Shown: in pieces, positions 1-64,000 of the stretch
How positions within the stretch are numbered: position 1 is the stretch's first letter
How the letters are laid out: the number at the start of each line of letters is the position of its first letter
Origin: Galaxea fascicularis
Lineage: Eukaryota; Cnidaria; Anthozoa; Scleractinia; Euphylliidae
Assembly (NCBI GenBank): GCA_948470475.1
Contig: OX419344.1
Coordinates: forward strand, 18,164,725-18,228,724
Length of the DNA stretch: 64,000 nucleotides
Direction of reading: 5' to 3'
Translations under genes and position numbers: made by a program
The notes under the pieces: model-generated
Told to the model about the DNA's origin: nothing
The model's input: the letters and a program-made list of their open reading frames with translations, nothing else
The model's database searches: none

Positions 1-1121
1 TCACAACATTTAAAATATACCAGATCACTCGCTCAAACAGTTAAACTAAGAAGATAAATCACAAAATCAGGGATATCTCTGGAGATATTTGAGTAATGCC
101 ATTCAAACTTGGCGCCAGTAATGTATGTCAGGTGAGACACAAAATGACGCCCACTGCGCTGTTACCATGGCAACATTTCTGCTTCACGGTCTATTTCATG
201 CAGGATTCTGTCTTAATCAAGCATTGCATTGCTCACCGACGACGAGCTAGCTCGTGTTCAAGTAGGACTATCATTGCTCATTTGGTCAAAATTGAGATAT
301 TTGGTTCTTGGCAAACAGGGCCTGGATCCTCCATGCATGTCCAATACACACCATCAGATTCCGGTCGTCAAAGCTTAAGTCGGTTGGACTTAGAAAAAGT
401 CTAGTCGTACAAATCGGTAACCGGAAGTCTAGTTGTGAAAAAGAACAGGATGTCTGCATAATTTAACGCCAGCGGGGGGGGGGGGGGGGGGGATTTGTCC
501 AATCGGAATCCAGCGGAGACGGGTCGTCAATAATTAAAGTCCGAAACAAGCACGTTACACATGGAATATACCTCGTTCTTCAACCCATGAGGCGTAACAA
601 GTGCGCTACACATGGAATCCCACCGATAGATTTCCAGGGAGACCACGGGACTCTCCTGGAGTCTAATCGTGACCGATGGATCCCGTGAACTCCGATGGAC
701 GGGGTATTTTGACGGTCTCCCTGACGAAGAATTCGCGACATAGGTGGCCGGTCCTTTTTTTAAGTGTTCACAATCCGTTAATCAATGATTCCCCAACTGT
801 GACTTCCTATTGGTTTACCGTATCCATGGAGAAGGAATTTCATATCTCGGCTCATCGCAATGGCTGCTGCGGCGAAGAGAAGGTCGAGGTACGCACAGAG
901 CCGTAATTTTTATCAAGAACTCGAAAATTTCTCGACGGCTGCTGTCCATAAAACAAAACTGAGAAGAAGAAATAATTATAGTAGTTGATATTTCGAAGTG
1001 GAATGACTCATTGCAGCGAAAGGAACGAAGGACGGAGTAAGCTTTATTGAGCATAAACAACAGAAAACCCGCCAGCATTATTTAGTTTACAATTGGAATT
1101 CTCGCAATATAAAACCTTCTT
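1..1121. other. Non-coding stretch left of the KDZ element
   Basis: No credible exon is visible. Because the next host exons downstream (7532 onward) are internal-to-terminal exons of the V-ATPase subunit A gene, this stretch is probably part of an upstream intron of that gene (inference). It contains a run of about 19 G at 474-492 and a segment (about 609-723) that reappears in direct orientation at about 5676-5810, on the other side of the transposon at 1130-5406. Short open frames here have no recognisable protein content. Confidence 0.5.
609..723 (+). repeat. Direct repeat, left copy (partner about 5676-5810)
   Basis: The two segments share the order: a CGGATAGA/CCGATAGA word, TTCCAG, a GACT...CTTGA/CTGGAGTCTA stretch, TCGTGACCGAT, then ACTCC and TATTTTxACGGTC. 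Similarity is partial, perhaps 70 percent by eye, with small indels. They lie outside the 8-bp target duplication of the KDZ-type element, so they are either a pre-existing repeat or part of an older, larger element. Confidence 0.5.
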
Positions 1122-1129
1122 GGGACGGC
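1122..1129 (+). repeat. 8-bp target duplication, left copy (GGGACGGC)
   Basis: Identical to 5407-5414. Both copies stand six bases outside the 20-bp TIR arms, which makes a chance match unlikely. Confidence 0.65.
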
Positions 1130-1135
1130 GAGGGT

Positions 1136-1155
1136 TGTCCAATACACCCGCACTG
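1136..1155 (+). repeat. Terminal inverted repeat, left arm
   Basis: Perfect reverse complement of 5381-5400. Going inward, both sides run into ACGG(T/A)CCGTAA, extending the inverted similarity by about 13 more bases. Confidence 0.8.
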
Positions 1156-2335
1156 TAACGGTCCGTAAAAGTAAGGTTTCGGTCCGTCAATTTGTCCAAG
1201 CGGTAAATGGTGTATACGGTCCGTACAGTTCGTACGGTTCGTGAATGTGACATACGGACCGTATGAAGGTGTTTACGGTCCGTAAATTGCATCTCTTTAA
1301 GGGAACTTAGAATATTTTACCCTCGGTTTCTCAGAGGGGTAGATGGCTTTACGGTCCGTTCAGTTCGTACGGTCCGTGAATGTGACATACGGACCGTATG
1401 GAGGTTTTAACGGTCCGTGAATTGCATCTCATTAAGGGGACTTAGAATATTTTACCCACGGTTTTCTTGAGGGGTAGATGGCTTTACGGTCCGTTCAGTT
1501 CGTACGGTCCGTGAATGTGACATACGGACCGTATGAAGGTGTTTACGGTCCGTAAATTGCATACCATTAAGGGGACTTAGAATATTTTACCCACGGTTTC
1601 TCAGAGGGGTAGATGGCTTTACGGTCCGTTCAGTTCGTACGGTCCGTGAATGTGATATACGGACCGTATGGAGGTATTGACGGTCCGTGTATTGCATATC
1701 ATTAAGGGGACTTAGAATATTTTACCCACGGTGTTTGAGGGGTAGTTTGCTTTACGGTCCGTACAGTTCGTACGGTCCGTGAATGTGACATACGGACCGT
1801 ATGAAGGTGTTTACGGTCCGTGAATTGCATCTCATTAAGGGGACTTAGAATATTTTACCCACGGTTTCCCTGAGGGGTAGATGGCTTTACGGTCCGTACA
1901 GTTCGTACGGTCCGTGAATGTGACATACGGACCGTATGAAGGTGTTTACGGTCCGTGAATTGCATCTCATTAAGGGGACTTAGAATATTTTACCCACGGT
2001 TTTCTTGAGGGGTAGATGGCTTTACGGTCCGTACAGTTCGTACGGTCCGTGAATGTGACATACGGACCGTATGAAGGTGTTTACGGTCCGTGAATTGCAT
2101 CTCATTAAGGTGACTTAGAATATTTTACCCACGGTTTCCCTGAGGGGTAGATGGCTTTGCAGTACGTACAGTTCGTACGGTCCGTGAATGTGATATACGG
2201 ACCGTATGAAGGTGTTTACGGTCCGTGAATTGCATCTCATTAAGGGGACTTAGAATATTTTACCCACGGTTTTCTTGAGGGGTAGATGGCTTTACGGTCC
2301 GTTCAGTTTGCTCGGACCGTGAAATACACATACGG
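1155..2335 (+). repeat. ACGGTCCGT subterminal satellite, 135-bp period
   Basis: The marker GGGGTAG recurs at 1336, 1471, 1606, 1739, 1874, 2009, 2144 and 2279, a 135-bp period with one 133-bp step, giving about 8.5 units. Each unit carries five or so copies of the near-palindrome ACGGTCCGT / ACGGACCGT, plus a GAATTGCATCTCATTAAGG spacer. Such clustered palindromes inside transposon ends are commonly transposase-binding sites; that role is inferred. The same unit, inverted and shifted to a 142-bp period, fills 4945-5380. Confidence 0.9.
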
Positions 2336-2419
2336 TATTGATTAGAGGTACTGGTATTGTAGAATGTTTCTGAGCGGATGTCGTGAATAAGCATGTGAAA
2401 AAGGCTTTCCGTTCTGTAC

Positions 2420-3060
2420 AGTTTGTTTGCTTATAGAGTTTGGTGCCCATATGATCGCAACGACCGCAGCAAATGGCGGCACAATCGTTACAGAAATGTT
2501 TTTTTGTTTATATGATCGCAATTCGCAATTATAATGTCCGCAGATATAGAGTATATTCTCTTTATGCGATCGTTCGTTTCGATGGTGTGATTGTTGCAAT
2601 CGTATGGGAAACTGGTTTGATTTTGGTTGCATGCGTTTCATGCATTCGAAGAGTGGATTCCATATGTAAACGCGTCAATCATAAGGTTCGCTTCAATTGC
2701 AAAGGTGTAAAATTGTTAACCCTTAGATTATTGTGCGCTCTGTAAATTTATACATGCTTCTGTTGTATTTTGGAAAGGTTATGGTGATCGCTACGGCCAC
2801 AGCAATGGCGGCACAATCGTTACAGAAATCTTTTCATAAGAGCGCAATTCACAATCATCATGTTCGCAGATATAGAGTGTATTTCTTTCCATGCGATCGC
2901 TTCGTTTCGATGGTGTGGTCGTTGCAATCGTATGGGAAACGCTAACGTAAGGATCGCAAAATTGCTAACCCTGCGATTATTGTGCGCTCGGTAAATTTAT
3001 ACATCCTTCGGTTGTATTAATTGGAAACGTTATGGTACGACAACAATGTTCTGTCTTAAC
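2420..3060 (+). repeat. Two-copy tandem repeat, about 330 bp
   Basis: The word AATGGCGGCACAATCGTTAC occurs at about 2472 and 2804, followed in both by an AGATATAGAGT...ATGCGATCG stretch and a GATTATTGTGCGCTC tail. It lies inside the KDZ-type element and has no coding meaning that I can see. Confidence 0.75.
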
Positions 3061-3071
3061 CCTAACCCTAA
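3057..3071 (+). repeat. Short interstitial telomere-like motif
   Basis: TTAACCCTAACCCTAA reads as about two and a half TTAGGG-type units on the minus strand. Too short to imply a former chromosome end. Confidence 0.4.
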
Positions 3072-3663
3072 GCTTAACCTTGTTGTAGCCAAATGGGTTA
3101 AACAGTATTTAATAAACAAAAACTTTTTGGTATTTATTTGGAACTCAATTAAAATTGTGTGTAGCATTTTACAGGTGGTTGTTTGAGCCGTGGGGCATCA
3201 AGCAAGAGGTGAATATTGATTCTGCATATTATTCATGCAGTTTCCGTTTCTTGCTTGGTGTTGTGTGGTTTGTCTGCCTGCTTGTGTAGTCTTCCTGGTG
3301 TTTTTGACTGAGAGGGAAGGTAAAAAAGTATCTTCAAGTTAGCGTCACGCCAGTTGGAAAATGGCATTTATCTTATATGGTTACTTTATGGCTGGGGATT
3401 AAACAAATTGCTCTCTTTAGTTTTCTTGTATTAGTGGGAGCTGAAGTAAAGGAGGTATTTAAGTGTGTAATTCGTTTTGTACACCCTTTTATTGTTGTTG
3501 TTGTTATTTCATGGGTAACTCAAGCTTTTGATTTGATTTTGGTTGTATAAACAATTGATTTATTTGAAAATTTTTTCTGGAGGGATATCACTTAAGTCAA
3601 GTGGCAGGAATATTGATAGAATTGTGGTTACAGGAACAATGCTGCATGAGAGGGAATTGAAGA

Positions 3664-4421
3664 TTAGTTTACAAATGGATGTAATGGAATTATAAATCTT
3701 GGAATGATTCCCTCCACTTGAAACATGGTAATATGTAATAACAATTGTTTATTGGATCTTCCCTCGCCTTCTTGCAATCCACATTTAAACCCAAACGTTC
3801 GATTATAAACCATTGCAAACGTCGCAAACGGTACCGCACCAACAATAATTAATTGGCACAATCTTTCAACAAAGAGGTTTGAAATGCAGTATCTTCGGAT
3901 GACAAAAAGAACTCATCGTCCAAACACTCCAGATCGAATTGCCTCTTTCCATTTAGCGTCCAATAACCGTGGTGTTCATATATTTTACACACTCTGCAAA
4001 ATTTAGTTATACGTGTGCCAAGATAACTCCCACGCTCTCGATGGTATATGACTACAACGTGAGTTGCTGTATCCACCGACAAATTCTTCTTGCAAGCCCT
4101 GCACACGTCGCGCTTAGTTATTAAGATCGATCCTATGGGCTGCCTGCATTGCATGGTGAACCTCTGGAATTCGTGGAAGTGATGACCAAATACTTCATCA
4201 ATTGCTGGGTTCATATAAAAGAAACTCGCTGCTTCCCCTTCAAACACACTCCCGCTCTCCGAACTCTTCCGCTTTCCGCCAACAACTACCGCTTCTTCCG
4301 CACACACATACCGTTTCACCACCGACGACAATGATGATAACTTTAAAAAAGCCCTCCCCACAAAACGAAATGCTGCAAAGAAACGAAAGAGTCGTAGACG
4401 GTCCTCCAGAAACCCAGGCAT
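3664..4421 (-). pseudogene. KDZ-transposase-associated CxC region, broken
   Basis: The minus strand carries a 190-residue open frame (4421-3849) followed by a second frame (3861-3664). The first has paired cysteines spaced C-x2-C (CRACKKN) and again C-x2-C (FCRVCKIYEHHGYW), with a VVVIYHRERG strand between, as in the CxC5/CxC6 cysteine clusters linked to KDZ transposases. It ends in the conserved-looking FFLSSEDTAFQTSLL; the continuation IIVGAVPFATFAMVYNRTFG is in the other frame, so a frameshift near 3855 splits the gene. The DDE/RNase H catalytic part is missing. Recognition is from memory of cnidarian KDZ proteins, so the family name is probable rather than certain. Confidence 0.6.
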
Positions 4422-4607
4422 CGTTCCAACATGTAAGGAAATATAACGAGCTTACTTGACGCCGTCACATTACGAGGACAATCTCTATAGCAACCATTGC
4501 AAAACAACAACAAAACCGTAACCGTGACGAAATGAAGCGCTCTATTAATGTCGCTTCCTTGTTACTTTCTTAGATGGTCAACAAAATTTACGATATCGTT
4601 TCGAGGT

Positions 4608-4930
4608 AGCTGCAATGTAATGCGCTCTAAACTGGCATATTTGCCTTTCAACGCTTAATGAACGAGCCATAGTCATGCCTGTGTTGGCTTCTTTCGTGGT
4701 TCATTCGATGGTCTTCGTATAAATTTACACTATCCTCAGGCCGTGGCTGAAATGTAATGCGCTCTAAATTGGCATATTTGCCTTTCAACGCTTAATGAAC
4801 GAGTCATAGTCATGCCTGTGTTGGCTTCTTTCGTGGTTTATTCGATGGTCTTCGTAGTCATAGTCATGCCTGTGTTGACTTCTTTGTTGGTTTATTCGTT
4901 AGTTTTCGTAATTTTCACTATCCCTAGGCC
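4608..4930 (+). repeat. Tandem repeat, about 138-bp period
   Basis: GTAATGCGCTCTAAA followed by GGCATATTTGCCTTTCAACG occurs at about 4617 and 4755, and TAGTCATGCCTGTGTTG recurs at about 4671, 4806 and 4861. It borders the inverted right-hand satellite of the KDZ-type element. Confidence 0.7.
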
Positions 4931-4944
4931 GTGGCTGAAATGTC

Positions 4945-5380
4945 ATTACGCAATTCACGGACCGTATGAACCTCCATACGCTCCGTATGTCAAATTTACG
5001 GACCGAACGAACTGTACGGTCCGTTAAGCATCTCACCCCACCGAAATGGCGGGTGACACATTTGAATTCCCTTGAGTCCGCTTAATGAGATACAATTCAC
5101 GGACCGTATGAACCTCCATACGCTCCGTATGTCAAATTTACGGACCGAACGAACTGTACGGTCCGTTAAGCGTCTCACCCCACAGAAATGGCGGGTGCCA
5201 TATTTGAATTCCCTTGAGTCCGTTTAATGAGATGCAACTCACGGTCCGTTAATACCTCCGTACGGTCCGTATGTCAAATTTACGGACCGAACGATCTGTA
5301 CGGGACGTTAATCGCAAATGACGGTCCGAATCAGTGGGAGCGAACTGTACGGACCGTTCATCATAAATTACGGTCCGTAT
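4945..5380 (-). repeat. ACGGTCCGT satellite, right, inverted (142-bp period)
   Basis: The anchor CAA(T/C)TCACGG occurs at 4951, 5093 and 5235, a 142-bp period. Read on the minus strand it matches the left array: a CTTAATGAGAT(A/G)CAATTCACGGACCG block corresponds to the reverse complement of the left-array spacer. The spacer between palindromes differs (an AATGGCGGGTG segment replaces the left array's equivalent), so the two arrays diverged after inversion. Confidence 0.85.
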
Positions 5381-5406
5381 CAGTGCGGGTGTATTGGACA
5401 TGTATG

Positions 5407-5414
5407 GGGACGGC
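5407..5414 (+). repeat. 8-bp target duplication, right copy (GGGACGGC)
   Basis: Partner of 1122-1129, six bases outside the right TIR arm. Confidence 0.65.
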
Positions 5415-5675
5415 CGCCATACCTACCTCTAATGTGAGGCTATGCTAACTGTTTACTCGTAAACCGTAGTGGAAACAACTGCTAAGGTAGACATTTTATG
5501 AAATTCAGTTGAAGTAGCATCGTGCTAACCGAGAGAGAGCATAAGGAACGTTTGATGCAAAATATTTCGACTTTTCTCCTAATTCTCACTTAAACTTTGT
5601 ACGAAATAATACGTCATAATTCTCCAACTGTCAATCGCCACTGCGCACGCCCGTCTAGAATTCTTTGTCATGCCT

Positions 5676-5810
5676 CCTTGAACATGAATGGGATTCTATC
5701 AGAGTTCCTCACGGATAGACTTCCAGCGAGTCCACTAGACTTTCCTTGAATCTACTCGTGACCGATAGATCTATTGGACTCCAATGTACGATATTTTCAC
5801 GGTCACCCCT
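5676..5810 (+). repeat. Direct repeat, right copy (partner 609-723)
   Basis: Same orientation as the left copy, centred on TCGTGACCGATAGATC and ending at a TATTTTCACGGTC word. See the left copy for the comparison. Confidence 0.5.
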
Positions 5811-6147
5811 TCCACTCTGGTGACTTTTCACTTTTCACGGTCTGGTGATTGAATATCACCAGCTATGATTTTCGCCCAAATAGGATGGTGTAATTGGACA
5901 GTACTCGCAATCGCGCGCGCCGTAAGAGGGCAATTTATTTTCATATTTTCTTTACTACGTATCTCAGGGTGAAAACTATTTTTTTTCCTGAAAAATGTGT
6001 CTTATTTATTTCTCGAATTTTGTTATAGATACGATTAATTGGTAACAGGACTTCGTTTCGTCCAATTCGGTCTGTAATCATACTCGTTATGAAACTAATC
6101 GGACTCCCGCTGCGCGGTCGTCCGATTTTGTTAATCGTATGATTAAT

Positions 6148-6743
6148 AATGGTAATTGAACTGAGTGGAGTGCAATTTGTATAGGAAATCGCACGACCTT
6201 CTCGTACAATTCGGTACGAGTGATTTTGAAAGTTCTCAAAATTGCACGAGCCTTTGGGCGAGTACAATTTGAGAACTTTCAAAATCACGAGTAACTATTA
6301 ATCCCGAATTGTACGAGAAGGTCGTGCGATTTTTTATTCATAGTACATTCAACAAATTACGAACTTACGCACCGTTGTCATGAAAACTTAATAGGTACTC
6401 CTACGGAGTACTATTTGGGATTAATTGTACTACTCTCGACCAATCAGAATTGAGTTATTTCGTTGAGTTTTGACACGAAGTTCTATTACCACTTAATTAC
6501 ACCCATTTTGAAATCACACAGGTTTTTGTCAATATTAATATTTATTTAATGTTCACTTCAGGAAAACCAGTTTCGAATTTTGATGAGCTTTAAAAAAGGA
6601 TGGGAGTTAGAGCAAAAAATGGTGCAATTTGGGAATAAATTGCGCTTTTGAGAGCCAATCAAATTTCATGAATGAATGACGAGTGATATCCAAATGGGTG
6701 TAATAACAGACCGAACTGGACTCCACTCAGTCCTATTACCATT
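6148..6743. mobile_element. TIR element (MITE-like), copy 1
   Basis: Ends AATGGTAATTGAACTGAGTG (from 6148) and the imperfect inverse ACTCAGTCCTATTACCATT (to 6743). Inside, GATTTTGAAAGTTCTCAAA near 6220-6240 is inverted around 6259-6285, making a hairpin, and ACCTTCTCGTACAATTC occurs in both orientations. A related inverted copy lies at about 14590-15085. No coding capacity. Confidence 0.6.
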
Positions 6744-6853
6744 ACATATTTGACAACTCTCGGGCCTGGAGCCTATATGTTGCCACGGAAACACCAGAGT
6801 AGGTATCATTTTGCATCTTACCTGACATTTATTACTGGTGCCAAGTTTACGTG

Positions 6854-7153
6854 CAGGGTTCGCACGCGCCTTGAAAGTCCTTGAATTTCAAAATAAAAAT
6901 TCAAGGCCTTAAAAGTCCTTGAAAACTGCGGTCGGTGCTGGAAAGTCCTTGAAATTTGTTGCCAATTTTATCCAACAAAACTTCACAAGTGTCTGAGACA
7001 AAAATCGGCGCACTCTCGACTTTAGGCATCTGATGTGGCGTTATATTGGCTTGATTTTGCCCCTCTTGGGGTCCTTGAAAAATCGGAAAATGTGTCCTGG
7101 AAAGGCCTTGAAAAGTCCTTGAATTTTTGGTCGAAGAAAGTGCACGAACCCTG
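6854..7153. mobile_element. MITE with CAGGGTTCG ends
   Basis: CAGGGTTCGCAC at 6854 is inverted as GTGCACGAACCCTG ending at 7153; the hexamer TACGTG flanks both sides (6848-6853 and 7154-7159). The interior is built from repeats of GTCCTTGAA. The ends look like a hAT-type MITE, although a hAT element should give 8 bp, so the family is left open. Confidence 0.6.
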
Positions 7154-7531
7154 TACGTGGTATCACTCGAATATTTCCAGAGATATTCTTGATTTTGTTA
7201 TTTATCGTCTTACTCAAACCATTCAGAGTGAGGTCGTCAGTTTTTAGCGGACTTGTATATCTCGGGAATAAAAGATCTTTCAAAAAAGAAAATGCCATTC
7301 TTACTCACTTTGACAGGTCTTTCAAATAAGCAAACATAATTGCTAACTTCACAGGCGCTTTAAGAATGAGAGCTTTGTTGTTTTAGCGACTGTGATGATA
7401 CCACAACAAAATTTTGACCTGCCAGTTTGGGAGCTCTTTGGAGGAATAGAGTGAACACAGAAAATGCTGCAGGATCGTAGAAAGTACCGCTGTGTTTCCT
7501 TGCTGTTACCTTGTTTTGTTCATGCCATCAG

Positions 7532-10114
7532 GTGAAAGAAATCTTGCAAGAAGAGGAAGACTTGTCCGAGATTGTGCAGCTTGTAGGAAAGGCAAGTCAA
7601 CTTTTACACATCGCAGTTATCTGAGAAACACGAGATTGCAGAGGAAACTTAAGGATTGCATTCACAGACTGAAATATTGTAACCACCTTGTGAGTCGTTA
7701 TAAACAGAACGTCACAGGAGAAAAAGGAAACGGATAAACTTTCATTTGAATCTTCGCACATAATGTCATTTTGGGACCCAAAAGTTCAAATTACCTTTAA
7801 CGGCATGACAAAGAGCATCGAAGAAATGTACCGGTGTTCGGTACTACATTCATTTGAGATGTTTCATACCTGGGGTCTAACGTTCGAAGCACCATGGCAA
7901 GCAGCACCTCAGGAAAGATCTATCCTCTCGGTAGCTTTCATTTGAATGACCAATTTTGGGATTTCATCCGCAGACTCAAACATGAGAACCATCTTACACG
8001 GCATGATAAACAGCACCATACGACAGCATTGCTCGATAGCTTTCATTGGTAGCAATTTAGGATCACAGCCACAGATTCAAAACAAAGAGCCGCCTTTTTC
8101 AGCATGACAAAGAAAACCATATGCAAGTCCTGCTTTTATTTCACTGGCCACATTTTGGAATTTTATCCACGGACTCAAACGAGGACACCAACCCCTGCAT
8201 CCTGAAAAAACACATCACAAGAAAGCACTGCTAAGTAGCTTTCATTTGAATAGTCACACTTTAGGATTTCATACACAAACCACCTTGTACAACACGATAA
8301 ACACCCCCACGGGAAAGTAATGGCATTTAGTTTCAATTTGACTAATGACAGTTAAGGATCTCATCCAGATTCCAACACTAGAACTACCTGATCAGTGGTT
8401 TTATTTCGTGGGATTTCATTCAGTTTACAGACTCAAAAACGTAACATCAACCTCTAAGGCATAATTACATGTAACAGCACCACTGGGCAGAAGAATTTGT
8501 CCGGCTGTAGGATTCACTGGAATGGAAAAAAAACCACTACAACCACCTTGTACAATGAATAATAAATAATAATAATAATAATAATGAATAAATTGGCGTG
8601 AAAGTGAGTGTTTGGAAGTGATCCAGAAAACAGCATTGCTGGGGACACCAACGATACTAGAAGAAAAGTACTGTCCCTGTAAGAAGAAGGAAAAGACAGA
8701 CCTGGGACCCGTGGTGACTTGTTGTAACCCGCTCCCAAGGACTATAAACCAGGCCGAATATCCTGCCTGAGTCTATAAGGAATGGACATAATAATAATAA
8801 TAATAATAATTCCTGTAACCTGGATTCCTAACAAAGGAACCAAGAGATGTTTATAATTCATTTTGGTTCATAGCCACTTTTGTTTGTTCTACCAGGGATC
8901 ACTGGCTGAAGCGGATAAGATCACTCTTGAGGTGGCCAAACTGATTAAAGATGACTTCCTACAACAGAATGGCTACTCGGCGTACGATCGCTACTGCCCG
9001 TTTTACAAGACAGTGGGTATGCTGTCCAATATTGTCGCCTTCTATGACATGGCGCGGCACGCCGTGGAAACGACTGCGCAGTCCGACAACAAGATCACGT
9101 GGGCGGTTATTAAGGAGAACATGGGGCAAATAATTTACCAGCTCTCTAGTATGAAGTTTAAGGTGAGTGGACACATTGTCCTCAAAAATCACGTGTTCTG
9201 TTTGTTTGTCAGTTCCAGATGTTGGTAATTGGTTTAGGAAAACAAAAGTTTCATGCCTTTCGGCTGCTAGTTCCAGGTTGTCTGTACATTAAAGTAAATT
9301 GCACAAAGGGTAAACGTCAATCGCGAATGAAAGCAATTTCCTAACAATAAGTTTTATTTACCATTTGCTCAAACCGTGGACTTAACAATTTGTTTACGTA
9401 AATTGTAAACAGCCCTCTCGACCTCGAGTTTTCGCGAAGTTTCGCAATTTTCTAAGCATTGCTTGTCAATGCAAGCGTCGCCGAGATTTTGTATTGTTGT
9501 GGTTGTTTCGTCCCGTAAAATCGTGCCTGTGATTGCTAATACTATGAATAACTTCCGAAGTTGGCTCATGTACGGCGGAGTTTGAATTTAGTTTGAGCGA
9601 CGTTGGTTGAGATTAAAGCCTGGTTTTCACTAGCGACGCAAGCATAAATGCAAACATAAGCACAAGCGCAAGTGAAAACAGCAGCAACATAAGCAAAAGC
9701 AGAAACAGAGGAATGAATCCACTTATTTGTCAAGTCTGGTTTTCACTGCGGACGCAAACTCAAGCTCAAGCGCAAAGACAAGAAAAGGAAAAATTTTGAT
9801 CCTTGTGCTTGTGCTTTTGTTTAAGGGCTGTTATGTTTGCGCTTGTGATTGCGCTGATGCTTGCGTCGCTAGTTAAAATCAGGCTTAACGCTGTGAAATG
9901 CAGCAATAACATCGTTTACTGAATTGGATGCTAACGACATTGACATCTCTAGAATATCTCATTTTCGCATACAGTTGAGGCGCTGTAAAACAAACCATCG
10001 TGAATCATTTTTATTTCACAGGATCCTAGCAAAGATGGCGAAGCCAAGATAAAAGCAGACTTTGCGGAACTCAATGAACAAATGCAACAAGCTTTCCGTT
10101 CACTGGAGGATTAA
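7532..10114 (+). CDS. ATP6V1A: V-type H+-ATPase catalytic subunit A, C-terminal exons
   Basis: Three coding exons: 7532-7591 (20 residues, [20 protein letters not shown]), 8896-9162 (89 residues, [13 protein letters not shown]... to SSMKFK) and 10022-10114 (30 residues, [11 protein letters not shown]... to FRSLED then TAA at 10112-10114). The order and wording match the highly conserved C-terminal helical domain of the A subunit of the V1 sector, which hydrolyses ATP to drive proton pumping across endomembranes. All junctions are in phase 0. The first intron (7592-8895) begins with GC (AAG|GCAAGT), a recognised GC-AG intron; the second is GT-AG. The Walker motifs and N-terminus are encoded by exons before this window. 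It looks intact and functional. Confidence in identity is very high. Confidence 0.96.
7592..7597 (+). other. Non-canonical GC splice donor, ATP6V1A intron
   Basis: The exon ends ...GTAGGAAAG and the intron opens GCAAGT, which matches the strong flanking consensus typical of GC-AG introns. No GT donor in the right phase is available nearby, and the next exon starts in the matching phase after CTACCAG. Confidence 0.9.
7640..8520 (+). repeat. Degenerate tandem repeat of about 100 bp in ATP6V1A intron
   Basis: Units start with variants of (AG)CTTTCATTTGAA at about 7742, 7934, 8038, 8142, 8238 and 8330, followed by TTTxGGATTTCATxCxCAGACTCAAA and a GCATGAxAAACAxCAC word. Units are strongly diverged, so this is an old array. 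A short open frame at 7763-7945 lies within it and is not considered a gene. Confidence 0.6.
8787..8808 (+). repeat. AAT microsatellite
   Basis: About seven AAT units; a second short AAT run is at about 8564-8585. Both are in the GC-AG intron of ATP6V1A. Confidence 0.9.
9617..9884. mobile_element. MITE with TTAA target duplication
   Basis: AAGCCTGGTTTTCACTAGCG (from 9616) is inverted at 9859-9886 as GCTTGCGTCGCTAGTTAAAA followed by TCAGGCTT. TTAA is present on both sides (9613-9616 and 9885-9888). TTAA duplications are typical of piggyBac and Kolobok elements. The interior consists of GCAAGCG-like words. It lies in the last intron of ATP6V1A. Confidence 0.7.
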
Positions 10115-10389
10115 ACTAAAGTCAATGCAACGACAATCTAATATTAGCAAGGAAATTATAGGACGGAATGCGAAAGAAACGGACGTGCGATGCCTTTGTC
10201 AAGCATCATGTACAGATAAACAAGTACTGATTTTGTTTGATATATTGGTCGGTCAGTTTTGACATTTTCAAATTATTCTTGGTTTGTGTGAATCTAGCGA
10301 ATTCATAGTCGGAGTAACAGATTCTGTATTTGATGATCCCTGCAAATCATCCATGAAATCTGGATATTCTCCCTCACAGTTTAAAAAAA

Positions 10390-10950
10390 ATGTTTGAGAC
10401 ATTGAGCACTTTCCATTTGTATGGAAAATCCGATGAGAGTTTTCCGCCAGATGGAACAGTACACTGAACCGCTTGAGCACTTTCCACTTGCGGAGTATAG
10501 GGATAAAAAGTGAGAATTTTCCGACAAATGGAACAGTACAGGTTTCTCCGGTTTTGGAACCACAAACCACACATTTTCATGAAGGAACATGGGGGCCGTT
10601 CAGACTTACTGGTTAAATCGATCTCTTATCGATCCGAGTATATTATGACCCGAGTATGAACACTTCGAAAGGAACCGAGATCGATCTAAATGCCTCGGGA
10701 GGGGGTCTCGGATCGATCCGAGATCGATCTTGTTTGGATCGGTCTAAATGGCCAAGTGTGAACAGGCCCCATATGGTTCTGGTGTGATGAGGCAAATGGT
10801 TCAGCGATATTCCGGTCATTTCGGTAAAAACGAGAAAAGTGGAATACATTTGAAGGTATTCCATTTCCACGGGGAAGGACTGTCCCATTTGCTGTCTCAT
10901 CGGAACGACCGGCATTTCCATGCAAAACGGAAAGCGCTCATTATTAACGG
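10390..10950. mobile_element. Inverted-repeat element with nested MITE
   Basis: GAGCACTTTCCATTTGTATGG (about 10402) and its diverged inverse (GCATTTCCATGCAAAACGGAAAGCGCTC, to about 10940) form the outer arms, with further inverted ATGGAACAGTAC / GGACTGTCCCATTTG words. A second element is nested at 10591-10771. No coding capacity. Confidence 0.5.
10591..10771. mobile_element. Nested MITE, GGGGCC ends
   Basis: GGGGGCCGTTCAGACTTAC at 10591 is inverted as CAAGTGTGAACAGGCCCC ending at 10770. The interior is rich in GATCGATCCGAG palindromes. The ends resemble a widespread hAT-type MITE; the target duplication is not clear. Confidence 0.55.
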
Positions 10951-11099
10951 ACCCAAACCAACCAAGTCACCACAAGGGCTGGTTGCTTAGAGCTGCGGGC
11001 CCAGCCCCGTTTGAATTAACCATATCAGAAAAATCGAGTAGTAATGTTCTTTACAACAAAGGAATCCTCTTATTAGTGTATACTGATTTTATGCGACAC

Positions 11100-13200
11100 A
11101 ATGGCTGATCACTCCTTTAAACAATTGCTTCCAGTTCTGATTGGCTCATTGCGCTGTTGACGTCTACTGTGATTGGCCATAATAATTTTTTTGGTTCCGG
11201 TTTTACGTAGTCTCGCTCGCAGCCGTCGTATTGGGGAGGGTGCGTTGCGTAAGAAGCCCAATTGATGGCTGCTAAGGGGTGAACGGAGACTAGGTTTTAC
11301 GAACTCAAGTGAAATGCGACCAGAATGAAATTGTTGTTTGTTTGTTTTTTCCCTTAAACAGGCAAATAAACAACCAACAGAATTTTACTTCACCAACTGA
11401 AATTTAAAAAAAAAGCATTACGTCATTTACGTGCCTTAATTTGATTGGTTAGCTGTGTTTTCTGTGATTGGTCAGAGTTTTGGTTTTGAGACAACCGTCT
11501 AAAAAAAATCACCTGCAACCGAAATATATTTGCATTAATGAGTCACGTAGCCTTTTCATAATGAGCCAATAATTATATTCTGAGGTTATTTAACAGTATT
11601 TTGTTTTCATTTAAGTAAAACTAATTGCTTTGCGTGTAGAATATTTTGAATTGTGGACATCCAAGGGCAGTCTATAGAGAACATCTGTGTATTTGATTGA
11701 ACTGAATTATATATAAGAAATTGTGCACACCGCTGAGAGTGTTTTGACTTTGCTGAGCTTGAGTACAAGTCGTGGGTCTGTGCTGATTAACATGTCGTAT
11801 TTAAACTTCAGACATTGCGGGGACCAGTGTTTCATTGTGCAGACAATCTTCCATCTCATCAAAAGATTAAATGTAAAATTATCAGTTAAGGGGCTGATTA
11901 CATTTCGAGTTTCGGGCTGAAATTCGAAATTGAGCATGGGAAAATTTGCCGAAAAGCGTTGCTTAAATGGCGCCGAAGATAAGACTGTTAAAAAAAGAGC
12001 GCTTACTTTCACAATTTAGCCGTCTGTTCGGTTAAAATTTTCAATGTTTTAGGATGAAAGCGGCTTGTGACCTGATTTGGCAGCCGATATTCTGCACTTC
12101 ATTTTAAATATATATTGATTAGCAAGAGAACGTAATCAATTTCCTAGTTGTCATGCACCATCAACCGCCGTTTTTCCATAAAAACACATTCGATGCGCAT
12201 GCACGGGCTCGACTTTCAGCCCAAGCCGGAAAAAAAAGGCATTCATATGGGGTTTTGAGTCCGTTTGGCTGGGCTAAAAATTCCAGCCTGAGCGCTAACG
12301 TTTTTTTCGTGTAATCGCATTTTTTTTTAACGAGACATTTGTTCAGAGAACTGGCAAAGTCAATGTAGTTAATTTTAGTGAGAAAATATATTGTGAAAAC
12401 TAATATTACCGAAGCTGTTTTTTTCAGTTTGGGCTGTTTACAATTGTCATTAATTTTATGCATGGCATGATTTTGCGTTTGGCTTTGCATTCCAAATGTT
12501 TACCGCTATTCTGGTTGCGCTTTTATCGGGATGCCATCTTAAATTTTGCCCCTTGGGGTGTGTGGAGTTTTCCTTTCACTGTAGCCATGCATATTTCAAT
12601 CAAATTCACTGTGAAGCACAGCGGAAATCGACTTATACATCGATATAAAATAATCGTCTTGTGTAAACTAGATACGGAATATTAATTTCTATTGGGAATA
12701 TATTTTGTTGTGTTCAGTGTAGATTTATGTTAGGGTATTTTACATTGGCATGTCGTAAGTGGTTTTGTCTAAAATATAACAAATTTTGTTTTAAAGAACG
12801 TAAGACATTTAGCACGGTTTATAATTAATTCCCGGCCAAAACTCGCTTTCACCAACAGAGCTGCCTGTCTGTAAAAAGAATTTGAACATAACCGCAATTC
12901 AAAATTAGGTATTTTAGTCAATGTCCATTTTGACAATATTGACTGGTACACCTGGAAGGCGTGTAATAACAGAGCATATTTGGCAAATGTTAAAGCAAAC
13001 TGCATGTGACCGATGTCTGTGCCATTAGCAACGAAAAAACAAAATTCAGTCGCAGACAGGAAGGCCATTGCAAAATGAGGTAAGTAAAGCTTGATTTTTG
13101 GACTTTATTTCTTCTCATAAACTTGGTCATAGTAAACTCGATTTCTTACTGTGAGATAAATATTTCACATCTATTTTCGCGGTTTCAAAACACCTTAGGA
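11100..13200 (+). repeat. Segmental duplication, copy 1
   Basis: Matches 14400-17340 in the same order and orientation: TTTTGGTTTTGAGACAACCG, TATTTGCATTAATGAG, GCTTTGCGTGTAGAA, GTCTATAGAGAACATCTG, CCTGATTTGGCAGCC, and finally CCATTGCAAAATGAGGTAAG near 13065. No gene is recognised within; it may be a duplicated repeat of unknown type. Copy 1 lacks the SINE found in copy 2 and so serves as its empty site. Confidence 0.75.
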
Positions 13201-14400
13201 ACTAGCCCCGCTGATAATGTCTCCGATGGCGATGGCGTATTTCACATCGAATAACGTCTGGAAAATCTTATCATACAACTGTTGAACCTGAGTGTGTGAT
13301 TTTGTATCAGATCACGGTACCATCTCAAACCATCTTTGTTTGCATGTAAACTGTTATTACCTATCGGCGCTTCGCGGCAGCGCTATTAAACTGAACTGAC
13401 TTTTATGGCATTTGAGCAATGATTTTGCAACGAACAAACGAGATAATATTGGGTGGTCTCTTACTGGAAACAGAAAACGAAAGAAGAGTGGTCTCAGTCA
13501 CTTAAGAAATTTGAGTAGTGGACGCTCACACAGCAGAGTTTTTGAAACAGTATTTGACCGAGAAAAAATTCACAAAGTGGTCGCTTACGAGAAATGGTCG
13601 TTATGAAAAAAAAAAAAACAACTTCCAAGCAGGAGCTATGGCAGTAGTTTTGGGTTGAGATTGGGCTAATAAGAAGTGTTTATATCTCTTCTTTGATCGT
13701 GTGGGGGAAATGGGTAAGTAGTTATGTTTTCAATGCTTTTTTTCTTCGCTCCGAGCTGCTGACAATCTGCAACGAGTGTTCTGCCTTGCGTTTCACTTTT
13801 TTATAGGAACTTGAAAATGAGAAATCAGGCTGAAATGCCCTAAAACCAGCCTGGGAAACTACAATACATCAAACAAAACAACAGTGTATCGAAATAGGTA
13901 GATTATGTTAACATAGTATGGCATTTTCTGCTTTGTAAAACAAACACTCGCGTGATACTTTCCCGCCTAAGTGACGGTTTATTCACACAACACCATGTTT
14001 TACGCGTCACTTATGTTGAGCTTGGGGCGCCTGTGTGCAAACAAACTTTCAACTGCAATTTCAAATTTTTAATACTTGCCGGCAAACATTGCGCAGTTGG
14101 CGAGGGCCCTCTAGTTCAGTTTTGGCAGGAAAGTTTTTTGTTGTATAATCTTACGACTTGAAAACAGCAGCTGAATCTTAAACTACGAGGTTTCTGTTTT
14201 TTGTTGTTGTTTTTTTTTCTTTTTGGTAAAACTTCTTTTCAGGTCGTCGGGCGGTAACATTACTTTACTTAAAGTGTTTGCTTCTCGGAACAGATATTTT
14301 CCGCCGACCCGAGCATATTTTCCCGCCAAATGGAGACTATTGTTTATATATTCCCCAAATGCGTGTTGGAAAAAATATTTAAAGAATAATAAAGACAATA
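13200..14400. other. Unassigned spacer between the two duplicated segments
   Basis: No recognisable gene, RNA or element. Short open frames at 13412-13606 and 13952-14161 have no protein character. Confidence 0.4.
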
Positions 14401-14589
14401 GACTCCATTTGGATTCTTATTGGCTCATTACGCTTTGACGTCTGTTTTGATTGATCATCACTGTTTCTTTCGTTCTGGATTTATGTAGTTTCCTTCGCAG
14501 CCGTTGCAGATGCAGCCTTCGCAGCCGCTACGATTTCAGTTGAAAGTTTACCTGAACGGAATTGTTTTTTACTTGTGATTCCAGACCAA

Positions 14590-15085
14590 TCACTCCACTC
14601 AGTTCAATTACCATTATTTACAGTACACTCAACAGAATTACTCAATTATATTCTGATTGGTCCAGAGCAGTACAATTAATCCCAAATAGTACTCAGCAGG
14701 AGTACCTAGTAAGTTTCCTTGGCAACAGTACGTAAGAATCGCCAAACGTTGCAAATTTGAATGTTTTGATAGGTAAAACTGGACGAAAAGGCACAAACCG
14801 AAGTTACTATTCTCTGGAATGATTTGTTGGACTAATTTATTAAAATTTGCAATAATTTACAAGTTGCGCGCCTTCATACAATTCGTAGTTTTGCTGAGCG
14901 AACTATAAATAAAAAATCGCACGACCTTCTCGTATAATTCGTGATTAATAGGTACTCGTGATTTTTAAAGTTCTCAAATTGCACTCGCCTCGTGCAATTG
15001 CAACTTTGAGAACTTTCAAAATCACTCGTACCTATTAATCACGAATTGTACTCGAGTTCGAACGATTTCCTATACTAATTTCATT
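14590..15085. mobile_element. TIR element (MITE-like), copy 2
   Basis: An inverted relative of the element at 6148-6743: CACTCCACTCAGTTCAATTA with CCATT at one end and GATTTCCTATAC at the other, with the shared hairpin GAACTTTCAAAATCACTCG and the CGCACGACCTTCTCGTA word. It interrupts segmental copy 2. Confidence 0.6.
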
Positions 15086-15220
15086 GGTTGGTTGTGTTTG
15101 CTGCTCAGAATTTTGGTTTTGAGACAACCGAAAAAAAAATGCGCCAAATGTATTTGCATTAATGAGATATGTAGCCTTTTCTGTATGGGCACAGAATTGT
15201 ATTCGGAGGTAATTTAGCAG

Positions 15221-15538
15221 TACATATATATGTTGTGCCGCGTAGCACTATAAACACAAGTGGTGAAACAGAGAATTAACTCTGCAGTGTAAATTAAAGT
15301 GCTAGAGAAACCCATGAAAAACCCACTGGGCGTTAGCCCTAGTAAAGGGTATCAGGGAACCACACGAGGCAAAGAAAAATTTCTTATGCCTCGTGTGGTT
15401 CCCTGATACCCTTTACTAGGGCTAACGCCCAGTGGGTTTTTCATGGGTTTCTCTAGCACTTTAATTTACACTGCAGAGTTAATTCTCTGTTTCACCACTT
15501 GTGTTTATAGTGCTACGCGGCACAACATATATATGTAC
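15221..15538. repeat. Near-perfect palindrome, arms about 157 bp
   Basis: From TACATATATATGTTGTGCCG at 15221 to its inverse ending at about 15538, the sequence reads the same on both strands, with the centre near 15380 (AAATTTCTTATG). The arms are SINE tail sequence, so this is a head-to-head pair of SINE-derived copies. Confidence 0.9.
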
Positions 15539-15798
15539 CCTTACTTTCTCTTCGCCGCGATTCACCACCTTAATCGTCCCCGACTTTCTCTGTCCGACCT
15601 CGTAGCTTAGTCGGCAGAGCAACGGTAGATCTAATCCGGAGGTCGTGGGTTCGATTCCCACCGAGGTCATAAGAAATTTTTCTTTGCCTCGTGTGGTTCC
15701 CTGATACCCTTTACTAGGGCTAACGCCCAGTGGGTTTTTCATGGGTTTCTCTAGCACTTTAATTTACACTGCAGAGTTAATTCTCTGTTTCACCACTC
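15223..15798 (+). mobile_element. Compound tRNA-derived SINE with 14-bp target duplication
   Basis: Flanked by GTAATTTAGCAGTA at 15209-15222 and 15799-15812. It consists of the palindrome at 15221-15538, then a tRNA-like head (15596-15668), then the tail GCCTCGTGTGGTTCCCTGAT... ending CTGTTTCACCACT. The minus strand of this SINE gives an open frame containing VGIEPTTSGL, a well-known spurious product of such repeats. Segmental copy 1 has the unoccupied site at about 11585-11600. Confidence 0.8.
15596..15668 (+). tRNA. tRNA-like SINE head, Arg(TCT)-like, degenerate
   Basis: GACCTCG pairs with CGAGGTC as an acceptor stem; GCTT/GAGC forms a D arm and GTGGG TTCGATT CCCAC a T arm. The anticodon arm is mispaired and position 33 is A instead of T, so it is probably not a functional tRNA. 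The apparent anticodon is TCT. It provides the internal Pol III promoter of the SINE. Confidence 0.6.
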
Positions 15799-17847
15799 GT
15801 AATTTAGCAGTAGTTTGTTTTCATTTGAGTACAATTAGTTGCTTTGCGTGTAGAACAGTTTGGAATATCTAAACGGGTGGTCTATAGAGAACATCTGAAT
15901 ATTTTATTTAAGCCGGGCTTATTACATTTCGAGTTTTTGGGTGAAATTTGGAATTGGGCATGGGAAAATTTGCCGGAAAGCGTTACTTAAAATGACGCCA
16001 AAGATGAGACTGTTCAAAATTTGATCGCTTTCTTTCTCATAATTTAGCCTTGTGGAGGTTTCACGAAAAAGTAAAGGTTTTGGCTATGCTGAACACGAGG
16101 GAAATTAAAAACTGAACTCGCAAGTTTTCGTTTACTATTGGACGTATAGGTTTTCGCCTGTTTGCTCGGTTTAAATTTTCAACATTTTAGGATGATACCG
16201 GCGTGTAACCTGAAGCAACTCGATCAAGAGAAACCTGATTTGGCAGCCTATTTGCTGCACTCCATGTTAGATATGTTTCAATTATCTGTACAACTTATTA
16301 ATTTTCTCACGTTATCGTCTTTACCCCGACAAAAACCACCTTTGTTCCATCGAAAACACAATCGATACACATATAGGTTCGACTTTCAGCCCGGGATGAA
16401 AAGATTATAGCAATTACATGGAGTTTTCAGTCCGTTTGGCTGGGCTGAAAATTTCAGCCCGGGCGCTAATCTTTTTCATGTAATCGCATTTTTAAAACAG
16501 TGTGGGCTGTTTACATTTTCATCATTAATTTCTTGCATGGCATGATTTTACTTTTGACTTTACATTGTGAGTATTTACCGCAATTTTGAGTGAACTGATT
16601 GCGATTGTAGAGGGATGTCATCTTGAGTGTTGCCCCCTGTGGTATGGGGGGCTTTGCTCTCACTGTAGCCATGTTTCAATCAAATCACCGGTAGATCACA
16701 GCGAAAAAAGACGTCTATACCAAATAATAATTGCCTTGTTTAAACTACATACAACATTTTAGTTTCTATTGAAAATACATTTCTTTGTGTTGTAGATTTA
16801 TGTTATGATTTGTTACATTTGCATGTCGGTAAATTGTTTTGTCTAAAATATAACAATTGATTCTTAAAGCGATAAGCAGATAGTAGATTTCCTTTAAAAC
16901 GTACAATCGAATCGCCAGCCTGCTTTGTTCTACAAGACTTTTTTCGCGGCTAAAAATTGCATCTTCTGATGAATTTCACCTACAAAGCTGCCTGTATGTG
17001 AATATGATTTGAACATAACCGCGACTTCCGTCAGTTTAGCATCAAAAGTTTGAATCTAACGTTGACTAAACTCGGAACTGAGTCGATGTCCGCTTTGACA
17101 ATATTGAGTGGTACATTCTGAAGGCGTGCAATAGCAGAGGTTATTTCCCAACAGTTGAACACAGCAAAATTTAGCAAACTGCTTGTGACGGATGTCTGTG
17201 ATTAGCAGTGCAAAAACAAAATTCAGTCGCGAACAGGAATGCCATTACAAAATGAGGTAAGTAAAGCTTGATGTTAAGACTTGATTTCTTCTTATAAACT
17301 CGATTTCTTGGTGTGAGATAAATATTTCAGATCTATTTTCTGTGTCGGATCACTTAGCATAAGAACTAGCTTCACTGTTTATGTCTCTGAGACTGTCTTT
17401 GGTTTACATTCATTTCAACGCCCGATTATTTTTATTTATGATCAAAAGTTTTAAATCAAAGACGGTGCTTGTCAGTATTTTCCAGAATTTCGGAGTTTAC
17501 TTCCAAGCAAAACAAATGCATGTTTGAAACAAAGTTCTGTTTAAAGCACACATCCCCCCCTCCCCCACCCTGCCAATTTTCATGTGTCTCCCTTCCATAT
17601 ATATGCATGTCGGCTGGATTTTGCAGATAACAGGTGTGATTGTAATTACGATTCCATTTCTAAAAAGATAGAAATGATGTATTCACAGAATTGAAAAGAC
17701 ACTTAGGACTTATTGCTGTGTAAAAAGCAAATAATTGCAAAGCTACAACGAGTTGCAAAAATACTTAAGACGCTGCACCCCATTTGGCCTTCAATGATGT
17801 TTCCATGATCTTCTGCTTTCCCTCTCCTCCCCCATTTTATCAAAGTT

Positions 17848-18828
17848 TTTTTTTGTATTTTATTAATTTTTATTAATTAGAAGTTACATACAATTTTTCG
17901 TAAACTAACATAATTCACATAAACACACAGACACGGTACATCATATATTTACATAGTCACCCCATAGTTCCTCTTAACTCTTTTCTGCTTCTAAATATAA
18001 TACTAGTACAGCGCAGCAACAACACGAGATACCATATCCATCTAATTGTTTTTGTACTTGCCCCATTTCATATTATGAGCTTTAAGTTTATTATTTGATT
18101 TTGCAATCATTGTCTCAAGTTGATGAATCATTTTAATTTTGGAGTTAAATACTTTAATTGAGGGAAGAGATTTATTCTGTCGACAAGGATATAAATACTG
18201 CTTAGCAATTATTAAAGTATGATTGATAAATAACTCGTCCTCGCACCTAAGAATACCAAACACTATATCTTTGTCAGATAGGTGTTGTATCTTTACTCCA
18301 TGAATATTAAACCATTTTATAACCTCAGCCCAGAAATCCTTAGTGTAACGACAAGAAATAAAAGAAGGTTCCAAGGTTCGCTCATTTCACCACAAAAGGA
18401 ACACGCCGGAGATGGAATAATACCAATTTTGTTTAGAAAGGAATTTGTGACAACACACCTGTTAAGTAATTTATATTGAAATTCACGCGATTTTGTGTCC
18501 AAGGAAGTACGAAATGGCAAGCTGTAAATCTCTTTCCATTCTAAAATATCATTAACAAACTGGTTATTAAAATTCAGTTGGGCAGTCGGTGGAGTGATGA
18601 CTCTGTTTCGAAGTTCTTTATACACGGTCTTTGAAACGACCGTTTCGATTAAAACATTTTTCCCATTAAAACTTAATTTAATCTCATTATGCAAATTGAA
18701 GGTTCGTCAGGTGTAGAAGCAAACGTGCTTAATGATTCACGCCATTCAACTGGCAAGGCATCAATTACAGAAATAAGTCTAAATATATCTAATGGCGAGA
18801 TATTTAATTCTCTCAACTTGTTATTACT
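17848..18828 (-). mobile_element. 5'-truncated LINE with 13-bp target duplication
   Basis: TTTTATCAAAGTT flanks the insertion at 17835-17847 and 18829-18841, and a poly(T) run at 17848 marks the poly(A) tail of a minus-strand element. About 980 bp of the 3' end remain. Confidence 0.85.
18045..18828 (-). pseudogene. LINE reverse transcriptase C-terminal region (zf-RVT type)
   Basis: Minus-strand frames read successively ISPLDIFRLISVIDALP, then LEWKEIYSLPFRTSLDTKSR / FQYKLLNRCVVTNSFLNKIG, then the zinc-knuckle PSPACSFCGE, and in another frame FISCRYTKDFWAEVIKWFN to a stop. This is the region after the reverse transcriptase domain of a non-LTR retrotransposon, where the Cys/His motif (CSFCG...CRYTKDFW) sits. 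At least two frameshifts (near 18690 and near 18360) and the missing 5' part show it is dead. The clade was not determined. Confidence 0.8.
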
Positions 18829-20229
18829 TTTTATCAAAGTTGCTAACCGAGTGAAAACCACGCTCGAGACTTTGAGGAACAACTTTGAAAGGGAGAGAGG
18901 GAGGGGTTGTGTGTTGTATCTCACAGATTTCTTAGCAGCAGCGTTTTAGAGAAAGAAAAGATGTTTTTGATTGCGAATGTCTCACCAATTTTGCAACTGG
19001 TTGTACTACTCCTAATGCTAAGCCGCCAAACTCGATCCCTTACCATTTCCTTAGAATTTATCCCGAAGACAAAAAGATTGTTTTGATGCTCACATATCTT
19101 GTCATTTTGGAGCATTTTATCGCAGTGGTATCTGCGGACTGTGGCCTCGTCAGAAAGCTTTGAGATGATGTTAAACAAGACAACTTTTAACGACAACTGT
19201 ACGCAACAACTTTAAAAAACTTTCGGGGCAACAATTTTGCGGCCAAACACTACAACGCTAGCTTTTAATATGGCAGCAAATCGTTACGTTAAAAACCACC
19301 AGAGTAGTTTCGAATTCATACACAGTAAAATTCCTGACGTAACTATTGCTTGATTTCACTCACATGACAAGGCGGCCATGTTGTTGGTCGAAATAATACA
19401 ATTTTGTTTTGCATAATTTGCATAAAAATAAAGTTTAGTTTCCAGCGGTGAGACAGACTATTGTTCTTGACAACCAACATGGCCGCCATGACGTCACATG
19501 CAATGAATGAATGTTGAATGTTGTCTCTTTAGTCTCGCCGCAGTTCGATCAGCCACTTTTACTCGTAATTTAGATATTAGTTTTCGGTTGTAACGGCTAT
19601 CGGTGACTACCATTTAATCAGCAGTGAAAAAAGACTGATACGGCAAATGAATCTAAGACACTCCTGTTGCTAAGGCAACGTACTTCCCTCAGTAAACAGC
19701 CAGAATGTTGACACGTGGGGGGAATCAGAAATTAAAGTGTTGATTTGTTGCTTTTAAGCAGCACTTTTTATAAACAGAGGGAAGTCAAGTGGAGACTCCT
19801 GAAATGGGCGATTTTCGTTTGACTCAGACGAAACAAAACAACAAAGCCTGTTGGGATATCTCTAAAACAGGGACCGGGAAATGGTATAGGGAATGTGCAA
19901 TGGGGAACTGGAGATCTCTAAAACGGGGAATCTGAGAAATCTCTAAAAACAGGAATATCTAACGGGTAATCTCTAAAAAATATATAGAATCTCTGAAATA
20001 GGGTATCGCTAAAACGGGGAATCTCTAAACCGGAAAATCTCTAAAGGAAGGAACAACAACAACAATCAACAATCTCTTTATTTTCGTGCCCGGAAATTAC
20101 ACAGTGTAGACAAATACAAGAGATAAAAAATTACAAAAGAAAAGAGCACAGCCACTTAAAAATAGCAAAGCTGATCGAGCTAAGTGGCTGGGAATCTAAA
20201 ATAAAGAAAATATCTTAAACGGCGAGTCT

Positions 20230-20436
20230 CTAAAATACGCCATACCTTTTATGCCTTGACTCTGAGGTTACAAGCCGTGCTTTAGCCGTCATTAGGGACT
20301 TTAAGATTCGACGACGCTGCATCTTCAGAGCGTTCAAGCTGAACTTTTGACAGGACTCAATCTGGTTAGAGATCAACGCGTTTAGCGGCGAAACAACTAC
20401 AACAAATGGCCTCAATCGTGCAATAAGTATGGCCAA
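20230..20436 (-). pseudogene. RecQ-like helicase fragment
   Basis: A 68-residue minus-strand frame contains RPFVVVVSPLNALISNQIES, which resembles helicase motif Ia of RecQ-family proteins (VVSPLxALMxDQ), followed by LNALK. No ATPase motifs I or II flank it, so this is a fragment, most likely cargo of the surrounding element. A chance resemblance is not excluded. Confidence 0.5.
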
Positions 20437-20589
20437 ATGGTCAGGTCGGCAAGCACAAGAACGTGTCTTGTCTGTTTAAAAAATATAAAAGGGCCTTGAA
20501 CTGGTGAGTGCTAAGATTTTTTACCTTTCAATTCCGTCCTACATCTTATCCAAAACGAGAGAAAGTAAACTTTGTAACTCTTCACGTTC

Positions 20590-20627
20590 ATCTCTTTCAC
20601 AGGAACTTATAAACCCCCATTTAAGCT

Positions 20628-20662
<35 letters not shown>

Positions 20663-20840
20663 AGAGCATCGTACCGGTATCGCTAGGTCACGGGTTCAAA
20701 CCCAGTTGAAGTCCTTATTTTTTTTCAGGCTTCTTTACGCAATGTTTTTGCGTTCATCTTCATTTGAAAAGTTCTGTTTACAGGACACCATGTTCCTATG
20801 CAGGCTCATCAAATGACAGTGGAATTACTCTAATTGTATG
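20590..20840 (+). mobile_element. tRNA-derived SINE
   Basis: tRNA-like head at 20643-20713 followed by CCTTATTTTTTTTCAGGCTTC, TTTACGCAA, and TCATCAAATGACAGTGGAAT. A related copy at 22355-22625 shares both the head flank and this tail, which defines the family. Confidence 0.75.
20643..20713 (+). tRNA. tRNA-like SINE head
   Basis: GGCTTCA pairs with TGAAGTC, GCTC with GAGC, and a GGGTTCAAACCC T arm follows. The anticodon arm does not pair properly, and the SINE tail follows directly, so a working tRNA is unlikely. Confidence 0.6.
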
Positions 20841-22354
20841 CGCAAGTCTCAGAGGGCTTCAGTTACGGTCAGCAAACAATCAGGTGACAGTACAGGGAGC
20901 ATGCATTTTAAACCTGCGTCCACGACTGCGGACGGCGGATTGATCGAAGACCGATTCGACCCATCGCATAGGTCTCTTTTCTCCCGCACGCTGAATACAG
21001 GGAAAAGAGTCCTCTGCCAGCAGGGAAATTTTAGAGATTACCCGCTTTAAAGAGATACCCTATTTTAGAGATTCTTCATTTTAGAGATTCCCTGTTCCCA
21101 ATTGCCCATCCCCATTCACTATTCTTTGAATCTCCGTTTCGTATTTTAAAGATAGCCTAAAGCCGAACGTCTGAATAATTGCGATTTGATTGGTTCAACT
21201 AGCAGACACAAACCCTTCCCAATGGATATTGTTTCCGCAAATGCATTACACAGTTCAACTGAAAAACATTGCTAACGCGTCAGTTTCTTTGCTCCGATTT
21301 GGATATGTTCTGATCTCACTTTCTCTTTATTTTAACCTTTTAAATTTGTGGTTAAACAAGTGGTCAGGATGAAACTAACTGTGAACACTCGTTTTGCAAG
21401 GGCTTTTTGAAGGTCAAAAGAAACCCTCTGTCAGTACTCTTTGTATAATAACTGTTTTTCGAAAAATGTTCATAAATCCCATCCAATATAGCTAGGCTAT
21501 TAATTAGTTAAAATTTCTTGTAAATCGATTCCAACTTTTTGCCCTCTTTGGCTTTAACTTAGAGGAAAGTGTCTCTTGATATCGAGTGTTTTATCTATTA
21601 CGTTTATTTGATACCAGTAGATATTTAAATGAGCGCGGGAAATTAGGCTCGATTCACGCTTACACGCTACTCCCCCGTCAATGGGGCTTTATTAATATCG
21701 TTTGCCATATCTGATGTGCACAAGGATACACTTGAGAGAATCGAAGGTGTTGAGCTGGAATAGAAAAAGGAAACCCCACGGCAGAAAAAAGAAAAACGAA
21801 ACGAAAAAATGTTTGTTTAGCATTTCAAGTCCACTTTTTGGACTGCACAATTGCGATTAATGCGTTGTTCTCATTGTCCAAAATGATGGCATGCCATTAA
21901 TTCGCAGTAACTTGATCGGATGTCCTAAAATTAAAATAAACATGCGAGGTTCACCGCCATTAGTAAAACGCTAAAGAAATTTAAGTTGTTACAAATCAAT
22001 TTGTATCGGGCTCGTCATTTCTTGGAGGTATCTGAGGTAAGTGGGATTATAGCGTTCACTTCTCAGGTCGACTTGGCTCTTAATAAATTACTTGGTCTTT
22101 GCGTCTGCTTTGCAAGTCGTTAAACGTATTGTACTGTAGATTGAATGCAAGCCGCCTGGCCGTTTCCTTTGTTTGTAAGCAGGTACCTTTCTTGTCCGTT
22201 CGCTGTTCACGGAAATTTGTGTTTTGGCCATTTTACTGCTGTCTTAACTTCTCTCTGAGCTGTGCAAATAGTAATGGAAGGCTTAATCCTATTGTGCCTT
22301 GGGTAGAGACACAAAGTGACCCTAATTATTTTGTATGATAATAATATTTGTGAT

Positions 22355-22625
22355 ATTATTCATGTCTTTCACGGGAACATATGAACCCACATTTGACCTA
22401 CTCCCAAAGTCAAAGGCTTCATATCTCAGTTGCACCTGTATCGCAAGGTCACCGGTTCAAAACCCCGTTGAAGTCCTGATTTTTTTTTTCAGGCTTCTTT
22501 ACGCAATTGTTTAAATTGTATTCACCTTCATTTGATAAGTTCTGTTTACCGAGGATGCCATGTTTCTATGCGAGCTCATCAAATGACAGTGGAATTACTT
22601 GAATTGCGTTCACAACTGCGATGAT
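22355..22625 (+). mobile_element. tRNA-derived SINE, deleted head
   Basis: Same family as 20590-20840. The tRNA-like part lacks the D-arm/anticodon segment (TCTCAGTTGCACCTGTATCG) but keeps GTTCAAAACCCCGTTGAAGTC and the CAGGCTTCTTTACGCAATTG tail. Confidence 0.7.
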
Positions 22626-23019
22626 CATCCTTCATTTGATAATAATATATTTTTTATAATAATATTTATTACCATGATCATTTATAGCGTTTTTTTTTCA
22701 AATTTAAGGAAACAGCACAAAAAGGTCTTGAATTTTTCTCATATATATCTCGCAGGACTTGATGTTTCCATGTAAACATGGTCATACAAACAGGGTATTT
22801 TCGCATAATTACGCATTTACTTACATCTATTTACAGTAGAAAAGAAAGCGAACAAAAAAAAACTAAAGGAATACAAAAAAATTATAAAAAGATGGGTAAA
22901 AAAGAAAAAGAAAGTAATCAATCCGCATGCGCGTAGCAAAATAAGGCTAACCTACAATATTTACAACTGACAAACTTGAGAACTATCGAATTGCCAATTT
23001 AGCAGCGTCACTAGTCGTC

Positions 23020-23770
23020 TGGATGTTAAAATATTCAAAATTGTACATTCAACACTTTCTACTCGGGAGAAAATTTGTGTGCATTGAACGCTTGATTCAA
23101 GACCAGACGCGTTTCGGCTCATGCCTTCGTCAGGTGGGGGTCCATATCCACTTCTACAAGTTCTACAGAGTTGTGTTAACTCTAGCCGGTTCTCTTGTTG
23201 AGTTCATTCTGCCGTAGAGAATTTAGTTTTCTTTGCAAAATATCTCCTGTCTCGAAGGAGTACCTTCTTTCTTTCAATTTCCCAATGTTTTTTTTCTAAT
23301 TTGTTCAATAATCGTGATGTTGACGTCATTGTCAAATTTATGCGATCGGATTTTGCACTTATTAATTGAAAATCCGACCCACCAATCCCGGAGTAGGGTG
23401 GCAATTTGACTTCATGTCATTTCAAAAGGTGTCCTTGTACTGGTAAACCCCGTCGTCGCACGGTAAACTGAAAATGCCAAATCTTGAGAAATCCCCACAC
23501 CCACGGGCGAAACATGCTGTAAAATCTGATCAAACACACCTCCATCCTTCACCTCGACCAGGGGCTGGGGCTGGTAAGTGAAGTGCATTATGGGAAAAGT
23601 GTTCTGTGAGTTCACAGCTACTGACGCCCTTTTTAATGTAATGTCTATGATAATGTTTACACGCAGATTGTATGCTGTTTCACTCTTTCCGATGTATTGA
23701 AGCTTGCAGATATTGCATTTGATGATATAAATAACCCACGACGACTGGCAGTGCATAGAATGAAACATGG
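23020..23770 (-). mobile_element. Penelope-like retroelement, 3' end
   Basis: Minus strand. A 118-residue frame (23768-23412) contains SSWVIYIIKCNICKLQYIGK, the GIY-YIG endonuclease signature that ends Penelope-type proteins (here VIY...QYIGKSE). The usual reverse transcriptase is not seen upstream (above 23770). The 3' flank carries a hammerhead ribozyme core at 23111-23133, as known for these elements. It is truncated and frameshifted after ITLKRASVAV. Confidence 0.75.
23111..23133 (-). ncRNA. Hammerhead ribozyme core
   Basis: On the minus strand: CTGACGA, then AGGC-ATGA-GCC as a short stem II, then GAAAC. These are the conserved CUGANGA and GAAA boxes in the correct order. Stems I and III were not verified. 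Hammerheads of this minimal form are known in Penelope-like elements. Confidence 0.65.
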
Positions 23771-24015
23771 TTTAAATCTTTTTATCACTCGTACTAGTGA
23801 ATGCTGTGGTATTGTTTATCTGTTTGCCCTAGTTGCATTTTGTTTTAAGGCATGCTCTACAACCTCTTGGTGTGAGAGTAATGCCAATTGTCTTGCTCGT
23901 GAACTTTGCAATTGCACTCACAAGTCTATCTCTGAGACTTTTGTGGCGCCTGTATGCGACCAGGGGTGGCTTGCTTTATATGAGAGCCAGTCTCTCTTTT
24001 TATCGGAGAAAGCTC

Positions 24016-24423
24016 TCATTCCTTTTTTTCTATTTCCGTTATAATGTGGTGTGTGGGGGTATACGTGGTCACTAGAGGAATACGATCAGTCGGTTGTCGT
24101 AGACTTGTTTGTAAACATTCCTCTTGGGTCAGTGCGAGAACTTTCTGAATTTCGTGAAGCACTTTACTACGTTTGTAACCACACGCCACAAAGAAGTGAA
24201 ATATGAGCAGGGCAACATAAATACAGATGTTTATCAGAGATTGTAGAATACCAAGAACAGATTCAACTAGATGAGCCAGATTAAACACAACGAAAGACTT
24301 TAATATCGAACGTCGCTCACACGCTCCCCGTTTTACACTGCTCTCCAAGACTTCCCGAAGTATAACAACACATTGTTCATGTAACCTACACGAAATATCC
24401 CATAGAAACCAACTGATACTCAT
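24016..24423 (-). CDS. Unrecognised 135-residue open frame with hydrophobic segment
   Basis: Begins ATG at 24423. A hydrophobic stretch (SVLGILQSLINICIYVALLI, continuing FHFFVA) could span a membrane and is followed by a basic run. I do not recognise the family, and no splice structure or neighbour supports expression. A plus-strand frame (23697-24075) overlaps its end and is equally unsupported. It may be a chance open frame. Confidence 0.15.
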   Translation of the reverse strand: MSISWFLWDISCRLHEQCVVILREVLESSVKRGACERRSILKSFVVFNLAHLVESVLGILQSLINICIYVALLIFHFFVACGYKRSKVLHEIQKVLALTQEECLQTSLRQPTDRIPLVTTYTPTHHIITEIEKKE

Positions 24424-24574
24424 CCATACTTACATTGGACCTCAGCGCATCTACCCCATTTTAATTAAACGAAGCATCCCGTATAGACAGGCGTTGAGGT
24501 TGACGCATATACGCTCTTCTACAGACACACTAAAGAACGGTTATACAATAGGCCATATTCGTATTCTCGGTATT

Positions 24575-24674
24575 GAACTGGATCTAGCATGAAGTGGAGG
24601 CTATTGCGGGGGAATACATTTACATATGAAAAGATTCCCCCGCAAGAGCCTCCACTTCATGCTAGATCCAGTTC
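24575..24674. repeat. Perfect hairpin, arms about 40 bp
   Basis: GAACTGGATCTAGCATGAAG at 24575 is inverted exactly at the right end (24655-24674), with CTCCACTTCATGC and CCCCCGCAA also mirrored. The loop is about 20 bases. No coding potential; possibly a foldback element remnant. Confidence 0.85.
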
Positions 24675-24700
24675 TTAGGACGTGCTCCAGGAGGCATGAT

Positions 24701-24953
24701 CATAGGCGTACGGGCCGGGGAGGCTGGGGGAGGCTGCAGCCCCCCAAAAATTTTGGGCAACCTAGATTTTTTGGGCAGCAAGAGAAATTTGGGCAAAGCC
24801 ATTATTTATTTATTCATATGTAGGCCATTGTTAGTGCATCGTATGATCCTCGTTTCCTTTCGACCGTTTCGTAAAATTTGGGCAACTTGTAAGAATTTTT
24901 TGGGCAAATGGTTCACCCCCCCCCCCGGCAAAAAAAATGCCCGTACGCCTATG
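24701..24953. mobile_element. hAT-type MITE, 253 bp
   Basis: CATAGGCGTACGGG (24701-24714) is perfectly inverted at 24940-24953, and GGCATGAT flanks both ends (24693-24700 and 24954-24961), an 8-bp target duplication as expected for hAT. The interior is made of TTTGGGCAA words. Confidence 0.9.
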
Positions 24954-25189
24954 GGCATGATATTGTTTCAGGTGATGGCCTGTTCTGGTTAGTTTTCAGT
25001 GGCTCTTGCTCAATAATAATGAGTACCTCATCAATGTCTATTTTATTGTCAGTAAAGGGTAGCTCAATAGCAATTTTCGGGTAGCCTACCCAAGTCCCGC
25101 ATTCGTTTGATCACTTCACTTCTGTGAAGTCTGTGGTATCTTGAATCTGGTATGTTCTTGTAAATGAATTATTTTCTCCTGTATTAGCT

Positions 25190-25420
25190 ATTAACACAGA
25201 GAATGGAATGAATATATAAATATACCGGAATTCAAGAAACAAGAAATATGAGTGATAGGAACCGACGTTTCGGTGCATCTTGCGCCATTACCGGAATTCA
25301 GGTCAAGAATAAAGCAAGACGAAATGCGACGTGCTGATATATGAACAAGAGGCCATATTGGCCTGCCGAAACATATTTTGTAGTTGCCTGTACGTGGCAA
25401 GCACTATGTAACGGAACAAA
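25190..25420 (-). mobile_element. Possible Penelope-like terminal fragment
   Basis: On the minus strand, GGTAATGGCGCAAGATGCAC followed by CGAAACGTCGG resembles the CGAAACGTC terminal region seen in the other two hammerhead-bearing segments here, but the CUGANGA box is degenerate. Low confidence. Confidence 0.3.
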
Positions 25421-25714
25421 GAAAATCTTAAAGCGTTTTGTAAGACGCGACGGAGGTCAAACAATAACAGGTAATAATAATGAACATAAAAAAATGGCGC
25501 AAAATTAACTGTCGATTGTTTGTGTCTTTTGGGGCGTGTGATGTGATGTTTTGTACTATTAAAAAATGTCGTTTCCTTTCTTTTAGTGTTACTAGATGTG
25601 GCGAAATTTGCATCTTTCCTTTCTGAGCCATTTTAAAACACAAACAAGTAGTCTGTACGAGAAGAAGAATTCTGTTTACTACATTGAAATATCTCTTTTT
25701 GTTCAAGAGATATT

Positions 25715-26275
25715 CAAGTTTTTTAAAATATGCAAATTAGCCAAGCGATGACGTCATAAACTCAACCAAATTTTAATCAAATATGATGAAAACAGATATC
25801 TCTGTCAATTTGTATCAGGCCTGCTTGATCTTTTACAGTAAGATTCTACCAGATGTGTTCCACAACATGAGCTTACAATTTTTGTTACCACGGCAACATA
25901 CTGGGTTTCCTGATATTAAAGACTTTTCTGGCAACCTTTGGCATTCTATTTTAATATTTGCCAATGGTGCCTCATTTGCGTGATAAGCAAGCATATAGAT
26001 ATGTTAAGTAGAGTTTGTGGCCTTGTTGAATTTTTTTGCAAGCTGAAAATCACTAAAATATTTAAATCAGGTTGGAGGTACTGGAAGAGAGAGTTGCCAT
26101 GGGAACCGATTTTTTTTTATAGCCGTAAGTGTGTTACCTGTAGAACAGTTGGACTGCCAAGTTTCAATGGTCTCTGCTTCAAATTGACCGGGATAGCTCT
26201 ATTTATATATTGATGTAAATTTTAGGTTGAGTTTATGACGTTTATGTCATTTGCATATTTTAAAAATTTTTCAAA
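25715..26275. mobile_element. Inverted-repeat element around GACGTCATAAACTCAACC
   Basis: AAAATATGCAAATTAG...TGACGTCATAAACTCAACC near 25725-25771 is mirrored near 26220-26272 as GGTTGAGTTTATGACG...TCATTTGCATATTTTAAAA. No coding capacity in between. Termini and target duplication were not resolved. Confidence 0.5.
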
Positions 26276-26944
26276 CTCAAATTATCTCCGGAACCAATGC
26301 AGATATTTGAAAACGGTAAACGGCGCTTTAAATCTTTCCTGGAATTCTATGTGATAAACCTAAAAATTCAAGGGTTAAAAATTTGATCATAGTAGCATTT
26401 TAAGATCACTTTCCTGAATGATGAGTATAATAAATGCCAGCAATAATAAATCCTACTGTTAAAATGAATGACATTCAATTTTCAGACAGCAGCGATTGAA
26501 TCAAAAGCCCTATCCATTGGCGTTGCGAGAGTTGTTTTCACCGTATTTTAGCTCATAATTTTGCTCTAGCAATGTAATCATTGATGGTAATTCCTTTAGC
26601 ATTAAAATTACTGTCTCATCGATTGTCACCATTTTCCCTGAGATTCTCAATTAGTAGTTGAAAAGATTTTAATAAAACAATATTCTGTCGGCCGGCTTAC
26701 TAAATACTACGAAATGATCATAACCAGCTCGCTCTCGTAGAATAATTGTTAAATAATCAATCAAGTGTTTTCGCTTGCACGCAATTGGTCTAAACGCATA
26801 GCGTGCTCAGTGAATATGCCCTAGCTAAACCTGTGATATTCCCCCAAAACATATTGCGAAAAACATTTGAGAGGACCATAGAGACAATAGCCTCTACTTG
26901 GCTTTAAAAAAAAAATGCTCGGCGGATATTTTTCCTTAAGGGGT

Positions 26945-28280
26945 CTCAATAGGGGTCAGCAAATCCGTCGATCCGTGCTAATTTTTAGAAAAATCCGCCA
27001 ATCCGCAGATATTTTTTCGTAAATCAAAATGCACAAAGTTGTTTTTTCTCTTGCAGTACTGTTAGAGACGTAAGCACATTAGAACATTCACATAACTGAC
27101 GTTAAATAACTGTTAATTAAATGTTAATTTTGAAATTTTTAACTTTTATTACCTTTTCCTTAACAAATTGATTTTTTATTGAAAACAAGTGAGCAACACA
27201 CAGCAACAGATCTTGTCACAGAGCTCTCTAGTTGATTTGTTGCAAAATAGTGGGATTTTTGACGGCGAAGCCCTGTATTGTGACCCTGAAGGCATCACCT
27301 TTCTGTTGAAGGAGGGGGGAGGTGGAGGGGGGAGGGTCTGGGGTACCGTCCCCCAGAAAATTTTGAAAACTTGAAGTAGCTAAGACGTGTTTTTCTTTAG
27401 TCTGAGAGGAAAGGTGGCCCTTCAAAAGTAACCATGTAGACCACCTTGGAGAGCAATGACCAGAACTAGGTTGTGGTTGCTAACCAGCGGCTTTCGTTAA
27501 AACAATGTTTGGGTGAGGGTGCTCATTCTTGCGGGCTCAGAAAACATGGTTCTTCTCATTGTTATTATATTTAAAGATTTTTAAGAGAGTCAACGATACC
27601 GGGGGCCGTTTCTCGAAGCTCCCGGTAATGACCCGGCCCGTTAAGCTGTTTTAAATTTCAAAAGTTTTGAAAATTAAGTAGTAAAGTTATCAGCTAAAGA
27701 AACAAAATTGACTTCATTAGAGGTCAGAACAAACCCTACTTTTATGAGATTTTGGGTTCAAAATGTGGTTTGTGGGCCGTTAAGTTACCGGGACGTTCGG
27801 GAAAGGGGCCCCTGGTCTGTGATTTGTATGTGAGCATGTGGAATAGTCAGTAAACCCACTGGCCAGTGGAAGGTTGCCTTTGAACGAGAATTTCCACAGC
27901 TATTGGAAAGCGTTCGAAGCTGATACAAAGGGAACATGGAGTTCCAGAATGATGGTCCATATGGTAGTTACTTTATTTAAGGAGCAATTTTCTACGTGAC
28001 AATGAACTGTTGAAATCAAAAACCTTTCAGCGTGAGGACTTGAGACGTGAGAACTCTTGTGTCAAAAAAACATTAAAAATTTGAAAGAAATGTCTAAGTT
28101 CCACGATTCGTACTTCAAAACAAATAACATTCATAATCCATGCTGAAATATTGAAGAAATCCGTGATCCACTGAGCTTTTTAAAATCCACCACTCCGTAA
28201 AGTACATCCTCAAAATCCGAAAACCGAGCAACGTTTTAAGCCAAATCCGTCGATCCGCGAACGTATTCACCCCCCTCTTC
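26945..28280. mobile_element. Putative element with AAATCCGTCGATCCG end repeats
   Basis: CAAATCCGTCGATCCG occurs in direct orientation near both ends (about 26960 and 28240), with several AATCCGxxxATCC variants beside each. A second MITE is nested at 27601-27812. Confidence 0.4.
27601..27812. mobile_element. MITE, GGGGGCCGTTTCTCGAA ends
   Basis: GGGGGCCGTTTCTCGAAGC followed by TCCCGGTAA at the left is an imperfect inverse of TTACCGGGACGTTCGGGAAA followed by GGGGCCCC at 27785-27812. No clear target duplication. Confidence 0.6.
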
Positions 28281-28299
28281 CTTGAACATTATTAGTTCC

Positions 28300-31030
28300 T
28301 CGAAGCTCACGGTTTTCCTCTAGCCTCGCTCTCGGAACAAATAATGTCCGCGGACAAATATCCGAGCTTCCTGGTACAGAGACTATTGTTTAAAACGCGA
28401 GTTTCTTATGTTATTCTGGAAATGAGCTTTGTGGATGATACACGACAAGGACGACAAAGACGAGGACGAAGAGGAAGAAAAAGGAAAAAAATAATAATAA
28501 AAGGGAAGGTAGCCCGTATAATAATTCGACGGAACAGATAAATGTTTTTTTATCAGCCACTGTGTTGTCAGCTGTTACAAGCGATCAAAGCCATTACCGG
28601 CTTTTCAGACAGTCGACCAAAGTTATGTACTATATCTTGAAATCACTTCGCACACACACGCAAGCAAGCTGAAAAGCTAGGAAGACGATGCGGAAGGTTA
28701 TAACAGGCTTATATAATTATAATTATTTTTTTTTCATACAAAGGAAAACAAAACAAAACAAAAAACAACATCTTTATGCAATTCTGATCTGCTCGCTCTT
28801 TCCTCTGAAAATCACTTCATGTGGTTGTCGCGCGTTGTAAAAGGTTATTTAATTTTTTTTTTTTTTTAGTGTCTCTGTCTGGAAAGCTTGAAAGCACGAA
28901 TATTAATTCAACTGACTTTCTTTCTTTTCAGTTTCCCTCGGGCAGAAAAAAAAATTATCTATATTATTAAAAGTTGTCCCACAACATTAACATAACCTGT
29001 GAGCGCGTCCAAGTCCTTGTATTATAACTGAATTTATGCCTTTAACTTCCGTGATAAATTTTATGCGGAACTGCTGGTGACTCTATCCAAGGGGTAAAAA
29101 AAAAAAATGAAAAACTTTAAAATGCGGTTTGTTTGATTATTGCCCTGCTGATTACCATATTTCCTTAGCCAATCAGACAGCGAAAAGGGTTGATTAAGGC
29201 TGTTTGAAATCGTGTTAACAAATTCAAATGTAGATGAATCATTATTTGTGGCATCTAAATTAGCTGTGAAAAAGCAAAGACTACAGGAGAGAGTTTCAAA
29301 ACATTTACAACAGCATTACCTGCGCTGGAAGGGCTGGACATCACTGCTCGCGGCAGTGGAGTGGTTAGCGTAATAGTAATACGGATTAATGTTATTAGAG
29401 AAGCACAGAGTCGAGCAGAGACAAGCTAATCTAAAATATAATGAAGTGTTGCAAATACAAAAAAGAACCGTTTTCGAAACTCGATTTATTGTTCACTTTC
29501 AGGTGAATATTGCCGGGAAGACGTTTTGCTCGTCCGAATGGAATCCTTTTCTTGTATATGGAAATTTGTGGTAGGTTTGACAAATATCTTAAAGCAATAT
29601 CTTGTTTATTTCAATTAACTAAGTAGGTCTTCGATCACAAACGGTGCTCTTCTCAAATTTTCACTGAACAGGTAGTGCTATGCGGACTTCAACCGCTTGC
29701 AGCTAAGACGAAATGCAGTTACCCTAAAGGTACGGCATTAACGGATGAATAAAATCGTTTAGTACATGATAATTTAACATTATCACTCTTTAGTGGTAAG
29801 TTGAGACGTCTGAGTCATAGATAAGAGCAGTTTGGTTGCTTCCGATATTTTCTGCTAAGATGAAGGATGGAAAAAATCTTTCACTTGTCAATTTAGAAAG
29901 ATTACGTGCAACCTTTTTTTTTTCCAGCTGAAATTTGGACCGACTTAGTTAAGCTTTCAGCTTGTCGCACATCTACATGATCTGTATCTTAGAATACTAA
30001 AGATTGGAGAGGAATGCAAAATGTTTGATGAAATTTTCTATCCCACGTGTTTATTGCCAATTTCTCATAACCGGTGATAACAAAGAGCGGTTTATTTTGT
30101 CAAAATATTGCGTCCAGCGCAGTTGGCAAGTTAAATTACGAATAATTATAACTTGAACCACACGAATGGCTTTACGCAACACCTGGTTTAGGAACACCTG
30201 ATTATAATTTAATGTCTCCGTCTTGTTTACGGTTTGTCCCATTGTCGTTGCACTAATAACATCGACTTTGAAGCTTTAGGACATGGAAATGAAACATGGT
30301 TAACCCACATAAAAAAATCAAACAAAACAAAAAATGAAAGCAAAAGCAAAAGAAACAAGGATGGATAATTTCTTAACCACAAGAAAGCTACGCATAATCT
30401 ATTACCTATTTTCGGTAGAAGGCAACAGAAAAGCCTTAGGGAGAGACAGTCTTTGCATGTGAGCTAATATTCTTAGTTTCCAGTTCCTCTCGCTGTCACC
30501 ACAATCATCTAAAATTAAAAGTAAACCAGTTTTGAATTAAGAGTACAGTCAGTATGCTGTGTGGGGCGGGCTTCACAAACTCTCTGATACTGCTTATCAG
30601 TCCCCCGCCTGGTAAACTTTTATTCATTCACTTCCGAAATCACAAGACGGTTATATTGCTCGCACCTTGAGACAAGTTCTTCTGCTTTGAATTCCTTTGT
30701 TTACAGGTTGGCTATTTCATTTTAATTTTAGAAATGGCCAAACTGAGTTGGTTTAGGTCAATGTCTTGTTAAACGCGCCTTCTAAACGTTGCTTAATAAA
30801 GATGTTTCCAATCTCAATAGAGCGCTGTTCAATTGAGTGTCGAAATTACTTTCCATCAATCGATGACTGGATGGCAAAATTCGAGTCCCTTTCTCAACCA
30901 ATGAGAAACAAAGTCAAGCCAATCGCGACTTGTACGCGCGCGTTTCAGCATTGGTAAAGATGTCCAGGATTTGTGAATGGGAATACAATATGAAATCATA
31001 TATTTGAACTGCGGATTAAATAATGAAGAT
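28300..31030. other. Unassigned stretch upstream of the receptor gene
   Basis: The 5' exons of the receptor at 31599-42452 should lie here or further left, but I could not identify them. A segment at 29503-29570 has a good acceptor and donor, yet its phase does not fit the next known exon. No other gene or element is recognised. Confidence 0.4.
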
Positions 31031-31127
31031 TTACGTGACCGTCGTAGTTATGAACACCACCTGAGCAGAGTGAAAATAAAGCCTGAAAAAATTCTGGCTT
31101 GTGCGAGAGCCTAACCCATGAACTTTG

Positions 31128-31275
31128 CGTTCAACAAACTGAGCGAAAAAAAACAGCTGGGAGCTCAGTTGGTAGAGGACTGCACCGACATCGCAGAGGT
31201 TTATGGGTTCGACTCTCGCACAAGCCTGGATTTTTTTTTTTTTTTTAGGTTTCGTTTTCACTGCTGGTCGAGTAG
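31128..31275 (+). mobile_element. SINE with degenerate tRNA-like head
   Basis: GGGAGCTCAGTTGGTAGAG, a GTTTATGGGTTCGACTC T arm, then CCTGG followed by a T run and AGGTTTCGTTTTCACT. An inverted piece of the same tail lies just left (31060-31110), making an inverted repeat. Confidence 0.55.
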
Positions 31276-31598
31276 TGTTCAAAACTGTGGTGACCCCGTA
31301 CGTGCAACTCCATGTCCAGTATTTGACCCACGAGATTCCGAGTATTTCATATTAAATTAAATTTGCATGTATTTGGGTGAGGATTAGGGCGTCAAAACGA
31401 ATCTAGTAATGGCATCGCTTCGTATTCTGATTAGTTTATTGTGTCGTTTTGAGTCTGTTATGATTGGTTAGAGTTAAGGCTTTAGTTTTAGTTTCACGAC
31501 GCTCAATTAAAAAGCGCTCCACCTCCTCTGGATAAATTGCCATTATCACAAATCTCATAAATAGTTTCATTTTGAATATAGAGATTCTTGGCGTCCAG

Positions 31599-34500
31599 GT
31601 AAACAAAACTCCCTCCAGTACGAGTTTCATTGATTCACTTGATATACCAGAAAATCAGAGGTCGGAGGCCTTTGTTAAGCGTTTGCGAACCCACTTCCTC
31701 GCACCAGAGAATGGAACCTACACATTTTACCTTGCTTGCGACGACAATTGCCAGTTCCTAATGAGTACAGACTGGAAGCAGGAGAATTTGAAGACTTTAA
31801 TATCTGTCGAGACGTTCACTCGTTACAGAGAGTGGACAAGGTATTTGAATGTTTTCACTTATTGTTTCTGTAGTGTGAATATATAAGCGCACAGTAGACT
31901 TGACAATCAGTCTGAACTAACGTCCTTGTCCAAACGCCCGTTTTCCAATTGTACGCTCAGTGACCTGCCCTATGAGTGGAAACGAGGGGGCGATTTCGTT
32001 TCACTGCTTTTCGCATGAAAATTATGATTTTCTTATGCATAGAATAGTCTACATTTACATGAGAAGGATAGAGGAGTTTGTATGAATGCCGGCGAGGTCA
32101 CCTCCAGCCTCACTTCTAGTCAAACGACAGATCACTCAACCGACAGCTTCGGCGGTGAAATGGGCTATTACGCGATGATCTAAACTTTGTATTTTCCGTA
32201 CACCTCCTTGAAGTCCCCGTTGAAGCCCTGAATTTTCTTTCAGGCTTTTTTACGCAATTGCGTAGTAGTAAATTGCGTTCACAACTTCTTGGAACATTCT
32301 TCATTTGATTTCATTTCCGCAGTTCATATGGTTAATTTATTTCATATACAGTCACCATTGTTTTTCTAACTGTGCATAATAATTAATTTTGTTACCCCAG
32401 CAGTGTACGAGAGATACCGTGTTAGGGATCAGGTCGTATATCGTGGTTGTCCTTAGTGCAGATGTTTGGCTGTGGAGCCACAGGGGTAGCGCCACTTTCA
32501 TGTTGCTTGCAACCCATTAACTAAGATGCTTAGCAGGACAACCGAAATCGGTCGCACCAGTTATTTTAAGACGCAGTCTGCCTCTACTGAATGCCTATTC
32601 CGAGACAACTTACCAATATATGTTATTTCTTTATTTCAAGACCCTGCCGATCTACAGCTAGCAGGTAGTCGAGATTATAAATGCGGCTTAAAATGAAAAT
32701 TTCCAGTTAGGTCACTTACAGCAAAGTCTGTACATGCTGTGAAAAATTACTTAGAATTAGTCTTCTGAAATTGTAGATACTTTTCTCTAACAGTTTCCAT
32801 GTAAACTTTGAAAGATTTAAAAACACACTGCTTAAAAATGTTAAATTGAGGTAAGTTTGCTATACTTCTATGAGGGTGGTGATTGGAATTTTGAATGCAA
32901 GTACTTTGCAGGGTAATAAAAGGAAAAAAGAATTATCAAATAAACGATGTTTAATATTCTATCTGTGTCTTTGTCTAGAGAGAAACCTATAGAAGTGAAC
33001 CTGTCCGCTGATCACTTCTACCTTATCGAGTCCACTTGGCAGCAAAATAAAGGACGTTATCACTTTTCTGTTGGAGTAAAGTTCCCAACCGCGAATCACA
33101 CTCTGCCTGTTATAATTAGCAAAGAATTTCTGGCCAAGTACACACCGCCTGGTACGAACGGTAATATTACTGTTAAAATAATAGTGTTAGGGAGTAGCAA
33201 AAGGTCGTCCACCATGTCAGTCTGAGAGGGAAACGGGTCTTAGTGACAATAACTGTAGTTTCGACAGCCGGGCGAAAGTCATCATCAGAGTGAAGTGGTT
33301 CTGCTGACGACTTCAGATCAGGCAGCCGAAACGTCAGTCACTGACGACGGCCCTTTCATGGACCCTCATGCTTTGCCAAGCTGATACGACGTCTGCTGAA
33401 TTCAATTCATTGACAAATAGTAACGCTTTTGTTGATATGGCACTTGTAATCAGTCCTTAAGGCCCCTGTTAACTGAATTAATCGTCATGAATAAAGCACT
33501 TTGCGTTGTACACATAGCCTTAAAGCCGGTTACTAAGAGTGCGTTTTTGGGGCTCTTCCAGAATGGGAATGATTAGAATGATGGGAATTTGACACAATAA
33601 AAAAAACTGACTACTATTCTGAAAGCGGAATGAAACCTCACCGCGTTAGACCGGAGAGGGATTACTTGCTCATCCTGTTCATTCAACACCACGCAGTAGA
33701 ATAACAGGAATGGGTTCCAAGGACTCCGGAATTAGACGATAAATAGACAATAAAAAAACGCGCCAAAAATACTTTCCAACTATTCTCATTCAGGAATGTC
33801 TTCCAAAATAACGCGCCCTAAGACTTGATAGGAGAACCTATTCAAAACAAATGTGTCTTCTTGAATGCAGGTTGAACGTTGACACATTCTCTTACTGTAT
33901 TCGTCAATTTAACTTTCAGTTCAACACAACAGTATTAAAGTTCGCAACACTAGTTCAACGTCCCTCTTAGTCAAGTGGAAATTTGAATGCCCAGTCCGCT
34001 GGCCGGATGAACAATTAACAATCTTTTACAAGGCGGTTGGTGAAACAGCCCACAATATAACTGTAAATGCCAGTCTTCAAGCTTATGAAATGAGAGGTCT
34101 TACAGCTTATACAAAGTATTGTGTTAGAGTTCAACTGGCGACCATTGCAGGAATAGGGCAGCAATCACAGTGTGTCTTTGCAATGACAGATCAAGATGGT
34201 GGGTATATATAAAACCGAGAATCTATAGGAATTAGATCACATACTCCTTGCACGTTATTCGTGGGCCTTGACGAAAGCCCTCAACGTCACATATCTCTTT
34301 AGAGTCCAAATTGAAAAGTTTAATCAAACCTAAGAAAAAAATTACATAAAGAGGTCTAAAACATCCGACTAAAAGAGTAATCCTGTAACTCGTCCAGACC
34401 TCTATTTTCATTGGTCCCTAGTGACCTGTAATTTCTTTTGTTATAAGGGCTAGAGTGTCATCTATCGTTTCGTTTTCCAATCACAGACCGCGTCTGGAGA

Positions 34501-37500
34501 GGTACGCGGTCTTTCAACAAAAATGCATCAGCTAAATTCTTGAAACGAGGACGTTTACAAAAGTGCGGTTCGATATGATACTGCGAAGTCAAACAAAAGG
34601 GTGGCCAGATGGCCGCCATCTTTGCACTAATGCAAATTGAGAATTACCAAGAACGGGATTTGATTGCTCGACTGGCTCTCTCTCTCTCTCTTTTTTTTCT
34701 TTTTGTAAGCATGATTTTTTTTAACCTTATGCTATTTGGGGTGTCATTTTCTAACCACATAAACAGATTTAAACCTTTTATTTGCCTTAATTAATTAAGG
34801 TGGGGTTTCTATTTTAGGCCATGTCTACTACTGTTAACGCCTTTTGTCGGCAATTTACAGCTCCCTTTTGTTCTCCTACGAGGATCTCAGCACGGAACAA
34901 CTCTAGCCCTACTAAAATCCGTGTATCGTGGCAGGCATTCCCCAATTCCTGTTGGCAGGGGATTTCAAGAGGCTACTCTATGCTTCTTCAAGTTAACAAA
35001 ACTGCCCACAAGGAAAACAAGACTTGGAGTCGACAATTTTTCCTAGGACCCAGTACAACAGGGTTTCTGATAGAAGGCCTTCAGACATACACGACCTACA
35101 GCCTTCAGGTGGCTGCACGGACCGATACAGGCCCTGGACCTTACAGTGAAGCTTTATATGTAGGTGAGCGTAAAATGTTTAGTTGATTAAAAGAGAACAT
35201 CGTGCTTGTTACGTAAACCATTTGCTGATCATTCATTCCCATCATGACCAAGCATGGGAAGAAATTTCCATGGGGCTTATGCAAACCATTCCATTTATTT
35301 GAATTTTTTCCCTTTTTTGACCCAATTATTCAATATTCATGCACAGTCAATTCAAACGTCTTCCAAAAAACATTTTTACTGTGCAACCGGTTCCTTACAC
35401 GAGTTTGGCATTAGTTTTATTGCCTATAAGAGCAACAAGAAATTGATAGTCATTTAAGATCATCATCGACATCATAATTATCACCAAAGTAATCAAAATG
35501 CAATTATTTTTAAGCTAACCTAACCTATTACCTGCCTTGATTCCTTTAGACACATGCCGATGTCCTAAGAAGTTTATTGTTAACTGGGTACAAGCTTCAC
35601 CCCTGAGTTTCACCGAGAATGATGTAAAAGGGACAAGACCCGCGGGAATATTGCCCAAACTGCTGCATGATATGATACATCACACCTGTGGTGTATGCCA
35701 TGGTCATAAAAGGACAATGATTATCTTTAGAGAGGAGAAGCTCGCCATTCGTAAACTGGCTAATTCATCGAGCGATCACAACCAATTGAATTTACCAATT
35801 AGTATGGAGCGTCATGTACCGTTTGATAGGGAAGAGTATGTGTTTCTTCCCGTACTTGAGGTAGCTGGGATTGCCGTACTCATGCGAAAGCCCAGCTCAG
35901 GAGTGTACGCACTCTACCTAGGATCTGCTGTAATGCATCGCTGGCCTGTTGTTCTTATGATGTTTGCGTTGCATTGCGTGTTTGGTTTGGCAATGTGGAG
36001 CGTGGTAAGTACTTAATCTCTGGTCAAATTGTAGTTTATATCCTGTAAAACGACGCTTAACTTTTGCAAAAAGCAGCATATTATTCCCTGGCTCTTATCA
36101 GAGTGTTCATTGTAAGTCTATTAAATACAACTAAAAGAGCATCAACTGCCAGCTTTATCCGATTGAATATTGGAAATTAATTGAGAAGTAGCCCTTCCTA
36201 AAGAGATCACGATGTTGTATGTTATAGTTAAGTTGCGACGATAGCTCACAAAGTTTTTTTTCGGACGACTAAAATACTTCATGGCTGATATTATGATCTA
36301 CGCCCTACAGTTAGGCAAGCCAAACTGCTGAGCACTAAAATGAACAGTTGCAAAAAAGGCACCTACTGAACATTTAAATCCTCGCCGTGTTGCGGAAAAA
36401 ATTATAAGTACAATAAACCAAAGAAGCAAGCAGAATCAAACAAGAAAGATAACAATGACACAAGCAAAGAGAACAACGAACAAAGAAGCAACGCTAAAAA
36501 AACTTATCTTTTTTCAACAAGTTTAGTATCGGTTAACTTAGTAGTGTTGCATAGGTCGTTGCTTACAACTGGTTCTTGTTTTGCAGGAGAAGTATAAGAA
36601 CCCATCTCAGTTTTCGCCGCTATTTACAAAAGGCTGGTCGCAGGGTATTTGGTGTGCTATTATCACTATGACAACCGTTGGGTAAATAAATTAAATACAT
36701 CATTACTTATAAGACGTCATATAGTGTGGGCTTGTTTGGGACACCGATATCGCGAACCCATAAAAAGTATTGTAATTTTAATTTGAGAGAAATGTTTTCG
36801 CTATTGTTTCGTTTTTGTTTTGTTGTTGTTTTTTTTTCATTGTAAACTTCAATTGTTACAGTTCAACATGGTTGCCACAGGCCAGGAAATGGTCAGGAAA
36901 AAAATTCTTCAAGGTCAGGGGAAAGTCAGGGAATTTCACTCCGAGTCAGGGAAAAATTAAGTCTCTGAGGGAAGTCAGGGAAAAGTGAAATTTTAAGGGT
37001 AATAATTTATTTATTGTCGATGTTTTTGTGTGAACAAGAATTCGAGCTGTCAACTGATGTTGACAGCTCGCATTCTGTAAGGGGAGGTTGGAAGCCATTA
37101 GCAGGCCTAATTTGAATGGTTTCTTTTGTTTATTTTGTTGGTCAGGGAAATTTTACATTTGTCAGGGAAAAGTCAGGGAATTTCAAAATCCTGTGGCTGT
37201 GGCAACCAAGTAAACAAATACAAAAAACTTGATCGTGCAAAAAAAAAAAAAACAATGTTTTCCCGTGTTTTCTAGCACGGCAAACGCAATTACAGGAAAA
37301 CAGATGTTTGCCAGGCGTTCACCGATCATTAAACACTTGGAAATCAGCAAATATTCTGATGTTCTCTTGCGTTTTCTTGGATTTTTTTTAGGACGGAACG
37401 CTCAGAAAACGTGAAATATCTTGGTATTCTTGCTTTTTCTGGGACGACGAACTCCTGCTAATTGAAGAAAATCACGTTTTCCAACGTTTAATGAATCTTG

Positions 37501-39153
37501 CTGGCGTTTTCGAACGCTTACTGATCGGTTACAACTCGAAAAATGGCTTGTATTCTGGTCTTGGGCGATCATTTTGCTCTAAAGTTTATAAATAATTCGA
37601 ACAATGTTTGTCCTAACCCACCACTAATTCTTCGGGAAATATTAGCGCACACCTGCACATAGCTTTTAGCTTTGGCTAGCTGTCCCTGCTTTGGAAGCTT
37701 ATTATTTTCTCTCCCGGAAAGCACGGCAATGATACTTTAGTCGAAATGTTTTGGGTCGTATGTGAATTTAAAACCCTAACGTGCAAATTCTAGTGCAGGT
37801 GGGACCCTCAAATTTTGTGCATTCAAGGTTTTCTCAAGTTATTTTACATCGGGTTCCCATACAAAAGTACTGTCATTTCTGACTCGCTTGCCTACCCGAA
37901 CAAGATGGCGTTAAAAACCGTCTTATGGTAATGGGGAATTGTGCCAACTTATTCGCATACTAAATTGAAGGATGGCGCATGCCTTGAAAGTCTTGGGAAG
38001 GAGGAAAGGGGGAAGTAGCTTTTGCAACCTATTGTATGTGAAAGTTCTGGAGACCCTGATAAAGATATCCACTCACTCAGGTATGGTGATCGTTATCCAG
38101 TGTCAGTACCCGGAAAACTGCTGGTTGTGGTCTCTCTGCTGGTGGGCGTGGTCATGGATACACTATTTATAGCATCAATGACAGCATCCCTTACTGTGTT
38201 TGTTATGGACGAGGCAGCCAACCCCGAGCGAGGAAGGACGGTTAGTAAGACCTGAAAGAATCAATATAAAAATATGATTTCACAAATTCGTTGCTTTAGT
38301 TATAATTGAAGGTTATTCCTCGAGCGATCGTTTGATATGAGATCGTAAATAGCTATTTCCTATTTCAACAATCGCAAATAGGACAATCAATCTTATTTGT
38401 GGGATTTTAAACATATTAGCATTATCAGCGTTTTAGCATCTTTGTATCAGTTTCCTTTTTTACTCTTTTTGTTCGTTTACTCCTTTTCACAGGGTCCACA
38501 CTGATGTCGGTTTAATAACTGAACCGTTACGCCATATAAATATTTCAATTATTATTATTATTCTTATCATTATCATTATTAATCATCAGCATCATCAACC
38601 CCATCATCATCATTATCATCATCATAAATTTAAAACAAGCAAGAAACAGTACTGACTTTGTTCAACCATTTTGCAAGAAACAACAGAGGACGGTTACACG
38701 TAACAACTGATGTTACATAGCAGCTGACCCAATCAAAACCCTGGAGTTTGGTTACGCAAAGGCACTTGTTAAATAAAGCGAGATCATTCACTGATTTGGC
38801 GCTTATTATACATTCACGTAAAAAAAATAATTGCGATTTTGAAGAGTGTAAGTCTGGGTACGTAGGGTCTGATTGGTGGAGCAACAAAAAGGTATGAACG
38901 TAGACGCTGAACGAAATCTGGCCAAGATTGTGAAAACAAAAACATTAAAATTGTTCTCCATATTTGTTCTCGTTACTGATCTCGTTTAAGACTGATTCAC
39001 ACTTGCGAAATAACGACATAATGGGGAAGATCACGCAAACGAAAAAAGTACCTCAGTCGTGTTGATGTTTCATGTCTCTAGTGTGAACAACACATCATAA
39101 TGACATAGTAGGAGGATAAAACTGATCTTTTCTTTACGTGATTATGACTATGT

Positions 39154-39187
<34 letters not shown>

Positions 39188-42100
39188 CTTAGTCGTTTAT
39201 TTTCTAATACACTAACGTCTCTTTATTGGGCTCAGATTGGAGTCGTCAGCGGTTCTGTGGAACAACCTGTTGCCATGCGCATGAATGGAAGCAAAGGGGT
39301 GACGTGTAAGTTGTATGAAACGACGCAATTGTAGATTAGATTACATTGATAAATGTATGTGTTCCCCGGTCCTGTGCACAGGAGCTTGTTGTATACGTTT
39401 ACTTTAAATACCATCAGCTATATTTTGCTTGGAAATAGCGTTAATAGAGTTTTTTTCGGAAATATAAGCAGGAATAAAGTTTAATGTGTTTAAATGTATA
39501 ACTTGGGGCTTCTGGCCCGGCAAAACTATGATCTACCGTTATACGAGAATTTGGTTTAATAGATAACTAAATCAGATAACTAAATGTAAGTTGGCAACCT
39601 TAAACCTGGCGTTGCGAGCGTTAACCATCTGTCAGAGCGAATTCAAATGCTCCACAACACTAAACCTGCATATTGAAATTTAAGGTGACTTTTGCGAATA
39701 TCTGGTATCTGACATTTGTTGTATCTCATCAATGTGGCTTTTATTTGTTCAGCAGGATTTTATTTATAAGACTGATCATGCCAATGAGTTAGTTTGCATG
39801 CAGTATTTCCAAATTATTGTCTCAGAAATGCTTCCTTTAACTTAAATAAAGAGTCTTCAACATTTCGTTTAACTATTTCACGATCGTGACACGAGCACCC
39901 GTGCAATCCCTGAATTGGAATGCCAACAAAAATCATAAGTCAATCAGCGATCTTGGGCTCATTTTTTGAGACGTTTCAAGAAAGGGGCATTCGAAATAGA
40001 CCGTAGTCAGAATTAAAAACTACCGTCTATCCAAAGCGTTCTTTTTTCGGAATAGTAACAAAAAGGCACCCGATATAAACTCCCAGATTCTGAAACACTG
40101 CAACTTAACGAAATAATTCATTTTTTTTTGTCCAGGCATCCCCTACCCGACAAGAGAGGCTGTACTGCAGGGGCTGAAATCTGGGGCTTTAGATGGCGTG
40201 ATAATGGACGTCTTAACAATGGACTCTTTCGTAAAGGACTTGAGTGATTCCAACTTTGAAGTAGCTAAAATCATACCCAAAAAGTTTCACTATGGAATTA
40301 TTCTTAGTGGAGACCTTAGATACCTCATTAAAGACTTTCGGGAATACGTGAAGTCAATACGAATTGAAAGCTTCTCAAAGCAGCTTAAACATGATATACA
40401 AGATATGAAGGTGAGTCTTTTAATCACCGTTACTCTTCAAGAATGCTGTTTTGTTCATCTGCCCTATCCAGAACTATTAGTCATTACCTGAACCCCTGAC
40501 ATTAGGCCGGGCGCCGACAAACGCTCGCTAAACATCAAACATTATTGAACCACCATTCTGGGTGCATTTGAACACCATGTTGGGTATTGCATGGGGAATT
40601 GTTGGTATTATAGTAGATGTGGGATCATATTTAGTAGAGGGGACTAACTGTTGTTCCATGTTGTTGACCGAGGCTTCAAATATTGGAGACAGCAAATCCC
40701 AACATTTCTAGTTGTGATCGTTGACGAGAAGAAAAGTATTGAACGCGATTCAAAATCGTGAAACGTCTTTTTTCTAATGCTACAATCAGTTCAGCTACAA
40801 TCAGGAACTGAACTGGAGAACGGAGAGCAAGTGTTTCACGCAAATATTTGTTTTCGATAAGAGTCTATTTTTTTCCTCATTGTAGATGTCTGTCCGGGAG
40901 TCATTGCATCGCCAGAGTATGTCCAACGGTGTTGGAACCGTTTGAACAATTTCACAAACACTGTCTCATAACTGCTATCAATGTTGCCCAAAGCTGATCA
41001 TTTACGTCGGCTTCAGTTTTCCAGTTGAGGCTTAACGCGTAGACAAATCATAAGCGTGTTTTTCATAACTTTATGATTTTGGTGGTATGCAATAACGTTA
41101 CCTGTGATAACGCACAATTGTCTAGTTTCCAAACGTTCCTACGAAAGCTTCTGTGACAACTGGCAGCACGAATTTAAATTTGGAATATGGGATTGTTGCA
41201 GCGGTAGCAATAGAGAATGACTTACTTTCTTTTCGCTGTGTTGTTTGTTTGTAGGAAAGCCCACGAGACACCAAACCGACCGTGTCTTCCGAGGTAGAAG
41301 TAATTCCATTCTTTGATCCAAGAAATGTACTTTACCAGCGTACTGTCAAAGTCACGGGGATCGCTCTCGTTGGATCTGTGGTTATTGGCTTGCTGTATCA
41401 TATGAGCCGAGAGCGTTTCAAAGGCAAACAAGGCAAGAAGACGGATTCCGTTTGTGTCTCCTCATTGCTTTTACCAGAATGACAACTGTGTTTTAATTTT
41501 CACCGACCATTAGAAAACTGGTTTTTCCGGGTTAAGAAAAGCAGAGGAAAGTATCAAATAAATGTGAATGTATGGAATGGCATATATTTGAACTGCGGAT
41601 TAATTAAACAATGAAGATGGCTGATCATCACAGTGAGAGATGGTCACTTTTTTTATTTCCACCACTGCTCACTGATAAGCTGCGATCTCACTGACATATT
41701 TATTCTTTAATCCGCAGTTCAAATACTGATATGATTTTCATACATTCGCACTCATTTATTCATCACACACGGGTTATTTCGACCAGTTTCCAGTTGACTT
41801 GTTAGCTCAACCGGTAGAGCACACGCGACCTGAATTACCCAATTTGCCTGTTAATCGTCTGCACCAATTTTATCTAAAGTCTGCAATTTTAAATTCAACA
41901 AAACACAGGTAGAATGTACCCAGAAGCGTGTTTGAAAGCAATTATGAATTTTAACGTAAAATAATCATTTCTCTGTCGCGGGCATGGCGACATATTTTTT
42001 GAAGGATATTTCACCGATGTTAATGAATAAGTAGTGAATTGTAAAGAGAATTGCCATTAATTAAGTTTTCTGTTAAGGAAATTTAATTGCTTTGAAGGTG

Positions 42101-42452
42101 GTTCGAGGAGTCAGTATTAGTCATTATTTTTGATTTTAATGTTATTTCACTGTGACTGATTGCCCTTCTAAGGCAATAACAAATCCGCTATTCTCCAGTC
42201 CACAACGAACTCATGGTCATTTTCTTTCTTTACGCAGGTAAACCAAGAGACGCAAGGCCAAACGTAGCTGCCATTAAAGCGGAGATGAAGCAACTCGTAG
42301 ACGAATTTCATAACAGAATGCAGCGAAGATGTTGTGCTCTTAGGATCAAACATAGAAAAGAACTCCTACAATTGAGAGAGAAGCCAAGTGGTGCTGTAGT
42401 TAAACTCAAATCGTATAGACGAATAGGTTCTATCATAGCGGAAAGCGTATAA
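31599..42452 (+). CDS. PA14-FnIII ionotropic glutamate receptor-like channel with K+-type filter (5' incomplete)
   Basis: Eleven exons join without a frame break: 31599-31840, 32979-33160, 33920-34198, 34861-35163, 35550-36004, 36587-36681, 38081-38240, 39236-39305, 40136-40410, 41255-41432, 42238-42452 (stop TAA); 817 residues. Order: PA14-like domain of the fibrocystin type (1-141), two fibronectin III domains (about 142-335), ligand-binding lobe S1 (about 336-460), TM1 (about 467-487), pore with GIWCAIITMTTVG then YGD (filter T517-D522), TM3 ending IASMTASLTVF, S2 (about 573-687), TM4 (720-737), basic cytoplasmic tail. Candidate ligand residues: Arg in PISMER, Ser in VVSGSVE, Asp in VIMDVLTMD. 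Known parallels for the filter are bacterial GluR0 and rotifer AvGluR1. Potassium selectivity and glutamate binding are inference. All introns are GT-AG except the last, GC-AG. The signal peptide and start lie upstream and were not found. Confidence 0.85.
33258..33288 (-). ncRNA. Hammerhead-like core, minus strand
   Basis: Minus strand reads CTGATGA, TGACTTTCGCCCGGCTGTC, GAAAC: both conserved boxes with a GAC/GTC stem II. It lies in the receptor's second mapped intron, 16 bases from a second core on the other strand. Probably a Penelope-like element remnant. Confidence 0.5.
33304..33332 (+). ncRNA. Hammerhead-like core, plus strand
   Basis: CTGACGA, CTTCAGATCAGGCAGCC, GAAAC, then GTCAGTC. 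The two catalytic boxes are present and in order, but stem II does not pair well, so activity is doubtful. Confidence 0.4.
36870..37207. mobile_element. MITE with GGTTGCCACAG ends, GTCAGGG repeats
   Basis: GGTTGCCACAGGCC at 36870 is inverted as TGGCTGTGGCAACC at 37194-37207. At least eight copies of GTCAGGGAA fill both ends. It lies in the intron that splits the selectivity filter codon of the receptor. Confidence 0.65.
38570..38630 (+). repeat. ATT/CAT microsatellite
   Basis: Runs of ATTATT followed by CATCAT in a receptor intron. Confidence 0.8.
38986..39191. mobile_element. MITE with TAAG...TTCACACTTGCG ends
   Basis: TAAGACTGATTCACACTTGC at about 38987 is inverted at 39160-39191 (GTCGCAAGTGTGAACCAGGC, CTTA). 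GTCGTTATGTC words are repeated inside. In the intron before receptor exon 39236-39305. Confidence 0.65.
41433..41438 (+). other. GC splice donor or alternative retained-intron end of receptor
   Basis: Exon 41255-41432 ends GGCAAACAAG and the intron opens GCAAGA. Joining here to 42238 keeps the frame (G|GT). If the site is not used, the frame runs on for about 17 codons to a TGA at 41480-41482, giving a short alternative tail that ends shortly after TM4. Confidence 0.65.
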
Positions 42453-42589
42453 CGAGAAACTTGTCGATTTCTTCTTATTATTTTTATTTATTTATTTATT
42501 TTTTGCAAAGATCTTTTCTTTCGTGCGACGCTAGGTGTGTCAATGCATTGACAGTGGTAAGCTGGATTTTTAGTAAGCTTCTCTTGCAG

Positions 42590-42691
42590 GCTGATAACGC
42601 AAATTTAACAAGCCATAAAGTAATATATGCGCCGGTGGAAATAAACACTTACCAATTACTGGAAGAGGTTAAGCCTGATAGCGAGACTTAG
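42590..42691 (+). CDS. Possible alternative last exon of the receptor gene
   Basis: After the acceptor TCTCTTGCAG the frame reads ADNANLTSHKVIYAPVEINT and on to a TAG at 42689-42691. A donor inside the preceding exon (GAAAGC|GTATAA, just before the TAA stop) would join in phase 0 and extend the tail by 33 residues. The AATAAA at 42840 serves either version. The protein character is modest and there is no independent support. Confidence 0.35.
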   Translation, partial: ADNANLTSHKVIYAPVEINTYQLLEEVKPDSET

Positions 42692-42839
42692 CGTGGCCGA
42701 AACCGAAGGCTGAGGCAGATAACAAGGCAAGGCCTTGCATTCATTCATCTGGATCGAATTTTGTGTGCTGGCGTTTGTACTCGATTGGCTTGAGTGCCAT
42801 GCTGACCGTTGTCAGTTGTTACTGTTTTCACTGTAATCC

Positions 42840-42845
42840 AATAAA
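42840..42845 (+). terminator. Polyadenylation signal AATAAA of the receptor gene
   Basis: First canonical AATAAA downstream of the receptor stop at 42452, about 390 bases into the presumed 3' UTR. Confidence 0.5.
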
Positions 42846-42899
42846 ATAGCTGTTAAATTTAACATGAGTCTTGTTTTCTGTGTAGTTAAAACCAATTTC

Positions 42900-43890
42900 C
42901 ACTTCCATGCTTCCGTCTGGCAAAAAAATTCTTCAAAGAAATACTACATCAACATTTTTCAGCAAAAGAGATATCCTCTGTGGATAATGGCATAAAATTG
43001 TAACTTGCGTTCACCAATTCATGCTATACAACTGCTATTCAACAGCGGTTCCAGAATTAATCAGATCTCCCAACCAAGATCTCCGCCCGCACTTTCTAAT
43101 CATTGGTGACTGTTAGTTTGTAACCTTGCAACCTAAAAGTCGCAGCGCAGTCCAAACATTTCCTGCAGTAAGATATTAAAAAAAAACCCAAAGTAAAAAT
43201 ACTAAAAATGGTGAACTTAGACCCGATTTGGCAAAAAGGTTCTATAAACAAATTTATGAGAATTTTCAGCAAAACAAACACGTTTGTCGCGTATGTAAAA
43301 CTATTCACTGTAACATGACGTCACTTCTGCATGTTTAAAACTTATTAAACACTCATCAGTGACTGGTCCCCTTTTGCCAAAGGCAATGGATCACAATCGA
43401 TCCACCTTTTCTGTAAAACTTCGAAAAAAATATGTCTTACTTTAATCAATATAGTTTTTAGATATCCGTTTCCAAGCCATAAATGCAGTTTAGAATGTTT
43501 AGGGCACATTTTCGAAGTGTCTCTCCGTAGCCAGAATTTTCGAACGGAACGCACGTGCGCAATGGGTGTTGACACTTGGAATAAAAATGGCACCCGCACG
43601 AAAGAAGAAAATGTATCAGTTCCAAAGAAAAATGGTTTTTATTGCCTCCAAATCTTGTGCTAGAGGTTTATACCCATGTGGATTTGAAATATGCTATCCT
43701 AAACACCCAGTCACATATAACCTTAAGTTCACCAAGTAAATAACCGTGGCGGTTTTTATCTCGGAATAATCAGGAATCAAAGCTAATAGAAACGATAGTG
43801 ATAATGGCCGAAAGTAGGCCTACCTGGGCAACCACAGTGTAGTCCATATTTGGTACGCATGTGGGTTTTAAAGTTTGAAGATGTCACTTG
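42900..43890. other. Unassigned intergenic stretch
   Basis: No gene or element recognised. A minus-strand open frame of 84 residues at 43345-43599 has no known motif. Confidence 0.4.
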
Positions 43891-44065
43891 CAGTTCACGA
43901 TAAGAAAAGCTTTGCAAGTGAAGAGTGCTCATCGCAGTAAATTTTCCAATTTAAGCAACTGGAAAGAAGAAGCCTGAAAAAGTCAGGGCTTCAACGGGAC
44001 TCGAACCCGTGACCTCCGCGATACCGGTGTGATGCTCTACCAACTGAGCTATGAAGCCACACATT
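43890..44065 (-). mobile_element. tRNA-derived SINE
   Basis: Minus strand: tRNA-like head (44059-43988) GGCTTCATAGCTCAGTTGGT...GGGTTCGAGTCCC, then CAGGGCTTCAAC inverse, CTGACTTTTTCAGGCTTC and a TTTCCAGTTGCTTAAATTGG tail. The tail and a piece of the head are repeated in direct orientation at 44161-44240, so a second broken copy lies beside it. Confidence 0.75.
43988..44059 (-). tRNA. tRNA-like SINE head
   Basis: GGCTTCA/TGAAGCC acceptor, GCTC/GAGC D arm, ACGGG TTCGAGT CCCGT T arm, apparent anticodon GGT but with C instead of T at position 33. A SINE tail follows, so probably not a decoding tRNA. Confidence 0.6.
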
Positions 44066-44167
44066 GGGAGCGAGGTCAATTATTGAGTTCATATTTTCCC
44101 GCACAGAGAAGTGATGTGAAGTATATATGAAATAATTCATATTTGTACTGCGGTTGTAGATGCAAGT

Positions 44168-44198
<31 letters not shown>

Positions 44199-46501
44199 TT
44201 AAGCAACTGGAAAGAAGTGTGGCTTCATAGCTCAGTTTGCTGGGAAACCAACCAATTTTATCTAGCTGGCTGGGAAATATCTTGTGTGTCTTGCTGGCAA
44301 AAAGGAACAGATATTTTTTTTCCCAGCAATATTAAAAAACACCTGAAAATGCCTGAATAACATTTAGTTTTATTAACTGGGGTATAATAATACATTTTTC
44401 AGCAAATTGGTCGTTTTGTGCCCCTGTCCACATCCAAATTGAGGCTTTTTTTCTTGATGCGGTAAATCACAGCGGGCCCAGACGTTGTTTGTGATTTACA
44501 TACGTGACAGTATTGCGTTACGTTTTGAGCCATTTAAGAGAATGTATGAAAATGGTTCGAAAATCGCTCTAAATTCAACTTGTAGTAAAGGATTTCAATA
44601 AAAGAAGCTTACCTCAGTCTGCGCTTGTGTTATTTTGAAGTCTTTGTGGTAGCTGTGTCGTTCTAAAGCCATTTTGACGATTTAAACTTTTCCAGGTTTG
44701 CTTTGCAGTAAAGAGAAACGAAAGGCTAGCGACCTGGTCGGCCGACGGCGAAGCTCCATAAATTCCACTAAAATGCTCGGAGCTCGCCAAAATTGCCTCA
44801 CGACAGCCGTCGATAATTCTTCTTCGTAGTTGCTTCGCCTCGGATTCCAAGGTTTATCTTATCCGCCCGAAAAACACTCCTTTTCGAGCGCCGGCTGCCC
44901 ATTTCTGCTTCGTCTCGATCCGTAACGAGTTATCTTGGCCACGGATTTCATTTCAAAATCGTTGGCTTAGCGACCGCTCCATCCCGACAAAGTCGCCCTC
45001 AACCGTAGGGAGGCACAGGTCAATTTGCTCTATGCAAATTAAACCGTATCATGATCCCTGGAGAAATTACACAGGAAAAGGCGGGAAACTCACACAAACA
45101 TTCCGCTTACTCATTACTTAGTGGGGGGAAGGGCCTACTTACAGCTGATAGAGCGCTTGTAACGATGGGTTCTTATAGGTCCTCATAGCCTAGAAGTGCA
45201 TTTTCTTCCGATTGACGTAATACTTTGGTCAACTGGAAACGATGGGGTAGGGCGTACTGAAAGACTATTGAACATAAAATCTCCGGAATCAAAATTGTTC
45301 GGAACAGGTCGCAAGGACATCTGCAAATGGTTAGACTTTCTAGTATTCTCGGATAAGGACAATAAATCGTAGGTCCCCTCTCATAATTGATTCTGTGGGA
45401 CGTAAAAGAACCCCTGTTCGAAAAGAGTAGTAGTTCCCGGTGTGGTGGTCTATCTGTGACGTGAGTCTTTCCCTTGCGCGACAAGATTGAACAAAAGACT
45501 ATACAAAACCCTTCCCGCAAACCCGCAACACACCAAAAGACTAAGTAATGTTACAAATTTAATAAATTTAAAATACATAGAAGATTATTAAACGCAGAAC
45601 TAACAACTCCTAACTTATAATTTAGATATAAAACTAAGCTAACTTAAAAGATAACACTAAATTAATTAATTACTTAACTCTTATATTTACAATTGGACAG
45701 TTTAGTCCAGTTCTTTGATAGTCCAGTAATTCCTTGTCCTTGATACTCTTCCAAAACAAACAAACCGAAAACAACCTACAACCATCAACCTTCTCACAAT
45801 CTTTCTTCACCTTTGGCGCCCTCCTTCTTTACCTTGCTCTATCTCTTAGCTTTCATCTTTCTTCTTCGTACTTGCTTTTTCCAACACCTTCGCGCTCGCC
45901 GCCGCCGACAAAGGGGTTTTGTCTGTGGGACACAGCTGGCTCCTACCAATGGCTCTTGGCAGTGGTATCTTGAGCGTCGTGGCCTTCGACCTTTCAGTTC
46001 GCAAACTTTCCTTCTTCTTGCTTCTCTCCCACTTTCTTTCCTTCCAACTGACAACTGACTGACTGACCACCTTCACCACGAAACTTACATTTTATACAGA
46101 TGCATACTATTAGCAATTAACACTTTACATACATACGCGGTACCTTACAATCGTATGTTATTTTACACTCTTACGTCCTAAACACGATAACTTTACACTC
46201 CTATGATAACGCTTTACAAAATTTACAAGATATTAATTACAGACTAAGTTACAATACATCTCTAATTACAAACCACACTACAACGCTGAATTAACACTAG
46301 ATAATTAACGCTAGGACGATATGAAATACTGAAACCGAAAAACTAACAAAAAGCTAAATAAAAACATGACAAAAAAGACAAAAACAATGACGAAAAATGT
46401 AAATATTAGAAATTCCGTGACACTATCTCATCCGATGATTAAATACTCGGAGATATATCTGCATAAGCTACTCTAAAATCCGAGGCTAAATAAAGTAATG
46501 T

Positions 46502-46786
46502 ATGTATGTATGTATGAACGAAACTAGCATGTCTAGTGTGCGAATGTTAGAGCTTGCCAATGCCCTGCATCATCGAGCTTACGAATGCGATGGTGAAGAA
46601 AACAAGATGCCTTTCGCGGAAATGCAGCTAATTGTAGTTGGCGAATTTTTGCAGCTACGGCCTGTTCCGAACAATTTTGATTCCGGAGATTTTATGTTCA
46701 ATAGTCTTTCAGTACGCCCTACCCCATCGTTTCCAGTTGACCAAAGTATTACGTCAATCGGAAGAAAATGCACTTCTAGGCTATGA
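46502..46786 (+). pseudogene. PIF1-like helicase fragment inside the foldback element
   Basis: The frame contains FAEMQLIVVGEFLQLRPVPN, matching the PIF1 motif around QLIVVGDFxQLPPV, then DSGDFMFNSL. After that the conserved continuation (YALPHRFQLTKVLRQSEENA) is in another frame, seen also on the minus strand at 45173-45260 in the left arm. So the gene is frameshifted and lacks Walker A. PIF1-type helicases are often captured by Helitron-like elements; the origin here is unknown. Confidence 0.7.
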
Positions 46787-47118
46787 GGACCTATAAGAAC
46801 CCATCGTTACAAGCGCTCTATCAGCTGTAAGTAGGCCCTTCCCCCCACTAAGTAATGAGTAAGCGGAATGTTTGTGTGAGTTTCCCGCCTTTTCCTGTGT
46901 AATTTCTCCAGGGATCATGATACGGTTTAATTTGCATAGAGCAAATTGACCTGTGCCTCCCTACGGTTGAGGGCGACTTTGTCGGGATGGAGCGGTCGCT
47001 AAGCCAACGATTTTGAAATGAAATCCGTGGCCAAGATAACTCGTTACGGATCGAGACGAAGCAGAAATGGGCAGCCGGCGCTCGAAAAGGAGTGTTTTTC
47101 GGGCGGATAAGATAAACC

Positions 47119-47328
47119 TTGGAATCCGAGGCGAAGCAACTACGAAGAAGAATTATCGACGGCTGCCGTGAGGCAATTTTGGCGAGCTCCGAGCATTTTA
47201 GTGGAATTTATGGAGCTTCGCCGTCGGCCGACCAGGTCGCTAGCCTTTCGTTTCTCTTTACTGCAAAGCAAACCTGGAAAAGTTTAAATCGTCAAAATGG
47301 CTTTAGAATGACTCAGCTACCACAATGA
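47119..47328 (+). CDS. Unrecognised 70-residue frame, duplicated in both foldback arms
   Basis: Starts MESEAKQLRRRIIDGCREAI and is repeated on the minus strand at 44614-44850 with a few changes at the C-terminus. It is present twice only because it lies in the inverted arms. Function unknown; it could be an N-terminal exon of the element's protein. Confidence 0.3.
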   Translation: MESEAKQLRRRIIDGCREAILASSEHFSGIYGASPSADQVASLSFLFTAKQTWKSLNRQNGFRMTQLPQ

Positions 47329-48074
47329 CTTCAAAATAACACAAGCGCAGACTGAGGTAAGCTTCTTTTATTGAAATCCTTTACTACAAGTTGAATTTAG
47401 AGAGATTTTCTAACCATTTTCATACATGGCTCAAAACGTAACGCAATACTGTCACGTATGTGAATCACAAACAACGTTAGGGCAGCCTGTGGGTAAATGG
47501 GCATCTTGGCACACGGGGCAGCCATCTTGTCACTCAGAATCAAGCGATCATTCACAGTACCAACAACTTGATATTCATACTCACTGGAAGGCTTAGCCTG
47601 AAAGGGACCCTGAGAATTCTTCTTCTCAGCCTTGTTTTGATAAAAAAAAATTTAACTTTTGGAAGATATTACATGAGACCAGGCATTAAACAAACCATTG
47701 CAGAAAAAAAAAAACCATTGTGACAACGACCGCAGGGCAGGATCGCCAGAAGTCTATAATAGTGTAGATATTCGAAATATGATTGGTTATGATATTTTAA
47801 TGTGGATGATATGTATGAAATAAGTTATATATTTTAATGGCCCAGAATAAGGCACAAACATAAAAAAGAATGCCAAGGTTCTACCACTGTCACAATCACC
47901 ATCATCATTAACATTACCCAAAAGTAATGAGAGCACCATTTCGGGTTAAAACACTGTAGGTTTCAATTGGATTTTTGTCCTCAGTATTGTTGGGCCATTT
48001 TTTACATGAGGAAATCTTCAAAGTTGGATTTTTAGTGACGCGACACGAGGAAAAGTGTCTTTTCTAAACACGTA

Positions 48075-48985
48075 GTGTTCCGCGCGTTTTTGTTTTTGTT
48101 CCTTTATTACGCACAATAAAGGAACTTTATTTGCACAATAGGAACAGAGGTTGGCAAATTTCGGAACAATCTGGTCCATTAGTAACAAATTGGAACATAA
48201 AGTTCCTTTTCATGCTAGTCAAAAGGAACAATTGGTTCCTCTCTTATCCTTTCAGGAACAAAAGGTCCTCTTTCCTCAGTTCCGATTTCCTTTCATGTTC
48301 CTTTCAAAAAGGTTGGGGAACAGATGTTCCCAATCTAATTTATCGCTCGACACAGTAAGGAACTAGTCGTTCCTATTCACTGGCATATCCACTGCAGTTC
48401 GGAACGCCTTGTTCCCTTTCGGTTCAAATGGTTCCTATTCATGTCCGAGGTGATTCGCGTATAAATGGGAACAGGCTCCGAATTTGTGACAAAGGAACTA
48501 GCGTTCCATTTTGCGCAAAGTGTAAAAAGGAATAGGCTATCTGTTCGGAACGCCTTGTTCCCTTTCGGTTCAAATGGTTCCTATTCATGGACGAGGTGAT
48601 TGTTTGTTCCTTAAGATGAGTGTTATGTCCGGCGTATAAATGGGAACAGGCTCCAAATTTGTGACAAAGGAACTAGCGTTCCATTTTGCGCAAAGTGTAA
48701 AAAGGAATAGGCTGTCTGAAACTACTGTTCATCACCTCATCTATACAAATTTATCAAAACATACATCCTTCAACAATCAAGTTAAGTGTAGGGCTTGCCC
48801 GCTACATGTTTAATCTCGTCCGGGCTGGCCCTGGCAAGTTCAGGCTTGTGCCTTTGTTCCTTTTGATTAATTGTGTACCAAATACGGACAAGGAAACAAT
48901 GAGGCAAGGGGCAAGAATGACCAAGTGTGGACAGAGATGAGCTAAGAAATATCTTATTGGAGAATAGGATGATCTCTTGGGGAAC
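48075..48985. repeat. GGAAC/GTTCC motif cluster
   Basis: About 30 occurrences in both orientations within 900 bp, where about two would be expected by chance. Two imperfect 146-bp units (starting at about 48398 and 48544) each contain TTCGGAACGCCTTGTTCCC, AATGGTTCC, GGGAACAGGCTCC and AAGGAACTAGCGTTCC; the second has an extra segment of about 32 bp. Likely protein-binding sites of the element, possibly for the recombinase or helicase (inference). Confidence 0.8.
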
Positions 48986-48995
48986 CTTTTGCTAG

Positions 48996-49004
48996 TATAT
49001 ATAT
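48996..49004 (+). promoter_or_regulatory. TATA box of the recombinase gene
   Basis: TATATATAT lies about 40 bases before the ATG at 49041, just after the GGAAC cluster. Confidence 0.6.
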
Positions 49005-49040
49005 GCGTGCATTCTTTAGAAATACATCGATTGCAACCAA

Positions 49041-50774
49041 ATGCTTAAGATGAACAAACGAGGCAAGGATGTCAACTGGTCAATGTTAGCAAATGCATCG
49101 CCTAAACCAAAGAGACTTCACTTAGAAGAGGATGACTGTGATGGTCTTTTTCACTGCCCAGTGCAAATTTGTAAGCACGATGGATTCACTACACAAAGAG
49201 GCTGTAGAAAACACGTAAAGAGCAAGCACTCTTGGTACTATTATTTTGACGAGAAGCCAGACAGCGTTCAAATCGAATCGTTTGATGGTCAAGCGCACAA
49301 TAATACAGCCACTGATCAGAAGACTGCGCGCAAAATGAGGACAGTTGCGACTTTTGACAAGACGAGCGACATTGCTAAGAATTTCTTGTCGTGGCTCACA
49401 GGAAGTGGCGGAGGCTGTAAAAGTGATCGACAAGCACAACAAATCGTCAACAGGTGCTTAAAGTTTCTTAAATTTTGTTGCGAAGACGAAGAGGAGCTCA
49501 CATTTGACATTGTCGACTTTAGTTTATGTTCGCCTAATCTCCTATTTAAATTCGTTGATACGATGCAAGATGATTGGGAACTAGGACACGCAGGGCGCAT
49601 TGGCTACTTAGACGCCATTGCAGAATTGGCGGATTTCAGAAAAGTGAATGGTGCATCCGATGTTGTATTGAGGGGCTTGTCTTCTACGGAAACATATCTG
49701 AAAAAGGCCCGTAAAACAGTTTCGAAAATGATGCGGTTGCAATGGATCAATGAACTCGACATCGACACCCTAGAATCCAAGGGACATTGGGCCACGCTAG
49801 AAGAGCTTTTGGAAGTTGTTGCGCGTTACTTGCCTCGCTACGAGAACGTACTTAAAACATGCAAGGATAAACCAGCTACAGTATCACCACTGGAGTTGTC
49901 CTTTGCCACAAAGTTTCTTGCGGTGTATTTGTTTATCAAGGTCAAAGGTTCCCGCCCGATGACCTATCAGTTTTTGACCGTTGATATGGTGCGCACAGCA
50001 AAGACCAACGGGGGATTTATCGATCAGAAAATGTTCAAGACGGCAGGAAAGTATGGCTTTGATTCTTTCTTCCTCACCGACACAAGCATGCAGGTGTTGG
50101 ATGGTTACATCGACCACATTCGCCCTCACTTGAAACCGACTTGTGATTACGTTTTAGTCACGAGGAATGGCGGCCAGCACAACAAACTTGGCGAGCTGAT
50201 GAGCAAGTTAGTGTTTGACGCGATCGGGAAATACGTTCACCCGACTCGTTACCGACAAATAGTGGAGACAGTCAGCTCCAAGAAACTTAGTAGCAACGCG
50301 CAAGGCACGATCTCCGAGGACCAGAAGCATAGCTCAGTTGTGGCAAGAGTGCATTACCAAAAGCAAAGATCGCGAGAAATCGCGACCAAGGCCCACGAAT
50401 ACCTGGAAACCCTTTATGGCGAAAAGGGATCGGCGCTAGAAATGGATGTTCGATCACGACTTTCAGACAAATCAGCGTCTTCGCCAGAACAAGAGGACAA
50501 TGACGATGGGTCGGTCCCCGAACAACACACTGACATTCACATTACGCCCACTAATTCCAAAAGCAAGAATGTTTCGAAAACACCCGATTCTTTTACGGGA
50601 AGGAAAATTCTGCTATTTACTCCAGAAGAGGATCAATATTTGAGGATGGGACTTGAACGTCATGGTTTCGGAAATTGGACAGCTATTCTTAGAGATCCAG
50701 ACTTTCATTTTCAAAAAGGGCGAAAACCAAACTCTCTCTTAAATCGCGCAGCCAGAAAGTTCAAAAAGTACTAA
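49041..50774 (+). CDS. Zinc finger / tyrosine recombinase / SANT protein
   Basis: An intact 577-residue frame. A C2H2-type finger is at 39-63 (C39, C44, H58, H63). A core-binding helical region follows (about 105-260), then a tyrosine recombinase catalytic domain with all landmarks: R305 in KGSRPMTYQF, a lysine around 330-337, H400-x-x-R403 in HPTRYRQIVET, H430 in KHSSVVARVHY and the nucleophile Y439. An acidic linker (480-500) leads to a Myb/SANT-like module (about 526-577, FTPEEDQYLRMGLERHGFGN). Such enzymes cut and rejoin DNA through a 3'-phosphotyrosine bond without needing TIRs, as in Cryptons. The start at 49041 follows a TATA box; ATG at 49050 is an alternative. No frame damage, so it may be recent or domesticated. 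Confidence 0.88.
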   Translation: MLKMNKRGKDVNWSMLANASPKPKRLHLEEDDCDGLFHCPVQICKHDGFTTQRGCRKHVKSKHSWYYYFDEKPDSVQIESFDGQAHNNTATDQKTARKMRTVATFDKTSDIAKNFLSWLTGSGGGCKSDRQAQQIVNRCLKFLKFCCEDEEELTFDIVDFSLCSPNLLFKFVDTMQDDWELGHAGRIGYLDAIAELADFRKVNGASDVVLRGLSSTETYLKKARKTVSKMMRLQWINELDIDTLESKGHWATLEELLEVVARYLPRYENVLKTCKDKPATVSPLELSFATKFLAVYLFIKVKGSRPMTYQFLTVDMVRTAKTNGGFIDQKMFKTAGKYGFDSFFLTDTSMQVLDGYIDHIRPHLKPTCDYVLVTRNGGQHNKLGELMSKLVFDAIGKYVHPTRYRQIVETVSSKKLSSNAQGTISEDQKHSSVVARVHYQKQRSREIATKAHEYLETLYGEKGSALEMDVRSRLSDKSASSPEQEDNDDGSVPEQHTDIHITPTNSKSKNVSKTPDSFTGRKILLFTPEEDQYLRMGLERHGFGNWTAILRDPDFHFQKGRKPNSLLNRAARKFKKY

Positions 50775-51054
50775 ATTAACCATAGCAAAATAGTGTAATG
50801 TTTAACTGGAAGACCACTTACGTTAAACCTCCATCGGATGAAATACTACTAACAACTTCTCTGGAAACACGGGGCTTAAATACAGCAATTCTAGTTATGA
50901 CATTTATTTTCTTCGTTTCAGTCTAAGAGGCTCAAATCAGTTGGCATACAATTGACTGCTTGATACTTTGTCTTTTTAATTAATGTCGATAACTTAGCAC
51001 CCAATATCTACATATTTCTGGAAATATCTGTTTTTCTTATGATAACATCGATTT
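50775..51054. other. Tail-to-tail intergenic gap
   Basis: The two convergent genes of the element end here; nothing else is seen. No canonical AATAAA was found on either strand. Confidence 0.5.
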
Positions 51055-54000
51055 TCATTGTTGGCTAGGTTTGAAAAAGTTCGTTATCCTTCCCTTCTTG
51101 GGTACTGGAGTGCTTGTTTGGGATGGCCGTTTTCTAGATTTTCCTCTCTGAAAGACGTTCCTACTTGTGCTTTTCTGTGTTGGTGTCTGGGAAGAAGAAG
51201 GAGTGATGAAAATATCTTGATCGTCGCATTCGCATTCTTCTCCATTGAATGGGTATGGCATGGGTTCCCATACGCTCGTAATACGTTCGGCCTGTTCCCT
51301 GGATAACCACTTCATATCCAATGCTCTTTTCTTTCTTTCCATGATAACAAGTCTGGAGAGGCCAGGTAACTCATCTCGTTTGAAGTTCAACTTGAGGGCT
51401 TCCACAGTAACTCCAATCATGTAATGCACAGCGCGTTTGACATCGCCATCCCTTGCAGTTTCCTCTTGTTCTTGTAGCTGTCGCAATTCTTTTTCCTTTG
51501 CCCACACCCACTCGTTCTCATAGTAATTGGACGCTTTATCCTGCAAATTCTTCTGCTCTTCTTCTTTCTTTTTCGCGAAGTACTCTTGCCGTGAACGTTC
51601 AATTCTCGGATGGTATGGGCCTTCAACCGTCTCCAGCAAGTGAGCATCTTCCTCTCGAATCATTCCAAGAGATATCCAATGTTGTCTTGTCTCGGCAAGA
51701 ATCCGCGCCTTAGCCCGTTGTGCTTCAGTTTCTCTCTCCTTCGTGGCACGCTTCACTCCAGCTGCAATGAGCCCCAGTTGCCTTTGTCTCAGGCTGTTGC
51801 ATGGCTGCTGCTCTCAAAGCTCAGATATTTTTTCAAGCGTACTCTCCCATCCGTCAGAAAACGTTGATTCGGCATCCGAATTTACTTGGTTGACTTCTCC
51901 TGCAGATAGGTCGTCGTCAGTTTCTACCACGAGTTGCCCTTCTTCAACACTTGCTTCTTGTTCGCTTTCACTGTCTTCCAGGTTCATCGTTGCGATTCTA
52001 TTCCTTTCCTCGTCATCAAATTCATTTGGCTTTGCAGCTGATCCAGGAATTGGAGGGGGAAGCTCATCATCTGGAGTGCGCGCCACTCTGCTTGCCCACA
52101 CGATACAATCCATTGCACTGTCACGCAATGACTGCTGTACTCCTGGAATTGGTCGAGAGTTCAGACTTTTAAAATAGAACTTGCGTAGACGTGCATCCAT
52201 GGCCGCGTTGTGCTCTTCCCCAAAATCCATTTCTGTTTGGCAGGTGATGAACATGGGACATCGAATTTCCTGTTGGCTAGAGCTTCTGTATTTCCGATCG
52301 TGAGCGGTAAGTCCCCCCTGCGTCAAAACTTTCCAGTCATCGGGATCTAAAAGCTTGACGTGTGCTTCATCCATGAAGATGACTTGGGTCCTTTGGTCAA
52401 CGAGACTCTTGTTAAAGGCTTTCTGTTTGGTTATCATGGCGATGTACCTGTGAAGGGAGACATAAACAATTAATTGTACAAAATCGAGTGAACATTCGAC
52501 CTTTGCATGTGCTTTATTTTGGATCAGGGCCCCTCTCAACGGTTGAAAAACACTTCCGAGGTTGCGTTGATATTTTCTACCTGATGAAGCAGTCAAAAAC
52601 AAGAACAAAACAGCAAATACCTAGCAGGAATTATCCGAGTGATCGGCGTGAATAGGCTTGTTTTCCCGCTGTTTGGCTCCCCAATTAAGCACATGACTTT
52701 CTCTTTGTGTTGTTTAATTCCGTGATTTAGAAGACGCAAGTAGTATTCGCAGAAGTGTGTCACACCAGTCGGACTTAAGCTGTTCTCTAGAATTTCTTGA
52801 AAGTACTTGGACTCTGGCTCTTTAGTGTGGGAGTACTGTTCAAATGCTCGCGGACATTCTTTTCCAATTTCTTTAATGGGGTTTTGGACAAATCTTCTTT
52901 GACTTAGCGAGAAACACCAACCATTCAAAACTTCAATTAAGTCGTAGTTGATTCTTAACTGTTTCGTAAATTCGCTCTCGGGGTCGGCCAGTATAGATTC
53001 TAGCTTGTTGAAATTTGTGATGATAATCTCCTTCAATTGATCGTTGTTTGCCAGGACTGACAGGAACTTTTTGATGGAGCAAGCGTGTTCGAAGGTATAC
53101 ATTGAAGCTTCGTTTTTCTTGAAAACGTCGCCTTTGTGTAACGCGTAGCCCAGTTTTGCCATGGCTCTCTCAATTTTGTTTAGTGCAACAATGACGGGAG
53201 ACTTGGACAAGGCCCTTCCAATAGACTGCTGACTTTCCGACTCTTTCACATTTTCTATTCCAAAGACGTCAAATACCAGACCAGCTCTAGTAAGTGCCGG
53301 GATTGCCCTGTTTTGCAATTCCGATGAAAAAACGGGACTTTGAACTTGCAGGCGGACGACACGTTCGCTGCCGTGAATTGATGGAACAGGCTCTTTCAAT
53401 ATCTGCGATTCAAGCGCCTCTAAACAATGCTGAAACGACACATCAACATTTCTTTGCAAGAAGCTGTTATTATGGTCTTTCACTGTTGTGCACAAGGGAG
53501 CGACTGCAATTTCTTCCTTTCCTCTCGAACATTCTTGTACAGATTTAGCTGTGACTTCCATGCCTGTTTCCAGAACCGCTGAGTGAACTGGAATAGTTGA
53601 CATTCTAAGGCCATCTCTGGATTGCAGAGCTATCCAATACGATATTGCAGGCCAATAGACCTTTTTCTTCCTTTGAGAATTACTATTCGGCGTTTCTTCG
53701 TCACCATCTTTGTCTTCTTCACATTCGTTTTCCTGAACTTTCTTCTCCACAACTGCAACTGAAGAAAAGAAAAATGCCATCTCCTTGATTTTCTTCATGG
53801 CTTTGTCGCACGCGTCTCGTTTCGCACATATTTCTAACCATAGCTTGTCTGGGTCTCTTGTCTCTTGCGATGTGTTGTAGGTCACTTTAGCTGAGATCAC
53901 TGAACATTTTTCCTGAACGATTGGTAACACTTTGCTTACAAGAGCACTTCGAATATTCTGCAGGAGAGTCAAACAGAAAAATAGCAACGTTAGCACTCCT

Positions 54001-54111
54001 ACTTGAATTCGATACAAGACTTAACTCTTCACCCTTTGACTAAACACAACTTAAGATAAAGCACAGGATACATACCTTACTGTTGAGCTGCCGAGCAGGA
54101 GCACTTGCCAT
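51055..54111 (-). CDS. Superfamily 3 helicase with C-terminal coiled coil and PIP-box, one in-frame TGA
   Basis: Minus strand. Exon 1 54111-54076 (12 residues, MASAPARQLNSK), exon 2 53957-52621, exon 3 52447-51055; both introns are GT-AG and in phase. Walker A GEPNSGKTS is at about 438-446, Walker B QVIFMDEAH at about 479-487 (40 residues apart, as in SF3), then CPMFITCQTEMDF (motif C, Gln instead of the usual Asn) and MDARLRKFYF with the arginine finger. These helicases are typical of small DNA virus and plasmid replication proteins. A TGA at 51816-51814 interrupts the frame; in the same frame beyond it come a charged coiled coil (about 670-850) and the end GRITNFFKP, a good PCNA-interacting motif. 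Full frame would be about 921 residues. No HUH nuclease domain was recognised in the N-terminal half. Confidence 0.82.
51814..51816 (-). other. In-frame TGA inside the helicase gene
   Basis: The codons around it read ATA TCT GAG CTT TGA GAG CAG CAG. The frame is open on both sides, and 252 codons follow. CGA to TGA (a methylated CpG change) is the simplest origin, but a stop with readthrough is possible. Confidence 0.8.
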
Positions 54112-54157
54112 CACGATTTCAACTTTGCAACTGGTGAGAGCAAGTCTAAGCCTTTCG

Positions 54158-54165
54158 CTTTTATA
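54158..54165 (-). promoter_or_regulatory. TATA box of the helicase gene
   Basis: On the minus strand TATAAAAG lies 46 bases before the ATG at 54111. Confidence 0.6.
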
Positions 54166-55157
54166 GCATTTCACGTAATAGCTGATTTAAATTCTGTGAC
54201 TCTTTTTTGTTTCAAGGAGTAACCATGATAATTTCAACGAAATAGCGATACTAAAATTCTTTTGGTGTTTCATTCAAAGGCTTTAAAGCTATTGATAGGT
54301 AGCGAATACCGAACGCTGCGTAGTGCACGAATTTTGTTGGCTTTGAAAATTAAATATCAAAACTTTTGTGAGATATCCAATATCTTTAAAAGAAACGCAT
54401 GCTTGCTTTGAAAGCGGTGCAAAAGTATTCTGAGAGAAGAACGATTATATATTGCGTCCGTTTCTTGATATGGATTTTTTTTCGAGGAATTTAGTGATTT
54501 TAGCACATTAGAAAACGATATCCCAAACTTATGCCAAAAAGCGTGCAGTCCAATGCACTCGTAGCAGTTATAATCCTACCCCAAACAATTAAAAATAGCA
54601 AAGAAAGACCAAAGTATGTAATTAGCAATGTTCCAGGAATATTTAAAAGAAGGTGACAACTATCAAACGTTGGTTGTAAAATTATCTTGTAAATATTTGT
54701 GCAAGCAATTTGTCTGGCGGCGAGCAAGGAATTCCGCAAACAGAATTGAATGCGCAAGCACGAGATATTACATGAATATTAAACTACTATTAAAGAACAC
54801 TGAAAGATGATGCTATTCCTAACTCCAAATGATATAACTGTAAGTGCTGTCTCCATGCATTCGTCATATCAGCCATGTCTGAAAGAAATTCATTCAACTC
54901 CAAATTGTCCGTCACTCAAAATATCTCAAACGGTACTTGACGAAGATGCACTTGCAGTAAGATAGGGAGGCACTATTCAAAGCCCTTATCATGCCATTCA
55001 GAGATGTGGAAGTGCTGTCTCCGTGTATCCGTCATATCCACAGTACTTTAAGAAATTCATTGAAGTCCAAGTTGTTCCCGGCACTAAAATATCTCAGAGA
55101 AGACGGAAACACAGGAGATGACGGAGATACACTTACAGATAAGCTGAAAGGAATATA

Positions 55158-55191
<34 letters not shown>

Positions 55192-55234
55192 TTAATATTG
55201 ATATTAATAACAGTAGTAGTAGTAGTAGTAGTAG

Positions 55235-55269
<35 letters not shown>

Positions 55270-55356
55270 TTACTGTTATTATTATTATTATTCCTTTCAG
55301 CTTATCTGTAAGTGTATCTCCGTCATCTCCTGTGTTTCCGTCTTCTCTGAGATATT

Positions 55357-56345
55357 AGGGACCTTTAGCAAGAACGACGGGGACAGATGGCAACGGCTAC
55401 CGGAAACACAAATTGACTTCCGGAAATACTCTGCGCATGACCGGGGTTGTTTGCTCGCGGTCGTCCACTCCGCGCGAACGTGAAACTGGTCATTTTGGCG
55501 TTGTCGGAAAACGTGAGTATTTCATCGGTTATAGCTTACAGATTGTACCTTTGTATTTCATGACATCGATTAGGAACTATCCTGAGTGAACTGTCTAAGG
55601 TTTTTCTGAAAGGCAGAGTTCGTGTTATCTTTGTTATGTGAATAATACTCGTATATTTTGCACACTGATAGTAACTGAGAGAAATGCCTTTTACCGCGAC
55701 AGGACCACCGACTGTAGGAAAAAATGTTTTGATTCCACTGAGTTTTGCGATGGCCATGAATGTCAAATATGTAGTTCAGCGCTTGGTTAGTGACAAGACT
55801 GATGACAGACACTGGTCGGCCGAACAGCGGGATCATGTCGCCGTACCGGCAAGGATACGCAGCACGTTTGAGTAACAAGCATAAGCCCTCGATACCATCG
55901 CATACACTTCGTTGCTCGCATCTGAAGGTTGCAGGAAGTTGTAGCGCTTGAGCAAGACGCGGTATGTGTTCCTTTTGAAAGCGAAAATCTGCATAACAAT
56001 CTGCTGAACTGATGTCATCAAGATCAAAGGCAGGATAGTTTTCGTACTTGAAATCAGGATTTTTAGACTGCAACTTTTCGTACGAAATAAGAAATTCTTC
56101 GTCTGAGATCATCTTACTGTCATAACATATCGCCAGGAGATCCCGGAGTTCTTTAAAACTCGCCATTCATCAACGATAAATTAGTTTTCTTCACTTACGT
56201 TGGTGTTAATTTGTGTTTACTCCGTCACACACGAAGGTGACAGCTAAAGTATTTTGATTTTGGCGGCGACGGCATAAAACTATCCTTAGTCCTTCTCGGT
56301 TAATTACGTCGCCGTCGCCCTCAAATCCCGATGCTAAAGGTCCCT
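55357..56345 (-). mobile_element. PIF/Harbinger-like element, deleted derivative (989 bp)
   Basis: Perfect 14-bp TIR AGGGACCTTTAGCA (55357-55370; inverse 56332-56345) with a 3-bp duplication ATT. The uninterrupted arm GAGATATTTTAGTGCCGG at about 56526 is the empty site, confirming both limits. Only the N-terminal part of the transposase remains. Confidence 0.9.
55570..56166 (-). pseudogene. PIF/Harbinger-like transposase, N-terminal fragment
   Basis: Minus-strand frame starting MASFKELRDLLAICYDSKMI and running through FRCEQRSVCDGIEGLCLLLK and YPCRYGDMIPLFGRPVSVIS, the region before the DDE nuclease in cnidarian Harbinger-type proteins (recognised from memory). After about 150 residues (HGHRKTQWNQN) the sequence becomes unrelated, so the catalytic DDE domain has been deleted and the element cannot move on its own. 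Confidence 0.75.
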
Positions 56346-57009
56346 ATTTTAGTGCCGGGGACAACTTGTAGATCAATAAATTTCTCAAAGTATGGTGGAT
56401 ATGACGGATACACGGAGACAGCACTTCTAGATCGTTGAATGGCATAGTGATTAGGGTCTTTGGTTATTACTGCCTTATGTCATTGTACGTGTATCTCATC
56501 CACTTGCTGTGTTTTCGTCTTATCTGAGATATTTTAGTGCCGGGGACAACTTGGTGTTTAATGAATTTCTTAAAGTATGGTGGATATGACGGATACACGG
56601 AGACAGCATTTCCATATCTTTGAATGGCATAATAAGGGTCTTTGAACAATACCTTTCTACGTTACTGCAAGTGCTTCTTGGTCATCTGCAGTGTTTTTTT
56701 AATCAATTTATGTTGTCTTCAATAAAGGAATCATACTCCACATAAAGGGAACAAAAGGGCCGGTTAACTTTAGTTCCTCTCAAGGGGAACACTTTGAATG
56801 GCTTAAGCGCTTTTCAGAGAGCAATTTACTCTTTCAATGAAGACAATCCATATTTTTAGGTTGTAGTCAAGTCCGTTCTACAATATATAGCATTGGATAT
56901 GCAAGTTACGTCGAAATTGTAAGATTTTCTGCTCCTTTTCCAAAGGGAACGGTGACGTTTAGGAAACGATCATTACCATAACCACCATTATCAAAAATAC
57001 CGTAATCTA

Positions 57010-57190
57010 ATCATCGCGCCCCATCACCATCATATCGTCATCATCATCGCAATCATCGTCGTTAATATCAGTATCTCTATCATGCATCGTCATCATCAGC
57101 ATAATCATCACTCATCATCAACATCATCATCAAGACCACTGCCACCATCCTTTATCATCATCATCATCATCGTCAACCGATCATCATCTC
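57010..57190 (+). repeat. CAT-rich simple repeat
   Basis: Irregular CATCAT and CATCGTC runs. No other feature. Confidence 0.85.
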
Positions 57191-57518
57191 TCCTTTTCTC
57201 GTCATATTTTTATTCTTTTGGCTTTTAATTACTGTGGGGATTTTGACGCAACGAAATACATTCTCACAATTAAACCTTAGCAGGAAGGTTCACTCAACCT
57301 TATAAAGCAGGTTTACCAGTTCGTCAGGTTTTGGTAGGTTTTCAGATGAGTTACTTAGACAACAGGCCTTCAGTTAACCTCAAGTTATTCGGTGCACAGC
57401 TGGTTTTACAGGGATGTCTGCATTTTAGTCATCCCCATCCCCACCCCGCCCCCCAAAAAAATAAATAAAAAATAAAAAACTGAATAGGGTAAAACAAAAA
57501 AACATGAAATTGCATTAC

Positions 57519-57605
57519 CTTTTCTTCTGGTCCACATTTGCAAACAGTCGCAGCTGATGCGGTGAAGACAAACACAGCAAACGACGGATGGAAAGCTTTT
57601 AAGTC
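57519..57605 (-). pseudogene. BRICHOS-gene relative, exon 2
   Basis: On the minus strand an 87-base segment, exactly the length of exon 2 at 62231-62317, reads DLKAFHPSFAVFVFTASAAT followed by VCKCGPEEK and a GTAATG donor. The hydrophobic LLL of the signal peptide has become HPS, which would weaken secretion. Exons 3 and 4 are not seen downstream, so it belongs with the broken exon 5 at 47499-47631. Confidence 0.8.
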
Positions 57606-57609
57606 CTTC

Positions 57610-59050
57610 TTAAAAAAAAAAGCACAAAGAAAGAATAAAGACGAAGAAGGTTATGTTAATTTTAGTTTTACTGTAAAGGAAGACAAAAATTAAGTTGTAA
57701 AATTTAAAGGGTATAGAGGTGAAGCACAACGATACATCATTCAGTTCTAAAGTGTTTACAATTGGTCTTCGAGCATAGCAGAGCCAGGAAACTGTTGTTT
57801 TTCTTGTGTAAAGGAACGTTTAGTTTCTGCTTGGACATTGGGTACCTACGCATCGATCAGTCGCTTTTATACTCTCAAGGGCCATTTGATAACATATTTC
57901 TATATTCACGCAATGAACGTGATACTTCCTTCAGCACGCCATGTTGCTATAATGCACTACAAAAGGGGAGGTATCGGTGGAACAACACAAAGAGATAAAA
58001 ACTAAACTCATGGATGGAAATGTATCTATTAATTCTCACTTGCCCTTTGACTTCCAGTAAGCTGCCTTAAGCACTTGAACTAATGCGCATATCACAAGTT
58101 TCTTCCTGCTGGAATCTTGGGTATGTAATTCTTAATTAGCGCTAAACCTTGAATTCATGAGATGTGGAACAAACCTTCAAGTCCATGGATATTAATAATA
58201 ATAATAATAATAATAAGTTTTGATTCAAGTCTCAAATCAATTTAGCCGAACACGAGTGTTCTACTAATTGGGGTGACTGTAAACTCCAAATCATGTGTTT
58301 GAGGATAGGGGAAACCGGAGTATCCGGAGAAAAATCACAAGATTTCTATATTCACGGATCGTAACGCTGTGTGGTTTGAGGGGGGTGTGGTGGGGCGTTG
58401 ATGATGTATTACGCTACCGTGATATTTTTCTCACCTTTCATTGCTACTCCATTTTTGCATTTCATTTTCCATGAAAGTTAAACACTTAACAGCCACAAAC
58501 AAAGCAAATAGGATATGATAAAACCTACAATTTTCATTTTCCTGACTTTCATTTTTGTCACGTTCGTGACTTTACAACTGTCGTTGTGGTTCCCAGATGT
58601 GTAAAAAGGGGTTTATTGAGTGTTGATGGCCCACTTGAAATACTGTTCGGACTGTACCGCCTTGATGGCCCAACCTTTTTCCCCGCAACCGCCTGTTTTT
58701 GCTTTGTTTATCTTGATTCCAGTTATTTTTTATCGTATGTTAATCTGAACTCTTGTTTATTGTTATGATCATTTTCGGGCTGGACTTACTGCGATTATTG
58801 CGATGATCACTTGTATCTTCACAGAGCTATGCGTAAAAAGTTGAGTTTCGCTCTGAAGCGTTGCTGATGCTTTGCATCGGCGCTACTATGTAGCCTAGAT
58901 TAACGTAAATTACAGCAGTGTAGAATTCCAAATATTTTTCCTAGCGGATAAATGCATATCAAAATATCACTGTTATCAACTTTCTTGTGTTTGTAGGTCA
59001 TGCAGGCCACCGTCCGTCCATAAACTCTAGTAACGCTTTCTTGTGCAAAA
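57610..59050. other. Unassigned intergenic stretch
   Basis: Only an AAT microsatellite near 58190-58216 is notable. Open frames at 57762-57998 and 58586-58768 have no recognisable features. Confidence 0.4.
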
Positions 59051-59054
59051 CCGT

Positions 59055-59417
59055 ATAACCCCTAACGGGTCTCCACTGGACGAGTAAAATTAGCCACTAA
59101 AGTCACTCTTAGGAGGGAAGGGGTTAAGGGAGATAGTTTTTTAAGGGAGATAGTTTTTGAACCCTTCCAACCCTAAGGGGTCTCTGTTTGACGAGTAAAA
59201 TCGTCTGGCGTTAAACAGAGTAACATCTTTAAAGTCACTCTCAGAGAGGACAGGGTTAAGGGAAATAGTTTTTGAACCCTTCCACCCCTAAGGGGTCTCT
59301 CTTTCGCGAGTAAAATCGTATGGCGTTAGACAGAATAAAATCCATAAAGTCACTCTTAGAGAGGAAAGGGTTAACGGAGATAGTTTTTGAACCCTTCCAC
59401 CCCTATGGGGTCTCCCT

Positions 59418-59453
<36 letters not shown>

Positions 59454-59470
59454 CATCTATAAAGAGTGGA
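59055..59470 (+). repeat. Tandem repeat, 115-bp period, about four units
   Basis: The CCCTAAGGGGTCTC boundary (with variants) recurs at about 59062, 59171, 59286 and 59401; each unit contains GACGAGTAAAATCGTCTGGC, GTCACTCT, GAGGAxAGGGTTAAGGG and AGTTTTTGAACCCTTCCA. Confidence 0.85.
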
Positions 59471-59479
59471 AATCTCCAA

Positions 59480-61960
59480 GTGCAAAGCCAAACACACTAA
59501 TCTATTTTTCACTAGAGATTTCTTTATTTACACGGTTAATAACGTACTGAATTTGGGACTGTTACTTGTCATCGGTGGACATGCATGAAAACAGGTCTCT
59601 TAAACCTGGGCGTGATATCTGGCCTGTAGAAATATAAGATCGTCACGACATCCCGCAGTAAACCGTGAGAACTAACAATGACCCGTCAAGTACAAATAAA
59701 CGGCAAGGTGATAATTTAACTTCCCAACTTAATGTCAAGCTTTGCATTTTAACAAAGACTGTAGGCTCTCGTCAAGCGTAGAGAGTCGCATCGTGACAAA
59801 AATGTGGCTTATTTATTACGTCAGAATTCTCGCACAGCAAAAGCGATTTTTGTATTTAATTAAATTGGGTCACGTTGACTCATACTAGTTCGCACGGCCT
59901 GACTTTTCAATGGTAAATTTTTAGGCTCTTACTGTAGAACGAACATGTGCAAAAACTGTGTTCCACGAACAGTACTTAGTTTTCCAACTTCAGTATAACA
60001 TGGTGTGAATTAATTTATAAGAAGATCGCCACAGAACAATGGGACATCCAGGAATGACATCCGAGACATGTTCCTGCAACAGGTGAGAATTCCAGCAGGT
60101 AAATGTAGTCATGGTAACTATGGTAACAACGACATGATTCTAGTACAGTGGGCAAGACGTTGAAGGGAGTATCAGAAACTCTGAAGGGAGGTCAAAGATC
60201 ACATTATCCTGCGGTGGAACTAAAGACCTTGCTCTGGGATCTGTTAACATGAAATTCCAAGACGTATTCATTGGTTATGCACAAAAGCACGTTTTTTTGC
60301 TTAAGGAACTGCTAAAACGTAAATTGGCAAAACCCGCTGAAATAAGAGTAACAACATGGAAAAATATCCACGACATGGTGAAGAGTAAACAGCCAAAAAT
60401 ATTTTATGAACATTAGCTTAAAAAAATTCCTTGTGGCGAGGAAGCGAAAAAAGGACACAGTCAGAGAGTAGGATCAGTCAGTCTAAATTTTCGGAAACGT
60501 TTGATCACTCTTTACTTTTCACCCTAAACTTGGCAGAATGTCGCTTAGCAGCCCTTATGCTGAAGGACCACTGGAGAAAGTGTTTGGGAGGGGGGGGGGG
60601 GGGTAGTGGATCAAGCCAAGGGTCAAGTTTAGGGTTGCTCCTTGTTATATATCTCTAACCTGGGAAACGTTGCTGCGTAGCGTCCAGTTCAGTGCTGCGG
60701 TGTCATCGATCCGTGACGACCTGCACAACGACACGACAAGGATCTAGGGTTTGAGTGTCTGTCAACAAGCACTGATCAAAAGCATCGATTGAGAATAACT
60801 ATGCGAGCAAAACACAGATTGTAGTTATACGTTTTAGGGTGTTTTGGGGAACAGAAGAAAAAGCAAACACTTTTTTGTGATCTGGAAAGAAAATATTGAC
60901 CAAATATTCCGATTAGAAGAAACCCATATGGTCTTTTTCGTTACAAAACCTCATGTTTTAATAGAGCTCCCCCAACAATGGTAACTGAAGTTTGAGGTAA
61001 TCGTTTCTTCAAAGAAAATCCTTGTTAGGGGGAAAACAAACTCCTGCCGAGTGGATTTGTTGAGATTGGATGTAAAAGCCTTTCATTTTACCATGTGACC
61101 ACAGTACAATATCTGTTGTAGTTGACAACAGTGGATCCGCCCTGCAGTTTACCGATAGTAATAACGAAGAAGAATTACTGGCAAGCAAACTACAGCCTCC
61201 AATAAACGACTGGCTCAGTTTGCCGTTACTGGAAGAGTATATACAGCTAGATTCTGGTTCGATCAGATGGATGTCTGACCATAGTCACGGTACCGGACCC
61301 ATATTGCCAATAGACCGAATAACAAGGCGGTATAAAAGTCATAAATAGATGCGGCTGTTTGTTGACAAATTAAAAAGTGTTGTTATAGTATGTTGACGTC
61401 GTCTCTTTTTTTTTCTGCTGTACTTTGTTGCGGGTGTGCTGGAATATTCTTCAATGAAGGCTACGGTGAAGAAGAGGGGAGAGGTGGGGAGGACGGAGCT
61501 CTGTAATGTGTCCATTTTACAGGAGTCGAAAGGGGGTAATGAAAACGCAATATTTTTCACTCTGTCTAAAACTTAATTAGAAGTCAGGATGCAAGATTAG
61601 GTTATGAACCGAAGACCAAAAGGTTAGTTCCAGATTTCACGAATTTGAGGTTTTAAAGCTGAAGTTGAAATATCTGAAATTCCTGCATGAACAAAGTGGT
61701 TGTAAATGCGCAGTAGCTCGAGCGCTGAAGGAAGTGTCAAAGAGGTCAAGGAGCACATTTGATATCGACCCTGTGGTAAGAGTTCAAACACATATCACAG
61801 TTGAGTTGAATGTTTCACCTTTTTTCTGTTCTACAGTACCTCCACGCGCATGAGCGTTTCAGCGCGATGGCGCGCTAAAGGAACTGTTGAGTCAGATAAG
61901 AGGATCACTGAAACGGATTTAAAGCGTAAACATGAATATCTTCCGCGTTATAAGATGGCC
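59480..61960. other. Unassigned stretch upstream of the BRICHOS gene
   Basis: No exon, RNA or element could be supported. A run of about 12 G lies near 60592. The segment nearest 61960 is presumably the promoter region. Confidence 0.4.
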
Positions 61961-61969
61961 ACTGGAGAG

Positions 61970-61977
61970 TATAAAAG
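61970..61977 (+). promoter_or_regulatory. TATA box of the BRICHOS gene
   Basis: TATAAAAG lies 80 bases before the ATG at 62057, which fits transcription starting near 62000 with a short 5' UTR. Confidence 0.7.
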
Positions 61978-62056
61978 AAGTTGATCAACGCACTGGTATC
62001 CATACTCTAAGCTGAAAGAGAAAGTTCCCCGATACAAGGAGAAAACAGAACTGATC

Positions 62057-63834
62057 ATGGAGAACACAATGGTAAGCATGTTTGAAAATTATTATACCTA
62101 TACACTGACTCTCTGTTTTGTTTTGTTTTTTTTAAGTGATCAGAAGTTTCGTTTTCCAGTGCGATTCAACTCTGGGCAAACTAACGTTTTTAACTTTTCC
62201 CTGTCTTTGTCTTTTCTTTTTTCTAACCAGGAGTTGAAAACTTTCCTTCTGTTGTTTGCTGTGTTTGTCGTCACCGCATCAGCCGCGACTGTTTGCAAAT
62301 GTGGACCAGAAGAAAAGGTAATGCGATTTTTTTTACTTTTCAGTTGTTAAGAAACTAAAACAGAATTCAAAATAGTACTTAACTGATCAGTACAGTAGAC
62401 GAACAAAGGAAAAACTGGAATGTCAGCGTAAAACTGTGTCTGTACAAATCTTTTCAAGCACGAAGTTTGCCTTATGATAGTACATTCGTAAATGTCAAAT
62501 TGTTTGAAATTGGTCATTTTTATTCAGACTGCCGTTTGCCTCTGAAACCTGTGGATAACTAGTAGGTCACAACGACGTGCAACGACTTGCCGATTAAAAG
62601 GATTTTAAACGAAATCCCACGCGAAAACCGAAATGTGTTATGTGCGATGTGAGTGTTAATGGATGTTTTGCTTTGATTCTGTAGGATGCTGTGGCGAAGT
62701 ACACGGTTAAAGTTGATGATGGAGGCAAACTGTACGATGAAACAGTTGAAGTCGATACTAAGGAGAAAATGGAGACCTTCCATATTCCAAACACTGGATC
62801 CGCTGGAGAAGTAGATGCTATTTACGATTTTGAAAAGGTAAACTTTAATATTGGAGAGGAGTAAGTTGGTTATTGCTGCACGAGTCAAAACAATTATTTT
62901 CATTGGTATTCTAAAATAAACTTTTTCCCCCTATTTATCCCCCTTTATTCCGCTTCAAGGTTTTTACTATTATTATTATTTTTTATTATTTACACCTTTT
63001 TTGTTTGTTTCTTATTTGTCATACTGCCTAATCCCTCCCTCCCTCCCTCCACTCCATTCTCCCAAATGACTCAACTCCTCCTCACTGAAAAATATGGCAG
63101 ATTGCACGTTTCTCATCAATATTTACTTATGGAACCCACTCTCTTACCGATGATGTTTACAATTATTTTTTTCTCTCTCTCTCTAGAACCAGGCTATGCA
63201 CCGAATATCGTCACTGAAGGCCTGTTTTCTGAGTGACTCCACTGAAGACCTACCAGAACCTGACGAGCTGGTAAAATTACTTGACAAGGTAAGCGAATAT
63301 CACTTGCCAGCATTTAACTGTTTCCAGTAAAAGTTCTAGGCCACAGTAATATAGATAAAATAGCAAAAATTAGTGACGATGCCGTAGATGATGATAAGAT
63401 GATGCTGATGATGATGATGATGATTACGATGACGATGATGATGCCTGATGATGGTATCGATTGAACAGTCAAGAAAAGTGAAGAACAGTTGAGTAAAGAA
63501 TAAAGGAAAACTCTTAATTAAATAGCCTGAGCTCTTTTAGGTTAGTAACCGGCTCCACATGCACCCTTCAAATTATAAATATATGCACTGTTACACCAGT
63601 TCTACATGGACATTCTTCTAAACATTCAGTATTTTCCTTCGATACAATTTTTGTTTTCAAATCCTTTGTCTCAGTATTTTGGTTTATGTCAGGATTGTCA
63701 GAATATAATACTGCCAAACTTCTTTTTCCGAAATATTGACAGGGAGTAAAAAGTTGACGTGGTTTTCTTTATTATTTCAACAGGAGAAGTCCCATAGTCC
63801 CTCAGAAGCAAAGCGTTCCAGTGAGTATGAGTAA
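62057..63834 (+). CDS. Secreted BRICHOS-domain protein
   Basis: Five exons, all junctions phase 0 and GT-AG: 62057-62071 (MENTM), 62231-62317 (ELKTFLLLFAVFVVTASA signal peptide, then ATVCKCGPEEK), 62685-62837, 63187-63288, 63784-63834 with TAA; 135 residues. Exons 3-4 match BRICHOS: KVDDGGKLYDETVEVD, AIYDFEKN, a Cys in SLKACFLSD, and LPEPDELVKLLDK. BRICHOS domains act as intramolecular chaperones in the propeptides of secreted or membrane proteins; a dibasic site (EAKR) follows, where a mature C-terminal peptide would be released. The end is unclear: the frame beyond the TAA resembles the relic at 47499-47631, and a perfect donor GTGAGT lies at 63820, so the natural C-terminus may come from splicing there. 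Confidence 0.85.
63358..63445 (+). repeat. GAT microsatellite
   Basis: Imperfect GATGAT run in the last mapped intron of the BRICHOS gene. Confidence 0.85.
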
Positions 63835-63951
63835 GAAGTTGTTGGTACAGTGAATGATCGTTCGGTTTTGAGTGACAAGATGGCTGCCCTGTGTGCCAAG
63901 TTGCCCATTTACCGCATCAAGCAAAAAAGCCTCAGTTTGGATGTGGAGAAG
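63835..63951 (+). other. Frame-conserved segment beyond the BRICHOS stop
   Basis: In the frame of the last exon after the TAA: EVVGTVNDRSVLSDKMAA, CAKLPIYRIKQKSLSLDV, then a GTAAGT donor at 63952. It matches the relic on the minus strand at 47.5 kb residue by residue (VVGTVNDR, LSDKMAA, CAK, PIYRIK, KSL). Either former coding sequence cut off by a nonsense change or conserved intron. Confidence 0.5.
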
Positions 63952-64000
63952 CGTAAGTTGACTTGTACATGAACCTCATTACTTCAGCTTGATTAAGAAG

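Follow-up and report, generated by a model that had tools for sequence, protein, structure and literature searches.

Animal ionotropic glutamate receptors (iGluRs) are regarded as excitatory cation channels. The window analysed here, a stretch of 64,000 nucleotides of the stony coral Galaxea fascicularis, raises the question of whether one gene joins PA14 and fibronectin type III (FnIII) domains to an iGluR-like channel with a potassium-type filter, and what such a gene would encode. In our reading the product is probably one subunit of a potassium channel that is gated by a ligand and arranged like an iGluR: a leader, a PA14-like and two FnIII domains outside, ligand lobe S1, TM1, a pore loop, TM3, lobe S2 and TM4, followed by a short tail in the cytoplasm. 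The channel would be selective for K+ and its role inhibitory. Four subunits would assemble; a small amino-group ligand would close the S1/S2 lobes and pull TM3, opening the inverted K+ pore, and the exit of K+ would quieten the cell. The outer domains may modulate the receptor or anchor it on matrix or glycan.

The first-pass annotation had proposed eleven phase-matched exons encoding 817 residues. Joining them yields exactly 817 residues and a stop, and tblastn searches of the window with coral relatives bear the model out. P0001-P0004 match all 11 exons, P0005, which has no fn3, matches 9, and P0006, which has no PA14 part and is cut inside S2, matches 7. The full gene model is longer, featuring 13 exons on the + strand (29538-42452) and 853 residues (Table 1). 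The first exon of the earlier model was corrected (start 31582, acceptor atag/AGATTC), and two upstream exons were added, providing a start codon and a hydrophobic leader; only the second of these is matched by tblastn, weakly (E 0.31). Phases agree across the 13 exons, there are no in-frame stops, and the introns are GT-AG throughout, apart from a GC-AG at the final one (exon end 41432). Exon order is conserved in coral relatives that are 44-50% identical to the window protein. Given the phases, the splice sites and the conservation of exons across species, a chance join of exons is very unlikely; this possibility was rejected, and the gene is confirmed as real. The earlier claim that PA14/FnIII and channel belong to one gene also holds. 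In relatives whose contigs measure 3,250 and 2,646 bases, the parts come in the same order, with the ectodomain joined to the channel; these contigs are too short for introns, and ectodomain and channel are therefore one protein.

Table 1 Exons of the window gene, with the encoded features and the evidence for each
Exon	Feature	Position	Strand	Evidence
1	Start codon and first leader part (MESFSCIWKFV)	29538..29570	+	Splice-consistent model; no tblastn match; P0001 start similar (MEC..)
2	Remaining leader and KTKCSYPK	29672..29729	+	Splice model, weak tblastn match (E 0.31)
3	PA14/GLEYA-like domain, part one	31582..31840	+	Pfam, tblastn, splice model
4	PA14/GLEYA-like domain, part two	32979..33160	+	Pfam, tblastn, splice model
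5	FnIII domain 1	33920..34198	+	Pfam, tblastn, splice model
6	FnIII domain 2	34861..35163	+	Pfam, tblastn, splice model
7	Ligand lobe S1 and TM1	35550..36004	+	tblastn, splice model, hydropathy; S1 homology weak alone
8	Pore helix as far as TVG	36587..36681	+	Pfam, tblastn, splice model
9	YGDRYP, TM3 with end IASMTASLTVFV	38081..38240	+	Pfam, tblastn, splice model
10	S2 start (IGVVSGSVEQ)	39236..39305	+	tblastn, splice model, profile search
11	S2 including invariant Asp (MDVLT)	40136..40410	+	tblastn, splice model, profile search, aligned columns
12	TM4; donor GC-AG	41255..41432	+	Exon joining, tblastn, hydropathy
13	Cytoplasmic tail and stop; charged stretch common to relatives	42238..42452	+	tblastn, splice model, relatives

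Pfam searches of the 817-residue model accord with the proposed ectodomain of a PA14-like and two FnIII domains. The fn3 match covers two stretches and is above the cut-off (1.9e-16), while GLEYA (7.8e-5; 23.4 against a cut-off of 26.2) and PA14 (0.049; 13.9 against 24 bits) are below theirs; the relative P0004 exceeds the PA14 cut-off (28.2 against 24 bits). Pfam revealed neither a phosphatase domain nor an amino-terminal LIVBP domain in the window protein, the place of the latter being occupied by fn3 and the weak PA14/GLEYA. In P0001-P0006, a TSP1 domain follows the first part of the ectodomain and precedes fn3 or the channel. One TSP1 motif was sought in all six frames across the whole 64-kb window without a match, and the TSP1 exon is therefore taken as lost from the window copy, not missed.

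The pore reads TVG/YGDRYP, with an intron inside the filter, and matches Ion_trans_2 (1e-10) and Ion_trans (3e-7), both above cut-offs in the 817-residue model. Hydropathy profiles feature four hydrophobic segments, i.e., the leader, TM1, TM3 and TM4 (residues 753-771), TM1 being the one hydrophobic helix between ectodomain and pore. The channel topology described earlier is supported, and the TVGYGD filter confirmed.

The window gene is not the single odd gene it had seemed. It is one member of a large multigene coral family with shuffled ectodomains, as 22 further loci of the same genome match its S1 exon; the three that were read to the pore all carry GYG and the same intron inside the filter. 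When P0009 was used as the query in the first genome scan, nothing was found. Family ectodomains include PA14/GLEYA-like, TSP1 and pentraxin/LamG domains, and fn3 domains ranging in number from none to at least five. Two relatives, P0015 and P0016, are publicly named tyrosine phosphatases. They share rows of fn3 domains with receptor-type tyrosine phosphatases, but P0015 has a K+ pore and, according to Pfam, no phosphatase domain. The public name is thus corrected for at least two coral family genes.

Canonical animal iGluRs (AKDF, NMDA, Epsilon) have the same part order and a TM4. In contrast to them, the window protein has no LIVBP domain, it reads IASMTASLTVF rather than SYTANLAAF, and its filter is of the K+ type where they feature a Q/R/N site. 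Compared with three iGluRs of its own genome, its pore shows low similarity. In the accessible text of two sources (PMC12332018, PMC12226733), AvGluR1 of the rotifer Adineta vaga has the architecture of an animal iGluR and a filter of the K+ type, and the rotifer is the only animal for which such an iGluR pore is described. By the same description, AvGluR1 has been functionally tested and its ligands are known, whereas no PA14/FnIII-type ectodomain is described. AvGluR1 is thus a precedent for the pore; none was found for the ectodomain or for the coral family. A search of the open-access literature found no such coral channel family named, and an eLife survey of glutamate receptors in metazoans that extended the sampling to Acropora and Stylophora (PMC6307864) mentions neither potassium nor GluR0 in its main text.

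Bacterial GluR0-type receptors, i.e., Slr1257 of Synechocystis and its homologues (‘Group 1’ of PMC2950845), were compared as 81 rows. They have the order S1-TM1-P-TM3-S2 in common with the coral family, as well as a Glu before the pore and the GYG filter at the same columns (9/9 coral and 81/81 bacterial rows each), a Leu at the TM3 end (9/9 and 74/81) and the amino-group Asp (9/9 and 80/81). The median pairwise score of the window pore is 156 against the GluR0-type rows, 94 against 9 Kv rows and 22 against three own-genome iGluRs. Profiles match GluR0-type receptors over S1-pore-S2 (313 columns, E 1.7e-37) and over S2 alone (E 7.5e-7; best of 20 shuffles 0.029). For S1 alone, a 9-row profile gave no match to its GluR0-type counterpart (E 0.19, inside the shuffle range), and one of 23 rows gave a modest match (E 0.0021; best of 40 shuffles 0.0079). 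By sequence comparison, the channel part is akin to GluR0-type receptors in its pore and in S2, each taken separately, and in S1 only within the whole. The earlier comparison with GluR0 and AvGluR1 is supported, for AvGluR1 by description.

Such kinship might reflect the transfer of a GluR0-type gene into a coral ancestor, a possible but doubtful origin. Pore scores against GluR0-type rows exceed those against Kv channels or the coral's own iGluRs and, when ligand lobes are included, all family rows group as a single clade (100/100) that excludes the three own-genome iGluRs. However, the AU test does not reject a topology in which the family joins animal iGluRs (p-AU 0.46), Kv channels are its neighbours when the pore alone is used, branches are long, and a few Kv rows were the only non-coral animal sequences in the trees, AvGluR1 being absent. 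Moreover, GluR0-type receptors have two transmembrane helices only, and the TM4 of the coral proteins, a third, is a eukaryote trait; along with introns and animal ectodomains, it would have been gained later. The coral family also differs from them in its cytoplasmic tail, its introns and its PA14/TSP1/fn3/pentraxin ectodomains. The coral channel matched no plasmid; P0009 matched 20 plasmid records, five of which were examined, have no K+ filter and were used as ‘Group 2’ rows.

We tentatively suggest that in stony corals inhibitory K+ receptors gated by ligands make up a large family with shuffled domains, in which a channel of GluR0 type, perhaps derived from bacteria, is combined with lectin-like, TSP1 and fn3 ectodomains; through these receptors, matrix, microbial or diffusible amine/amino-acid cues would directly cause hyperpolarisation. 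If so, this would be a class of fast inhibitory receptors separate from Cys-loop receptors and canonical iGluRs, partly concealed by phosphatase names. A coral family with a K+-type pore would offer a testable inhibitory receptor class in an animal whose nervous system is simple, an extant case for comparing how iGluR pores departed from the K+ filter, and candidates for matrix, glycan or microbe sensing.

The ligand may not be glutamate. The alpha-carboxylate Arg and the alpha-amino Asp occupy columns that we take to be ligand contacts. The Asp is invariant in the nine family rows and is also found in L001, the only canonical iGluR row readable there. In contrast, the Arg is missing at its column in all nine family rows, while 79 of the 81 bacterial rows have it; in four family rows, an Arg occurs one column later. 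Glutamate gating is therefore unsupported. The roles of both residues in iGluRs are described in the accessible text of PMC12226733. Lig_chan is below its Pfam cut-off in the 817-residue model (2.6e-4; 21.3 against 30.8 bits). In PDB, the S1S2 profile matched amino-acid-binding periplasmic proteins through its S2 part (best E 0.0087), and no glutamate receptor was among the 30 sequences listed (E up to 10). The bilobed ligand-binding fold is predicted from sequence, and weakly so for S1. The missing Arg and the varied ectodomains would also suit a K+ channel tethered by adhesion or to matrix, which either stands open constitutively or takes its gating from force or the ectodomain, S1/S2 no longer binding a small ligand. 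We consider this unlikely, given the invariant Asp, the weak likeness of S2 to amino-acid-binding proteins, and the preservation of S1 and S2 positions in all nine aligned channel rows.

For the ligand-gated channel that we favour, the pore could instead derive from the animal's own Kv-like channels, placed between ligand lobes, with the GluR0 likeness partly convergent. Kv channels share the TTVGYGD filter and both Ion_trans domains, and among the best 60 of 295 PDB matches of the channel part, every name is that of a K+ channel except for the bacterial Lmo2059; none is named a glutamate receptor. In the pore-only tree (111 columns, long branches), family and Kv rows share one starred branch (98/88), seven of the nine family rows group with Kv (96/80), and the family is not one clade. 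For P0004, the medians are near (Kv 134, GluR0-type 167). Yet the three family pores that were scored all do best against GluR0-type rows, by median as well as by best score, and the GluR0-type match extends past the pore into S2. Apart from the leader, hydropathy identified only TM1, TM3 and TM4; a four-helix voltage sensor is thus absent from the window protein, and its pore, unlike that of Kv channels, sits between ligand lobes. Kv channels were not adopted as closest kin, and a Kv-derived pore seems improbable.

We give equally little credence to the K+ filter being a relic, or cosmetic, in a non-selective or non-conducting channel: one relative has GYGH for GYGD and another TAGYG, but G-Y-G is kept in all 12 family members whose pore was read, across diverged subfamilies. 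Finally, a pseudogene or an artefact joining unrelated exons, to which the GC-AG intron and the absence of the relatives' TSP1 exon might point, is scarcely credible, since stops are absent, phases fit through 13 exons, the relatives on the two short contigs encode the same order, and the frame survives the loss of a TSP1 exon that is phase 1-1.

The eleven exons that the first-pass annotation had joined do connect in frame, encoding 817 residues and a stop. Because relatives start with a leader followed by a CxYP-like stretch, two upstream exons were sought; these, together with a corrected acceptor, extended the gene to 13 exons and 853 residues. Exon 1 is based on splice signals and a start codon, exon 2 on splice signals and a weak tblastn match (E 0.31), and the remaining eleven exons on strong tblastn matches. 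At the last intron the donor is GC (CAAG|GCAAGA); read-through at this site would move the protein end 16 codons further on. The hydropathy profile features a leader and three helices (residues 505-523, 568-586 and 753-771), the first two of which flank the filter (residues 553-558).

Of the seven proteins found in an initial search, six (P0001-P0006, 44-50% identical) belong to the same family, and the seventh, P0007 from the bacterium Rhodocytophaga, matches only the PA14-like part. The named relatives come from the stony corals Acropora palmata, Desmophyllum pertusum, Oculina patagonica, Pocillopora verrucosa and Stylophora pistillata. Since the contigs of P0001 (906 residues, 3,250 bases) and P0005 (774 residues, 2,646 bases) barely exceed the coding sequence, they are most simply transcripts, or else intronless copies. 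P0001-P0004 share the order PA14-like, TSP1, fn3, fn3, channel, with P0003 beginning within the PA14-like part. P0005 lacks fn3 domains; in P0006, which stops within S2, a pentraxin/LamG domain replaces PA14 (Pfam E 5.8e-32). TSP1 was not found when the window was scanned, and its loss is frame-neutral, as both exons bordering the site have phase 1 ends there. A further search, using the channel part, retrieved P0008 and the GluR0-like protein P0009, along with plain K+ channels.

The same query detected at least 46 rows, as best candidates, in the coral's own genome (416.6 Mb, 170 contigs; the window is C10:18164725-18228724). Sorted by place and query range, these comprise 6 rows of the window gene, 22 S1-exon matches elsewhere, 2 S2 matches, 4 pore pieces without firm assignment and 12 Kv-like rows, five of which were read. 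The 22 S1-exon loci (21-31% identity to the window gene) occur on six contigs and form clusters on C8 and C13. Because two of them are short (query 2-113 and 1-62), one contains stops and a pair on C8 is identical in its frames, the count may include recent duplicates, assembly copies or dead copies. Three of the 22 (C13:10.75 Mb, C3:38.02 Mb and C8:7.29 Mb) were read with their flanks. In all three the pore exon ends in TVG or TLG and the next starts with YGD, so that a phase 2 intron lies inside the filter, as in the window gene. Each of them also has an Asp-containing S2 exon, and a tail is recognisable in two. The C13 locus is partly N in the assembly; tblastn located five fn3-like stretches upstream of the C8 copy and four upstream of the C3 copy. 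The C8 channel is 61% identical to a Stylophora protein publicly named Receptor-type tyrosine-protein phosphatase F, in which Pfam identified five fn3 stretches and Ion_trans_2 and no phosphatase domain. It also matches an Oculina protein named PTPRQ-like. The original observation is upheld and extended: the window gene is one of a coral-type multigene family whose members are iGluR-like channels with a K+ filter and ectodomains of matrix- and lectin-like kinds.

G-Y-G is present in 12 of the 12 members whose pore was read (nine alignment rows, P0006, and the C3 and C13 copies; P0016 ends ahead of the pore), with GYGH in one member and TAGYG in another. For comparison, 81 bacterial GluR0-type rows were assembled from P0009 and the best 80 of at least 417 candidate stretches in a bacterial genome scan (L050-L129, several phyla by record titles). 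The set is anchored as GluR0-type by one locus, L062, whose PDB matches include GluR0 (Slr1257), 2pyy (a chain of another bacterial iGluR homologue) and receptors of the AMPA, NMDA and plant types. The median pairwise score of the window pore was 156 against these 81 rows, 94 against nine Kv rows, 23 against five bacterial rows without the K+ filter and 22 against three own-genome iGluRs. GluR0-type and Kv medians were 167 and 134 for P0004, and 174 and 92 for the C8 copy. In contrast, in a pore-only tree (54 rows, 111 columns) the family and Kv rows share a starred branch (98/88), and Kv is nearest for seven of nine family rows. By its pore alone the family may be nearest to either group; pairwise scores and a match extending beyond the pore favour kinship to GluR0-type sequences over Kv.

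A nine-row channel profile matched a bacterial profile, built from loci exceeding 320 residues, with E 1.7e-37; the 313 aligned columns take in S1, pore and S2, and the pore supplied much of the score. S2 by itself reached E 7.5e-7, compared with 0.029 for the best of 20 column shuffles. S1 by itself was not significant with nine rows (E 0.19; best of 20 shuffles 0.063) and gave E 0.0021 with 23 rows (best of 40 shuffles 0.0079). As single-sequence templates, P0009 scored E 4.4e-17 over 141 columns and the own-genome iGluR L001 6e-4. A seven-row S1S2 profile matched histidine-, lysine/arginine/ornithine- and other amino-acid-binding proteins in PDB through S2 (best E 0.0087), with no glutamate receptor among the 30 sequences listed. 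The weakest rows, to a bacterial toxin (E near 0.8 to 1.3), were taken as chance.

In ligand lobes of this general type, an Asp contacts the amino group of the ligand and an Arg its carboxylate. PMC12226733 states the same roles for iGluRs. The Asp is found in 9/9 family rows and 80/81 bacterial GluR0-type rows. The Arg occupies its usual column in 79/81 GluR0-type rows, 5/5 rows of a second bacterial group and 3/3 iGluRs, and in none of the nine family rows, four of which, including the window protein, have an Arg one column later. With the Asp kept and the Arg missing from its usual column, S1/S2 could plausibly bind an amino-group ligand; there is no specific support for glutamate.

In a tree of 45 rows and 358 columns (with 28 of the 81 GluR0-type rows and no AvGluR1 row), the coral family forms one clade (100/100), apart from three own-genome iGluRs and from bacteria. 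A tree constrained to unite the family with these iGluRs is not rejected (p-AU 0.46). Ancient retention stands as an explanation, as does transfer from bacteria, against which the tolerated union with iGluRs counts.

Bacterial GluR0-type receptors were in 2010 viewed as the only known receptors in which glutamate binding is combined with a K+ filter (PMC2950845). The animal exception is the rotifer AvGluR1, which shares the K+ filter with the coral family, combines it with eukaryotic architecture (PMC12332018, excerpt) and resembles bacterial iGluRs (PMC12226733, excerpt). The accessible portion of PMC6385376 describes a fusion of the GluA1 ligand domain and a viral K+ pore that works as a glutamate-gated K+ channel; by analogy, the proposed ligand-gated mechanism would be physically possible in the coral channel, for which we infer K+ selectivity, a ligand, a tetramer and an inhibitory role. 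No report of the coral family was found among the open-access papers listed in literature searches.

Separately, iGluR-like receptors were observed on 20 plasmids (H1-H20, e.g., L045-L049), mostly annotated as transporter substrate-binding proteins; the five read of these 20 records have no K+ filter. Other features are collected in the table.

Coordinates of the channel gene and of additional features (window positions unless a contig is given)
Position	Strand	Feature	Reading
8857-9225	+	Exon of neighbouring gene; V/A-type ATP synthase C-terminal domain match (E 7.6e-17)	
15596-15669	+	tRNA-like gene, Arg	Possibly tRNA-derived repeat
29538-42452	+	Channel gene	
43986-44058	-	tRNA-like gene, Thr	Possibly tRNA-derived repeat
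44762-45118 and 46851-47207	+ and -	Identical 119-codon open frames about 2 kb apart (inverted repeat)	Perhaps mobile element or assembly fold-back
49020-50771	+	584-codon open frame; Myb-like DNA-binding match at end, barely above Pfam cut-off	Possibly belongs to a mobile element
51058-54020	-	Three adjacent open frames (252, 268 and 475 codons); P-loop-like GEPNSGKT in the 475-codon frame; no Pfam match for the two scanned (252 and 475 codons)	
C3:21.38-21.55 Mb (same genome)		Closely packed canonical Lig_chan exon matches	Probably tandem iGluR cluster
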